A DNA stretch of 46,666 nt from Deltaproteobacteria bacterium (GTDB taxonomy: Bacteria; Desulfobacterota; Desulfobacteria; Desulfobacterales; Desulfosarcinaceae): contig JAHLLR010000038.1 in assembly GCA_020444075.1 (NCBI GenBank), forward strand, positions 1 to 46,666, written 5' to 3'. Every line of letters begins with the position of its first letter. Positions within the stretch are counted from its first letter, which is position 1. A program made the position numbers and the translations under genes. Positions 1 to 46,666 of the stretch are shown in pieces. The notes below the pieces were generated by a model, which ran no database searches, was not told the DNA's origin, and was given only the letters and a program-made list of their open reading frames with translations.

Positions 1-132
1 TTCCAGCCGCGAAAAACAACGGATTTACCTGGATTTCGGCTGGAAGCCGCTCTTACGAATGACCGATACCGTCCGTAAAGACCTTTCCCCGGAGGTGAGG
101 CGCCCTGTCATTCCCGGGATGGCCTGAATCCA

Positions 133-324
133 TCATCGTTCCTGTAACTGCTCGAGGTATTTCTCGTTGCCGGTCTCTCTGAAAATCTTCACGGACCGGT
201 TATAGGCCTCCAGTGCCTTTTCCGGATCCCCCAGATGGCGGTCGTAGATCAGGGCCATGTTCCTCAACGTCAATGCAATCCCCAGTCGATTGCCCGTCTT
301 CTCATCCCACGCGATCAATGTCTG
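133..324 (-). pseudogene. 3' part of a TPR lipoprotein gene, separated by an in-frame TAA
   Basis: This stretch continues in exactly the same reading frame as the TPR lipoprotein that stops at 325-327. Directly after the TAA it reads QTLIAWDEKTGNRLG and then another clear tetratricopeptide repeat (about 60 residues, ending YLEQLQER). The repeat register is kept across the stop: DAILH, stop, QTLIAWDEKTGN, where an ordinary TPR would carry a tyrosine (HYQTL). A single change of a Tyr codon to TAA explains this. The only local start is a TTG at 316-318 without a convincing ribosome site, so independent translation is unlikely. I read it as the detached C-terminal quarter of one gene; stop-codon readthrough or a sequencing error are alternatives. 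Confidence 0.6.
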
Positions 325-771
325 TTAATGCAGGATGGCATCTTCAAAACGACCTTCCCGAGCATAGGTCTGTGAGATGTTGTTCAGCGTCTTTGACACC
401 TCTGGTTTCATGTCGAGTGAACGGTATATGTCCAGTGCCCTGCTCAACTCGCTGCGGGCTGCGTCGAATTCCCCTGCGGTGGTGTGGATGATGGCCAGTT
501 CGTTGAGGTTATGGGCGATACCGGCTACGAAACCTGTTTTCTCGGACAGATCCATGGATTTCTCGAATTTTTTTATGGCCCGCTCAGTTTGCCCTTGATT
601 GGCCAGACTCTGGCCCTGAAGGTAATAATATTCCGCCCGTTTTCTGGCATAGTCACCGGCGCATGCAGATAGCAGAATCGCAATTAAGGCTACTGCCAGA
701 ACGATCGATAATGATCGGAAACCGCTATCGGCAAGGAATAAAAAACATTTTTTAATTTGCTGGGTGTTCAA
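325..771 (-). CDS. TPR-repeat outer-membrane lipoprotein (truncated)
   Basis: A 148-residue protein with a lipoprotein signal: basic N-terminus, hydrophobic segment at about residues 18-35, and lipobox LLSAC with the modified Cys near residue 37. The rest is tetratricopeptide repeats of the type seen in regulatory and envelope scaffold proteins (A-hYYLQGQSLANQGQ, then two further 40-residue repeats with the AHNLNELAIIH and SKTLNNISQTY helices). TPRs mediate protein-protein contacts; no enzymatic role is implied. It begins 3 bp after the stop of the upstream peptidase gene, so it is probably co-transcribed with it. The reading frame ends at a TAA inside a repeat, and the missing repeat continues in frame downstream, so this copy is probably shortened. 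Confidence 0.7.
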   Translation of the reverse strand: MNTQQIKKCFLFLADSGFRSLSIVLAVALIAILLSACAGDYARKRAEYYYLQGQSLANQGQTERAIKKFEKSMDLSEKTGFVAGIAHNLNELAIIHTTAGEFDAARSELSRALDIYRSLDMKPEVSKTLNNISQTYAREGRFEDAILH

Positions 772-774
772 TGC

Positions 775-1359
775 TCAATCCTTCAGGTGGCTGTCAACAT
801 AACGTGCAAGAATTTCGGCGGTTGCGGCAGGGGGCCGGATGAGAAGATAGTGGTCGATGATTGCGTGGGCGAGCTCATGGGCCAGCATCCCCTCGTGCAA
901 ATCGTTGACGTTTACATAGACGCCGTTGGTGCTGTAATGATACCAGGCCCTGATTTTGCACGGGTGCTTGAACAGCCGCACATAGGCGTCGTGCAGGTGA
1001 TCCCGATCCGGGTGAATAAAAATAGTCGGCATTTCCATGTTGCGCCGCATTTCAAGGATTTCCTGAACCCTTTCAAATAAAGCGTCGACCTTGTCGGCAA
1101 CCTTTTCCGTTATGCTGCCGGAACGCTGATGCGAAAAAAGGCTTTTCAATCCACGGCTGGCGGGTTCATATTTTAATTGCCGATCGAACCGGACCAGGTC
1201 GTCCGGCGTTTGGTACATGATTATCGTATATTTTGATTGGATGGAAAGCCAATGGACCGGATTCTCATCCCCGGCAAACCCCTCATTCAGGACCGCTGCC
1301 CATGAGATGAGGCAGCAGCAGCAAATGAGAATATGCTGTTTGACGGCAGGGGTGCGCAT
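775..1359 (-). CDS. Secreted HExxH metallopeptidase-like protein
   Basis: About 194 residues from the ATG at 1359, which opens a signal peptide (MRTPAVKQHILICCCCL, then A-rich cleavage region ending GFAG). An upstream ATG at 1425 would overlap the preceding gene and place 22 residues before the signal, so I prefer 1359. Near the C-terminus lies HELAHAIIDHYL, a canonical HExxH zinc-binding helix of gluzincin-type peptidases, followed by an alanine-rich helix with EILARY where the third ligand could be Glu. The middle contains an F-hP-IFIHPDRDHLHDAY segment of unknown function. Substrate unknown. It sits between a HAMP membrane protein and a TPR lipoprotein in the same orientation, suggesting an envelope role. 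Confidence 0.6.
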   Translation of the reverse strand: MRTPAVKQHILICCCCLISWAAVLNEGFAGDENPVHWLSIQSKYTIIMYQTPDDLVRFDRQLKYEPASRGLKSLFSHQRSGSITEKVADKVDALFERVQEILEMRRNMEMPTIFIHPDRDHLHDAYVRLFKHPCKIRAWYHYSTNGVYVNVNDLHEGMLAHELAHAIIDHYLLIRPPAATAEILARYVDSHLKD

Positions 1360-1382
1360 CTGCACAAGCGTTGGCCGGAGAA

Positions 1383-1943
1383 TCAAAGTTTGAAGTGATC
1401 CCTTATATACAGGCTGAGCCGGCACGCCTGGTGGTTGATAGTGTCCGCGGAATCCGATTGAGATGCGGCATCGGCAATGGCGTCGACCTGTCGTTTAATC
1501 TCCGACACGCGCTGATGCAGTGCCGACGTCATCTCATTGACCCGTTCTGCAAATTCAAGCATTTGATCCTTGTTGCGCAGCGTGACGGTTTTTGTCAGGT
1601 CTCCCGTCCCAATGCGCTTGATTTCACTTTCCAGACGGAAAATCGGGCCGGCGATCCTATGTGAAATATACAGCGTCACAATGATGGTCGTGACGATGAT
1701 CAATGCCAGTGAGATCAGGTTGGTATATATGATCGCCGGAAGCATGGCTTCGCCGGTACTTCTGATTACCAGCCGGGAGTGGGAAAACGAGGAGGTCAGG
1801 GTATCCTGCGAAAAGAAAAAGAGCAGGGTGGTGGATATCAGGATGCCTGCCAAAAGGATCATACAGAATTTCAGAATGAACCTGAACTGGAAGCCTTTTT
1901 TTATGTATACCTGACGCCTTCTGGTTGGTTGTATTTCCGCCAT
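1383..1943 (-). CDS. HAMP-domain membrane protein without an output domain
   Basis: About 186 residues from the ATG at 1943, chosen because GAGGAAAC lies just upstream; the longer start at 2000 adds 19 residues without support. Two transmembrane segments are visible (FILKFCMILLAGILISTTLL and LISLALIIVTTIIVTLYIS) flanking a very short periplasmic loop. After the second comes a HAMP module (SHRIAGPIFRLESEIKRIGTGDL, then a second helix around MLEFAERVNEMTSAL). The protein ends about 40 residues later, with a coiled coil but no kinase, cyclase or chemoreceptor signalling domain. HAMP-only proteins are usually signal adaptors; the partner is not evident. It is in tandem with neighbouring envelope genes. 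Confidence 0.6.
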   Translation of the reverse strand: MAEIQPTRRRQVYIKKGFQFRFILKFCMILLAGILISTTLLFFFSQDTLTSSFSHSRLVIRSTGEAMLPAIIYTNLISLALIIVTTIIVTLYISHRIAGPIFRLESEIKRIGTGDLTKTVTLRNKDQMLEFAERVNEMTSALHQRVSEIKRQVDAIADAASQSDSADTINHQACRLSLYIRDHFKL

Positions 1944-2050
1944 GGTCAGTTTCCTCGTAAATGGTTCAGGGTGTGGCCATCCCCCGAAAGCGTCCGTCAC
2001 TGTCCGCTATCGTGCCATCGTATTTATGAACAGGGGCACCCAGCCTCCCG

Positions 2051-2632
2051 TCAACGGCCGGCAAGAAGGGCTTCGTCGATTTTGATCTTAGCCCGGCTCC
2101 TCAACTCGCCGATCCATGCATCCAGTTTCACCGTTTTTTTGGACGCCTTTAATTCCTGCTGCAGCTGCTCGTTCAGCTTTTCGGTCAGGGGGCCTATGTT
2201 CGGCGCTGATTTTTTTAACTCGGCGTACCGATCGGCAATCTCTTCCTGTGAAATATAGATGGTCTCACTGATCTCCAGGCTTTTCAAAGTAATCAAATCC
2301 CTGATCAGCGTTGATTCCCAATATTTTTCGATGGATTTTTTAAATGCTTCTTTGCGATCGAGCTTCAACCGCATCGCTTCCTGAATGAGCAGTTCCTTGC
2401 GGATCAGTGTTTCCAGAAACTCTTTTTTTGCATCTTCGGTGAGCTTGTAGTCCTTTTCCAACTCCAGTTCCGATGCCAGTTGACGCTGGAACGCATTCCG
2501 CGGGAGGCGGTAATCATTGATCGTTGCCAGTGTTTTACCATCGCCGTCGTTTTCCGGGGAGGGGCTGCATGCATGTATTGCCGTAATCGCAGCCAGCATA
2601 ATTATGCCGAAGGAAATCGTTTTTGGCATCAT
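2051..2632 (-). CDS. SurA-N-like chaperone lipoprotein
   Basis: A 193-residue lipoprotein (lipobox AIHAC, Cys about residue 22). The mature part begins TLATINDYRLPRNAFQRQL, the typical start of SurA/PrsA-type N-terminal chaperone domains (an A-x-V-N-G-like strand followed by long helices), then a charged helical region with LIRKELLIQEAMR that matches the SurA-N consensus. No parvulin (PpiC) domain follows, so it would be a chaperone-type rather than an isomerase. The location would be the periplasmic face of a membrane. It lies in the same-strand envelope cluster; a 244-bp gap without a gene separates it from the secretin-like gene. Confidence 0.55.
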   Translation of the reverse strand: MMPKTISFGIIMLAAITAIHACSPSPENDGDGKTLATINDYRLPRNAFQRQLASELELEKDYKLTEDAKKEFLETLIRKELLIQEAMRLKLDRKEAFKKSIEKYWESTLIRDLITLKSLEISETIYISQEEIADRYAELKKSAPNIGPLTEKLNEQLQQELKASKKTVKLDAWIGELRSRAKIKIDEALLAGR

Positions 2633-2876
2633 GTTAATCCTTTGATCGTTGAATGAACGCTATGCGGACAAATTTTTGCCAGGGTACAAGCTTCGACTAA
2701 ATTTATCAAATCTTCTCGTGCGACGGCCGACTCGGCCGAAAATGTCTGGGTCGGGAACTTATTCAGGATTGCGTGAAAAGGCGGCGGGACCGGTTTTATA
2801 AGATTCCCGTCCGGTCCGTCCTTGGGGCAGGGCATGGGGAGGGGGCGAAAGGGCCGGCATCCAGCAAGGGTCTGCC

Positions 2877-3728
2877 TTATGGTATGGCTTCGACCCGGAT
2901 AAACATATGTCGCCGATTGGATTGTTGGACGGTTCCGCTATGAATGAGCCCGGTTTCCGTCCGGTCCGTTCCGGAAAAAAGTCCGCCGATTTCGATCCAT
3001 TCATTTACTCTTCCCACGACTTGGGTTTGAATCCGCTGGGTGTGGACCACTCCGGGGCTGTCGCCTGAAGGCTGGTCTCGCCGGGTCTCCATCTCCAGGG
3101 TGACCCGATTCCCTGAAATACGCGGAGTAACGTGGACACCGGTGAGCCTTTCCCGATACGCCTGGATCTGGTGGTGGCGCATGCCCTGGAAAGTGGGGCT
3201 GTCCATGGCTACCGGAACGGACAGACCCATGTAAACGGTCGCCGTTGCGCCATTTTGAACGAGAATCCGCTGGATATCGCTTCCGCGATTGGTGCTGCGG
3301 CGGCTTTGGGCACCGACGTTGATGGCGTCGTCCGGTGTTCCCCGGTGATTGCCCGCACCGACGGTCACATTCTCGCCGATGGACACGTTGCCGGAAATAT
3401 CGACGGAACTCAACTGGTCGACGGCATTTTCGCCCTGGACCACCGTGATGGCCAGTTGCGGCGAGGCCTGATCCAGATGGGCGATGATCGATCGAATCCG
3501 AGCGATATTTTCCGGTGTGGTGTTTAAAAAAATAAAGTAATCCTGACTGCTGAGGGTATCTCCCGGGCCGAGAAAGGGGGATATGACAGGGATGACGTCA
3601 TCCGCCGGGCGGTGCTTGAGCTCGATGACGGCCAATTCTCCGCCATAGGCGACGGCGGAGAGCATGAAAAACAGAGAAAATATTATCAAACGGATCCCGA
3701 TCCGACGGATTTCAAGGCGAGGGTGCAT
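2877..3728 (-). CDS. Short secretin-like exported protein
   Basis: 283 residues with an N-terminal signal (hydrophobic RLIIFSLFFMLSAVAYG). Residues about 30-90 resemble the secretin N1 ring-building domain: AVIELKHRPADDVIPVISPF, a loop, then ARIRSIIAHLDQ. The C-terminal third resembles the end of the secretin core (LTGVHVTPRIS, VTLEMETRRDQ, then TQVVGRVNEWIEIGGLFSG, the usual T-x-V-x-V-x-D/E-G-x-x-hhhGGL pattern). At 283 residues it is far shorter than type II, III or IV secretins (usually over 400) and appears to lack part of the pore-forming core. It may form a periplasmic or outer-membrane ring with the nearby lipoproteins; no ATPase or pseudopilin is nearby. Confidence 0.5.
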   Translation of the reverse strand: MHPRLEIRRIGIRLIIFSLFFMLSAVAYGGELAVIELKHRPADDVIPVISPFLGPGDTLSSQDYFIFLNTTPENIARIRSIIAHLDQASPQLAITVVQGENAVDQLSSVDISGNVSIGENVTVGAGNHRGTPDDAINVGAQSRRSTNRGSDIQRILVQNGATATVYMGLSVPVAMDSPTFQGMRHHQIQAYRERLTGVHVTPRISGNRVTLEMETRRDQPSGDSPGVVHTQRIQTQVVGRVNEWIEIGGLFSGTDRTETGLIHSGTVQQSNRRHMFIRVEAIP

Positions 3729-3740
3729 GATTTATCCCTT

Positions 3741-3764
3741 CCCCCGGTTCTTTTCCGCCGGGGG
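3741..3764. other. Stem-loop upstream of the secretin-like gene
   Basis: CCCCCGG at 3741-3747 pairs with CCGGGGG at 3758-3764 around a 10-base loop. It falls between the esterase gene end and the next start codon. No T-run follows on either strand, so it is a weak terminator at best and might instead affect translation of the gene that starts at 3728. Confidence 0.3.
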
Positions 3765-3823
3765 TGGTGAACGGTAATGGATGGTTGTGCATGCTTTTAT
3801 TCGGCCGCCTTGTTGCCGGGTCG

Positions 3824-4573
3824 CTAACCATACAACCGTCCCAAAAAATAGTTCATCTGCCTGTACCACCATGGCCAGTCGTGGTTGACATCGGTGCCCC
3901 AGTAGTCGACCCAGGCGCCAATGCCCTTGTCCCGGAAGATAGCGTCCAGGGCACGGGTATCTTCGATAGCCGCCTCTTCCCAGGCACCTTGACCGACGGC
4001 GATGATGATCGTGCTTTCACGATAACGATTCAGGTACCAGGGATCCGAGAGCCCCGGCAGGTAGCTTACCGGTGAGTTGAAGTAGACGGCCTCCAGGTCC
4101 GCGGTATTGTTACCGAATTCCTGGCGGTCCAGCCGGTACAGGCCGCTCAGGGCGAGGGTGCCGGCAAACAGGTCCGGATGCCGGAGAAAAAAATTGACGG
4201 CATGAAAAGCGCCCATGCTGCATCCGTTGGTCATTATCCGCATATGGTCGTCCTTGCAGTGGCTGCGTACAAATGGAACGACTTCGTCGGTGATGTATTG
4301 GTCATATTGCTCGTGGCGTGAATTTCGTTCGGCCGGCGGCACCCCGAAATCGTACCAGGAGTGTGCGTCGATGCTGTCTACGCAAAACAGCTTGATGCGG
4401 CCGCTGTCAATGAACGGGGCGATGGCCGCCACCATGCCCATGCCTTCGTAGTCGAAATAGCGTCCCCGGGAGCAGGGGAAGACGATATACGGCTGCCCCC
4501 AGTGCCCGTAGACGTTCACGGCCATGTCACGATCGAGGCGGGGGCTGTGCCAGCAGTGTTGTTCGATATGCAT
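3824..4573 (-). CDS. Esterase-family alpha/beta hydrolase
   Basis: 249 residues, start supported by GAGGAAA six bases ahead. The protein matches the esterase D/feruloyl esterase-like family (PF00756 type): an early PYIVFPCSRGRYFDYEG strand-loop, the nucleophile elbow NGCSMGAFHA (GxSxG, Ser near residue 118), and a late catalytic-type His in DVNHDWPWW. A conserved Asp is likely supplied from the IAVGQGAWEE region. No signal peptide is visible, so it should be cytoplasmic. It follows the ATP-grasp gene by only 9 bp, so the three genes 3824-6933 are probably one transcription unit and the hydrolase may act on the ligase product or on an acylated precursor. Substrate unknown. Confidence 0.7.
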   Translation of the reverse strand: MHIEQHCWHSPRLDRDMAVNVYGHWGQPYIVFPCSRGRYFDYEGMGMVAAIAPFIDSGRIKLFCVDSIDAHSWYDFGVPPAERNSRHEQYDQYITDEVVPFVRSHCKDDHMRIMTNGCSMGAFHAVNFFLRHPDLFAGTLALSGLYRLDRQEFGNNTADLEAVYFNSPVSYLPGLSDPWYLNRYRESTIIIAVGQGAWEEAAIEDTRALDAIFRDKGIGAWVDYWGTDVNHDWPWWYRQMNYFLGRLYG

Positions 4574-4582
4574 TGGTTTTCC

Positions 4583-5743
4583 TCATCGGGTGTCGTGGAT
4601 AAAACGGATGATCTCCTGGATCTGTTCCATGTCCGGGGATCGGAAGATGTAGCCGAAATCCCCCAAGGCACTGCTGAAAACCCCGGGGACACCTTCTGCC
4701 TGGACCATGAATGTGCCGTACCGGGCTATCACCGCCTCATGGCTGTTGCAATAGGTGTAACGGTTTTTCCGGCTGGCGTAGCAGCAATGGTATTTCCGTT
4801 GGTAGTCCAGTGTTGCGCTGCCATTTACCATCACCTGGGCCCACAGCCGGTAAACGTCAATGTCGCAGGCAAAGTTGAACATATCCGTGGTGAATCCCCC
4901 CGGGGGGCGCATGTTCACTTCCAGGGCCACATATTTACCCGGCTTGGTTTCGAAAAATTCGATATGGAAAAAGCGTTCCCTTACGTCGAAAGCTTTGACG
5001 CACTGGCGCCCCGCCTTCTCCAGGGCCGGCGGGATATCGCGCATGGAGGTGTAGTGGATATGCCGGGCCTGGTTAACGGTTTCCATGATGCCCTGGCTGA
5101 AGCGGTGGCCGGTATAGAACACCAGGGCGCCGTTGGCGTCGGCCAGACCGTCGAAGGAGACGATGGTGCCCTTGATGAAGGCTTCCATGATGATGTCCAT
5201 TTCCGGTTTGGCGGAAAAGAATGCATCGAGATCCGCATCGCTGTCCAGGCGGTAGGTATCCAGGGCCCCGACCCCGGTATCGGGTTTGGCCACCACCGGA
5301 TATCCGGTTATCTTGATCAGCCCGCGGGCCTCTTCCCGGGTGGATACCACGCGGCCGGCAGCTACGGGAATCCCGGCGGACTGGAAGCGGCCTTTCATCA
5401 GGGATTTGCGTTTGATCACGTCGATGTCGCGGCCCCTTACGCCGGGAATGTTAAAATCGTCGCGGATGCGCGCCTCGGTGGCCAGCCAGTATTCGTTGAG
5501 GGATTCGAAGCGGTCGATTTTGCCATAGCGGTGGGTGTAGTAGCCGCAGGCGCGTACCAGCTGGTCGTAGTCGCGCATGTCTGTCACCCGGTAGTATTCG
5601 GTCAGGGCGTTTTTCACCACCGGATCCAGGTCTTCGCCGGGCGCGTCGGCGATGCCCAGCACGTTGGCACCGAGCTGCTTCAGGTTTTTGCAGAACTGGT
5701 GGTAATGGTGGGGGAAGTGAGGGGACAGATAAACCAGATTCAT
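4583..5743 (-). CDS. ATP-grasp ligase (paralogue 1)
   Basis: 386 residues, start preceded by AGGAATTCCC. It opens MNLVYLSPHFPHHYHQF, a Rossmann-like preATP-grasp domain, then has an ATP-grasp fold: GYPVVAKPDTGVGA as nucleotide-binding lysine and loop region, EAFIKGTIVSFDG, and the metal/phosphate-binding signature ALEVNMRPPGGFTTD (E-x-N-x-R). The family (carbamoyl-phosphate-synthase L-like or carboxylate-amine ligases) activates a carboxylate as an acyl phosphate and joins it to an amine or other nucleophile. It is a clear paralogue of the next gene (same opening motif, same length, same RPPGG signature). The substrate cannot be read from the sequence. Confidence 0.75.
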   Translation of the reverse strand: MNLVYLSPHFPHHYHQFCKNLKQLGANVLGIADAPGEDLDPVVKNALTEYYRVTDMRDYDQLVRACGYYTHRYGKIDRFESLNEYWLATEARIRDDFNIPGVRGRDIDVIKRKSLMKGRFQSAGIPVAAGRVVSTREEARGLIKITGYPVVAKPDTGVGALDTYRLDSDADLDAFFSAKPEMDIIMEAFIKGTIVSFDGLADANGALVFYTGHRFSQGIMETVNQARHIHYTSMRDIPPALEKAGRQCVKAFDVRERFFHIEFFETKPGKYVALEVNMRPPGGFTTDMFNFACDIDVYRLWAQVMVNGSATLDYQRKYHCCYASRKNRYTYCNSHEAVIARYGTFMVQAEGVPGVFSSALGDFGYIFRSPDMEQIQEIIRFIHDTR

Positions 5744-5763
5744 GGGAATTCCTGAATTTAATT

Positions 5764-6933
5764 TTACGCTTTTGTCCGTTTGATATCGCCGGCCATCTTC
5801 AACAGCTTCTGTCGGTTCGTCGACCGGATGATGTAGCGATACCGGCTCATGGCTTCCTGGAAAATTTTCGGATTTTCGCCGAATTCGACCAATGCATCGC
5901 CCAGGCGCTTAATCAGCTGGTCGTGGGAGAATACGTAACTCCGGTCCCGGCGGCCCACGTAGGCACAGTAAAATTTCTTGTCTGAGGCCACGGATGCCTG
6001 CCCCCGGCCGGTGATCATGCGGGCATAGGCGGCGTAAAGATCATCGTCGACACTGTAGTTCATCATGTCAAGGATGGCTCCGCCGGGCGGGCGGCAGTTG
6101 ATTTCGATGGGCATGATGGTGTCGCCCGGGTGAAAGAACTCGAAGTGGAAAAATTTCCGGCGAATGTCGAATGTCTCGACCAGCTGGCGGCCGATTTCAA
6201 TCAGCGGTTTGGGAATATGACGCTCCACATAGAAAAAAGTATCCTTTCCGTGGACATAGTCCAGCACGCCGTCCCCGTAGGTCAGGGAGTTTTCGAACAG
6301 CAACCGTCCGTCGCGGTCCACCAGCCCGTCGTAGCTGACGATGGGGGCATCCACAAAAGCCTCCATGAAATACTCCCCATCCAGGCGGTAAAGCAAAGCT
6401 TCTAGCTGAGCCGGATCGGTCACTTTGTGGATGTTGCCGGCGCCCACCCCCTCGTCGGGCTTCAGGATCAGGGGAAAACCGATTTCTTTGGCCAGAGCAA
6501 GGCCATGAACCGGGTCTTTTAACCGTTCTCCCCGGGCGACAGTCAGGCCGCTGCCCATGAACTGCTGCTTCATGGCCGACTTTTTTTTCAGTCGACCCAG
6601 ATCCTCCGGGCGGATTCCCGGGATGTTCAGAATTCGGTTGATATGGGCCTCCAGGCCCAGCCAGATCTCGTTGTGGGATTCCACCAGGTCGAACTGCGTT
6701 GGCGTTCCCATAGCCGCTTTGGCGTATAGGAGTTCCTCAAGCGCCTTCTCCACCGCTTCGATGGAAGTGAGATCGGTGCGGACATAATATCGAATGGCAT
6801 TTCTGAGGCGTGAGGGCATGTCATAGAAATTGGCTTCGCCCAGCGCCCACACATTGGCGCCATATTTATCGAGTTGGAAGATAAAATTCGCGAAGTTGGG
6901 CGGAAATTCAGGGGAAAGATACAGAAATTCCAT
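5764..6933 (-). CDS. ATP-grasp ligase (paralogue 2)
   Basis: 389 residues from the ATG at 6933. The open frame extends upstream to 7326, but the extra 131 residues overlap the CoA-transferase gene and have no family resemblance, while MEFLYLSPEFPPNFANF aligns with the start of paralogue 1. ATP-grasp hallmarks: GFPLILKPDEGVGAGN, EAFVDAPIVSYDG and MPIEINCRPPGGAI. It is separated by 20 bp from paralogue 1 and by about 250 bp from the CoA transferase upstream. Two ATP-grasp enzymes in series with a hydrolase suggest a small biosynthetic unit (two successive condensations, or a heteromeric ligase); that is inference. Confidence 0.75.
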   Translation of the reverse strand: MEFLYLSPEFPPNFANFIFQLDKYGANVWALGEANFYDMPSRLRNAIRYYVRTDLTSIEAVEKALEELLYAKAAMGTPTQFDLVESHNEIWLGLEAHINRILNIPGIRPEDLGRLKKKSAMKQQFMGSGLTVARGERLKDPVHGLALAKEIGFPLILKPDEGVGAGNIHKVTDPAQLEALLYRLDGEYFMEAFVDAPIVSYDGLVDRDGRLLFENSLTYGDGVLDYVHGKDTFFYVERHIPKPLIEIGRQLVETFDIRRKFFHFEFFHPGDTIMPIEINCRPPGGAILDMMNYSVDDDLYAAYARMITGRGQASVASDKKFYCAYVGRRDRSYVFSHDQLIKRLGDALVEFGENPKIFQEAMSRYRYIIRSTNRQKLLKMAGDIKRTKA

Positions 6934-7180
6934 GAAATGCCTCGCACCGGCAGAGGACACTGTCCCGCCATCAGGGGCCTGGGCATCGTCGATGATACAT
7001 GCGACCATTATGGCGATGAAAAATGGTGTTTGCAAGCGATATCCGCCATGCAAAAAACCGATGGAGGCTTCAGGCGGCATCGCCGCTTCAAGGCCCCCAT
7101 CCCTCACTCTTGTTTTGTGGACCGTCGGCAGGTCGCGACCGGCCGCCTGTTGAAACGGTCGGCATTTTTCGGGAACGGGG

Positions 7181-8674
7181 CTATTTGATCCGCATATCTC
7201 CTGTCTCAATAAACCGCTGGTGGAAACCCAGCGCCTCATTGAGCAGGTGCGGCTCGTGGCCCCCGGCTTCTTTTCTGGCCCGCAGGTAGTAGTCCCACAA
7301 CAGGTCCCGGTAATCGGGGTGGGCACATTTATGAATGACCTGTTCGGCCACCTGCCTTGGCGTCAGGGGGCGGGTGTCCACCAACCCGTGTTCGGTCACC
7401 ACAACGGCCACCGAATGTTCGCTGTGGTCCACGTGGGAAACCATGGGCACGATGGACGAGATTTTTCCGTCCTTGGCCGCGCTGGGGGTGACGATGAAGG
7501 AGACAGCCCCGTTGCGCATGAAATCGCCGGAGCCGCCGATGCCGTTCATCAACTGTGAGCCCATCACGTGGGTCGAGTTGACCTGCCCGTAGATGTCCAC
7601 TTCGATGGCGGTGTTGATGGCGATCACTCCCAGGCGCTGTATCACTTCCGGCGCGTTGGAGATCTCCACCGGCCGAAGGATCAGTTTTTCCTTGTAGCGG
7701 TATATCTCGTTGTAAAACCGGGTCCGTGCCTTTTCGGACAGGGTCAGCGACGAACCGGACGCGGCCCTGGCTTTGCCCAGATCGATCAGATCCAGCACGC
7801 TGTCCTGAAGAACCTCTGAGTAGATGTCCAGGTTGTGGAAAAAGTCGTCCTCTAAAAAGCCGCCCAGCACGGCGTTGGCCACGTCTCCCACTCCGGACTG
7901 CCAGGGAAGGGCAGCCGGCTGGCGTCCTTTCTTGATTTCATGCCGGGTGAAGTCGAGAATCTGGGCGGCGATATGCCCGGCGATCGCATTGGGAGGGTTG
8001 AATACGGGACAGGTATCCTGCTCCTGGCTGAAAACGATGCCCACCACGCGGTTGGGGTCCATCTCGATGAACGGTTTGCCGATGCGGTCGGCGGTCCGGT
8101 ATATGGGAATCGGCATCCGATAGGGGGGATCTTCGGGGATGAAGATGTCGTGGATGCCTTCCAGATCCTCGTCATGGGCGGAAATTTCGATGATGATTTT
8201 TTCCGCCTCCCGCACGTAAGTGGGGGTGTTGCCCACGGAAGTGGTGGGAATCAGGTGGCCCTTGTCAGTGATGCACAGGGCTTCCACCACCGCCACGTCC
8301 ACCTTGCCCCAGGCTCCTGAGCGCACCAGGCCCGACAGTCGGGAGAGGTGGTCGTCCTTGAAGAAGATCTCCTCGTTGTTGATCTTCTGCCGCATGAAGC
8401 GGTCGCTCATGTAGGGGCGGCGCGATGCCACCAGATCGGCCCTGGCCAGCAGTCCGTCCACCAGTTCACTGGTGGAGGCGCCGGCAAACAGGTTGATCTT
8501 GAATCGCTCCCCGGCCTCGGCCCGCCTGACCAGGGCCTGGGGGATGAGCTTGGGATATCCGGCGGTGAACCCGGAAATAAACAGGTTGGTGCCGTCCTGG
8601 ATGCAGCGGCAGGCCTCATCGGCACTGGTGACTTTGTCCAGCAGAGGTCGGTATCGGATGCGCTCTTTGATCAT
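7181..8674 (-). CDS. Acetyl-CoA hydrolase / acyl-CoA:carboxylate CoA-transferase
   Basis: 497 residues, full length for the Ach1/Cat1/AarC family (succinyl-CoA:acetate or butyryl-CoA:acetate CoA-transferases). Visible signatures: SGFTAGYPKLIPQAL near the N-terminus, GVGDVANAV, the catalytic Glu context IYSEVLQDSVLDL, and GIGGSGDFMRNG (oxyanion loop) near residue 385. These enzymes move CoA between acetyl-CoA and another carboxylate through a glutamyl-CoA intermediate. It has its own promoter (8723-8751) and lies divergent from the KAS III-like gene. It could convert acetyl-CoA made by the nearby ethanolamine microcompartment into acetate while conserving the thioester; the link is by proximity only. 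Confidence 0.8.
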   Translation of the reverse strand: MIKERIRYRPLLDKVTSADEACRCIQDGTNLFISGFTAGYPKLIPQALVRRAEAGERFKINLFAGASTSELVDGLLARADLVASRRPYMSDRFMRQKINNEEIFFKDDHLSRLSGLVRSGAWGKVDVAVVEALCITDKGHLIPTTSVGNTPTYVREAEKIIIEISAHDEDLEGIHDIFIPEDPPYRMPIPIYRTADRIGKPFIEMDPNRVVGIVFSQEQDTCPVFNPPNAIAGHIAAQILDFTRHEIKKGRQPAALPWQSGVGDVANAVLGGFLEDDFFHNLDIYSEVLQDSVLDLIDLGKARAASGSSLTLSEKARTRFYNEIYRYKEKLILRPVEISNAPEVIQRLGVIAINTAIEVDIYGQVNSTHVMGSQLMNGIGGSGDFMRNGAVSFIVTPSAAKDGKISSIVPMVSHVDHSEHSVAVVVTEHGLVDTRPLTPRQVAEQVIHKCAHPDYRDLLWDYYLRARKEAGGHEPHLLNEALGFHQRFIETGDMRIK

Positions 8675-8722
8675 GGTTCCTCTTCTTGTTTTAATGAACA
8701 GGATAATTGGCCAAAAATGAGA

Positions 8723-8751
8723 TTTATAATCCTGCCGCCGGTAAAACTCAA
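8723..8751 (-). promoter_or_regulatory. Sigma-70-type promoter for the CoA-transferase gene
   Basis: On the minus strand TTGAGT and TATAAA are separated by exactly 17 bases (-35 at 8746-8751, -10 at 8723-8728). The distance to the start codon at 8674 leaves a leader of about 40 nt. No other promoter-like pair of similar quality is seen in this divergent region for this strand. Confidence 0.5.
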
Positions 8752-9001
8752 GTCAATCCAGCACCCCGCATGGTTACCCGCGTTTCGTCCGGGGAACCAC
8801 CATATCGTCATTGAAGCGCTTTGCATCAGGCTTCAGGTATAGCGTATGGACGATCGCCAAGGGTTGTTCACTCAACCCATCCAACTGCAAGCAGTGGCGA
8901 ACGCACTCGTCAGCAGGGGGCTCCGATACGGGATGCCATTGGTCGAGGTTCCACCAGAACAGGCGTTTACCAAAATATTACCATTCGCAAGACACGTTCC
9001 C

Positions 9002-9030
9002 TTGTACATCGGAGACTCTTGTTTTATACT
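9002..9030 (+). promoter_or_regulatory. Sigma-70-type promoter for the KAS III-like gene
   Basis: TTGTAC (9002-9007) and TATACT (9025-9030) are spaced by 17 bases, and the start codon follows 33 bases later with GAGGGGG just ahead. The -10 matches 5 of 6 consensus bases while the -35 is weak. Confidence 0.45.
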
Positions 9031-9063
9031 ACTTTTTTTAAAAATTCACACAATGAGGGGGAC

Positions 9064-10125
9064 ATGCCCAATTCGATTATCATAACCACCGGAAGCTGCA
9101 TTCCATCGGAGGCGATACCCAATACCCATTTTTTGAGCCATGAATTCTATAGCCCGGATGGCGTGCGGCTGGAAAAGCCCAATCCGGAGATTATCGAAAA
9201 GCTATACAATATCACCGGCATCAGAGAGCGGCGTTATGTCAACAGCGAACTGACCACCACCGACGTTGCCTATGAAGCGGCCGTTCAGGCGCTGGAAGGC
9301 GTCGACAGGGAGAGTCTGGATTACATTATCGTGGCTCAGAATTTCGGGGATGTCCGGACCGGCAACCTGCGCACGGACATGGTGCCCACCATTGCCTCGA
9401 GGGTCAAACACCGGCTTAAGATCGAAAACCCCTATACGGTGGCCTACGACATTCCCTTTGGCTGCCCGGGCTGGCTCCAGGGAATGATCATGGCCGACTA
9501 TTACATCCGCTCCGGAGATGCCAAACGGGTGCTGGTTATCGGTGCCGAAATCCTCTCACGGGTATCGGATCCTCATGATGTCGACTGCATGATTTTTGCT
9601 GATGGTGCGGGGGCCGCCGTTTTGGAAGCGTCCGACGAGAACGGAGGCATCCTCTCCCACATCACGCGAACGGACACGCTCGACAAAGCCTGGATGCTGC
9701 GGCTGGGGAAATCGTACCACCCGGAGCGGTCGGGCAACGATCTGTTCATCAAGATGGACGGCCACGACATCTACAAATATGCCCTGAAAACAGTTCCCCT
9801 GGTGGTGAAGCAAGCCCTGGACAAAGCCGGGCTGATGCTTGGGGATGTCAAAAAGATCCTGATGCACCAGGCCAACGCCAAAATGGACGATGCCATCCTG
9901 ACACGGCTTTTTCAGCTATGTGGCGTCGAAACAATTCCCGCCGGCGTCATGCCCATGATCATCGATTGGGCCGGCAACAGCTCCGTGGCCACCATTCCCA
10001 CCCTGCTGGATCTGCTCCTGAAAAAGAAGCTGGAGGGCCATCGGCTGGCTCCAGGGGATGTGGCCGTATTCGCTTCCGTGGGTGCGGGGATGAACATCAA
10101 CGCCATGGTATACCGCATGCCTTGA
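9064..10125 (+). CDS. 3-oxoacyl-ACP synthase III (FabH)-like condensing enzyme
   Basis: 353 residues from the ATG at 9064, which has AGGGGG seven bases upstream; longer in-frame starts run through the promoter. The thiolase-fold Cys-His-Asn triad of KAS III enzymes is present: Cys in IPFGCPGWLQG, His in LMHQANAKMDD and Asn in GNSSVATIP. The ITGIRERRYV loop near residue 50 is also typical of FabH-like proteins. The sequence around the Cys differs from housekeeping FabH (normally A-A-C-S-G-F), and no ACP or fab cluster adjoins, so a specialised role (starter-unit condensation or acyl transfer from CoA) is more likely than primary fatty-acid synthesis. Its stop lies 3 bp from the stop of the convergent eut operon. 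Confidence 0.75.
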   Translation: MPNSIIITTGSCIPSEAIPNTHFLSHEFYSPDGVRLEKPNPEIIEKLYNITGIRERRYVNSELTTTDVAYEAAVQALEGVDRESLDYIIVAQNFGDVRTGNLRTDMVPTIASRVKHRLKIENPYTVAYDIPFGCPGWLQGMIMADYYIRSGDAKRVLVIGAEILSRVSDPHDVDCMIFADGAGAAVLEASDENGGILSHITRTDTLDKAWMLRLGKSYHPERSGNDLFIKMDGHDIYKYALKTVPLVVKQALDKAGLMLGDVKKILMHQANAKMDDAILTRLFQLCGVETIPAGVMPMIIDWAGNSSVATIPTLLDLLLKKKLEGHRLAPGDVAVFASVGAGMNINAMVYRMP

Positions 10126-10128
10126 TCC

Positions 10129-10545
10129 TTACTTTTTGAGTTGGGACATCACCTGGGGTATGATTTTGTCCAGCAGGTCGTTGTATTTGTCGGTGCCCAG
10201 CCGGGCCACGACGGCCGATTTGATTTTCATGACCATGTCGGCGGCGGGGGCACCACCGTTGTCTGGCCGGGACAGAGAAGGTGATGGCGATGGCGCAGCA
10301 ATGATCTTCTGAAGTGGGCCGTCGGCGGCAGGCTTGTTCTTTGTCCGAGCGGCAACGGCCATGCGGGGCATTGGCGTCCCCGGGCGACCGTTGTTCGCCT
10401 GTTCCAGCGGGATCAGGTGCATGCCCAGTGCAATGGCTTTTTCACGAGCCACGTCGGTCAGCACCACGTCATCATGGATTTCGATTTCGGCCACGCCGGC
10501 CGCGTGCATATCTTCTATATCCCGCACGGTGTAGAATTGTTTCAT
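10129..10545 (-). CDS. EutQ-N-like domain fused to a C-terminal encapsulation-peptide-like helix
   Basis: 138 residues from the ATG at 10545 (GGAG just upstream); the longer frame overlaps the shell-protein gene. Residues 1-45 (MKQFYTVRDIEDM, VVLTDVAREKAIALGMHLI) align by eye with the first 45 residues of the EutQ encoded at 12783 (MGQFFTEADIRRL, RITSEAMDVARSLGIRI). A Pro/Ala/Ser-rich linker follows, then a terminal amphipathic helix (IKSAVVARLGTDKYNDLLDK) of the kind that targets enzymes into microcompartments. There is no cupin domain, so it is not EutQ itself. It is the last gene of the operon. A luminal scaffold or cargo-organising role is my inference; no enzymatic motif is visible. Confidence 0.65.
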   Translation of the reverse strand: MKQFYTVRDIEDMHAAGVAEIEIHDDVVLTDVAREKAIALGMHLIPLEQANNGRPGTPMPRMAVAARTKNKPAADGPLQKIIAAPSPSPSLSRPDNGGAPAADMVMKIKSAVVARLGTDKYNDLLDKIIPQVMSQLKK

Positions 10546-10594
10546 GCTCCGCCCCCCTTTAGGGCCGCTGAAAAAATTAATTGACCCATCCTGC

Positions 10595-11221
10595 CTACCC
10601 TTTACGTCCCTGAATACCTTCAATCGCAGCAATGGCTGCCATTTTGGCAGTGACCATCTCGGATTCGGTGCCGCACATCCACATGCGGCCAAAACGGCCG
10701 ACGGATGAGATGTGAATCAATTTAATATTGGCCCGCTTCTCCGCCTCGTTGGCGGCGATGTTGATATAGGCCGCCGGGGCCACCTCGAGCACCAGCAGGG
10801 TTTCGCCGGCCACGAGCATGCTGCCCCGTCGGAAACGGTTGAGCAGCTGCGCCTGGTAGGGATCCACATTGGTAATGAGTTGAACCGACGCCACAAACGG
10901 TTTGACCCGGCCGGTCTCTTCCAGGTCCAGCCGGTCCAGCACCATGGCGCCGGCTTCGATCACGGCCTGTTGGGAGTGGGAGTGGATTTCGAACATACCG
11001 AATTCCCGTTCCACGACCTGGGCACCGGGCCGGGCCTCGGTCGCTTTTACCGCGATGTCCACCAGACGGAAGACCTCGTTGCCGGGGGCCACTTCAATAT
11101 ACAAAGAGGCCATGCCTTCCACCATCAGGTCGCCCTGGGTGACGGTGCCCACGAAGGCGGCGTACTGGGGTTGGGTCCGGTCCAGGTAGCAATAGACGCG
11201 CAATTGAAATTCATCGGCCAT
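10595..11221 (-). CDS. CsoS1D/CcmP-like tandem BMC-domain shell protein
   Basis: 208 residues with two BMC domains in the circularly permuted arrangement of CsoS1D: an opening LRVYCYLDRTQPQYAAFVGT, SLYIEVAPGNEVFRLVDIA, then a second half ending VAPAAYINIAANEAEKRANI. CsoS1D-type trimers stack face to face and gate a large central pore; the conserved Glu-Arg pair that closes the pore in CsoS1D is visible here in VVEREFGMF. This class is typical of carboxysomes and some catabolic compartments but is not part of the textbook enteric eut operon. It overlaps the eutJ stop by 11 bp, implying translational coupling. It probably admits larger cofactors or substrates (CoA, NAD or cobalamin); that is inference. 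Confidence 0.85.
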   Translation of the reverse strand: MADEFQLRVYCYLDRTQPQYAAFVGTVTQGDLMVEGMASLYIEVAPGNEVFRLVDIAVKATEARPGAQVVEREFGMFEIHSHSQQAVIEAGAMVLDRLDLEETGRVKPFVASVQLITNVDPYQAQLLNRFRRGSMLVAGETLLVLEVAPAAYINIAANEAEKRANIKLIHISSVGRFGRMWMCGTESEMVTAKMAAIAAIEGIQGRKG

Positions 11222-12167
11222 AATTAACCTCGTTTTTTTCTGGGATGTTATACATTGCCGTGCCGAGCGGGGTTACAAACAGGGGGAAGCCGGGGATGAC
11301 CGTCCGGATGCCGGTGACCTGTTCCACGACCTTGTCCATCCCGGGAAAACAGGCCGTGCCGCCAACCAGATAAATGGCTTCCACCGCATGCGCCGCTACG
11401 TGCCGGGCCACAATGGTTCCAACCTTTTCCATTACCGGACGCACCATCGGAAAGAGCCGCTGGTAATTCTCTCCATTTTTTTTGATTTCCTCCGCCTCCT
11501 CGAATTCGATTCCTAACGCTCCGGCAATAACCAGGGAAAAGTGCGTTCCACCGGTCGGCTCGTCAGCCGTGTAAATGGCTTCTCCATCCCGGAAGACGGC
11601 AATGCCCGTGGTTCCGCCACCGACATCGACCACCGCACCGTTTCTCACCTGCAGCACCGCATTGGCTGCCGTGGGTTCGTCAATGGTCTGTTCGCATTCA
11701 AAACCGGCGGCTCTGACAATATGTTGGGTGGCTCTGACTTCGTTGGGTGAAACGCCGGGCGGAAACGTGGTTGCCGCCGAGGTCAGTTCAAAGCCGATGC
11801 GCTTTTCGACGTTGCGCTTTAATTCCTGCAGCAGGCTGATCGCCCCGTGATAATCGACCACCAGGCCGTCGCGGACGATTTGAGCAAAACGGTACTCGCC
11901 CGCCAGGGGCTGCAAGTGCTCATCGAGCACGACCAACACCGTATACGCCGTGCCCAGGTCAACACCGACGTGGACCCGGGCGGGCGGTCCATCCCGGAAA
12001 CGGGAACCCTCCGCCACACTCAAAAGGCGTGGCAATTCCTTGTCCGCCGGTTGGACAGCCTGCTGCGGAGCAGGCCGGCTGCCATCGCGATTACCCGCCG
12101 GTTGAACGGGGTCGCCGTGCATAACTGCATAGGCGTTGGCTAAAAAGGTATCGAGATCCGGATTCAC
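11211..12167 (-). CDS. eutJ: EutJ, Hsp70/actin-like chaperone of the eut microcompartment
   Basis: 318 residues, GTG start. From about residue 66 it shows the actin/Hsp70 ATPase fold: VHVGVDLGTAYTVLVVLDE (phosphate 1), VVDVGGGTTGIAVF (phosphate 2), and AIYLVGGTACFPGMD (adenosine motif). Enteric EutJ is about 280 residues; the extra length is an N-terminal helix (NPDLDTFLANAYAVM) followed by a Pro/Gln/Ala-rich linker, a layout like that of encapsulation peptides. EutJ's exact function is not settled in the literature; a chaperone role for compartment cargo is usually assumed. It sits between eutQ and the CsoS1D-like gene. Confidence 0.85.
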   Translation of the reverse strand: MNPDLDTFLANAYAVMHGDPVQPAGNRDGSRPAPQQAVQPADKELPRLLSVAEGSRFRDGPPARVHVGVDLGTAYTVLVVLDEHLQPLAGEYRFAQIVRDGLVVDYHGAISLLQELKRNVEKRIGFELTSAATTFPPGVSPNEVRATQHIVRAAGFECEQTIDEPTAANAVLQVRNGAVVDVGGGTTGIAVFRDGEAIYTADEPTGGTHFSLVIAGALGIEFEEAEEIKKNGENYQRLFPMVRPVMEKVGTIVARHVAAHAVEAIYLVGGTACFPGMDKVVEQVTGIRTVIPGFPLFVTPLGTAMYNIPEKNEVNYGR

Positions 12168-12225
12168 TCAGTTTTTTTCCAATGCGCCCGCCTCGGTGCA
12201 GGCGGATTTATCCGCAGGGTATCGG

Positions 12226-12783
12226 TTATTGCGCCTCCCAGTCGGCCGGGAAGGTGACATAAAAGACCCTGGCAAAGCTGGGGGAGCCGAAAAAGATCTC
12301 GCTGCCCCGGGGAATGTGAATGACATCGCCGGGATTGCCGACGACCACCTGGCCGCCCTTGCGAATCTCCAGTTGCCCGTCAATGACAAAGTCGATTTCA
12401 TCATAATCCAGGATCCACGGAAACGAGCCCTTTTTCCAGGTCATGAAACCGGCTGCCATGGGAGAGCCGTGGGCGCCGGTAATCACGTCTGCGAGTTGGA
12501 TGTTCATCTCCGGCCGGCCGACGTCAACGGCAAACGGTTTCAGGTGGACCGAATCTGCGTTGACCAGCGTAATGGGGTTTCCGGGGCGGGTGTGCCGGCT
12601 TATCAGCGGTGGCAGCGACCGTCCATCCGACGGATCGCCCTCACGGTGTATCCGTATTCCCAGGCTCCGGGCAACGTCCATGGCTTCGGACGTGATCCTG
12701 TCATCCGGAGCCAGCAGCAGATACCGGCAGCCCTGCGTTTTGGCAAGGCGTCGGATATCGGCCTCCGTGAAAAATTGCCCCAT
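12226..12783 (-). CDS. eutQ: EutQ cupin protein
   Basis: 185 residues. The N-terminal 45 residues form the small domain shared with the protein at 10129-10545; residues about 70-185 are the EutQ cupin (LKPFAVDVGRPEMNIQLADV, then MTWKKGSFPWILDYDEIDFV and GNPGDVIHIPRGSEIFFGSP). Salmonella EutQ has acetate kinase activity and is needed for compartment formation under some conditions. Length and motifs are complete. No phosphotransacetylase (EutD or PduL) is found in this operon, so if this protein is an acetate kinase its acetyl-phosphate must come from elsewhere. Confidence 0.85.
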   Translation of the reverse strand: MGQFFTEADIRRLAKTQGCRYLLLAPDDRITSEAMDVARSLGIRIHREGDPSDGRSLPPLISRHTRPGNPITLVNADSVHLKPFAVDVGRPEMNIQLADVITGAHGSPMAAGFMTWKKGSFPWILDYDEIDFVIDGQLEIRKGGQVVVGNPGDVIHIPRGSEIFFGSPSFARVFYVTFPADWEAQ

Positions 12784-12816
12784 ACCACTTTCCCCTGTTG
12801 CCTGTCCTTCCGATGG

Positions 12817-13128
12817 CTATGCTTTTCTGCCGAAACCGCCCTTGGTTTCCTTGGGCAGGATGATTTCCACATCGCCGTGAGGACGGGGGATCACGTGAAC
12901 CGAAACCAGTTCGCCCACGCGCTTGGCCGCTGCCGCGCCGGCATCGGTGGCCGCTTTGACCGCCCCCACATCGCCGCGCACCATGACGGTGACATATCCG
13001 CCACCGATATACTCGCTGCCGATGAGATGAACGTTGGCGGCCTTGACCATGGCGTCCGCCGCCTCAATGGCACCGACCAGACCCTTGCTTTCGACCATTC
13101 CCAGAGCAATCATTTGAATGTCAACCAT
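12817..13128 (-). CDS. eutM: EutM/PduA-type BMC-H shell protein
   Basis: 103 residues from the ATG at 13128, preceded by AGGAG at good distance. A longer start at 13179 overlaps the aldehyde dehydrogenase stop (ATGA) and also has a purine-rich stretch ahead, but it would add 17 residues unlike the family. The single BMC domain is canonical: [40 protein letters not shown] and [14 protein letters not shown]. Hexamers of this type tile the shell facets and have a small central pore for substrates and products. It is the only BMC-H gene in the operon, so a homologue of EutS or EutK is lacking here. Confidence 0.9.
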
Positions 13129-13175
13129 CGTGAACTTCTCCTTTTGTGTTGTGGCGTTGGTTATATTCTTTTTGG

Positions 13176-14660
13176 TCATGTCTTCTCCCCATGACGGACC
13201 AATTCCTCTATTACCGTCCGGACAATAGCTTTTAATTCAGCCGGATCCAGGTCGTTGGCGACGGGTTGAACCGGCGCCGCGCCGACCATTGCCTGGGCCG
13301 GCGGGGATTTAATCGGGTAAGCCAGCCGTTTGACGTTGAGCAGGTGGGTGGTCGTAATGTTATCACCGCTGATGGCGCCGCCGATCCCCCCCGATCCCAG
13401 GGTCAACGCCGGCATCAGCCCGGTGGTCATTCCCACCGATCCCAGAGTTCCCATGGTGTTCACCAGAAGGCGAAACACCGGTTTCTTGAGGCCAAATTCC
13501 ATGATTATCCCTTCATCGGCGGCATGGATCACCAGGCTGTGTCCGCGTCCCCCGAAAAGGATCATCTCGATGCAGCGATCACAGCCCGCCTGCCAGCCGT
13601 CGACTTCGTACCAGCCCAGCACGGTAGTCAGCTTTTCACCGGAGAGCGGTTCGTCTTTTCCCACCCGGCTTAACGGGGCCACCAGGATGCGGGTGCCTTC
13701 GGGGATGCGGATGTCTGCCATGCCGGCCAGCGATTGCGGCGTCTGGCCCACACTGCGGGGGTTGATGGCGCCATTGGGAAAGAAAAGCACCCGGCTCAAC
13801 GCCGCCGCCTGGGTTGGATTGACGAAATAGGCTCCCAGGCGTTCCATCTCGGCGCGCAAGGGGGCTGCAATGGGCCGGTCCGCCACCACCGCCTGCTCCG
13901 TGGCGCAGATCACCGAATTGTCGAAGGATTTGCTGGATACGATCAGGGATGCCGCTGTTTTGATGTCGGCGCTGCGATCGACATAGCAGGGGACGTTTCC
14001 GGGCCCGACCCCGTACGCCGGCTTGCCCATGCTGTGGGCCGCCCGGACCATCTCTGAACCGCCCGTAGCCAGGATAACGGCTGTTTTTTCGTGCCGCATC
14101 AACTCCTGGGTGCCGGGGAGAGAAATTTTTGACATGCAGCTGACCAGGCCCGAGGGCATGCCTGCCGCCTCGCCGGCGTCCGCGATCACGCGCGTGGCCT
14201 CCAGGCAACATCGCCAGGACGACGGATGCGGGGCGTTGACAATGCCGTTGCGGGCTTTGACCGCTATCAGGGTATTGTGGATCAGGGTGGACGTGGGGTT
14301 GGTGCTGGGGCTCAGGGCCGCCACCACCCCCATGGGCCAGCCGATTTCGACGACGCCTTTGGCCTTGTCCTCGCGGATAACGCCGACGGTCTTGATGGAT
14401 TTGATGGATTCCCATACGCCCCGGCTGGCCAGTTGGTTTTTCAGCGTCTTGTGCCGGGGGACACCGAAGGTGGTTTCTTCGGTCGCCATGCGTCCCAGTC
14501 GCTCGGCCGCCTGATAGGCCGCATCGGCCATGGCGTTGCAGATGCGATCGACCTGTTCCTGGCTGAAATCGATAAATTTCTCCTGCGCCGTGTAACAGCT
14601 TTCTATCAGCCGTCGCGCTTCCTGGATCGATGTCAGGTCTTTATCGAAACCCTGGGTCAT
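13176..14660 (-). CDS. eutE: CoA-acylating acetaldehyde dehydrogenase with C-terminal encapsulation peptide
   Basis: 494 residues, start with AAGGAGATGGC ahead. It belongs to the EutE/PduP family: [20 protein letters not shown] (cofactor region), [20 protein letters not shown], and the catalytic Cys in [12 protein letters not shown]. The reaction is acetaldehyde + CoA + NAD+ to acetyl-CoA + NADH. Enteric EutE and PduP carry their targeting helix at the N-terminus. Here the N-terminus is short and the C-terminus ends with a Pro/Ala linker ([17 protein letters not shown]) and an amphipathic helix ([17 protein letters not shown]), so targeting is probably C-terminal. The gene abuts eutM (4-bp ATGA overlap if its long start were used). 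Confidence 0.88.
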
Positions 14661-14777
14661 GCCATCTCCTTCTTTAAATAAACGCTCAGAAAAAGATTGT
14701 GGACGGCGTTATCGCTCGTCGATGTATATCTAACACGTCTTCCTCACGCTGCCTTGCCAAAACCATTTTCTGAACGT

Positions 14778-15434
14778 CTACAGGATGATCGGGTTGTTGG
14801 CCACATCTATCACCGCTTCGCTGAATGCTTTACAGGCGGCCTTGCAGGCGCTCTGGCTGCCGGTGAGCAATCCACCGGAATAGTTGGTTTCCGATGGCGG
14901 CTCGAACCACACCTTCATCTCCACATCGGCGGCTTTCAGGGCCGCGTCAAGGCCGAAGGTGGCCTCCAGGGGGCAGGCAATCAGGTATGCCAACGGCTCA
15001 CCCCCGGCGATGCCGGCCAGCCCGGACAAATAGGATCCGGTGCGGGATATCGTGTGCGCGAAAAACGCATTGGACCCCGTTGCATCGGCGGCGTAGAACC
15101 AGGCTTCATTTTCCGCATAGGCCCGGGTTGCGGTCAACGCCGCGCGAACCTCGGCCGGGTCCGGTCCGGCGAAAATGGCGATGATCTCTCCGGACAGCGG
15201 CCCGGAGGCATGGGCTGAACCGGCATAGAACGATTTGGCATATACGACCTCTACGTCGGCCATTTTCGTCCCCTCATCGATGGACACGTAAAGCGCATCG
15301 TCGATGGTGCAGGTGATCAACCCCAGGCTGCGCTGGTCGTCGCTCAGCTTCAATTTATTCGCTAGACCGCGGTCGACATTGGGAATGATCCTGACCGACA
15401 ATATCTGCGGTTTTATCGGGTCCATGATGGCCAT
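14778..15434 (-). CDS. eutL: EutL tandem BMC-domain shell protein
   Basis: 218 residues, the normal EutL length, and colinear with the enteric protein: IKPQILSVRIIPNVDRGLA, LKLSDDQRSLGLIT, VEVVYAKSFYAGSAHASGP, AHTISRTGSYLSGLAGI, and PPSETNYSGGLLTGSQSACK near the C-terminus. EutL forms pseudohexameric trimers with three small pores per trimer and a possible gated central opening; ethanolamine has been seen bound at the small pores of homologues. The start at 15434 is weakly supported; the ATG at 15425 is equally possible. A 186-bp gap holding a dispersed repeat separates it from eutC. Confidence 0.92.
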   Translation of the reverse strand: MAIMDPIKPQILSVRIIPNVDRGLANKLKLSDDQRSLGLITCTIDDALYVSIDEGTKMADVEVVYAKSFYAGSAHASGPLSGEIIAIFAGPDPAEVRAALTATRAYAENEAWFYAADATGSNAFFAHTISRTGSYLSGLAGIAGGEPLAYLIACPLEATFGLDAALKAADVEMKVWFEPPSETNYSGGLLTGSQSACKAACKAFSEAVIDVANNPIIL

Positions 15435-15478
15435 AAGGGATTTCCAGCAATCAATGCTTCCGTTTTTTCATTCAGTGT

Positions 15479-15614
15479 GTCCTACCACAAGTGGTGGATC
15501 TTGGTTCTGGCCAAGGCCGCAGAGACTTTGAAACCGGAGGCGTAGCACCGCTACGTCGAGGATCTCAAAGGATCGAGAACGCCGGCCTGGGCCAAGAGAC
15601 GCCGTTTGTGGACG
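15479..15614. repeat. Dispersed palindromic repeat, copy 1 (between eutC and eutL)
   Basis: An element of about 135 bp whose 42-bp core (15528-15569) contains GGCGTAGCACCGCTACGTC, an internal dyad. An inverted and slightly diverged copy occurs at 37178-37319. Outside the core, AAGGCCGCAG, GAACGC and CCAAGA blocks are also shared, and the outer ends are partly complementary (TCTTGG at left, CCAAGA at right). It lies in the eut operon and would be transcribed. Confidence 0.7.
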
Positions 15615-15620
15615 GACACG

Positions 15621-16505
15621 TTACACCAGTTTGAGTTCTACCCCGCTGGCCCTATCCCTGATCATTCGCTGAATGAGCTGGACGGCATGGGCGCCGGCCT
15701 CCAGCGGGTTGAGTCCGCCTTCATAAATGTTGCAGATCGCGTCCCGGTTGGCGTCGGTCGATTCCGGCCGGGGACGGTATCCCAGGTAAATGCTCATGCT
15801 CTGCGCCCGGGCAAGGCCCGGTCGCTCGCCGATCAGAATGGCGCAAACCTTTGCGTCGACAATGCCGTTCACGTCGTTGAGCAATCCGACCCGGGCGTTT
15901 TTAACAAAAAAGGGTGTTCCCATCGACAGCCCGGCACTGCTGAGGCCCTGTTGAAGGACAGGCATGATCTGCCGCAGGTTATGATCGATGGCCGCTCCGC
16001 TCAGACCATCGCCGACAAAGATCTGCACATCGGGGGTTTTGGTGCAGCGGTCGCGCAGAACGGCCTTGGCCGCTTCGGTCAGCTTGCGCCCCAGATCGGG
16101 TCGTTTTAAATAGGTCTGGCGGTCCGCGGCCTGGCTTTCGACGGAAAAGAGCCCCAGTTCCTCCAGGAGGTTGGGGTCGACCTCGTGCATCAAGGCGTCC
16201 TGGGTGACGCCATGGTCGGCCAGAAAAAGCAGGCTGGCCGCCGTTCGCGGTCGCGGTCCACTCCTCCCCACCCCGATGCGTGCAGGGGTGGCCGCCATCA
16301 GGGCGCGCAGGCCATCCGGGTTGATCGGCTTCTCAATTCCGGGCCTTTGGCGTGCCTCCGGGAGGGTGGGATCGTCCAGGTCAATATTCAGGTCGTCGGA
16401 ATCGGCGGTGCCGGCAGGCTGAGCGGCATCAACCGTTGCCCCTTCAAAGGTTTGAATCTCTGCCAGAACGGCCTTTACAATGGCTTGAATGTCCAGATCC
16501 TGCAT
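15621..16505 (-). CDS. eutC: Ethanolamine ammonia-lyase small subunit EutC
   Basis: 294 residues. After an N-terminal amphipathic helix (MQDLDIQAIVKAVLAEIQ) and an acidic/Pro-rich linker, the conserved body includes ARIGVGRSGPRPRTAASLLF, DHGVTQDALMHEV, VQIFVGDGLSGAAID, CAILIGERPGLARAQSMSIY and NIYEGGLNPLEAGA, all standard EutC blocks. With EutB it forms the adenosylcobalamin-dependent lyase that converts ethanolamine to acetaldehyde and ammonia. The N-terminal helix matches the known EutC targeting signal, indicating encapsulation. It follows eutB by 38 bp. Confidence 0.93.
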   Translation of the reverse strand: MQDLDIQAIVKAVLAEIQTFEGATVDAAQPAGTADSDDLNIDLDDPTLPEARQRPGIEKPINPDGLRALMAATPARIGVGRSGPRPRTAASLLFLADHGVTQDALMHEVDPNLLEELGLFSVESQAADRQTYLKRPDLGRKLTEAAKAVLRDRCTKTPDVQIFVGDGLSGAAIDHNLRQIMPVLQQGLSSAGLSMGTPFFVKNARVGLLNDVNGIVDAKVCAILIGERPGLARAQSMSIYLGYRPRPESTDANRDAICNIYEGGLNPLEAGAHAVQLIQRMIRDRASGVELKLV

Positions 16506-16543
16506 GGCCTATATCCTAACCCGGAAAAACCGGAAACAACACA

Positions 16544-17911
16544 TTATCGGCTCAGAAAAAATGACGGATCCCCCGCTTTGTCGGTGAGCACGCCATCCTT
16601 CATGAGGCCCAGGTCCGCCATCCACCCTTCAAACTCCGGCAACGGACGCAACCCCAATGTCTGCCGCAACGAGGGGGCGTCGTGAAAGCTGGTGCACTGG
16701 TAGGCCAGCATGGCATCGTCACCCATGGGCACGCCCATGAAATAGTTGCAGCCGGCCGCGGTGAGCAGCACCGCCAGATTCTCAATGTCATTCTGGGTTG
16801 CCCGGGCGTGGTTGGTGTAGCAGGCGTCGCAGCCCATGGGGATGCCGGTCAGCTTGCCCATGAAGTGGTCCTCCAGGCCGGCCCGGGTGATCTGGATGGC
16901 GTCGTACAGATATTCCGGGCCGATAAAGCCGACCACGGTGTTGACCTGGTAAGGCTTCCAGCGTTTGGCCAGGCCATAAATCCGGGCTTCCAGGGTGAGC
17001 TGATCCCAGCCGTTGTGGGCATTGGCTGAGAGCGCGGAGCCCTGGCCCGACTCAAAGTACATATAGTTGGGGCCCGTCGGCCAGCAGTATTTTTGAGCCA
17101 TTTCATAGGCTTCGTCCATCATGGCCACATCGATGCCGAAGCTTTGATTGCCCAATTGCGAACCGGACAGGCTCTGAAACACCAGGCCCACCGGCGCCCC
17201 TTTTTTCATGGCCTGCATCTGGGTGGTCACATGGGACAGCAGGCAGTTCTGGGTGGGGATCTGCCAGGTCCGGATGATGTCGTAGGTCATATCCAGCAGT
17301 CGGGCCACACTGCTCAGGCTGTCATCCACCGGGTTGATGCCGATGACGCTGTCACCGGAACCGTAGGAAAGGCCTTCGTAGACGGCGGCGCGAATACCTT
17401 CCGGGCTGTCTACGGGGTGATTGGGCTGGCAGCGGCTGGCCAGGGTTCCGGGAAGACCGGCGGTATTGACGCAGTGGGAGGTGACCCGGATCTTTTTGGC
17501 GGCGTAAATCAGGTCGAGATTGGACATCAGCTTGGTTACCGCCGCGACCATTTCACCGGTCAGGGCATTGCTCACGCGGCGGATCATGTCCGTTGTGGTC
17601 TTGTCCGCGAGCAGCCATTCCCTGAAATCACCTACCGTCCAGCCTTTGATCTCATCGTAAATCGTTTCGTTGACGGCGTCGTCGATCACCCGGGTGACGT
17701 CGTCATGGTCGTAAGGCACCGCCGGATTGGCTCGCAGTGTCTCCAGGGTGACCTCGGCCAGCACGTACTTGGCGGCCACCCGTTCGGCAATCGATGTGGC
17801 TGCCAGACCGGCCAGTTCATCACCGGATTTGGGTTCGTTGGCCTTGCCCATGAGTTCGCGAATACTCCGGAATTCAATGGTCTTGCCAAATAGTTTGGTC
17901 CGCAGCAGCAT
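16544..17911 (-). CDS. eutB: Ethanolamine ammonia-lyase large subunit EutB
   Basis: 455 residues from the ATG at 17911, chosen because MLLRTKLFGKTIEF aligns with the enteric start and AAGGAA precedes it; the frame extends to 17965 without support. Family blocks are intact: LAATSIAERVAAKYVLAE, YGLSYGSGDSVIGINPV-like (here EGLSYGSGDSVIGINPVD), QNCLLSHVTTQMQAM, YFESGQGSALSANAH, VGFIGPEYLYD, GLEDHFMGKLTGIPMGCDAC and a C-terminal KAGDPSFFLSR. EutB carries the B12 and substrate site. No EutT adenosyltransferase gene is in the window, so cofactor supply must come from elsewhere. Confidence 0.95.
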   Translation of the reverse strand: MLLRTKLFGKTIEFRSIRELMGKANEPKSGDELAGLAATSIAERVAAKYVLAEVTLETLRANPAVPYDHDDVTRVIDDAVNETIYDEIKGWTVGDFREWLLADKTTTDMIRRVSNALTGEMVAAVTKLMSNLDLIYAAKKIRVTSHCVNTAGLPGTLASRCQPNHPVDSPEGIRAAVYEGLSYGSGDSVIGINPVDDSLSSVARLLDMTYDIIRTWQIPTQNCLLSHVTTQMQAMKKGAPVGLVFQSLSGSQLGNQSFGIDVAMMDEAYEMAQKYCWPTGPNYMYFESGQGSALSANAHNGWDQLTLEARIYGLAKRWKPYQVNTVVGFIGPEYLYDAIQITRAGLEDHFMGKLTGIPMGCDACYTNHARATQNDIENLAVLLTAAGCNYFMGVPMGDDAMLAYQCTSFHDAPSLRQTLGLRPLPEFEGWMADLGLMKDGVLTDKAGDPSFFLSR

Positions 17912-17980
17912 GAACGCATTTCCTTGATGGTGAACAGAATCGTTGTCGGGGAGAAAGAATAACACATTCCCCCCAAAAGC

Positions 17981-19459
17981 TTAATGGTAAAAGATCAGCG
18001 TCTTTACACTCAACGGCACGGCCCGGCCGTCCAGCACCGGCCGTCCGATATCAATATAATCACCCTCCCTGAGCCCCACCTGGTCAATGACGAGCAACGG
18101 GCGGTCGGGTAACAGATTCTTCACGGTCTGACCCAGTGCGCGGGCATAGTCGTGCTCGATGATGATGATCAGCGGCTGGTCGGCTGCCAGGTGGGCGGCC
18201 GTGAAATCAGCCAGGCCGCCGGCCAGCGCGGTCAGACCTGAAAAATCGAGACTCCAGGACAACTCCAGGGCGATGGCAAACGGGGTGCCGGTCGGTTCGA
18301 CGTCCCATCGGACCACCGCATCGCGGGCTGCCGCCGACACCTGTTGGCGCGACGGCGGGATCTGCGGCCATTGCGGGTGAACGACGGGTACATTTCTGAT
18401 GGGCAGGATCGCTTCCTCGGCCCAGATGGTGCTGCCGCTCAGGGTTACCGTCTGGGAACTGGCTCCCATCACCGTGGCCTGCAGGGTCTCCGGCGGCCTG
18501 CGGATATCAATCGTTTTCAGATCGGGGTGAAGGCGGATCGATTCCGCCAGCAACGGTCCGATATCCCCATGAACGGTCACATCTTCAGTAGAATTGATGG
18601 GGATCGGCGCATAAATATAGTGCCCGATGCCGCCCGAAAAAAACACCGTGGTGTTTTTTCCCGATTCCGGCGACGGGTCGGTCAGCATCAAATGCCGGGC
18701 CAACGGGCCGCACCGCCCGTCGATCAGTTCGACGGTCAGGTCGGCCATGCAATCCGTAAGCTCACGCAACTGCGCCAGGCTCGGCTTGAATCCAATCGAA
18801 AACGGGAGCCCCAGATGATCGATCATGATCCGGGCCGGTTCGGCGATGTGCCGGATCTGCCCGCTGGCCCGGTCTATTTCCAGAATACGCCCGCCATAGT
18901 TCATTGCCGCGGCGGAAATCATCCGGCCCTGGCGAAAAATGGCGCTGTTGGCGGATCCGCCGCCGATATCCACGTTGGTGACGGTGGTGAAGTGTTCCCG
19001 GGAGAATGCCTCGGCCCCGGATCCTTTTCCGGAAATCATCGATTCCAGGTGCGGTCCGGCCACGGTGACCACAAAGTCTCCGGCCAGGGCCGAGAGTGCA
19101 TCCAGGATCACGTCGGCGTTGCGCTTTTTGGCGGTTTCGCCGGTAATGATCACCGCGCCGGTCTCGACCTGTTCCGGGGAAATGCCGGCCTGCCGATATT
19201 CCCGGCGCAGAATCTGTTCAAGGGCGGATGCATCGATGACGTCCGGCCCGGCCAGGGGCGTGAAATGCATCCCGCTGCGGTAGACCACCTCCTTGTCGAC
19301 AATGCTGGTCATGCGGGACAGGTTGATCGGCGACTTGGCCAGCGGTGTCGAACCACCCATCATTCCTCCGGCCAGGGTCAATCGGGAAAAGACAACCTGC
19401 GTGGTCGTGGTACCCACGTCAATTCCAACGCTGAGCATTTCATGGTTGTCTTTTCCCAT
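17981..19459 (-). CDS. eutA: EutA, ethanolamine ammonia-lyase reactivating factor
   Basis: 492 residues. It has the ATPase fold of the family: LSVGIDVGTTTTQVVFSRL at the N-terminus, VTNVDIGGGSANSAIF in the middle and VFFSGGIGHYIYAP later. EutA releases damaged cobalamin from EutBC in an ATP-dependent way, allowing exchange for intact adenosylcobalamin. The start is 1 bp beyond the eutN stop, so the two are tightly coupled; the eutN-eutA-eutB-eutC order places the lyase and its repair factor together. Length fits enteric EutA (about 467) with a modest extension. Confidence 0.92.
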   Translation of the reverse strand: MGKDNHEMLSVGIDVGTTTTQVVFSRLTLAGGMMGGSTPLAKSPINLSRMTSIVDKEVVYRSGMHFTPLAGPDVIDASALEQILRREYRQAGISPEQVETGAVIITGETAKKRNADVILDALSALAGDFVVTVAGPHLESMISGKGSGAEAFSREHFTTVTNVDIGGGSANSAIFRQGRMISAAAMNYGGRILEIDRASGQIRHIAEPARIMIDHLGLPFSIGFKPSLAQLRELTDCMADLTVELIDGRCGPLARHLMLTDPSPESGKNTTVFFSGGIGHYIYAPIPINSTEDVTVHGDIGPLLAESIRLHPDLKTIDIRRPPETLQATVMGASSQTVTLSGSTIWAEEAILPIRNVPVVHPQWPQIPPSRQQVSAAARDAVVRWDVEPTGTPFAIALELSWSLDFSGLTALAGGLADFTAAHLAADQPLIIIIEHDYARALGQTVKNLLPDRPLLVIDQVGLREGDYIDIGRPVLDGRAVPLSVKTLIFYH

Positions 19460-19460
19460 A

Positions 19461-19754
19461 TTACCGACTCTTGCGAAAAGTCACCTTTCCGTTCGATTGC
19501 AAGGTATCGACGATAGCCATGATTACATTGTCTACGGGCCGGTCGAGGGTGATATCCGTCTGGCGGGCCCCGGAACCCCGGGTCACCAGCACCAGGTCTC
19601 CCTCACCGGCGTCCACCGCATCGACGGCAACCATGGGTTGGCCCACGGATTTACCGGCTACGTCGGTTTCTTGAACAATCAGAAGCTTGCTGCCGACCAG
19701 CGATTCGTGCTTCATGGTCGCGACGACCAGTCCTGTTACCCGTGCGATGAGCAT
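19461..19754 (-). CDS. eutN: EutN/CcmL-type pentameric vertex protein
   Basis: 97 residues, a complete BMC-P protein: LIARVTGLVVATMKHESLVG, KLLIVQETD, MVAVDAVDAGEGDLVLVTRG and a final DNVIMAIVD helix. Pentamers of this family cap the vertices of the polyhedral shell. It is the first eut gene behind the transporter, only 15 bp after dctM, which joins transport and compartment in one operon. Confidence 0.92.
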   Translation of the reverse strand: MLIARVTGLVVATMKHESLVGSKLLIVQETDVAGKSVGQPMVAVDAVDAGEGDLVLVTRGSGARQTDITLDRPVDNVIMAIVDTLQSNGKVTFRKSR

Positions 19755-19769
19755 AACGTGAATCCTTTT

Positions 19770-21095
19770 TTATTTTCCAAAATATAAATCAGGCAGCCAC
19801 AGGGCGATCTGGGGAAAAATGATGACAATGGCCAAACCGAGAATCATGACCAGCACGAAGGGTACGATCGAGTTGTAGATATCCATCAGAGTTACCTCCG
19901 GTGGTGCCATGGCCTTCATGAGAAACAGATTGTAACCGAAGGGCGGGGTCATGTAGGCGATCTGGCAGGTGATTGTATAGAGCACGCCATACCAGATGGC
20001 GTCGAACCCCAGGTTGATCACCAGAGGGACATAAAGGGGGGCAACGATGATGAGCATTGCCGTATCGTCCAGGAACATGCCCATCAGGATGTAGGAGAGC
20101 TGCATCATGACCAGCACGCCCCACGGGCTGAGTCCCCACCGGTCGAGAAACAGAGATTTGATCGCATGCACGGCGCCGAGGCCATCGAAGACGGCACCGA
20201 AGCAGAGGGCCGCCAGGATGACCCACATGAACATGCAGCTCACGCTCAGCGTATTGCGCAGGGTGTTCTCCAGCACCTTTCGGTTAAAGCGGCCTCTGAC
20301 CACGGCGGCCAGGGTCGTTGCGGCCGCACCGGCTGCCGAACATTCGACAAGGCTGGTGATGCCCAGCAGGAAAAGCCCCGTCATGGAAAAAATGATCACC
20401 AGCGGGATGATGCCTGCCCGGAGCAGCCGGAACTTCTCCCCCCAGGTGATCAGCCGCCGTTCTTCCAGCGCCAGCGCCGGGCCCAGCTGCGGGTTCATTT
20501 TGCATCGAATCGTGATGTAGGCGATAAACAGGCCGGCCAGGAGGAGGCCGGGGAAAACTCCGGCCAGCCACAGCCGGCCTACATTCTGCCGGGCGATCAT
20601 GCCATAGAGAACCAGAACGACGCTGGGCGGAACCATGATGCCTAAGGAACTGCCTGCCTGGATGACGCCGGTGACCATGACTTTGTCATACTTGCGCTTG
20701 AGCATTTCCGGCATGGCGATACTGGCGCCGATGGCCATGCCGGCGACACTCAGCCCGTTCATGGCCGCCACGGCAGTCATCAGGCCGATCGTTCCGATGG
20801 CCAGTCCCCCGTCGAGGGGGCCCATCCAGACATGGAACATGCGGTAGAGGTCGCTGGCGATGCCTGACTCCGAAAACATGTATCCCATATAGATGAACAG
20901 TGGCAAGGTGAGCAGGGGGTACCAGTTCAACAGAACGAAGCTCGCATTGAAGGGCATCTCTATGCCGCCCTCGCCCCACAGGAGCAGGGCGAAAAGGGCG
21001 GCGACCCCCCCGATGGCCGCGAAGACGCGTTGCCCGGTGAGCAGCATGAGCAGCATCGAGGTGAATATCAGCAGGGCGATCATTTCGTGGCTCAT
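19770..21095 (-). CDS. dctM: TRAP transporter large permease DctM
   Basis: 441 residues, hydrophobic throughout, with the number and spacing of segments expected for DctM (about 12). Conserved blocks include GLSVAGMAIGASIAMPEML, QAGSSLGIMVPPSVVLVLYG, LSYILMGMFLDDTAMLIIVAP-type motif (here MGMFLDDTAML) and ITCQIAYMTPPFGYNLFLMK. It couples substrate import to a sodium gradient, using the periplasmic DctP protein. Its ATG overlaps the dctQ stop (TAATG). Confidence 0.92.
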   Translation of the reverse strand: MSHEMIALLIFTSMLLMLLTGQRVFAAIGGVAALFALLLWGEGGIEMPFNASFVLLNWYPLLTLPLFIYMGYMFSESGIASDLYRMFHVWMGPLDGGLAIGTIGLMTAVAAMNGLSVAGMAIGASIAMPEMLKRKYDKVMVTGVIQAGSSLGIMVPPSVVLVLYGMIARQNVGRLWLAGVFPGLLLAGLFIAYITIRCKMNPQLGPALALEERRLITWGEKFRLLRAGIIPLVIIFSMTGLFLLGITSLVECSAAGAAATTLAAVVRGRFNRKVLENTLRNTLSVSCMFMWVILAALCFGAVFDGLGAVHAIKSLFLDRWGLSPWGVLVMMQLSYILMGMFLDDTAMLIIVAPLYVPLVINLGFDAIWYGVLYTITCQIAYMTPPFGYNLFLMKAMAPPEVTLMDIYNSIVPFVLVMILGLAIVIIFPQIALWLPDLYFGK

Positions 21096-21604
21096 TATAT
21101 CGACTCCCCTCTGGCCGTTGCCAGGTCCTTGAAGAATATGGCGATCGCCTGCAGCAGCATCAACGCGATGCCGATGGTCATGATGACCTTGATGGGCGCC
21201 AGCGGCGGTGCCCAGGAGGTATAATTCACCTGCCCGTATCTCAGGGCATATTCAAGGCTGGAAATGGCGCCGTAGAGCAGAAGCACCAGGTAGAAGATCA
21301 GAACGACGGCGGTAATCATGTCCACTACCGCCCGGGTCTTCAACGACCACCGGCCGTAGAGGAGGTCCATCCTGACATGTCCTTCGAGAATCATGGAATA
21401 GCCGCCGCCAAGCAGGTAATAGGCGGCCATGGTGAACTGGGCGATTTCAACGACCCAAATGTGGGGTTGATTGAAAATCGTCCTGGAGAAGGACTCGAAG
21501 AGCAACACCCCCATCATGGCGAAGACCAGATATTGGGAGAACTTGCCGACCGCCTTGTTCGTGGCGTCAATGGTGCGCACAAAGATTTTTATTGCTTTGG
21601 GCAT
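21095..21604 (-). CDS. dctQ: TRAP transporter small permease DctQ
   Basis: 169 residues from the ATG at 21604, which has GAGGGG ahead; the frame extends to 21640 with a less likely start. Four hydrophobic segments are visible, with IWVVEIAQFTMAAYYLLGGG and EGHVRMDLLYGRWSLKTR between the second and third, the usual DctQ signature (R-x-D-hhY). It is the membrane partner of DctM. A perfect 18-bp inverted repeat lies in the gap upstream of it. Confidence 0.88.
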   Translation of the reverse strand: MPKAIKIFVRTIDATNKAVGKFSQYLVFAMMGVLLFESFSRTIFNQPHIWVVEIAQFTMAAYYLLGGGYSMILEGHVRMDLLYGRWSLKTRAVVDMITAVVLIFYLVLLLYGAISSLEYALRYGQVNYTSWAPPLAPIKVIMTIGIALMLLQAIAIFFKDLATARGESI

Positions 21605-21649
21605 AATGACCCCTCTGCTTGGGTATGCTGTTTTCGACACCCATTTTTA

Positions 21650-21700
21650 AGGGGCGCCTTTCCTGTCCAGATCCGCACTGAAGACAGGAAAGGCGCCCCT
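21650..21700. other. Perfect 18-bp inverted repeat between dctP and dctQ
   Basis: AGGGGCGCCTTTCCTGTC (21650-21667) is exactly complementary to 21683-21700 around a 15-base loop. No run of T follows on the minus strand (it continues TAAAAATGGG), so it is more likely an RNA-stabilising or processing hairpin that raises dctP over dctQM expression than a full terminator. Confidence 0.8.
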
Positions 21701-21736
21701 CGATGCTATAATAATAAAGGTTTTGTCCCCGGTTTT

Positions 21737-22786
21737 CTAATATCGGTATGGGGGGCCGGCGGCTTCCATGGTTTTGGCGTATTCCTTGAGGATGTTGACC
21801 ACTTTGGCATTCCTGGGGCTCTTGGCGGCAATCTCGTCCCAGTATTTCAGGGCGGCATCTTCCACGACCTTCCATTCGTCTTTGGGAATGGAGGTGAGTT
21901 CCAGTTTGCCGCCCTTGGTGCGATAGTGCGCTTCACCCCACCAGTACCAATGCTGTCGGTAGTAGTGCGAACTGTCCATGGACAGCTTGAACAGCGTCTT
22001 GAGGTGTTCGGGCAGGGCCTCCCATTTCTTGGTATTGGCAAAGTAAGAGCCCGCCCAGGCGCCGGATATGGGGTTGGTCAGATAGTACTTGGTGACATCG
22101 GCCCAGCCGACCGTGTAATCCTCGGTGATGCCGGACCAGGCTACCCCGTCCAGTTCGCCGGTCTGCAGGGCCATCTGGACGTCTTCATAGGGTAGGGACA
22201 TGGGCACCACGCCGAACTGTTGCATGAACTTGCCCCCGGTGGGGAACATGTACATTCTCAACCCCTTGAAATCCTCCATGTGCCGGATCGGCTTGCGGGT
22301 GGCGAAATTGCACGGGTCCCAGGCCCCCATGCTCAGCCAGGTGACTTCCGGTATCTCCGCGTAGGCTTCTTCCCAGATTTTGTTGAGCCCGTACCAGTTC
22401 CACAGCACGGGAACATCGAGTGAGTAGCGCGAGGCAAAGGGAAAGTAGGCGGCGAAGACAGATACGTCCACAGGCGCTGCAATTGAATCGTCGTCACTCT
22501 GAACGGCATCGATCGTTCCCTTGGACACGGCTCTGAACAGCTCGCCATGAGGCACGAGCTGATCGGCATTGTACAACTCGATGACCATCTCTCCATTGGC
22601 CGCTTTGTTAAACGCATCGATTGAGGGTTTAATAACATGTTCGGCCAGGGCTGGACCGGCATAGGTCTGCATCCGCCACTTGATGGTCGTCTTCTTTGCC
22701 GCGTGCACAAAGGGTGCGTTTATCGCTGTGGCTGCCACGGCCGCGGTTCCAACTCCTGCCTTTTTAATAAAATCACGTCTTTTCAT
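21737..22786 (-). CDS. dctP: TRAP transporter substrate-binding protein DctP (Tat-exported)
   Basis: 349 residues with a twin-arginine signal (MKRRDFIKKAGVGTAAVAA, cleavage near FVHAAKK). The mature protein has DctP features: IKWRMQTYAGPALAEHV, LYNADQLVPHGELFRAVSKG, DFKGLRMYMFPTGGKF and a mid-protein LQTGELDGVAW. It is rich in aromatic residues (HYYRQHWYWWGEAHYR). Tat export and Trp-rich pockets are common in the TakP-like subgroup. The family usually binds carboxylates through a conserved Arg; position at the head of a eut operon suggests ethanolamine or a related amine-bearing compound, which is an inference. It is the first gene after the sigma-54-like promoter. Confidence 0.88.
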   Translation of the reverse strand: MKRRDFIKKAGVGTAAVAATAINAPFVHAAKKTTIKWRMQTYAGPALAEHVIKPSIDAFNKAANGEMVIELYNADQLVPHGELFRAVSKGTIDAVQSDDDSIAAPVDVSVFAAYFPFASRYSLDVPVLWNWYGLNKIWEEAYAEIPEVTWLSMGAWDPCNFATRKPIRHMEDFKGLRMYMFPTGGKFMQQFGVVPMSLPYEDVQMALQTGELDGVAWSGITEDYTVGWADVTKYYLTNPISGAWAGSYFANTKKWEALPEHLKTLFKLSMDSSHYYRQHWYWWGEAHYRTKGGKLELTSIPKDEWKVVEDAALKYWDEIAAKSPRNAKVVNILKEYAKTMEAAGPPYRY

Positions 22787-22890
22787 TCGACCTGACTCCT
22801 TTCATGGGGTTTGGGTTAGCGTCCACTCTTATTTTTGTTCAAGAACAGCAGATCCACATCCGAGTAGCATCTGGCGACGCAACAAGTACC
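22787..22890. other. Leader region of the TRAP-eut operon
   Basis: About 100 bp between the sigma-54-like promoter and dctP. It holds an imperfect dyad (TGTTC and GAACA around AA, 22836-22847) and no ORF. I see no riboswitch-like architecture or adenosylcobalamin box. Confidence 0.3.
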
Positions 22891-22905
22891 GCAACCGTCA
22901 TGCCA
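22891..22905 (-). promoter_or_regulatory. Sigma-54-type promoter of the TRAP-eut operon
   Basis: The minus strand reads TGGCATGACGGTTGC, which matches the -24/-12 consensus TGGCAC-N5-TTGC with the GG and GC dinucleotides exactly 10 bases apart between their ends. The predicted transcription start is about 22880, giving a leader of roughly 90 nt before dctP. Such promoters need an enhancer-binding activator; no gene for one is in this window. Confidence 0.7.
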
Positions 22906-23483
22906 TTCGCTACAAAAACTTAAATATATATTTATAACAGTGGATTAAATTAAAACCGGCCAATACAGCATTCCAAAAAAATGACAATTTCGCAGTTTTA
23001 ATTTCTATAAATTACAATATGAGGATTTTGAAACGAAACCCGATTTAACCAAATCGACTGATGAGCACCCGTCAGATTGATTTCCGAGGGCGCTGAGCCC
23101 GAGCACAAAAGAGACGCTATACATTCCGTTTCGCAGTCATGGCACGCAGCGTGATAAGGGCTGACGTTCCGTCGAATGCATCAGCTGGCAGCAATCGGTC
23201 CGTGCTTCTGATGGATCGGTCGCCGTTGACCGACATGGGACATCCTCACCCGTGTGGCCCGGCAAAGATTATTGCCACGCCCGCGGGGTCGGGGGGTAGT
23301 CCTGTATTTAAGGTCAGCGGTTTTAATCTGTTCAGGCGCCAAAACCAATACAGGCTCTGTTCTCAGCGTATTGTGAAAGGAATATGTTTAACCGCACCTC
23401 AAACAACGGCGGTTTATAAGGTTATAGATTTTGAGGGTGTTCCAGTCAATCTCTTTTTTGGTTCACCATCTCCCGCAAGTGCG
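22906..23483. other. Non-coding region upstream of the TRAP-eut operon
   Basis: This 580-bp gap between the flavin oxidoreductase gene and the eut promoter has an AT-rich part (22910-23060) suited to DNA bending or activator binding. An open frame on the plus strand (23139 onward) runs into the antisense of the oxidoreductase gene and has no protein-like character. A T/A-rich tract and one inverted repeat (23041-23056) are the only structures I see. Confidence 0.4.
23041..23056. promoter_or_regulatory. Inverted repeat, candidate enhancer site
   Basis: CGATTT-AACC-AAATCG is a perfect 6+6 inverted repeat about 160-175 bp upstream of the expected transcription start of the sigma-54-like promoter, a usual distance for activator binding sites. 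No second copy was seen, and the assignment rests on position. Confidence 0.3.
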
Positions 23484-25484
23484 CTACAGTTCAATAGCGG
23501 CCAGGAACCCGCCGTGGATGGCATCGCTGAGCTTGCCGGGTCTGATACCATCGCCAACGACGGTGTGGGAGATCCCGGCATCCGCCAGGGTCTTCGCCAG
23601 GTGATTTTCGGACCGGGAACCGGAAGCCAGGACGACGCTGTCGAAGCGGCCGGATTGCCTCTTGCCATCCTGTTCCCAGATCACTTCACTCCCGTCGATG
23701 GACAGCACCGTGGCACCGGTTTTGATTTCAACACCGTATCGCTTGAGCCGATCCATGAGGATCCAGCGGGTTGACTTGCCCACATCCCTGCCCGCCTTGT
23801 CGAGCATTTCAAAAACCGTAACCGACGAGGTGCCGGCGAACATCAGTTCCTTGAGCCTTTCCGGCGGTATGGCATCGAAGGCCATCAGGAAGTGGAGCAC
23901 CTCCGGGGTCAGGGTGCCTTTGGCGGCCACAAATAGAGCGGTCTCCAGGCCTACGGCACCGCCGCCGATGACGGCCACCTGCTTTCCCAGTATGGGGTTT
24001 TCCTTGAGCACCTGCCAGGCGTTGAGCACTTCCGGATCCTCCGCCCCGGGGATGGGGGGGATCAGGGCCCGGGCGCCTTCGGCCACGATGACATGGTCAG
24101 GTGCATTTTCGCGGATCAGATCCATGTCCACAACGGTGTTCAGGTGCAGGGGGATCCGGTAGCGGTTGACCATGGCCCGGTAGTAGCGGATGAACTCGAG
24201 CAGTTCGTGTTTGTGGGGTGGGGCACCGGCAATCCACAACTGGCCGCCAATGTCGCTGTCCCTATCGAAAATCTCAACCCGGTGGCCTCTTTGAGCAGCG
24301 GTGACGGCCGCCTCCAGGCCGGCGGCGCCGGCGCCGACCACCATGATTGCTTTGGGTGAGTCGGCGGGAAGCATTTTCCGCTCCGCTTCGAACCCGGCCC
24401 GCGGATTGCCCACACAATACACCGGCCTGCCGCTGAAGATTTCGTCCGTGCAGCCCTGGGAGCAGGCCACGCAGGGGCGGATTTCATCGGCCCGGCCATC
24501 GAAGGCCTTGGCCGGCCACTGGGGATCGGCAATGAGTACCCGGCCCAGGTTGACCATGTCTGCGTATCCGTCGCGCAGGATCCGCTCCGCATCATCGGGG
24601 GAGGCGATGCGGTTGGAGGCCATCACCGGCACGCTGACGGCGTTTTTAATGGTAAGGGCCAAAAAGGCGTAAGCGGTGCGGGGAAGCTCCATGGGCAGCT
24701 GGGGTACCCGGGATTCATGCCAGCCGCCGGTGACGTTGATCGCATCCACGCCGGCGGCCTGATAAGCGGCGGCGATCTTCGGTGTCTCGGTATCCGTGTT
24801 GCTGCCCGGAACAAAATCGTTGCCGGCCATGCGGATGGTCAGCGGCACATCCGGGCCGACGGCATTTCTCACTTTGGCGATGAGTTCCGTGGGAAAGCGC
24901 AGCCGGTTCTCGAAGCTGCCGCCGTATGGGTCCGTGCGCCGGTTTTTTAACGGCGAGAGAAACTGGGTGATGAGGTAGCCGGCGCTGCCGATGATCTCCA
25001 CGCCGTCGAACCCGGCTGCCACGGCCCGACGGGCGGCGGCGGCAAAGGCCTCCTGAACCTGGTGGATCTCCTCGATAGTCATTTCCCTGGGGGTGGCCTT
25101 GGAATATTTCGAGTATACGGCGGACGGAGCGATGGGGTCCTTGCCGTCGATGAGAAAAGGGTGGGAATAGGCTCCGGCGTGAAAAAGCTGGATCCAGGCC
25201 CGGGCACCTTCCTCTTTGATGATGGCGGCAACTGTGCTGAAGTCGGGTATGGCCTCGTCCCCGGCGATGGACAGGGCCAGGATTCCCGAACCCAGAAAGT
25301 CTACACCCACCGGCCCCACGGTGACGATGCCGGCACCGCCTCTGGCCCGCTCCCGGAAGAAATGGTAGTAACGGTCGTTGAGCTTGCTGTCGTAGGAATA
25401 GAGCAGCCCCAGGGAGGGGTAGGCGATCCGGTTCTTGATTTCAAGCCGGTTGATGGTGATGGGACTGAAGAGATAGCGGTACAT
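23484..25484 (-). CDS. Old-yellow-enzyme / 2,4-dienoyl-CoA reductase-like flavin oxidoreductase
   Basis: 666 residues from the ATG at 25484, preceded by GGGAGGAAAC; the longer ATG at 25526 overlaps the phosphoesterase stop. The N-terminal half is an FMN barrel of the OYE family (IKNRIAYPSLGLLYSY, FAAAARRAVAAGFDGVEI, LSPLKNRRTDPYGGSFENR). A cysteine cluster for a 4Fe-4S centre follows (CVACSQGCTDE, then YCVGNP). The C-terminal half has two dinucleotide-binding sites (IMVVGAGAAGLEAA and VAVIGGGAVGLETA) for FAD and NAD(P). The architecture is that of bacterial 2,4-dienoyl-CoA reductase and enoate reductases. It ends the lipid operon and probably reduces an unsaturated CoA thioester or enone; the substrate is unknown. 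Confidence 0.85.
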   Translation of the reverse strand: MYRYLFSPITINRLEIKNRIAYPSLGLLYSYDSKLNDRYYHFFRERARGGAGIVTVGPVGVDFLGSGILALSIAGDEAIPDFSTVAAIIKEEGARAWIQLFHAGAYSHPFLIDGKDPIAPSAVYSKYSKATPREMTIEEIHQVQEAFAAAARRAVAAGFDGVEIIGSAGYLITQFLSPLKNRRTDPYGGSFENRLRFPTELIAKVRNAVGPDVPLTIRMAGNDFVPGSNTDTETPKIAAAYQAAGVDAINVTGGWHESRVPQLPMELPRTAYAFLALTIKNAVSVPVMASNRIASPDDAERILRDGYADMVNLGRVLIADPQWPAKAFDGRADEIRPCVACSQGCTDEIFSGRPVYCVGNPRAGFEAERKMLPADSPKAIMVVGAGAAGLEAAVTAAQRGHRVEIFDRDSDIGGQLWIAGAPPHKHELLEFIRYYRAMVNRYRIPLHLNTVVDMDLIRENAPDHVIVAEGARALIPPIPGAEDPEVLNAWQVLKENPILGKQVAVIGGGAVGLETALFVAAKGTLTPEVLHFLMAFDAIPPERLKELMFAGTSSVTVFEMLDKAGRDVGKSTRWILMDRLKRYGVEIKTGATVLSIDGSEVIWEQDGKRQSGRFDSVVLASGSRSENHLAKTLADAGISHTVVGDGIRPGKLSDAIHGGFLAAIEL

Positions 25485-25522
25485 GTTTCCTCCCGACGGT
25501 GCTGGTTGATGTTGAATCCTCA

Positions 25523-26188
25523 TCATGTAAACGTGCAGGATGCCAAGCGGTCACTTCCCGGCTCCCAGATCATGACAAACCCTGAAGTCAGGGCGCCGCA
25601 GGTGATGATGCAGGGCCGTTGGTCGGCCAGTTCGATGACAAGGCCCTCAGGTGGAAAGAAGAACCGGATTTTCTTCCCCCTGCGGCTGATTATTTCCGGC
25701 TTGTGGCTGTGCCCGCGAAACAGCAGCCCATTGGGGTTCTGCCTGAAAAAGTCCGCGGCTTCGTGTTGGCCCATTGCCCCGATCATGGCTGAAAGCCCCA
25801 AGCGCCGCACAAAGGGGCGGGAGTGGACCAGTTTCGCACTGCCGACGGAAAGGCAGAGGGGAAGATTCTCCAGGAACGCAATCGTTTCCCGCCGGATGCC
25901 GCTATCCGAGCGTCCCGATGCATCGGCAGCCAGGGTGTGGTCGTTGTTGCCCTTGACGGCGACGATGCCGTGATTTTTTATCTGCGCCACGCAGTCATCG
26001 GCGGTCTTCGGCAAGGTGGAGTCGCAGATGTCCCCCAGGTGGTAAAGGGATGTGCAGGCCCGCTGTTTTAGAAAAACAGCACCGGTGGCGATGGCCTCGG
26101 GGTCGCCGTGGCTGTCGGCCATGATGCCGATTTTTTCAGGTGTCTTTTGCGGCATGACCTGTACGGTTTTTGGGGGATCAATCCTCAC
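25523..26188 (-). CDS. Calcineurin-like metallophosphoesterase (YfcE/MJ0936-like)
   Basis: 221 residues with all signature blocks of the phosphodiesterase family: IGIMADSHGD (D-x-H), YHLGDICDS (GDxxD-like), VKGNNDH (GNxD/H), and FRGHSHKP (GHSH). Two metal ions are bound and phosphodiester or phosphomonoester bonds are cut. Its stop overlaps the upstream ATG of the oxidoreductase. It lacks a signal peptide. The presence of a phosphoesterase in a CoA-thioester operon is unusual; it may simply be co-transcribed. Confidence 0.8.
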   Translation of the reverse strand: MRIDPPKTVQVMPQKTPEKIGIMADSHGDPEAIATGAVFLKQRACTSLYHLGDICDSTLPKTADDCVAQIKNHGIVAVKGNNDHTLAADASGRSDSGIRRETIAFLENLPLCLSVGSAKLVHSRPFVRRLGLSAMIGAMGQHEAADFFRQNPNGLLFRGHSHKPEIISRRGKKIRFFFPPEGLVIELADQRPCIITCGALTSGFVMIWEPGSDRLASCTFT

Positions 26189-26275
26189 CCCTGGCCTCGC
26201 CTGTCATGGGGCGAGGAATGCGAAAAATGCTGCCTTTTCCCACAAGGAGTCAGGGAGCGTTTCAAGGAGAGGCTT

Positions 26276-27412
<1,137 letters not shown>

Positions 27413-27496
27413 AGCTTAAAGGTCAAAGGCTTAAGGTTTATGGTCGCAGGTTAACGGTCGAAGCATCGAGAACCAACCTTTGCCAGTTGGCACGAA

Positions 27497-28651
27497 TTAC
27501 AGGCCCATGAACTTGGCGGCAATACCTTTCATGATCTCGTTGGTGCCGGCGAAGATTGACATCACCCGTACGTCCCGCCAGGCGCGCACCAACGGGCAGG
27601 ACTCGACGGTGCCGAAATCGCCCAGGATGCTCAGGGCGCGGTCCGCCGTGCGGTTGGCCAGGTCCGTGGTCCAGAACTTGGCCATGGAGGTCTCCACCAC
27701 GATATTCTTCTTCTCGATGTGGTCGGCCACCAGTTTGTCCACGAAGGTGCGGCCGACCTTTACATCGGCGGCCATCTCCACCAGTTCGAACTGGACCGCC
27801 TGGGATTTGGACAGGGGACGGCCGCCGCGGTTGTTTTTGCGGCAGAAGTCCAGGGTCCACTCCAGAATGCGCTCGGCTCCGCATACCGCCCCCAGCGCAC
27901 AGGTCAGGCGTTCCTGCTGGAGTTTCTCCATGAGCATCAAGAAGCCCATCCCCTTTTCGCCCAGCCGGTTGTCCACGGGAATGCGGCAGTTGCTGAAAAA
28001 CAGCTCGGCGGTATCCTGACTGTGCCAGCCCATCTTGTCCAGCTTCCGCCCGCGGGTAAACCCCGGGGTGCCGTCTTCGACCACATACAGGGAGACCGCT
28101 TCGTATTTGTTCTCCACGGACGGGTCCTTTGCGGCGAACACCAGCAGGTCGCAGTTGATGCCGTTGGAGATAAAGGTCTTGGAACCGTTGACCACCACGG
28201 TGTCGCCCGCTTCTTCCGCCGTGGTCTTCATCCCGGCCAGGTCGCTGCCCGCATCCGGCTCGGTCATGCCCACCGCCGTGATGCAGTCGCCGGAGACGCA
28301 TCCGGGGAGGTATTTCTGCTTCAATGCCTCGCTGCCGTATGATTCGATGTAGGGAACCACCACATCGCTGTGCAGGGCGGCGGCCAGGCCGGTGTGGGCG
28401 GTGCGGGAAAGCTCTTCGGTCACGATCACCGAGTAGCGGAAATCGCCGCCAAGCCCTCCGTATGCCGGGTCCACGGTCGGGCACAGGAAACCTCCCGCCC
28501 CCATCTTGCGCCAGATGGACTTGGGGACGATATGATCCTCCTCCCAGCGATCCACATGGGGGGTGACGTCGGTTTCACAAAATGCTCTCAGGCGCTGTCT
28601 GAAATCTTCATGCTCCGGCGTGTAGTTCAAAATATCCATGTTGGTCCTCAA
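27497..28651 (-). CDS. Acyl-CoA dehydrogenase
   Basis: 384 residues. It has the FAD-binding and signature blocks CITAVGMTEPDAGSDLAGMKT and VVVNGSKTFISNGI, RAW-type C-terminal helix and the catalytic base Glu in FAGTNEIMKGIAAKFM, the long-chain/isovaleryl-type C-terminal placement pattern. It oxidises acyl-CoA to enoyl-CoA and passes electrons to ETF. Its ATG overlaps the thiolase stop (ATGA), so the two are translationally coupled. The substrate chain length cannot be deduced. Confidence 0.9.
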   Translation of the reverse strand: MRTNMDILNYTPEHEDFRQRLRAFCETDVTPHVDRWEEDHIVPKSIWRKMGAGGFLCPTVDPAYGGLGGDFRYSVIVTEELSRTAHTGLAAALHSDVVVPYIESYGSEALKQKYLPGCVSGDCITAVGMTEPDAGSDLAGMKTTAEEAGDTVVVNGSKTFISNGINCDLLVFAAKDPSVENKYEAVSLYVVEDGTPGFTRGRKLDKMGWHSQDTAELFFSNCRIPVDNRLGEKGMGFLMLMEKLQQERLTCALGAVCGAERILEWTLDFCRKNNRGGRPLSKSQAVQFELVEMAADVKVGRTFVDKLVADHIEKKNIVVETSMAKFWTTDLANRTADRALSILGDFGTVESCPLVRAWRDVRVMSIFAGTNEIMKGIAAKFMGL

Positions 28652-29856
28652 TCCCCGTATCTGCCGATGATGGAGATGCTGCAGATGTTCTGGAACGGGA
28701 ACCCCCCCAGGTTGTGGGTCAGCCCGAACCGCGGGTCCTCGAGCTGCCGTTCACCGGCCCGTCCCAGCAGCTGCAGGTACATTTCGTAGAGCATGCGCAG
28801 GCCCGAAGCGCCGATGGGGTGGCCGAAACACTTGAGTCCCCCGTCCACCTGGCAGGGCACGCCGCCGTCCAGGTCATAGAAGCCGTCCATTACATCGCGA
28901 ACGGCCTGGCCCCGGGACGAGATGTGCAGGTCCTCGTAGGTGACCAGTTCGGTGATGGAGAAGCAGTCGTGGACCTCCATCATGCTGATTTCTTCCCGGG
29001 GATCGGTGATGCCCGCCTCGGCGTAGGCCTTTTTGCTGCACGTGGTGGTGGTCATGAAATGGTCGCCGTCCCACTCGTTGTAGCCCATTTCCTCACCGGA
29101 ACTCAGGGCCAGCTGCAGGGCTTTCACCGAAACGATGTCGGCCTTTCCAAGGCTCCTGGCGATTTCCGGCGTGGTGACGATGGCGCAGGCCGACCCGTCG
29201 CTGACCCCGCAGCAGTCGAAGAGCCCCAGGGGGTGGGCAATGATGGGAGCCGCCATGACCTGCTCCTCGCTGACCTTTTTTCTCAGGTGGGCCTTGGGGT
29301 TGAGCAGGCCGTTGTCGTGGCTTTTGACGGACACATGGGCCATGGCCCGTTTCAGGTCGATATCCTTGAACCGGTATTTGGCTGCATAAGCACTGGCCAG
29401 CTGGGCGAAAGAGCCCGGAGCCGTCAGGTTGGGCCACCACTGCCAGACCAGCGTTCCGGCACTGGAACCGAAGTTGGGCAGGCCGCCGTAGCCGGTGTCC
29501 TTGAGCTTTTCCACACCCAGGGCCAGGCAGATGTCATAGGCCCCGGACGCCACGCCGTAAACCGCACCCCTGAACGCCTCGGTGCCGGTCGCGCAGTAGT
29601 TCTCCACGCGGGTCACCGGGATCATGGGCAGCCGCAGGGTAGTGGACAGCGGCATGGCGGTCTTGCCCACGTTGATTTCCTCCAGGCACGAACCGAACCA
29701 GGCGGCATCGATCTCCTTTTTTTCGATGCCGGCATCGGCCAGGCACTCTTCGAAGGCCTCCACCATCAACTCTTCGGCCCCCATGTCCCAGCGTTCGCCG
29801 AACCGGGTGCACCCCATGCCGATGATCGCCACTTTGTCCTTGATTCCCGTTGCCAT
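28648..29856 (-). CDS. SCP-x-type thiolase
   Basis: 402 residues. Signatures of the SCP-x/lipid-transfer thiolase group: acylated Cys in VENYCATGTEAFRGAVYG, the HDCF motif in MEVHDCFSITELV replacing the NEAF of ordinary thiolases, and GLKCFGHPIGASGLRM. Members of this group often act with a DUF35 zinc-ribbon partner (as in benzoylsuccinyl-CoA and steroid side-chain thiolases). The adjacent fusion protein includes a DUF35-type module, which supports such a partnership. Reaction: cleavage of 3-oxoacyl-CoA with CoA, releasing acetyl-CoA or another acyl-CoA. Confidence 0.85.
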   Translation of the reverse strand: MATGIKDKVAIIGMGCTRFGERWDMGAEELMVEAFEECLADAGIEKKEIDAAWFGSCLEEINVGKTAMPLSTTLRLPMIPVTRVENYCATGTEAFRGAVYGVASGAYDICLALGVEKLKDTGYGGLPNFGSSAGTLVWQWWPNLTAPGSFAQLASAYAAKYRFKDIDLKRAMAHVSVKSHDNGLLNPKAHLRKKVSEEQVMAAPIIAHPLGLFDCCGVSDGSACAIVTTPEIARSLGKADIVSVKALQLALSSGEEMGYNEWDGDHFMTTTTCSKKAYAEAGITDPREEISMMEVHDCFSITELVTYEDLHISSRGQAVRDVMDGFYDLDGGVPCQVDGGLKCFGHPIGASGLRMLYEMYLQLLGRAGERQLEDPRFGLTHNLGGFPFQNICSISIIGRYGD

Positions 29857-29957
29857 GGTTCCTCCTTTATTGACGGGGCCGGTGGAATCCTGCTGGTTTC
29901 TCCGAACCCCGACCCTTTTTCCCGAGGGAAGAGGGGGGCTTGATAATAAGTCTGGTT

Positions 29958-32702
29958 TTACGTGAGTTTGAACAGGCGCTCGATGAGCTGGGATTTCATG
30001 ATGTCACCTTCGATCTTCAGCTTGCCCGACGTATAGGCCTGCATGGCGGGCAGCTTGCCGGAGATGAGCCGTATAAAGTCGGTGTCGGTTATTTTGAGGG
30101 TGCAGGTGGCCTGATCCGTCCGTCCTTGCGACACCTTGCAGGTCTGGTCCTTGATGGCCACGCTCCAGTCGCCGCCGCCGGGCCCGGCGATGCAATATTG
30201 GAACACCACGTCGACGCCGGCCGCTGCATCCTTCAAGAAAGCGCCGGGCATTTTTTCAAACACCGCCGCTACGCTCAGGTCCGACTCACCCGCCGGTTGA
30301 GCTTTTTTTCCGGCAGCCGTTGACGGTGGCGGTGACGGCGGAGTCATCAGGTCCATAAGGGCTGAAGTCAAGTCCGGAAGTGGTTTGGCGTCTTCCATGG
30401 CGTTGATCCGGTCCCAGTTCTCGTGGATCTGTTCTGGCGTGGGCGGATGCTCAAGGTCCCCGAGCAGGGTTCCCGGCCCGGTCATGACGGCCGCCCGGTT
30501 CACGAACCCCATGCCCGTATTATAGATCGCACCCGTCCCGGTGCAGCGATCGCTGCACAAGTAGACCACCAGGGGGGCCACCAGCTCCGGTTTCATCTTT
30601 GAGAACATCTCCGGCGGCAGAATGTCTTCGGTGAGCCGGGAAGCCGCAAGGGGCGCCACGGTGTTGACCTTGATATCGGATTTGGCACCCTCCAGCTTCA
30701 AGGTGTTCATCATCCCCACCAGGGCCATCTTGGCCGCCGAGTAGTTGGTCTGGCCGAAGTTGCCGTAGAGTCCGGCTGCTGAAGTGGTCATGACGATCCG
30801 TCCGTAACCCTTCTCCTTCATAGCGGCAAAGGCCGGCCGGGTGACGTTGTAGGCGCCGTTGAGGTGGACGGCCATGACGGCGTCCCAGTTCTCCGGTTCC
30901 ATCTTGGTGAAGCTCTTGTCCCGCAGGATGCCGGCGTTGTTGATCAGGATGTCCACGGTGCCGAAGGCTCCCAGAGCGGTTTTAATGATGTTCTCGCCGC
31001 CTTCGACGGTGGCCACGTTGTCGTAGTTGGACACGGCCTGGCCGCCCGCCGCCTGGATCTCTTCCACCACCCGGTCCGCCGGTGAACGGTCACCGCTGCC
31101 CGCGCCGTCGCGGGCGCCGCCGAAATCGTTGACCACCACCCGGGCCCCCCGGTCGGCCAGTTCCAGGGCGTATGCGCGACCCAGCCCGCCGCCGGCACCG
31201 GTGATCACGGCGACCTGGCCATCGAAGCGGATCCGGTTCATCAGTTCCCTGGCTCCGGGAACCGGTGCGGCCTTCCAGAAGTAGTTGACGAAGCCCCGTT
31301 CCCGGTCCTCGCTGCGTTTGCGAAACACCATGCGCATGGGCAGTCCGACTTTCAGATCATCCATCTGGCAGTCGGTGAAATCGGCCATAAAGCGCCCGCC
31401 GCCATCGAACTGAATCATGCCGTAGCAGTGGGGCGGGTCCACGGAGACGGCCAGCAGGTCCGCCGTAAAGGTCTTGATTGTAGCCGGAACGTCGGCAAAT
31501 TCATAATCCAGTTGCGTCCGCAGGGCTCCGCATCCCGGATTGACGCAGATGTCCATTTTGGGAAACTGGGCGGTGCCGCACGCCTGGCAGCGCCCGCCCA
31601 CCAGCCCTAAAATCATCTGCCGCTTGCGCCACAGGGCGGTCATGGCCGTCTGGGTGGGGGCCTCGGCGCGGATGCCCATTTCAGTCTGGATCAGATCCCG
31701 GAACTTGAGAAACTTCGGGTAATTGTCGATGGTCTTCTTGTTCTCCAGACACCCCTTGACTCCATTGCGGCCCTTCAGGTCGAGAATTTTTTCGGTAACC
31801 TTGAAATAGAGAGCGTTGCATCCCTGGCCGAAACCGGCCACCAGGATCCGGTCTCCGGGACTGGCCGTTTCCAGCGCAGCGGACAACATGAGCAGGCTGT
31901 GCGCCGTGCCGGTCTCCCCGCAGACCTCGTGCAGGTTGTCCGCCACCTTGTCCTTGTCGGCCCCCAACAGCGCGGCAATTTTACGGTGCTCGGCCTTGAA
32001 GAAGCAGGGAAACACCAGTTGGTCCACGTCGTCCATGGTGATGCCCAGCTTGTCCATAAGCCCGTTCACGGCCTCCGGGATGATCTTGGCATAGCCTTCG
32101 TCGCGGGCCCAGCGTTCTTCCCACATGTAGTCGAATTTCTTCCCGGTGCCCCGGTAATGGTCCACGAAGTCGTAGGAAACCGAATGGCTGCCCAGAAATT
32201 CGGCGATGACATTCTCGTCACCCACGCACAGGGCGGCAGCGCCGTCGCCAAACCACATTTCGTAAAAATAGGCCGCCCGGGTTTCACGGCGGTCGGCGGC
32301 GGCTACCAGTACCTGATGTCGGTCGCCGGCCTTGACCGCATCCAGGGCGGTGATCAGGGCGCCGGACCCTGCCTTCTGGGAGGCGGTGAAATCCGCAGTG
32401 ATGATGTCGTTTCTCAGATTCAGGGCCGTAGCCACAATGCCGGCATTCTGGCGGTCGGCAAAGGGCAGGGTGGTGGAAGCCAGGTAAAGGCCGTCGACCT
32501 GTGGTTTGTCCATGCCCGTCAGGCAGTCCCTGGCGGCGGCCACGGCCATGGTGAGGCTGTCTTCGTCCCAGTTGCACATGGACCGCTCGCCCTGGGCCAC
32601 CATGACCACAGCCGGGGCGAACCAGCCCATGCTCTGGAAAATGGACATCCGGTCCAGCCGGAGTCGGGGAATGTAGGCGCCGTAAGCGGTAATTCCAACC
32701 AT
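29958..32702 (-). CDS. Four-domain fusion: HMG-CoA-synthase-like, DUF35 zinc ribbon/OB fold, SDR and SCP2
   Basis: 914 residues in four parts. Residues 1-320 resemble archaeal/bacterial HMG-CoA synthase (VGITAYGAYIPRLRL, then GFGQGCNALYF at the end), but the expected Cys, His and Glu positions appear replaced (ADFTASQKAGSGAL, with Gln where Cys is expected; LVFPCFFKA; STTLPFAD). Residues about 365-480 are a DUF35 module with four zinc-ribbon Cys (CQACG, then CVNPGCG) and an OB fold. Residues about 490-790 are an SDR dehydrogenase (GAGGGLG, NNAGILRDKSF, YSAAK), of the peroxisomal multifunctional-enzyme type. Residues about 805-914 are an SCP2 sterol-carrier domain. It neighbours the thiolase, which may use the DUF35 module, and precedes a second SDR-SCP2 fusion. 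Substrates are unknown; lipid-like CoA thioesters are likely. Confidence 0.85.
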   Translation of the reverse strand: MVGITAYGAYIPRLRLDRMSIFQSMGWFAPAVVMVAQGERSMCNWDEDSLTMAVAAARDCLTGMDKPQVDGLYLASTTLPFADRQNAGIVATALNLRNDIITADFTASQKAGSGALITALDAVKAGDRHQVLVAAADRRETRAAYFYEMWFGDGAAALCVGDENVIAEFLGSHSVSYDFVDHYRGTGKKFDYMWEERWARDEGYAKIIPEAVNGLMDKLGITMDDVDQLVFPCFFKAEHRKIAALLGADKDKVADNLHEVCGETGTAHSLLMLSAALETASPGDRILVAGFGQGCNALYFKVTEKILDLKGRNGVKGCLENKKTIDNYPKFLKFRDLIQTEMGIRAEAPTQTAMTALWRKRQMILGLVGGRCQACGTAQFPKMDICVNPGCGALRTQLDYEFADVPATIKTFTADLLAVSVDPPHCYGMIQFDGGGRFMADFTDCQMDDLKVGLPMRMVFRKRSEDRERGFVNYFWKAAPVPGARELMNRIRFDGQVAVITGAGGGLGRAYALELADRGARVVVNDFGGARDGAGSGDRSPADRVVEEIQAAGGQAVSNYDNVATVEGGENIIKTALGAFGTVDILINNAGILRDKSFTKMEPENWDAVMAVHLNGAYNVTRPAFAAMKEKGYGRIVMTTSAAGLYGNFGQTNYSAAKMALVGMMNTLKLEGAKSDIKVNTVAPLAASRLTEDILPPEMFSKMKPELVAPLVVYLCSDRCTGTGAIYNTGMGFVNRAAVMTGPGTLLGDLEHPPTPEQIHENWDRINAMEDAKPLPDLTSALMDLMTPPSPPPSTAAGKKAQPAGESDLSVAAVFEKMPGAFLKDAAAGVDVVFQYCIAGPGGGDWSVAIKDQTCKVSQGRTDQATCTLKITDTDFIRLISGKLPAMQAYTSGKLKIEGDIMKSQLIERLFKLT

Positions 32703-32736
32703 ATCTGCTCCTTATCTATGGTTCATCATTTCGTTT

Positions 32737-34845
32737 TCATTTTAATTTGAATAACTTTTCGATCAGCTGGGATTTCATGATATCCCCTTCTATTTTCAAT
32801 TTGCCCGAGGTGTAAGCCTGCATGGGCGGCAACTGGCCGTTCATCATTTTCAGAAAGTCCCCGTCGGCGATCTTCAGGGTGCAGGTGGGGCTGTCGTGGA
32901 GGCCGACGGCCACCGTACAGGTCCCCTCCTTGATGGTGCAATGCCATTCCCCGGCACCGGCGATGGCGTACTGGAACACGGCGTTCACCCCGGCTGCCGC
33001 TTCAGCCACGAAGGCGCCGGGCATGGCGTCGAAGACTGCCGGCACCGACGAAAACCCTTTCGATTCCTCGACCGGGGATTTCCCCGCCGGCGCCTGGAAG
33101 GCTATCAACGCGTCGCCCACCTGGGCATTGAGGTCGTGGTAGATCTTGGCGCCGGTCAGATCCGAGATGGCTTCCAGGTTGGCCATCACCGTTTCGGGGG
33201 TGGGAAGCTGATCGTCTTTGGCCAGGACCTTGCCCGGCCCGGTGACCACTGCCGCCCGGTTGAAAAAGCCCATGCCGGCATTGTAGATGTTGCCGCTTAC
33301 CGGGCATCGGTCCGAGCACAGGTAGAGCACCAGCGGGGCGACGAATTCGGGTTTGGATTTGGCAAACATTTCCGGCGGCATCACGTCTTCGGTGAGCCGG
33401 GAGGCGGCGATGGGGGCCACGGTGTTCACCTTGATGCCGTATTTTTCCCCTTCCAGCTTCAAGGTGTTCATCAGGCCCACCAGGCCCATTTTGGCCGCCG
33501 CGTAGTTGGTCTGGCCGAAGTTGCCGTACAGTCCGGCGGCCGAGGTGGTCATGATGATGCGTCCGTACCCCTTTTCCTTCATCACTGCAAAGGCGGGCCG
33601 GGTGACGTTGTAGGCTCCCTTGAGGTGGACATCCAGCACCGCCTGCCAGATCTCCGCCGACATTTTTACGAAGCTCTTGTCCCTGAGGATGCCGGCGTTG
33701 TTGATCAGAATGTCCACGGTGCCGAAGGCGTCCAGGGCGGTCTTGACGATGTTGGCGCCCCCCTCGGCCGTGGCCACGCTGTCATAGTTGGCCACGGCCT
33801 CCCCGCCCGCCGCCCGGATCTCTTCCACGACCCGATCCGCCGGCGAGGATGAACCGCCGCCGGCTCCGTCCCGGCTGCCGCCCAGGTCGTTGACCACTAC
33901 CCGGGCGCCCCGCCGGGCAAGTTCCAGGGCATAGGTCCGGCCCAGCCCCGCACCGGCGCCGGTGACAATGGCTACCCGGTCGTCAAAGCGAATCTCGTCT
34001 TTGGGAATGTCACCGTATTCGAATTCGCCGTTGTCGATGACCACCTGGCCGTTTTCGGCATTGACGGTGCGCCAGACCGCCTTGCCGTCGGCGGTTTTCC
34101 AGATCAGGGTCCTGATGGGAACGCCAGGGTAGAGGGTCTTGGAAAAACGGCAGGCGAGCCGGCGGACCCGCTCGGGTTGACCCGGCACCAGAGAGGCCAT
34201 CAGGGCCCGACAGGCAAACCCATGGGTGCACAGGCCGTGCATGATGGGCATGTCGAATCCGGCCATCCTGGCGAATTCCGGGTCCACGTGCAGATGGAAG
34301 ATGTCACCGGAGAGCCGGTAGAGCAGCGGCTGATCCGGGGAGGGGGCTGCTTCCACAATAAAATCGGGGTCCCGGTCCGGAAAGTCCACCGGGCTTTTTT
34401 TGCGGTCCTTGCCGCCGAAGCCGCCGTCAAGGCGCCCGAAGACGGTAATGACGTTGGTGAACAGCTTCTTCCCGCTGGAGTGGACGGTTTCGCTTTCGGC
34501 GACGATGAGCGCACCCTTGTCCTTGCCTTTGTCAAAGTAGTCTACGATTCTGCCCGTGGTGATCAGGGTGCCTTCGGGGGGGATGGGGTTGTGGAAAATC
34601 AGTTCCTGCTCCCCGTGGAGGATGCCCGCGAGATTCACGCCGGAGGCGATGGCCGCCTGTGACAGGAAATCGAAGATCATCGCGATGGAAAAGCTGGGGA
34701 TGACTTTCAGGTCCTTTTCATAGCAGTAGTCCAGTTCGGAAAAACCCGCACCGACGCCGAGTGCATAAAGGACGGCATCCTTCCAGGTGTAGTCCCGCTT
34801 CATGGGGCCGATGGGTTTACCGATGGCATCCCTGTTTAGCGCCAT
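32737..34845 (-). CDS. Multifunctional enzyme: MaoC-type hydratase, SDR and SCP2
   Basis: 702 residues from the ATG at 34845 (AGGAGG ahead; longer frame ignored). Residues 1-285 are a double hot-dog R-specific hydratase with the family motif at YRLSGDIFHLHVDPEFARMAG; the canonical Asp and His are kept, but the usual N-P between them is F-H. Residues about 287-590 are an SDR dehydrogenase (GAGAGLG, NNAGILRDKSF, Ser in TTSAAGLYG, YAAAK). Residues about 600-702 are SCP2 (LPPMQAYTSGKLKIEGD). The mammalian MFE-2 has the order SDR, hydratase, SCP2; here the hydratase is first. It would hydrate and oxidise an enoyl-CoA in one polypeptide. The SDR and SCP2 parts are near duplicates of those in the neighbouring fusion. 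Confidence 0.88.
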   Translation of the reverse strand: MALNRDAIGKPIGPMKRDYTWKDAVLYALGVGAGFSELDYCYEKDLKVIPSFSIAMIFDFLSQAAIASGVNLAGILHGEQELIFHNPIPPEGTLITTGRIVDYFDKGKDKGALIVAESETVHSSGKKLFTNVITVFGRLDGGFGGKDRKKSPVDFPDRDPDFIVEAAPSPDQPLLYRLSGDIFHLHVDPEFARMAGFDMPIMHGLCTHGFACRALMASLVPGQPERVRRLACRFSKTLYPGVPIRTLIWKTADGKAVWRTVNAENGQVVIDNGEFEYGDIPKDEIRFDDRVAIVTGAGAGLGRTYALELARRGARVVVNDLGGSRDGAGGGSSSPADRVVEEIRAAGGEAVANYDSVATAEGGANIVKTALDAFGTVDILINNAGILRDKSFVKMSAEIWQAVLDVHLKGAYNVTRPAFAVMKEKGYGRIIMTTSAAGLYGNFGQTNYAAAKMGLVGLMNTLKLEGEKYGIKVNTVAPIAASRLTEDVMPPEMFAKSKPEFVAPLVLYLCSDRCPVSGNIYNAGMGFFNRAAVVTGPGKVLAKDDQLPTPETVMANLEAISDLTGAKIYHDLNAQVGDALIAFQAPAGKSPVEESKGFSSVPAVFDAMPGAFVAEAAAGVNAVFQYAIAGAGEWHCTIKEGTCTVAVGLHDSPTCTLKIADGDFLKMMNGQLPPMQAYTSGKLKIEGDIMKSQLIEKLFKLK

Positions 34846-34953
34846 GATGGTCCCTCCTTGCATTGTTGGGTGAGTATAACAGTCAGTGGCGACTCTCGGT
34901 AGCCGTCCGCAGGCTTTTGCCGGCCTTCCGGGCAATCGGTGTCGCCGTTAATT

Positions 34954-35616
34954 TCATTGGCGATTTCCGGGAGGTGTTGATCCACCCTCGCCAGTTCCGC
35001 CTGTAAAGGCCGGAATCAGTAAAAACTTCAGGGTCTCCTTGACCACATCCAGGTAAGCGGTTTTATCCACCCCCAGGATGGGGCGGAAGAAGCTCTCGCC
35101 GGAAATAAAGTTGAGCACGGAATTCCAAAGGGTCATGATGCGCGCCTTGGCCTGGGGGGTGACATGCTGCTTATCGGTGGCCAGGCCCATGGCGATGGCG
35201 ATGTTGGCGATGTGGCCGGCCACCTTTTCGTCCAGGCTCACTTCGTTTTTTGATTTGCTGAAATAGCCCAGGAGCAGCAGGTTCGACACTTCGGGACTTT
35301 CGTGAAGGTAGTCGCACATGACGTCGATGGCGATGCCGAGGCGATCGGCCAGGCTCCTGCCTCTGGCTTGTCGCTCGATGATCTTGAACTGGGTTTCGAT
35401 TCCCTCGTTGAGATCGATGATCACCGCCTCGTAAAGGTCGGCCTTCTCTCCCCAGTGATAGTACAGGGTGGAGATGTCAATGCCCACCGCCTTGGCGATC
35501 ATGCGGGTGGTGGTGCCCTGGAATCCGTATTCGCCGAACAGCCGCCGGGCGGCAGTCAATATCCTGGCCTTGTTGGAGTCCGGATTTTTTCTGGCTTTCT
35601 CGAGGGGGGACGGCAT
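34954..35616 (-). CDS. TetR-family transcriptional regulator (lipid operon)
   Basis: 220 residues with an N-terminal helix-turn-helix (RILTAARRLFGEYGFQGTTT, then MIAKAVGIDISTLYYHWGEKADLYEAV) and a C-terminal ligand/dimer domain. It is the first gene of the minus-strand lipid operon, so it probably represses that operon and responds to an acyl-CoA or substrate. A short inverted repeat lies 61 bp upstream (35677-35690). Confidence 0.85.
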   Translation of the reverse strand: MPSPLEKARKNPDSNKARILTAARRLFGEYGFQGTTTRMIAKAVGIDISTLYYHWGEKADLYEAVIIDLNEGIETQFKIIERQARGRSLADRLGIAIDVMCDYLHESPEVSNLLLLGYFSKSKNEVSLDEKVAGHIANIAIAMGLATDKQHVTPQAKARIMTLWNSVLNFISGESFFRPILGVDKTAYLDVVKETLKFLLIPAFTGGTGEGGSTPPGNRQ

Positions 35617-35676
35617 GGGGCTATCGGGCTCCCGGATGTTTGGAAAGGGCTGATCAAATTATCCCAACCAATGTTT

Positions 35677-35690
35677 CCATCATTTGATGG
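35677..35690. promoter_or_regulatory. Inverted repeat, possible TetR operator
   Basis: CCATCA-TT-TGATGG is a perfect 6+6 inverted repeat in the gap between the divergent TetR gene and the small acidic-tail gene. Position and symmetry suit autoregulation by the TetR protein; no second site is seen. Confidence 0.35.
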
Positions 35691-35823
35691 ATCATTAAGC
35701 AAGGCGCTGTCAAATGTCAACGATTTTTTCTTTCAAAAAATGAAACTTGTTGGCGAATGGCTTTACTTTTTTGCCAAGGGACTTATAATGCAGCCACCGT
35801 AATATTGATGCAAGGAGAGATAC

Positions 35824-36159
35824 ATGATCGACCAGAACGACGTTCCCAAAGATCTGATGGGGCCTTTCAAACGTGTTTCACGACGTATTCCCGTGGATCT
35901 GAGAAAAGATGAAGAGCTGATTAAAACGGTGGTGGACTATCTGCAACTGGGTGGCGAGAAACTGGCCCGCCAGGCGGTTGAGGCCGCCAAACAGACCCAC
36001 GAACTGGAAGTGGCCCAGAAAAGGAAAAAGGCCAGGGAGGAAGCGCTTATCCGAGCTGCCGAGGCGCGGCTGGCCGCAACCGATGAAGCCGCCGATAATA
36101 AAGAGAGTGGCTTCGATGATAACGATGATGATGACGACGACGATATGAAAGACTTTTGA
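35824..36159 (+). CDS. Small hypothetical protein with acidic tail
   Basis: 111 residues, start supported by AAGGAGAGATAC. The N-terminal half is helical with LRKDEELIKTVVDYLQLGG; the middle is a charged helix (KRKKAREEALIRAAEARL); the C-terminus is a run of Asp (DDNDDDDDDDMKDF). No known family is recognised. The acidic tail could bind cations or basic proteins. It is divergent from the TetR gene and followed by the rhomboid gene at 125 bp. Confidence 0.55.
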   Translation: MIDQNDVPKDLMGPFKRVSRRIPVDLRKDEELIKTVVDYLQLGGEKLARQAVEAAKQTHELEVAQKRKKAREEALIRAAEARLAATDEAADNKESGFDDNDDDDDDDMKDF

Positions 36160-36283
36160 CCCGCGAGACTGAAACCGTCGCGCCATTTCCCACATATCCA
36201 TTTAAAGCACTTTCCCTGTTCCGGTATGATACCCCCTTGATCCCAAACGGCCGGGTTCGCAGCCGTCGCCGAGCAGCCGCTCC

Positions 36284-37177
36284 ATGGGGAATAACTTTAC
36301 CAGGTCGCCGATGGTTACCGTATTCCATTCCCTCAACCAGGAACAGGCTAACACCTTCAGCCTGGTACTGAATTCCTCAGGAATCGGCAATCGGGTGACC
36401 CGGTCAAGCGATGGCTTCCGCATTGATGTGCCGGAACCCTATGTCGATTCGGCCCGAGACGTCATTTCTCGCTATCAGGCTGAAAATCCTGATACCGAGC
36501 CGGATGCATCAGTCTCCCGCACCCATCCGACATTCAACCACTTTTCAGGTATTGCCATAGCGTTTCTGCTGCTTTCCGTTCACCTGGCCGTAGGGGCCAG
36601 TTCCGCGCCAGACGACTATCTGGCTGTTTTCGGCGCCAATGCCCGCCGCATTGTGGACGGCGAGGTGTACCGGTGTGCCACCGCCCTCGTGCTGCATGCC
36701 GATGCCGCCCACATTGCCGGAAACATGGCGGGAATGGTACTTTTCGGCGGTGCCGTGTGCGGGGTCACCGGCTCTGGTGTCGGGTGGCTGATGATACTGG
36801 CCAGCGGAATTTTTGGCAACCTGATGAATGCATTTGCGTATAAAACCGGGCATCTGTCCGTGGGTGCATCCACAGCCGTATTCGGCGCGGTAGGCATCCT
36901 GTGTGCTTTTCAGGCGGTGAACACCGCAAAAACCGGTAAGGGATGGAAGCGAACGGCCCTGGTATTTGGCAGTGGTGCGGCGCTGCTGGCGTTTTTGGGA
37001 ACCAGTGCCCGAAGCGATTTGGGAGCCCATTTGTTCGGTTTTTTTAACGGTGTGCTGATGGGTGGCGCCTATCGGTTGTGGATGGGGTCCCCGCCGGGAA
37101 GCACAGGGCAGGTGTTGTGCGGCGTCATTGCCGCATCTACCCTCCTGCTGTCCTGGATTCGGGGGGTGATGAACTAA
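36284..37177 (+). CDS. Rhomboid-family intramembrane serine protease
   Basis: 297 residues. The N-terminal 80 residues resemble a small cytosolic module (VTVFHSLNQEQANTFSLVLN, a ferredoxin-like fold seen in DUF2007 proteins). The rest is six or seven hydrophobic segments carrying the rhomboid catalytic features: HADAAHIAGNMAG (His/Asn region), the nucleophile GAST in LSVGASTAVFGAVG and the catalytic His in DLGAHLFGFFNG. Rhomboids cleave transmembrane helices. The start is uncertain; the ATG at 36311 is an alternative. A dispersed repeat begins immediately after its stop codon. Confidence 0.85.
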   Translation: MGNNFTRSPMVTVFHSLNQEQANTFSLVLNSSGIGNRVTRSSDGFRIDVPEPYVDSARDVISRYQAENPDTEPDASVSRTHPTFNHFSGIAIAFLLLSVHLAVGASSAPDDYLAVFGANARRIVDGEVYRCATALVLHADAAHIAGNMAGMVLFGGAVCGVTGSGVGWLMILASGIFGNLMNAFAYKTGHLSVGASTAVFGAVGILCAFQAVNTAKTGKGWKRTALVFGSGAALLAFLGTSARSDLGAHLFGFFNGVLMGGAYRLWMGSPPGSTGQVLCGVIAASTLLLSWIRGVMN

Positions 37178-37319
37178 CATCCAACCCGAAATAGCATCTT
37201 GGGAGCCCGTATCTGCGTTCCCGGATGATTGAAATCCTCGACGTAGCGCTGCTACGCCTCCGGTTTCAACCATCCTGCGGCCTTGATTCCGGCCCCCAAC
37301 CTACCATTTCTAGTTGGAC
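37178..37319. repeat. Dispersed palindromic repeat, copy 2 (after the rhomboid gene)
   Basis: The inverted copy of the element at 15479-15614. The 41-bp core (37229-37269) differs from copy 1 by about two substitutions and contains GACGTAGCGCTGCTACGCC, an internal dyad. Flanking blocks (GCGTTCCCGGAT, CTGCGGCCTTGATT, TTGGAC at the end) line up with copy 1 in reverse complement. Its left edge coincides with the rhomboid stop. Confidence 0.7.
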
Positions 37320-37387
37320 GTTATGATTATGGCATTGGGCTCGGTTTATGTGGGGGTCGAATTCGCCGTGGTCGAATTAGTTCGGGG

Positions 37388-38278
37388 CTACAGCGGGTAA
37401 GGGGTAAGGCTTTCAACGCCGGTTTCGGTGACCAGCAGCGTCTGTTCAAACTGGGCCGAAAGGGATCCGTCCTTGGTAACCGCCGTCCACCCGTCGTCAA
37501 GGACAAGCAGTTCTTTTTTCCCTAAATTAATCATGGGTTCGATGGTGAATACCATGCCCGGCACCAGGCGCACCCCTGACCCCGGTCTGCCGTAATGGGG
37601 GATCTGGGGGGCTTCGTGAAAATCGACGCCCACGCCATGGCCGACAAACTCACGAACCACCGAACACCCCTGACCTTCAGCGTATGACTGGATCGCATAT
37701 CCGATATCGCCCACGGTGTTGCCCGGCATTACCACGGCCATGCCCTCTGCCAGGCACTGCCGGGAAACATTGACTATTTTTTGGGCGTCGGCACCGGGGT
37801 TACCCACAAAAAAGGTCTTGCTGGCATCGGCGTAATAGCCGTCCAGGATGGAGGTGACATCCACATTGACGATGTCGCCATCTTTGAACGCCCGATTTCC
37901 GGGAATCCCGTGGCAGATCACTTCATTGATGCTCACACACACGCTTTTGGGGAAGCCCCGATAATTCAACGGAGCGGGAATCGCGCCGTGCCGGATGGTA
38001 AATTCGTGAACCATGGTGTTGATTTCATCGGTGGTCACCCCCGGCAGGATGTGGGGCGTCACCAGATCCAGGGTTTCGACAACCAATCGTCCGGCCCGTC
38101 TTATGCCTTCGATCTGTTCGGGCGTTTTGATTCGGATCCGGTGCTTTTTTGCGTATTGCATATCCGAGGGCTGCGCGGATGACGGCTGGTTGAGGCAGCA
38201 GCGCTTGTATTTTTTTCCGCTGCCGCAGGGGCAGAGGGTATTTCGGCTGATTTTCCCGGGATCACTTCTGTTTTTCAC
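37388..38278 (-). CDS. map: Methionine aminopeptidase (type I) with N-terminal SEC-C zinc motif
   Basis: 296 residues, GTG start with GAGGAAAA ahead. The N-terminal 30 residues hold a SEC-C zinc-binding motif (CPCGSGKKYKRCC), found in a subgroup of MetAPs and thought to aid ribosome association. The catalytic domain shows the five metal ligands: DIVNVDVTSILDGYYADASKTF (two Asp), FVGHGVGVDFHEAP (His), FTIEPM (Glu), and the last Glu in LSAQFEQTLLVT. The full-length protein removes the N-terminal Met of nascent proteins. A promoter-like pair is found about 65 bp upstream. Confidence 0.93.
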   Translation of the reverse strand: MKNRSDPGKISRNTLCPCGSGKKYKRCCLNQPSSAQPSDMQYAKKHRIRIKTPEQIEGIRRAGRLVVETLDLVTPHILPGVTTDEINTMVHEFTIRHGAIPAPLNYRGFPKSVCVSINEVICHGIPGNRAFKDGDIVNVDVTSILDGYYADASKTFFVGNPGADAQKIVNVSRQCLAEGMAVVMPGNTVGDIGYAIQSYAEGQGCSVVREFVGHGVGVDFHEAPQIPHYGRPGSGVRLVPGMVFTIEPMINLGKKELLVLDDGWTAVTKDGSLSAQFEQTLLVTETGVESLTPYPL

Positions 38279-38341
38279 GACTGTTTTCCTCTTTTATGCC
38301 GCCGGTTTGGATGGTTTGTGTCTGGCGACCTTGCGTGTGAA

Positions 38342-38371
38342 TATGTACCGGAACCGGTCAGTGGCTGTCAA
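38342..38371 (-). promoter_or_regulatory. Probable sigma-70 promoter of map
   Basis: On the minus strand a perfect -35 TTGACA (38366-38371) is followed after 18 bases by TACATA (38342-38347). The start codon at 38278 gives a leader of about 55 nt. Confidence 0.5.
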
Positions 38372-38558
38372 ACCCTATTGTCGAACCCGCCCACGGTAGA
38401 TGAACATGCACCCAGGTGCGAAGCCCATCGATGACCCGTGACAGCAGCGAGTGCGCTTTCCGCGGATTGCCGCAAGGAGACATCAATCCATCAGGGAAAA
38501 AACTTGCGGATTTCCATCCAAACATCATAAAAATAGGGTGGCCCGTAGTCGTGTCAAT

Positions 38559-38590
38559 AAAAAAAGGCGGCCGATTTGGCCGCCTTTTTT
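38559..38590. terminator. Strong bidirectional rho-independent terminator
   Basis: GGCGGCC (38566-38572) pairs with GGCCGCC (38578-38584) around GATTT; an A-run precedes and a T-run follows, so the stem is extended to 13 bp with U-tracts in both directions. It sits between two divergent genes whose starts are at 38278 and 38848, so it ends an unidentified short transcript rather than either gene. Confidence 0.75.
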
Positions 38591-38847
38591 CAAGGAAGAG
38601 GAGCGGAGAGGAGTATAGCGCAACCGTTTTTGCACTTAACACCATTATCGGTTCCTGCTCTGAAAACTTAAACATTTTTTTTCATGGGTGAGCGGGTTTG
38701 TCTGTTTGAGAACCGGTAACGCTTGTGCTATGAACCGCCAACGCGGTCAGTTGCCCTGCTTTTTTCAACTGGAACCAGGGCAAAAAAATCTTTAGGGTGG
38801 GGACGGAAAGGCTGTCTCACCATTTTGCTCGTGACAGGAGGCGAAGG
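38591..38847. other. Gene-free region between terminator and zinc-ribbon gene
   Basis: No protein-like frame is present. On the minus strand TATACT (near 38611-38618) with TTAAGT 16 bases upstream forms a promoter-like pair pointed at the terminator only about 20 bp away. An inverted repeat, TTGCCCTG (38751-38758) with CAGGGCAA, has A-rich flanks. No tRNA or known RNA structure was recognised. Confidence 0.3.
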
Positions 38848-39195
38848 ATGGCTAAGTCGGAAAGTGAATGGGATCAACGCATTTTGTGCAGTGATGGCAA
38901 CTGCATCGGCATTATCGGTGCCGACGGCCGTTGCAAGGAGTGCGGCATGCCTTTTGACGGCGAGCTGTCTTCACCGGTGGCCGACACCGATACGGCCGAA
39001 GAGGAGGTGCACGGACCACCTGCAGAGCAGCCGTTGACAGAAACCGACGGGCCTGTCGACGACAATCCGGCTGATGACGATGACGGATCCGGTGATTCCT
39101 GGGACAATCGCACCCTGTGTGCCGATGAAAGCTGCATCGGCGTCATCGGACCCGACGGCTGCTGCAAAGAATGCGGAAAACCTTATAGCGGATGA
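38848..39195 (+). CDS. Duplicated small zinc-ribbon protein with acidic linker
   Basis: 115 residues, with AGGAGGCGAAGG just ahead of the ATG at 38848. Two copies of the same motif of about 30 residues are at the ends: WDQRILCSDGNCIGIIGADG, then RCKECGMPF, and WDNRTLCADESCIGVIGPDG, then CCKECGKPY. Each supplies four Cys (C-x4-C, then C-x2-C) for one metal site. The linker is strongly acidic (EEEVHG, DDNPADDDDGSGD). No wider family was identified, but similar single motifs occur in other deltaproteobacterial proteins. The stop overlaps the start of the next small gene. Confidence 0.65.
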   Translation: MAKSESEWDQRILCSDGNCIGIIGADGRCKECGMPFDGELSSPVADTDTAEEEVHGPPAEQPLTETDGPVDDNPADDDDGSGDSWDNRTLCADESCIGVIGPDGCCKECGKPYSG

Positions 39196-39386
39196 CACCC
39201 ATGGATCCCCATCAGACAGTAGATGCCGCCGTGGCCGACGCGTTGGCCACCGTTTCGGATTTCATCCGCCAGGTGACCGGTGTGGAACCGACCCCGGCAG
39301 AGATCGCCGATGCCCTGACGCGCTATTTCGTGATGAAGGAGATCAAGGATCACATCCTGATGCTGCGGGAGGGTTCCGATATATAG
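39192..39386 (+). CDS. Small hypothetical protein
   Basis: 64 residues; the ATG at 39192 overlaps the preceding TGA (ATGA), and a second ATG at 39201 is also possible. Sequence is helical: AVADALATVSDFIRQVTGV, then TPAEIADALTRYFVMKEIKD. No signal, membrane segment or known domain. Its coupling to the zinc-ribbon gene suggests a shared function. Confidence 0.5.
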   Translation: MTPMDPHQTVDAAVADALATVSDFIRQVTGVEPTPAEIADALTRYFVMKEIKDHILMLREGSDI

Positions 39387-39421
39387 CTGATCCGCTGGTG
39401 GGGGTGTCGGTTAACGCACGA

Positions 39422-39817
39422 TTACTCCCAGCGGTTTCCGCCTTTGTGCTTCAGATCGATGTATTGAACCGTTCCCCGTTCGCTGATAAACGAGGTGAGC
39501 AGCCAACTGACGGCACTGATAAAAAGTGCTCCCAGCAGGGCTGAGCCAAAGCCATCCACCTCGAAGCCCCGGATGACACCGGATGCCATCATCAACAGGA
39601 TGGCATTTATGGCAAAGGTGAACAGCCCTAATGTCAGAATATTCAGGGGAAGGGTGAGCAGCAGCAGGATGGGACGGAAAAAGGCATTCAGTACACCCAG
39701 TACGGCGGCGGCCAGGATGGCTGAGGGGAACCCGGATACCCGGATGCCATCGATCATATAGGCTGCCAGGAAGATGGCAACCGTCAAGCACAGCCACCGG
39801 ACGACGATGCCTTTCAT
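39422..39817 (-). CDS. Holin-like four-helix membrane protein (phage holin superfamily 4_3)
   Basis: 131 residues with four predicted membrane segments: LCLTVAIFLAAYMIDGIRV, AILAAAVLGVLNAFFRPILL, LPLNILTLGLFTFAINAILL, and ALLGALFISAVSWLLTSFIS. The N-F-x-R-P-I-L-x-L-L-T-L-P-x-N block is the hallmark of this widespread family (PF04020), whose function is unknown despite the name. It lies 46 bp downstream of the IHF gene in the same direction. Confidence 0.75.
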   Translation of the reverse strand: MKGIVVRWLCLTVAIFLAAYMIDGIRVSGFPSAILAAAVLGVLNAFFRPILLLLTLPLNILTLGLFTFAINAILLMMASGVIRGFEVDGFGSALLGALFISAVSWLLTSFISERGTVQYIDLKHKGGNRWE

Positions 39818-39863
39818 GGCGCTTCTTTCACAAAGGGGATGAGCTTGCCGATAACAATTGCCG

Positions 39864-40142
39864 TCAGTTGATCTTGTCGCGCAATTTCCCTGAACATTTA
39901 AAGGTGACCACCCGCCGTTCGTCCAGCATCATTTCGTCACCCGTGGCCGGGTTTCTGCCTTTGCGCTGCTTTTTGTCCTTTACGCAGAATTTCCCGAAAC
40001 CACTGACCAGAACGTTTTCCCCGGTAGACAGGGATGCTTTGATGATCTCAAGAAGGGTTTCAACTGTCTCGGTTGCTTTGATTTTGGTGAGTCCGGTTTG
40101 ATCTTGAATATTTTCTACAATTTGAGCTTTTGTCAGACTCAT
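39864..40142 (-). CDS. ihfA: IHF/HU-family DNA-binding protein, IHF alpha-like
   Basis: 92 residues, complete: SLTKAQIVENIQDQTGLTK, TLLEIIKASLSTGENVLVSGFGKF, then KDKKQRKGRNPATGDEM and VVTFKCSGKLRDKIN. The GRNPxTG DNA-inserting turn is typical; the VKxKxxRxGRNPxTG arm favours IHF alpha over HU. IHF bends DNA and aids sigma-54 promoters of the kind seen upstream of dctP. Confidence 0.85.
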   Translation of the reverse strand: MSLTKAQIVENIQDQTGLTKIKATETVETLLEIIKASLSTGENVLVSGFGKFCVKDKKQRKGRNPATGDEMMLDERRVVTFKCSGKLRDKIN

Positions 40143-40608
40143 GCTGCGTGCTCCCCTCTAAATTTTTGTTGCCCATTTCCTGTTCGAGTCGATTGATGCT
40201 GCATCCGGCAGCGGCTTTTCTGCTAACCATCTAAATTGTAAATGATAATTGCTGATGTTACGGTTAACTTGATGTCAGGAGTTCGCCCATTTGTCAAGAA
40301 AATATAGAAAATTAAGTACTTGTGGCAAAATGGGTTTATGCTGCAATTCCACGAAAAACCACGTAACTAAAAGAAAATATTAAAATAAACGCTAATGCAA
40401 GAAAAATGAGGCGGGATGCCCGGCCCGCCGGTTCGGCAGGATCGATGACCGGTGACGGACCATGACAGGCATCGCTTTGAAAATGTAACGAATTCTAACG
40501 CGACCCATCTATCTGAATAGTGCAATGGACGCCAAACAACCGAAGGTTGGCGGTGGTCTGACACGCGGGCGAACCATTGCCGGCGTCATGACGTATTTTA
40601 CAACCCTG
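40143..40608. other. Gene-free region upstream of the IHF gene
   Basis: 466 bp with AT-rich stretches near 40220-40260 and 40305-40390. On the minus strand a perfect TTGACA (near 40292-40297) could serve as -35 for the IHF gene; no good -10 is at the right distance. No ORF with protein character and no terminator were found. Confidence 0.3.
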
Positions 40609-41826
40609 TTAAACGATCAACTCCACGCCTAATGAATATTTGGACATGACGTCACAACCGCCTGGAGTGAGGACGATAGGGTTTTCATAGCGAAAGCCGA
40701 TCGCCTCTTCCGGACAGGCATACTGCATGGCGCAGATCAAGACTTCATTTTCCCGGTATACATGATCCGGATTGGTCCAATAGGGAAAGGGGCCGTCATT
40801 AAGGCCGATGCGCCATTCATCCCCCATCATGCCGATGCCATGTTCGAAACCGGGAACCATGTAGTCGGCGAATTCCCGAGATTCGGCGAAATCCATCATT
40901 TCTTCGGCAAGTTGTGAGGGGGTTATCCCCGGGCGATAAGCTTCGATCGTTCGTTTGACGATATCGATGAAATTGTTGGCATGCCACCACTGCCGGTCCG
41001 TGGCGCTGCCGATGAAGTAGTTATGGGCGTGATCCCCAAGGCCCAGCTTGAACATGGCGTGAATGTCTACCATCAGTGGCTCGCCGGCAACGATTTTCTT
41101 CCGGGTGGCCGGTGTGCAGGCCCCACCCATGTAACCGGTGCGATAGCCGCTGGCGATCTCGTTGCCGCCGGTAAACGACCACTCCCACTCGCTTCCGGCC
41201 TTGCGCATGGCATAGGCAGCCAGTCCGGCGATCTCCGTTTCAGTCATCTCCTTATACCCGCCATTGGAAAGTGCCTCGAATACCGCCTGATGACCCACAT
41301 CCACAATGCGTGAGGCTTCCTTAAAACGGTTGATGGTTCCCGGGTCCTTGATCATGGCCAGGCGGTCTATGATGGTGTGGGCGTTGACCAGTTCGGCATC
41401 GGGGAGCGCCGCCTTGAATTGCTGGTATTCGTAGTGGGTGAGGTTGCCCTCGGGCAGGTAGTTGGACATGCCGCTTTCTATGCCCACGCGCCCTTTGCCG
41501 CCTTTCAACCGGTCCCGGATAAAATCGGAGATCTGTTCGATCTGGTCCTGCCCTCCCATGGGCGCAAAGCCGAACACCTGGTCCTCATCGAGCCACGAAT
41601 CGTCAGCCACCCGGGCCGCATCGATGACAAAGGTAAAGGCGGTGGGCAGTCCCCGGGCAGGGATGACTATGAAGCTCCTCCAGGGGCAGAAGGCGTCCAG
41701 GGTCCACGAGAGGGTCCTGAGGCGCGACCCCAGATAGGCATCGATGTTCAGGTTGGCCATGGCTTCCTGAATGGCCTGGATGCGGCCGGGAAAATCGATA
41801 TAGTAAGGATCGTTGTTCTGCTTCAT
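40609..41826 (-). CDS. M24-family peptidase / creatinase homologue
   Basis: 405 residues; start has GAGGAGATCCGAC ahead. A creatinase-type N-terminal domain is followed by the pita-bread fold: first Asp in LMVDIHAMFKLGLGD with the second Asp 11 residues later, the metal-type His in GFEHGIGMMGDEWR, and the last Glu in FRYENPIVLT. The Glu normally found in a TIEP-like motif is not visible (the aligned stretch is VLICAMQYACP), so metal binding may be altered as in creatinase. It may hydrolyse a C-N bond rather than a peptide. It lies in an operon with an SCP2 protein and a TetR. Confidence 0.75.
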   Translation of the reverse strand: MKQNNDPYYIDFPGRIQAIQEAMANLNIDAYLGSRLRTLSWTLDAFCPWRSFIVIPARGLPTAFTFVIDAARVADDSWLDEDQVFGFAPMGGQDQIEQISDFIRDRLKGGKGRVGIESGMSNYLPEGNLTHYEYQQFKAALPDAELVNAHTIIDRLAMIKDPGTINRFKEASRIVDVGHQAVFEALSNGGYKEMTETEIAGLAAYAMRKAGSEWEWSFTGGNEIASGYRTGYMGGACTPATRKKIVAGEPLMVDIHAMFKLGLGDHAHNYFIGSATDRQWWHANNFIDIVKRTIEAYRPGITPSQLAEEMMDFAESREFADYMVPGFEHGIGMMGDEWRIGLNDGPFPYWTNPDHVYRENEVLICAMQYACPEEAIGFRYENPIVLTPGGCDVMSKYSLGVELIV

Positions 41827-41841
41827 GTCGGATCTCCTCGA

Positions 41842-42243
41842 TCAATAGGCTGCGGGTATGGTGGAAAGGACTCTGTTGAGCCGGTCGGCAATGGAAGCCA
41901 GCTTCAGGGCTTTGACCATGTTGCCTTTGAGCTTGAGCTTGCCGGTCATGAGCGCACGATGGGACCCCAGCTCCGCCCGTGAAATTCGTGCAAAGGTGTC
42001 ATAGCTGCCGGTGATTCGAAACTCCGCCCCGGGCGGTTCTCCTTCGCCGATGGAAAGGGTGTCAAGCTTGCCATCGCGAAATCCGAAAAAGAGGTACCGG
42101 TCTTTACCGTCGGGACAGCCGGTGTAAATGTTGGACATGGATGATGTGATAAATTTCATCTTTTCCGGTTCCAGTTCGGCCTTGAGGCGCTTTTCGGCCT
42201 CATCGCGCCATGCATCGCTTAGATAGGTCAATCTTTCTGCCAT
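41842..42243 (-). CDS. Stand-alone SCP2-domain protein
   Basis: 133 residues, start with CAGGAGG ahead. The fold is SCP2/sterol-carrier-like: an N-terminal helix, a mid-protein beta region (YLFFGFRDGKLDTLSIG), and the terminal ALMTGKLKLKGNMVKALKL motif that closes the hydrophobic tunnel. SCP2 domains bind acyl-CoA or lipids. It is adjacent to the M24 gene (15 bp) and next to a TetR gene, a different arrangement from the SCP2 tails in the lipid operon. Confidence 0.8.
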   Translation of the reverse strand: MAERLTYLSDAWRDEAEKRLKAELEPEKMKFITSSMSNIYTGCPDGKDRYLFFGFRDGKLDTLSIGEGEPPGAEFRITGSYDTFARISRAELGSHRALMTGKLKLKGNMVKALKLASIADRLNRVLSTIPAAY

Positions 42244-42309
42244 TATCGCCTCCTGTTGATGGGGTTGGATGGTTCCCTTATCGAGCCTTCGATGCTGGAA
42301 GTTCGACCT

Positions 42310-42969
42310 TCATAACTTTTTCGACTCCTTCCGGGTGGTTTTAACCAAGCCGACCGCAGTGCGGGGGGCCGGGGATTTCAATTGCCCCATCGGGGCGATC
42401 AACCCGTGTGTCATCAGTTCCAGCGCCTGCTCGAACATCTGCTCTATCTGCCTTTTTTCGTTGCGAATATAGCCCCGGATAATCAGCATCTTGTAGATAC
42501 CGAAAATCGTTTCCGCCGTGGCATCCACATCGACCGAACGAAAACGTTTCTGCCGTATTCCCCGCTTCAGGATGGCTTTGATCATCTCCACGGATGCACG
42601 GTTGATGGAGGCATAGGGATCAGCGCCGGCAAACATGGGGAAAATGTCCGGGTCGGCCGCCAGCACCAGTCTCAAGTCCGGGTCTTTGGACAGGTAGGTT
42701 ACCGCGCTGCGGCACATGACCAGAAACTGGTCGGTCACCTCCGACTCGCCGGCAATGGCACGGCGAACATTGTTCTGCCAGCGGGTCAGCCCCCAGGAGA
42801 CCGTCTTTTCGTAAAGATCCCGCTTATTCTTCGAATATCGGTAGAGGTTGCCCTTGGTCATGTCCAATTGGTCGGCGATATCCTGGACGGTTGTCTTTTT
42901 GAAGCCGAATCGGGCGAACACGGTGAGTGCGGCCTGGAAGATGATGTCGATATCGATTTTTTGTTTCAT
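42310..42969 (-). CDS. TetR-family transcriptional regulator
   Basis: 219 residues. HTH: IIFQAALTVFARFGFKKTTV, then DIADQLDMTKGNLYRYSKNKRDLYEKTV. The C-terminal domain is helical. It heads the SCP2 and M24 gene pair and is probably their regulator. The intergenic region upstream (42970-43164) contains an imperfect dyad AACATATAAGTT near 42986-42997. Confidence 0.85.
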   Translation of the reverse strand: MKQKIDIDIIFQAALTVFARFGFKKTTVQDIADQLDMTKGNLYRYSKNKRDLYEKTVSWGLTRWQNNVRRAIAGESEVTDQFLVMCRSAVTYLSKDPDLRLVLAADPDIFPMFAGADPYASINRASVEMIKAILKRGIRQKRFRSVDVDATAETIFGIYKMLIIRGYIRNEKRQIEQMFEQALELMTHGLIAPMGQLKSPAPRTAVGLVKTTRKESKKL

Positions 42970-43164
42970 AGTGAATAAGTGAACATATAAGTTAAAAATT
43001 TATTAAAATCAATTCCGGCTGATGTCAAGCATGCCTTGCGATAATCAGGGAAATGGCATGGCATGCTACCTTGAGCGGGTTTTTTGAAGATAGCGTTTGG
43101 AAAAAAATACACCTTTTCTCAAAATTTGGGGAAAACTTTTCATGGTTTTTTCGTTCTAATTCCA

Positions 43165-43856
43165 CTACGCTTTCAAAATGGCACTAATCCACGGCCAGTT
43201 GGTTAATTGTCGGGTCGATTCTTTGTTGGCTGCCATTTGCGCCAGGCCGAGTTCAGCCTGTGCGGTCGCAGCGTCCAGGGAATCAAAAAAACGATTAGCA
43301 AAGTGGTTTCGTCGCAGCACGTTCCAAATCTGATAGAGAAATTGACTCATGTTTTCAGTATTCATCTTCTCGGTGGTCATATAGTCCAGGCAACCGTCCC
43401 ATGGACTGATAGCGGCATATTCGTAACGAAACTCGCGAACCAGTGCCAAGTTGACGACGGGCCGATGCGGGGACGGCGCCCTACATGCCATCGGGTCGCT
43501 CATTCGGCCGAAACGGGCTTCGTTCTGGAACATTAGTCGCATTGGAAGTTGGGCAGTGTTTTTCAAGCCGGCGGCAGCCACAACTTCAGGGATTTTTTTT
43601 TGAACTCAGCCTGTTTGGCTGGATCGCTCTTTGGATGTTTGGTGTCTGGCTGTACCTTGCGCCAGCCGTGCCGTGCCAGCAACCGGTAGGTGGTTGACAT
43701 GGGGGTGTCATGCCCCAACCGTTCTACCAATGCTGCATGAATCGGCAGTACAGACAGAACGCCTCCCGCGGTTGCTTTTTGTTCCCATTGGGCCAAAAAC
43801 GCCTTTTCCTGTTCAAGGGTCATGGAGCAGCGCCGCCGTCCGCCCCACCTCTTTTG
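43165..43856 (-). pseudogene. Degenerate IS630-family transposase
   Basis: Two overlapping frames share one IS630 transposase. The first (ending at 43563) has MTLEQEKAFLAQWEQKA and RHGWRKVQPDTKHPKSDP; the second (43165-43581) has PSPHRPVVNLALVREFRYEY and TNWPWISAILKA. They join at a run of nine A's (43596-43604), where a -1 shift would restore EFKKKIPEVVAAAGLK. Against the family pattern, the first catalytic Asp is Asn (MFQNEARFG instead of FQDEARFG), and the segment LYQI-WNVLRRNHFANRF joins directly, losing the usual VD-N/G and PYSPELNPVE stretch with the second Asp and the Glu. The element lacks a recognisable N-terminal helix-turn-helix and inverted ends. I see a dead relic. Confidence 0.8.
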
Positions 43857-44346
43857 AGAAGCGCCATCTTGATTGCGAATAATAATTAGAGACGGCGACA
43901 CCGGGTTCGGCGACAGCGACGGTATCGCAACCAGGTGGTCGTCGATCCGGGAGGCTTTGGTGTCGAGGCCGGAACGGGTCCGGCGAATGCGGCGGTCGGC
44001 AGCCAGGCCGGAGGAGGCGGCTGTTTCATCAACATCGCCTTCTGTAGAGGAGGTGGCCATTGATATCCGGCCGGCGATCAGATAAACACAGGCGTTGCTT
44101 ATTGGCGCTGCCATGAAAATATAGTGAACCGGTGCGTGGGTTTTCAGTCAATCTGCCAAATGCGCCTGGAATTTATTGAATGTGGAGACCACAGGAATTT
44201 GAAGGCCATGGCAGGATCCTCTGAACATCGCCGATGCCCGTCAGCCTTTTTTAAGGTCGATGGTGCAGGCGCAGCCAAGGTCGGTCTCGAAAAGAATTTG
44301 CGTTAAGCATGTAACCTTTCTGGTGCAGCAGCGTTATATATTTAAT

Positions 44347-44823
44347 GTGAACGATTACGACGGCTTTTATATTAAAAACAAAGACAGGCTGTTTGCCTAT
44401 CTGCTGCGGATGACCGGCGACTATCACCTGGCCTGCGATCTGGTCCAGGAGAGTTTTACCCGTTATCTGGGGCGTTACAGCAATAACGGCGACAGCCGCC
44501 CGCTGCTCTACACCATTGCCCGCAACGCTGCCCTCGATGCGATCCGCAAACAAAAAGCGGATGGATTAGATGCGGACGACCAGGAAGATCCGGGCAACGA
44601 TCCTGAGCAGCAGATGATGGTGCACGAAGCTTTCGAACGCATGCTGGCGGCGATCGGGCAGTTGGCGCCGCCGGATCGGGAACTGATCTCCCTGGTGGCC
44701 ACCGCCGACCTGACCTATCGGGAGATCGCCGGCGTATTGAACATGAGCGAGGCCAACGTCAAGGTAAAGGTGCACCGGGCCCGTACGAAGTTGAGAGAAA
44801 TACTGGGTTCAGGAGGTGAATGA
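44347..44823 (+). CDS. ECF-type RNA polymerase sigma factor
   Basis: 158 residues from a GTG at 44347, chosen because the family normally starts just before YIKNKDRLFAYLLRM; the frame extends to 44260. Region 2 is visible (DYHLACDLVQESFTRYL) and region 4 (LTYREIAGVLNMSEANVKVKVHRARTKL). The stop overlaps the start of the next gene (ATGATG), an arrangement typical of a sigma factor with its anti-sigma factor. No ECF group-specific C-terminal extension is seen. Confidence 0.8.
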   Translation: MNDYDGFYIKNKDRLFAYLLRMTGDYHLACDLVQESFTRYLGRYSNNGDSRPLLYTIARNAALDAIRKQKADGLDADDQEDPGNDPEQQMMVHEAFERMLAAIGQLAPPDRELISLVATADLTYREIAGVLNMSEANVKVKVHRARTKLREILGSGGE

Positions 44824-45386
44824 TGGACTATCTGGCAAGCATGTATATCGACAACGAACTGGATCTCGACGAGAAGGTCAGGTTCGTGGACAAGGTTCAT
44901 TCGGATCTGCCATTTTATCGGGATACGCGTGCGCTTGTGCTCCAGGAAAAGCTGCTGCGGATGCCGCCGGACACCTCGATGCTTCCGGCCCGGCCGCCGG
45001 TGGCTGTCGGGGCCAGCCAGTGGTTCAGGAAAATGCTGCGGCCAATGATTTATGCCGCCACCGGGTTTGCCGCCGCCGGGCTGCTGCTGTTCAACCTGGT
45101 CAAGGCTCCGGCCCCAGCCCAATGTTACAACCGATTCGTTATCTATGAACCGGCCGCCCATCAGGTGGAACTGGCCGGATCATTTACCGGCTGGCAGCGA
45201 ACCCCGATGGAACCCATCGGAAACAGCGGTTACTGGGAGATCCATCTTCACGTGCCTTCCGGTGAGCAACGTTTTGCCTATATCCTCGACGGATCCAGGC
45301 AGATAACGGATCCCACCCTGCCCGTACGTGAAATGGATGACTTCGGCGGGGAGAATTCCATCTTGAACGTAAAGGAGCGGGTGTGA
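44823..45386 (+). CDS. Putative anti-sigma membrane protein with glycogen-binding-like (CBM48) domain
   Basis: 187 residues from the second ATG at 44823, which has AGGAGG at better spacing than the ATG at 44820. The N-terminal 70 residues resemble a cytosolic anti-sigma domain (LDEKVRFVDKVHSDLPFY). A single membrane segment follows (MIYAATGFAAAGLLLFNLV). The periplasmic part is an E-set/CBM48-like domain (QVELAGSFTGWQRTPMEPIG, YWEIHLHVPSGEQRFAYILDG), as in AMPK beta and glycogen enzymes. The layout suggests a carbohydrate-sensing anti-sigma factor, by inference. Confidence 0.7.
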   Translation: MDYLASMYIDNELDLDEKVRFVDKVHSDLPFYRDTRALVLQEKLLRMPPDTSMLPARPPVAVGASQWFRKMLRPMIYAATGFAAAGLLLFNLVKAPAPAQCYNRFVIYEPAAHQVELAGSFTGWQRTPMEPIGNSGYWEIHLHVPSGEQRFAYILDGSRQITDPTLPVREMDDFGGENSILNVKERV

Positions 45387-45706
45387 AGCACCGATTCCTA
45401 TTCGTCTCGTTTTTAGGCATCCTTTTATCCGGTTGCGGGACCCACTACTATCGGATCGATGGAAACGATATGACCCTGGTCCTCAGAAAGCCGGAAGCCA
45501 AAAGCGTCATGCTGGCCTGTTCCCTGGATGGATTCCATCCCCGACCGGCCCAAAACGTTGCCGGCCGCTGGGAAGTGACGCTGCCGGCGAAGGAAGGCTT
45601 TAAATATTTTTACCGGGTGGACGGTGAACCCTTCCTGCCCGACTGTCCGATGAAGGAAAATGATGATTTTGGCTCCGAAACCTGTATATTTGATCCCCGG
45701 TTGTAA
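45383..45706 (+). CDS. Lipoprotein with CBM48-like domain
   Basis: 107 residues, GTG start overlapping the preceding TGA. A lipobox (LLSGC, Cys about 18) is followed by a domain that is a shorter version of the periplasmic domain of the previous protein: SVMLACSLDGFHPRPA, RWEVTLPAKEGFKYFYRVDG, ENDDFGSETCIF. It may bind the same ligand at the outer membrane. Confidence 0.7.
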   Translation: MKHRFLFVSFLGILLSGCGTHYYRIDGNDMTLVLRKPEAKSVMLACSLDGFHPRPAQNVAGRWEVTLPAKEGFKYFYRVDGEPFLPDCPMKENDDFGSETCIFDPRL

Positions 45707-45765
45707 CTTTTCCCGTGCGTGGACGTTATAACAATAAATACGTTCCACAAACAGGAGGTATGACC

Positions 45766-46666
45766 ATGAAGATCGTTCATCTGTTGTTTGCCGTTTTTTT
45801 TACTTTTGCCCCGTTGAGCTATGCTGCAGACAACGCGGATCTTCCTGCACAGGTCCGGGATCAGATTGAAACCCAGACCCGGGAAATGAGTGCGGTGGGC
45901 GTACCGGCCGACGCTGCCCGACACATGCTCACGGAGATGCACCAAAATCGCTTCAGGGCGGAAAACATTGTCCGGGCCCAGCAGGTGGTGATGAATTGCG
46001 CCAAGGAAGGGCTTCCGACGGAACCGGTGATGAGCAAAGCGATGGAAGGCATGGCCAAACAGGCGAAGGCGCAGAGCGTGGTGTCAGCCATGGAGGCGGT
46101 GCACAGCCGTCAGGCTTTCAGTTTCCAGATGGCCAGAACTCTCTCAAATGACCCGAAAACGGTCGACAGCATGGCCAAGGCGATTGCAGACAGCATGGCT
46201 GCGGGCATGACAAGCCGCGACATGGATCAGATCATGGCTCAGCTTCAGGTTCAGACCCGCCAGCAGACCCGCAACCAGGCCGAGGAGATGGCCATACAGA
46301 CCATGCAGACGGCACGTACCATGGCAAGGCTGGGCGTGCAGTCTTCCGATGTATCCGATACCCTGTGCCAGGCGCTTCAGAATCGTTACACCTACCAGGA
46401 AATGAAGCAGCTGCGCCACCAAATCGCCACGCATGCCCATCAGGCGTCGCCCCAGCATATTGCCAACCAGCATGCCGGTTCCATCGGCAAGGGCGGCAAT
46501 GCGGGTAATGCCGGCAGCGGCGGATCAGGCAACGGCAGCGGCGGATCAGGCAACGGCAGCGGCGGATCAGGCAACGGCAGCGGCGGATCAGGCAGCGGCA
46601 GCGGCGGATCAGGCAGCGGCAGCGGCGGATCGGGCAGCGGCAGCGGCGGATCGGGCAGCGGCAGCG
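45766..46666 (+). CDS. Exported helical protein with glycine-serine repeat tail (partial)
   Basis: At least 300 residues, open at the right edge of the window. The ATG at 45766 has AGGAGG at 45753-45758; the ATG at 45760 is too close to it. A Sec signal peptide (MKIVHLLFAVFFTFAPLSYA, cut before ADN) precedes a helical, Met/Gln-rich region (residues about 25-235). From residue about 240 the sequence turns into Gly/Asn/Ser repeats of 7 residues (GSGGSGN, later GSGGSGS). The fourth gene of the sigma-factor cluster; a surface or matrix role is possible. Confidence 0.7.
   Translation, partial: MKIVHLLFAVFFTFAPLSYAADNADLPAQVRDQIETQTREMSAVGVPADAARHMLTEMHQNRFRAENIVRAQQVVMNCAKEGLPTEPVMSKAMEGMAKQAKAQSVVSAMEAVHSRQAFSFQMARTLSNDPKTVDSMAKAIADSMAAGMTSRDMDQIMAQLQVQTRQQTRNQAEEMAIQTMQTARTMARLGVQSSDVSDTLCQALQNRYTYQEMKQLRHQIATHAHQASPQHIANQHAGSIGKGGNAGNAGSGGSGNGSGGSGNGSGGSGNGSGGSGSGSGGSGSGSGGSGSGSGGSGSGS
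46513..46666 (+). repeat. 21-bp tandem repeat within the Gly/Ser tail
   Basis: Seven complete units and a partial eighth of GGCAGCGGCGGATCAGGCAA plus C or its variants. Units 1-3 end AAC, units 4-7 end AGC, and the GGATCA of early units becomes GGATCG in units 6 and 7. The graded variants suggest stepwise expansion. The array continues past the window. Confidence 0.9.

Follow-up and report, generated by a model that had tools for sequence, protein, structure and literature searches.

Gene content of the locus

The window, by which we mean the whole stretch of 46,666 nt that was analysed (contig JAHLLR010000038.1 of assembly GCA_020444075.1), comes from a sulfate-reducing Deltaproteobacteria bacterium of the Desulfosarcinaceae. 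Its minus strand carries a run of genes separated by gaps of about 100 bases or less. A TetR regulator (34954-35616, domain match) heads this putative operon and is followed by a MaoC (hydratase 2)-SDR-SCP2 protein (32737-34935), a large fusion protein (29958-32702), an SCP-x/archaeal-type thiolase (PRK06157; 28648-29856), an acyl-CoA dehydrogenase (27497-28651, domain match) and a family III CoA-transferase (26276-27412, domain match) that probably catalyzes the activation step. The MaoC protein, recognized from its open reading frame (ORF), Pfam domains and a motif, is predicted to perform hydration and dehydrogenation. It contains an SGDxxHLHxD stretch, which we take to resemble the hydratase-2 motif. 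An OYE-type (FadH/BaiCD-like) reductase on the same strand (23484-25526), assigned by profile matches, may be accessory. Judged from sequence, candidate genes for activation, dehydrogenation, hydration, oxidation and thiolysis are thus encoded side by side.

The fusion gene is an intact ORF with an ATG start that encodes 914 amino acids, and full-length counterparts from 54 loci were aligned with it. Four domains follow each other on the chain, all encoded on the minus strand. Alignments, structure comparison and residue counts identify residues 1-345 (31668-32702) as an HMG-CoA synthase-like (HMGS-like) domain. Residues 350-482 (31257-31655) form a DUF35 domain, assigned by Pfam and aligned to 6ESQ_E and PhlB, in which the four zinc-binding cysteines of ChsH2-type proteins are present (Cys372, Cys375, Cys386 and Cys391). 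Residues 490-780 (30363-31235) form an SDR of the (3R)-hydroxyacyl-CoA dehydrogenase type (MFE-2/HSD17B4) according to Pfam and profile matches, and residues 824-912 (29967-30233) an SCP2 lipid-binding domain according to Pfam. The Pfam matches above cut-off are ACP_syn_III_C (217-296), OB_ChsH2_C (408-461), adh_short (496-684) and SCP2 (824-912). Those to zf-ChsH2 (21.0 bits, cut-off 23.2) and ACP_syn_III (19.8 bits, cut-off 24) fall below it. This confirms the four-domain fusion that a preliminary description of the locus had proposed. The SDR is closest to MFE-2 dehydrogenases, with 48% identity to the human and rat enzymes, and its Ser641, Tyr654 and Lys658 are kept in 55 of 55 aligned rows.

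Distribution and evolution of the family

Scanning genome contigs yielded 211 relatives, of which the best 80 were kept (the close set). These loci are labelled Desulfosarcina, Desulfobacteraceae, other Desulfobacterales, Syntrophales or Smithellaceae, and Desulfomonile; the remainder are labelled "Deltaproteobacteria" or unclassified proteobacteria or bacteria. Among these best 80 of 211, all four domains lie in one ORF at 57 loci, 16 encode HMGS-DUF35-SDR with no SCP2 detected (several end at a contig edge), and seven hold less, namely four cut or broken genes and three unfused HMGS-DUF35 proteins. Broken fusion ORFs were seen at L036:7989-9821 (611 aa) and L080:7956-9140 (395 aa). The mean column identity of the fusion is 74%. 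SCP2 is missing from the two closest relatives, L008:275-2686 and L009:2963-5455, whose HMGS domains are 90% and 88% identical to that of the window; in both, the fusion stops after the SDR though the contig runs on into the thiolase gene. The design can thus do without SCP2.

In a sample of 395 Desulfobacterota genomes, 110 have an HMGS-like match (E ≤ 1e-10). Among the matches listed, an ORF of more than 800 aa is found in at least 19 genomes, and the others lie in ORFs of 283-579 aa. We added 50 further loci (L096-L145, the wider set). The four zinc cysteines of DUF35 are kept in all 45 wider-set rows with letters at these positions. A quick tree, with SH-aLRT support only, places all 75 long-ORF rows within one group of 82, whose remaining members are four cut rows and three bidomain rows; outside it lie 45 further bidomain rows and three unfused rows. 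One of the three bidomain rows inside the group, L112, has a very long branch (1.79) and an unsure placement. Synthase-DUF35 proteins of about 490 aa recur in the phylum, and the long form marks one clade. In the open-access literature searched, judged by title and the start of the abstract, we found no description of the fusion protein or its family, and candidate papers whose text was searched did not contain DUF35, SCP2 or hydroxymethylglutaryl.

The gene neighbourhood was compared across the 80 close loci, 47 of which span at least 11 kb. Neighbour clusters, which were named by eye or after the window proteins they matched, comprise the thiolase (55 loci), TetR (37) and the acyl-CoA dehydrogenase (36), with family III CoA-transferase (16), AMP-ligase-like (8), Fe-alcohol-dehydrogenase-like (8) and OYE (7) clusters as the variable part. 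Because the neighbours beyond the core vary, we claim no substrate. In an SDR tree, the domains fall into two main groups, one for the fusion and one for the MaoC protein. At four loci (L019, L040, L042 and L072), each SDR instead has the other SDR of its own locus as its supported sister, a pattern suggesting that neighbouring SDR cassettes were exchanged or converted there.

The adjacent thiolase

We looked for a thiolase gene beginning no more than 600 bases downstream of the fusion, or of its shorter relatives, on the same strand. This is the next gene at 62 of the 80 close loci; 15 have no room for it on the contig, so the count is 62 of 65 with room. The corresponding counts in the wider set are 44 of 50, six without room and 44 of 44 with room, giving 106 of 109 overall. 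The exceptions all belong to the close set: no thiolase follows at L036, which has a broken ORF, or at L037, although there is room for one at both, and at L080, also broken, the thiolase is 1563 bases away. As in PhlABC and HMGCS-type systems, the HMGS, DUF35 and thiolase modules are encoded together. A mirror-tree comparison with the HMGS domain at 23 loci gave r values of 0.646 (thiolase), 0.624 (hydratase) and 0.586 (TetR), so the thiolase is not singled out by this measure.

The thiolase itself is well conserved, with a mean column identity of 84% compared with 74% for the fusion. According to profile matches and alignment, it has a nucleophilic Cys and HDCF and GHP motifs, and Cys88, His296, Cys298 and His346 are kept in 57 of 57 rows. 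Its best PDB profile matches are the acetoacetyl-CoA thiolase of 6ESQ and 7YVY (218 and 216 bits). Against the BbsB model NF053628 it scores 135.9, far below the cut-off of 750.

These features bear on the chemistry of the partner, which could instead be a retro-aldolase or a C-acyltransferase that cleaves or builds some other C-C bond. DUF35-partnered relatives do include steroid side-chain aldolases, according to the available part of PMC12329534, and Friedel-Crafts acylases, according to the available part of PMC6392133. In the former source, as far as its accessible text goes, Gly replaces the nucleophilic Cys in Sal, and Ltp2 and Sal carry a YDHF or YDCY motif. An Ltp2/Sal identity, which calls for one of these motifs and a lost nucleophile, was rejected since all 57 rows have HDCF and Cys88. 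Because this Cys and motif are kept, and the nucleophile position and motif of the aldolases differ, we regard the neighbour as a plausible thiolase. The profile scores against PhlC are only 90-95 bits, and the operon would provide the steps that make a 3-ketoacyl-CoA. Taken with these points, aldolase or acyltransferase chemistry appears unlikely.

The HMGS-like domain has lost its catalytic residues

We predicted the structure of the HMGS-DUF35 half from a 77-row alignment (pLDDT 85.1, pTM 0.88); the model of the full-length fusion is weak (pLDDT 73.6, pTM 0.53). In a VIA structure comparison, the best matches of the HMGS-DUF35 model are 6ET9_I and 6ESQ_I (Z 45.2, rmsd 2.0, 337 and 336 residues aligned), followed by PhlA of CsATase (Z 44.1), PhlA of PpATase (42.9-43.2) and MucA (39.9). 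The first three are nearly tied. The predicted model thus has the HMG-CoA synthase fold. Sequence profiles give a different order, with PhlA (170 and 158 bits) ahead of the true synthase (136.5 bits) and MucA (108 bits). These nearest solved relatives, PhlA, archaeal HMGCS and MucA, are all subunits of DUF35/thiolase complexes.

The preliminary description had read by eye a Cys-to-Gln change in an S-Q-K-A-G motif and altered Glu and His positions in STTLP and VFPCF. Alignment with the archaeal synthase 6ESQ_I bears out all three: Thr77, the first Thr of STTLP, replaces Glu82 (codon 32472-32474), Gln109 replaces Cys114 (32376-32378), and Pro232 replaces His238 (32007-32009), a residue that also has a role in catalysis. 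Cys114 and Glu82 are named as key residues of archaeal HMG-CoA synthase in the accessible part of PMC6392133. The fusion also misses the NCBIfam cut-offs for HMG-CoA synthase (PRK04262, 207.3 against 244; TIGR00748, 147.6 against 353.35). In the alignments, the Cys position is occupied by Gly in PhlA and Glu in MucA, and the His position by Gln in both.

We counted residues in 82 close rows (the window, L008-L087 and L145, with the three unfused and the cut ones included) and 48 wider rows (L096-L144 minus L121, which is cut). The short sequences L088-L095 from the genome sample were omitted, L088 being the window itself. In none of these 130 rows are Glu, Cys or His found at their respective catalytic places, and one row has a gap at the Cys position. 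Thr occupies the Glu position in all 82 close rows and in 45 of the 48 wider ones, and Pro the His position in 81 and 25 of them, respectively. The loss of the catalytic residues is therefore common to the whole family sampled. It cannot be put down to chance because the domain averages 73% identity to that of the window across the 80 loci (best 80 of 211 relatives) while the residues are absent from 130 rows.

An intact Cys-His-Glu set elsewhere in the domain did not come up in the alignments and is probably absent. The close set does have invariant residues of its own, as Cys233 (codon 32004-32006), His182, His239 and His268 are present in 82 of 82 rows. Glu148 is invariant in all 130 rows; because 6ESQ_I, PhlA and MucA have Glu at the aligned place, it is no argument for a special site. 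Cys233 together with His182, His239 or His268 could constitute a new active site or a substrate gate in the old pocket. The invariance of the four residues, the strong constraint on the domain and the location of Cys233 immediately after the old His position speak for such a re-tooled enzyme. In the wider family, where the thiolase neighbour is the same, only 20 of 48 rows keep Cys233, 15 keep His182, 23 keep His239 and 24 keep His268, and we consider this reading improbable.

The Cys position holds Gln in 54, Leu in 23, Glu in two, Met in two and Ile in one of the 82 close rows, and Leu in 25, Ile in six, Thr in six, Pro in three, Gln in two, five single other residues and one gap in the 48 wider rows. 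Gln at residue 109 (56 of the 130 rows) is therefore largely confined to the close set and is not fixed even there. KSQ domains generally need His partners. The preliminary description had suggested, from the Cys-to-Gln change, a possible decarboxylase for the thiolase. That Gln109 makes the domain such a KSQ-like enzyme, acting on malonyl-CoA or a 3-ketoacyl-CoA, is very improbable and was rejected, since the Gln of the window and many close rows is not conserved and often gives way to Leu, and His is missing from the His position of every row counted.

Proposed function

We consider it probable that the HMGS-like and DUF35 domains together act as a PhlA-like pseudo-synthase scaffold of the thiolase and that the dehydrogenase of the preceding step became fused to it, within an (R)-specific beta-oxidation operon. 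The domain order, the residue loss, the intact residues of thiolase and SDR and the gene adjacency are the observations on which this reading is built. By analogy, conserved adjacency, relatives that belong to thiolase/DUF35 complexes and a PhlA lacking the same Cys and Glu favour the earlier proposal of a scaffold for the adjacent SCP-x-like thiolase. The HMGS-like domain would have no catalysis of its own, as in PhlA. With the fused DUF35 it would scaffold the neighbouring thiolase and complete its CoA/substrate cavity. The DUF35 subunit plays this part together with HMGS in the archaeal thiolase/HMGCS complex, as described in PMC6392133, and together with PhlA in PhlABC. The fused SDR would oxidize a (3R)-hydroxyacyl-CoA to the 3-ketoacyl-CoA, which the thiolase would then cleave, and SCP2 may bind acyl-CoA. 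The CoA-transferase, acyl-CoA dehydrogenase and MaoC hydratase would complete one round of (R)-specific, MFE-2-like beta-oxidation. We infer complex formation, the degradative direction and the order of steps, and the (R)-stereochemistry is suggested by the MaoC domain and the kinship with MFE-2.

The invariant Cys233, His182, His239 and His268 exceed the needs of a bare scaffold and count against a pure one. Because they are invariant in the close set and patchy in the wider rows, the HMGS-like domain may line a specialised substrate chamber in the long-form clade. A more speculative extension, possible though on balance doubtful, is that fusion and thiolase form one machine for the last two steps of beta-oxidation built on a dead synthase. 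The emptied pocket would be a holding or gating chamber lined by these four residues, with transfer from SDR to thiolase without release.

Comparison with known systems

PhlABC (PpATase and CsATase) resembles the fusion and its partner in having an HMGS-like subunit without Cys and Glu, a DUF35 with a Cys4 zinc site and a thiolase-like partner with Cys88. It differs in that its three subunits are separate proteins, serve C-acylation in antibiotic biosynthesis and include no SDR or SCP2, and in that the partner in the window is closer to acetoacetyl-CoA thiolase than to PhlC. The accessible part of PMC6392133 describes PpATase as a Phl(A2C2)2B4 complex in which only PhlC residues take part in acyl transfer, PhlB mediates the binding of A to C, and PhlA is without the Cys and Glu of HMG-CoA synthase. 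The C88S variant of CsATase PhlC is inactive, as stated in the part of PMC12955522 available. The archaeal thiolase/HMGCS complex has the same three modules and contains the best structural match of the HMGS domain, but its synthase retains the three residues replaced in the fusion. MucABC of Streptococcus macacae (9VBO, 9VBT), which according to the available part of PMC10161427 acetylates a tetramate, also has an HMGS-like subunit, in which Glu occupies the Cys position and Gln the His position, but it is more distant in sequence and made of separate subunits.

A second likeness is to peroxisomal MFE-2 (HSD17B4) and SCP-x, through the identity of the SDR to the human and rat enzymes, the SCP2 domains and the SCP-x-like thiolase. 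MFE-2 has its hydratase on the same chain as its dehydrogenase. In the window, hydratase and SDR likewise share a chain in the neighbouring MaoC protein, but a dehydrogenase is here also fused to the HMGS-DUF35 scaffold. The bbs operon contains a family III CoA-transferase, an acyl-CoA dehydrogenase, a hydratase and an SDR, and the window resembles it in having DUF35 and a thiolase beside such genes. To our knowledge, BbsAB (benzoylsuccinyl-CoA thiolase) has no HMGS-like subunit, and the window thiolase is far from BbsB by its model score.

Our analysis points to a large Desulfobacterota family of synthase-like proteins that lack the catalytic residues and are accompanied by a thiolase, and would extend the PhlABC architecture, known from antibiotic biosynthesis, to apparent catabolism. 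Automatic "HMG-CoA synthase" labels may mislead for such proteins. The fusion also offers a clear test case for substrate channelling in DUF35 complexes, which the accessible part of PMC12329534 names as a future question.

Additional observations

Downstream of the thiolase at one wider locus lies an ORF (L127:8025-10742, about 906 aa) that includes a stretch resembling an SDR (40% identity). Elsewhere in the window, a KAS-III-like ORF of 434 aa on the plus strand (8821-10125) has an unusually long N-terminal part; its Pfam matches start at residue 209, apart from a weak PF00108 match at 142. Downstream of the operon, on the minus strand (16544-22786), the ethanolamine utilisation genes EutB and EutA lie beside the TRAP transporter genes DctM and DctP.
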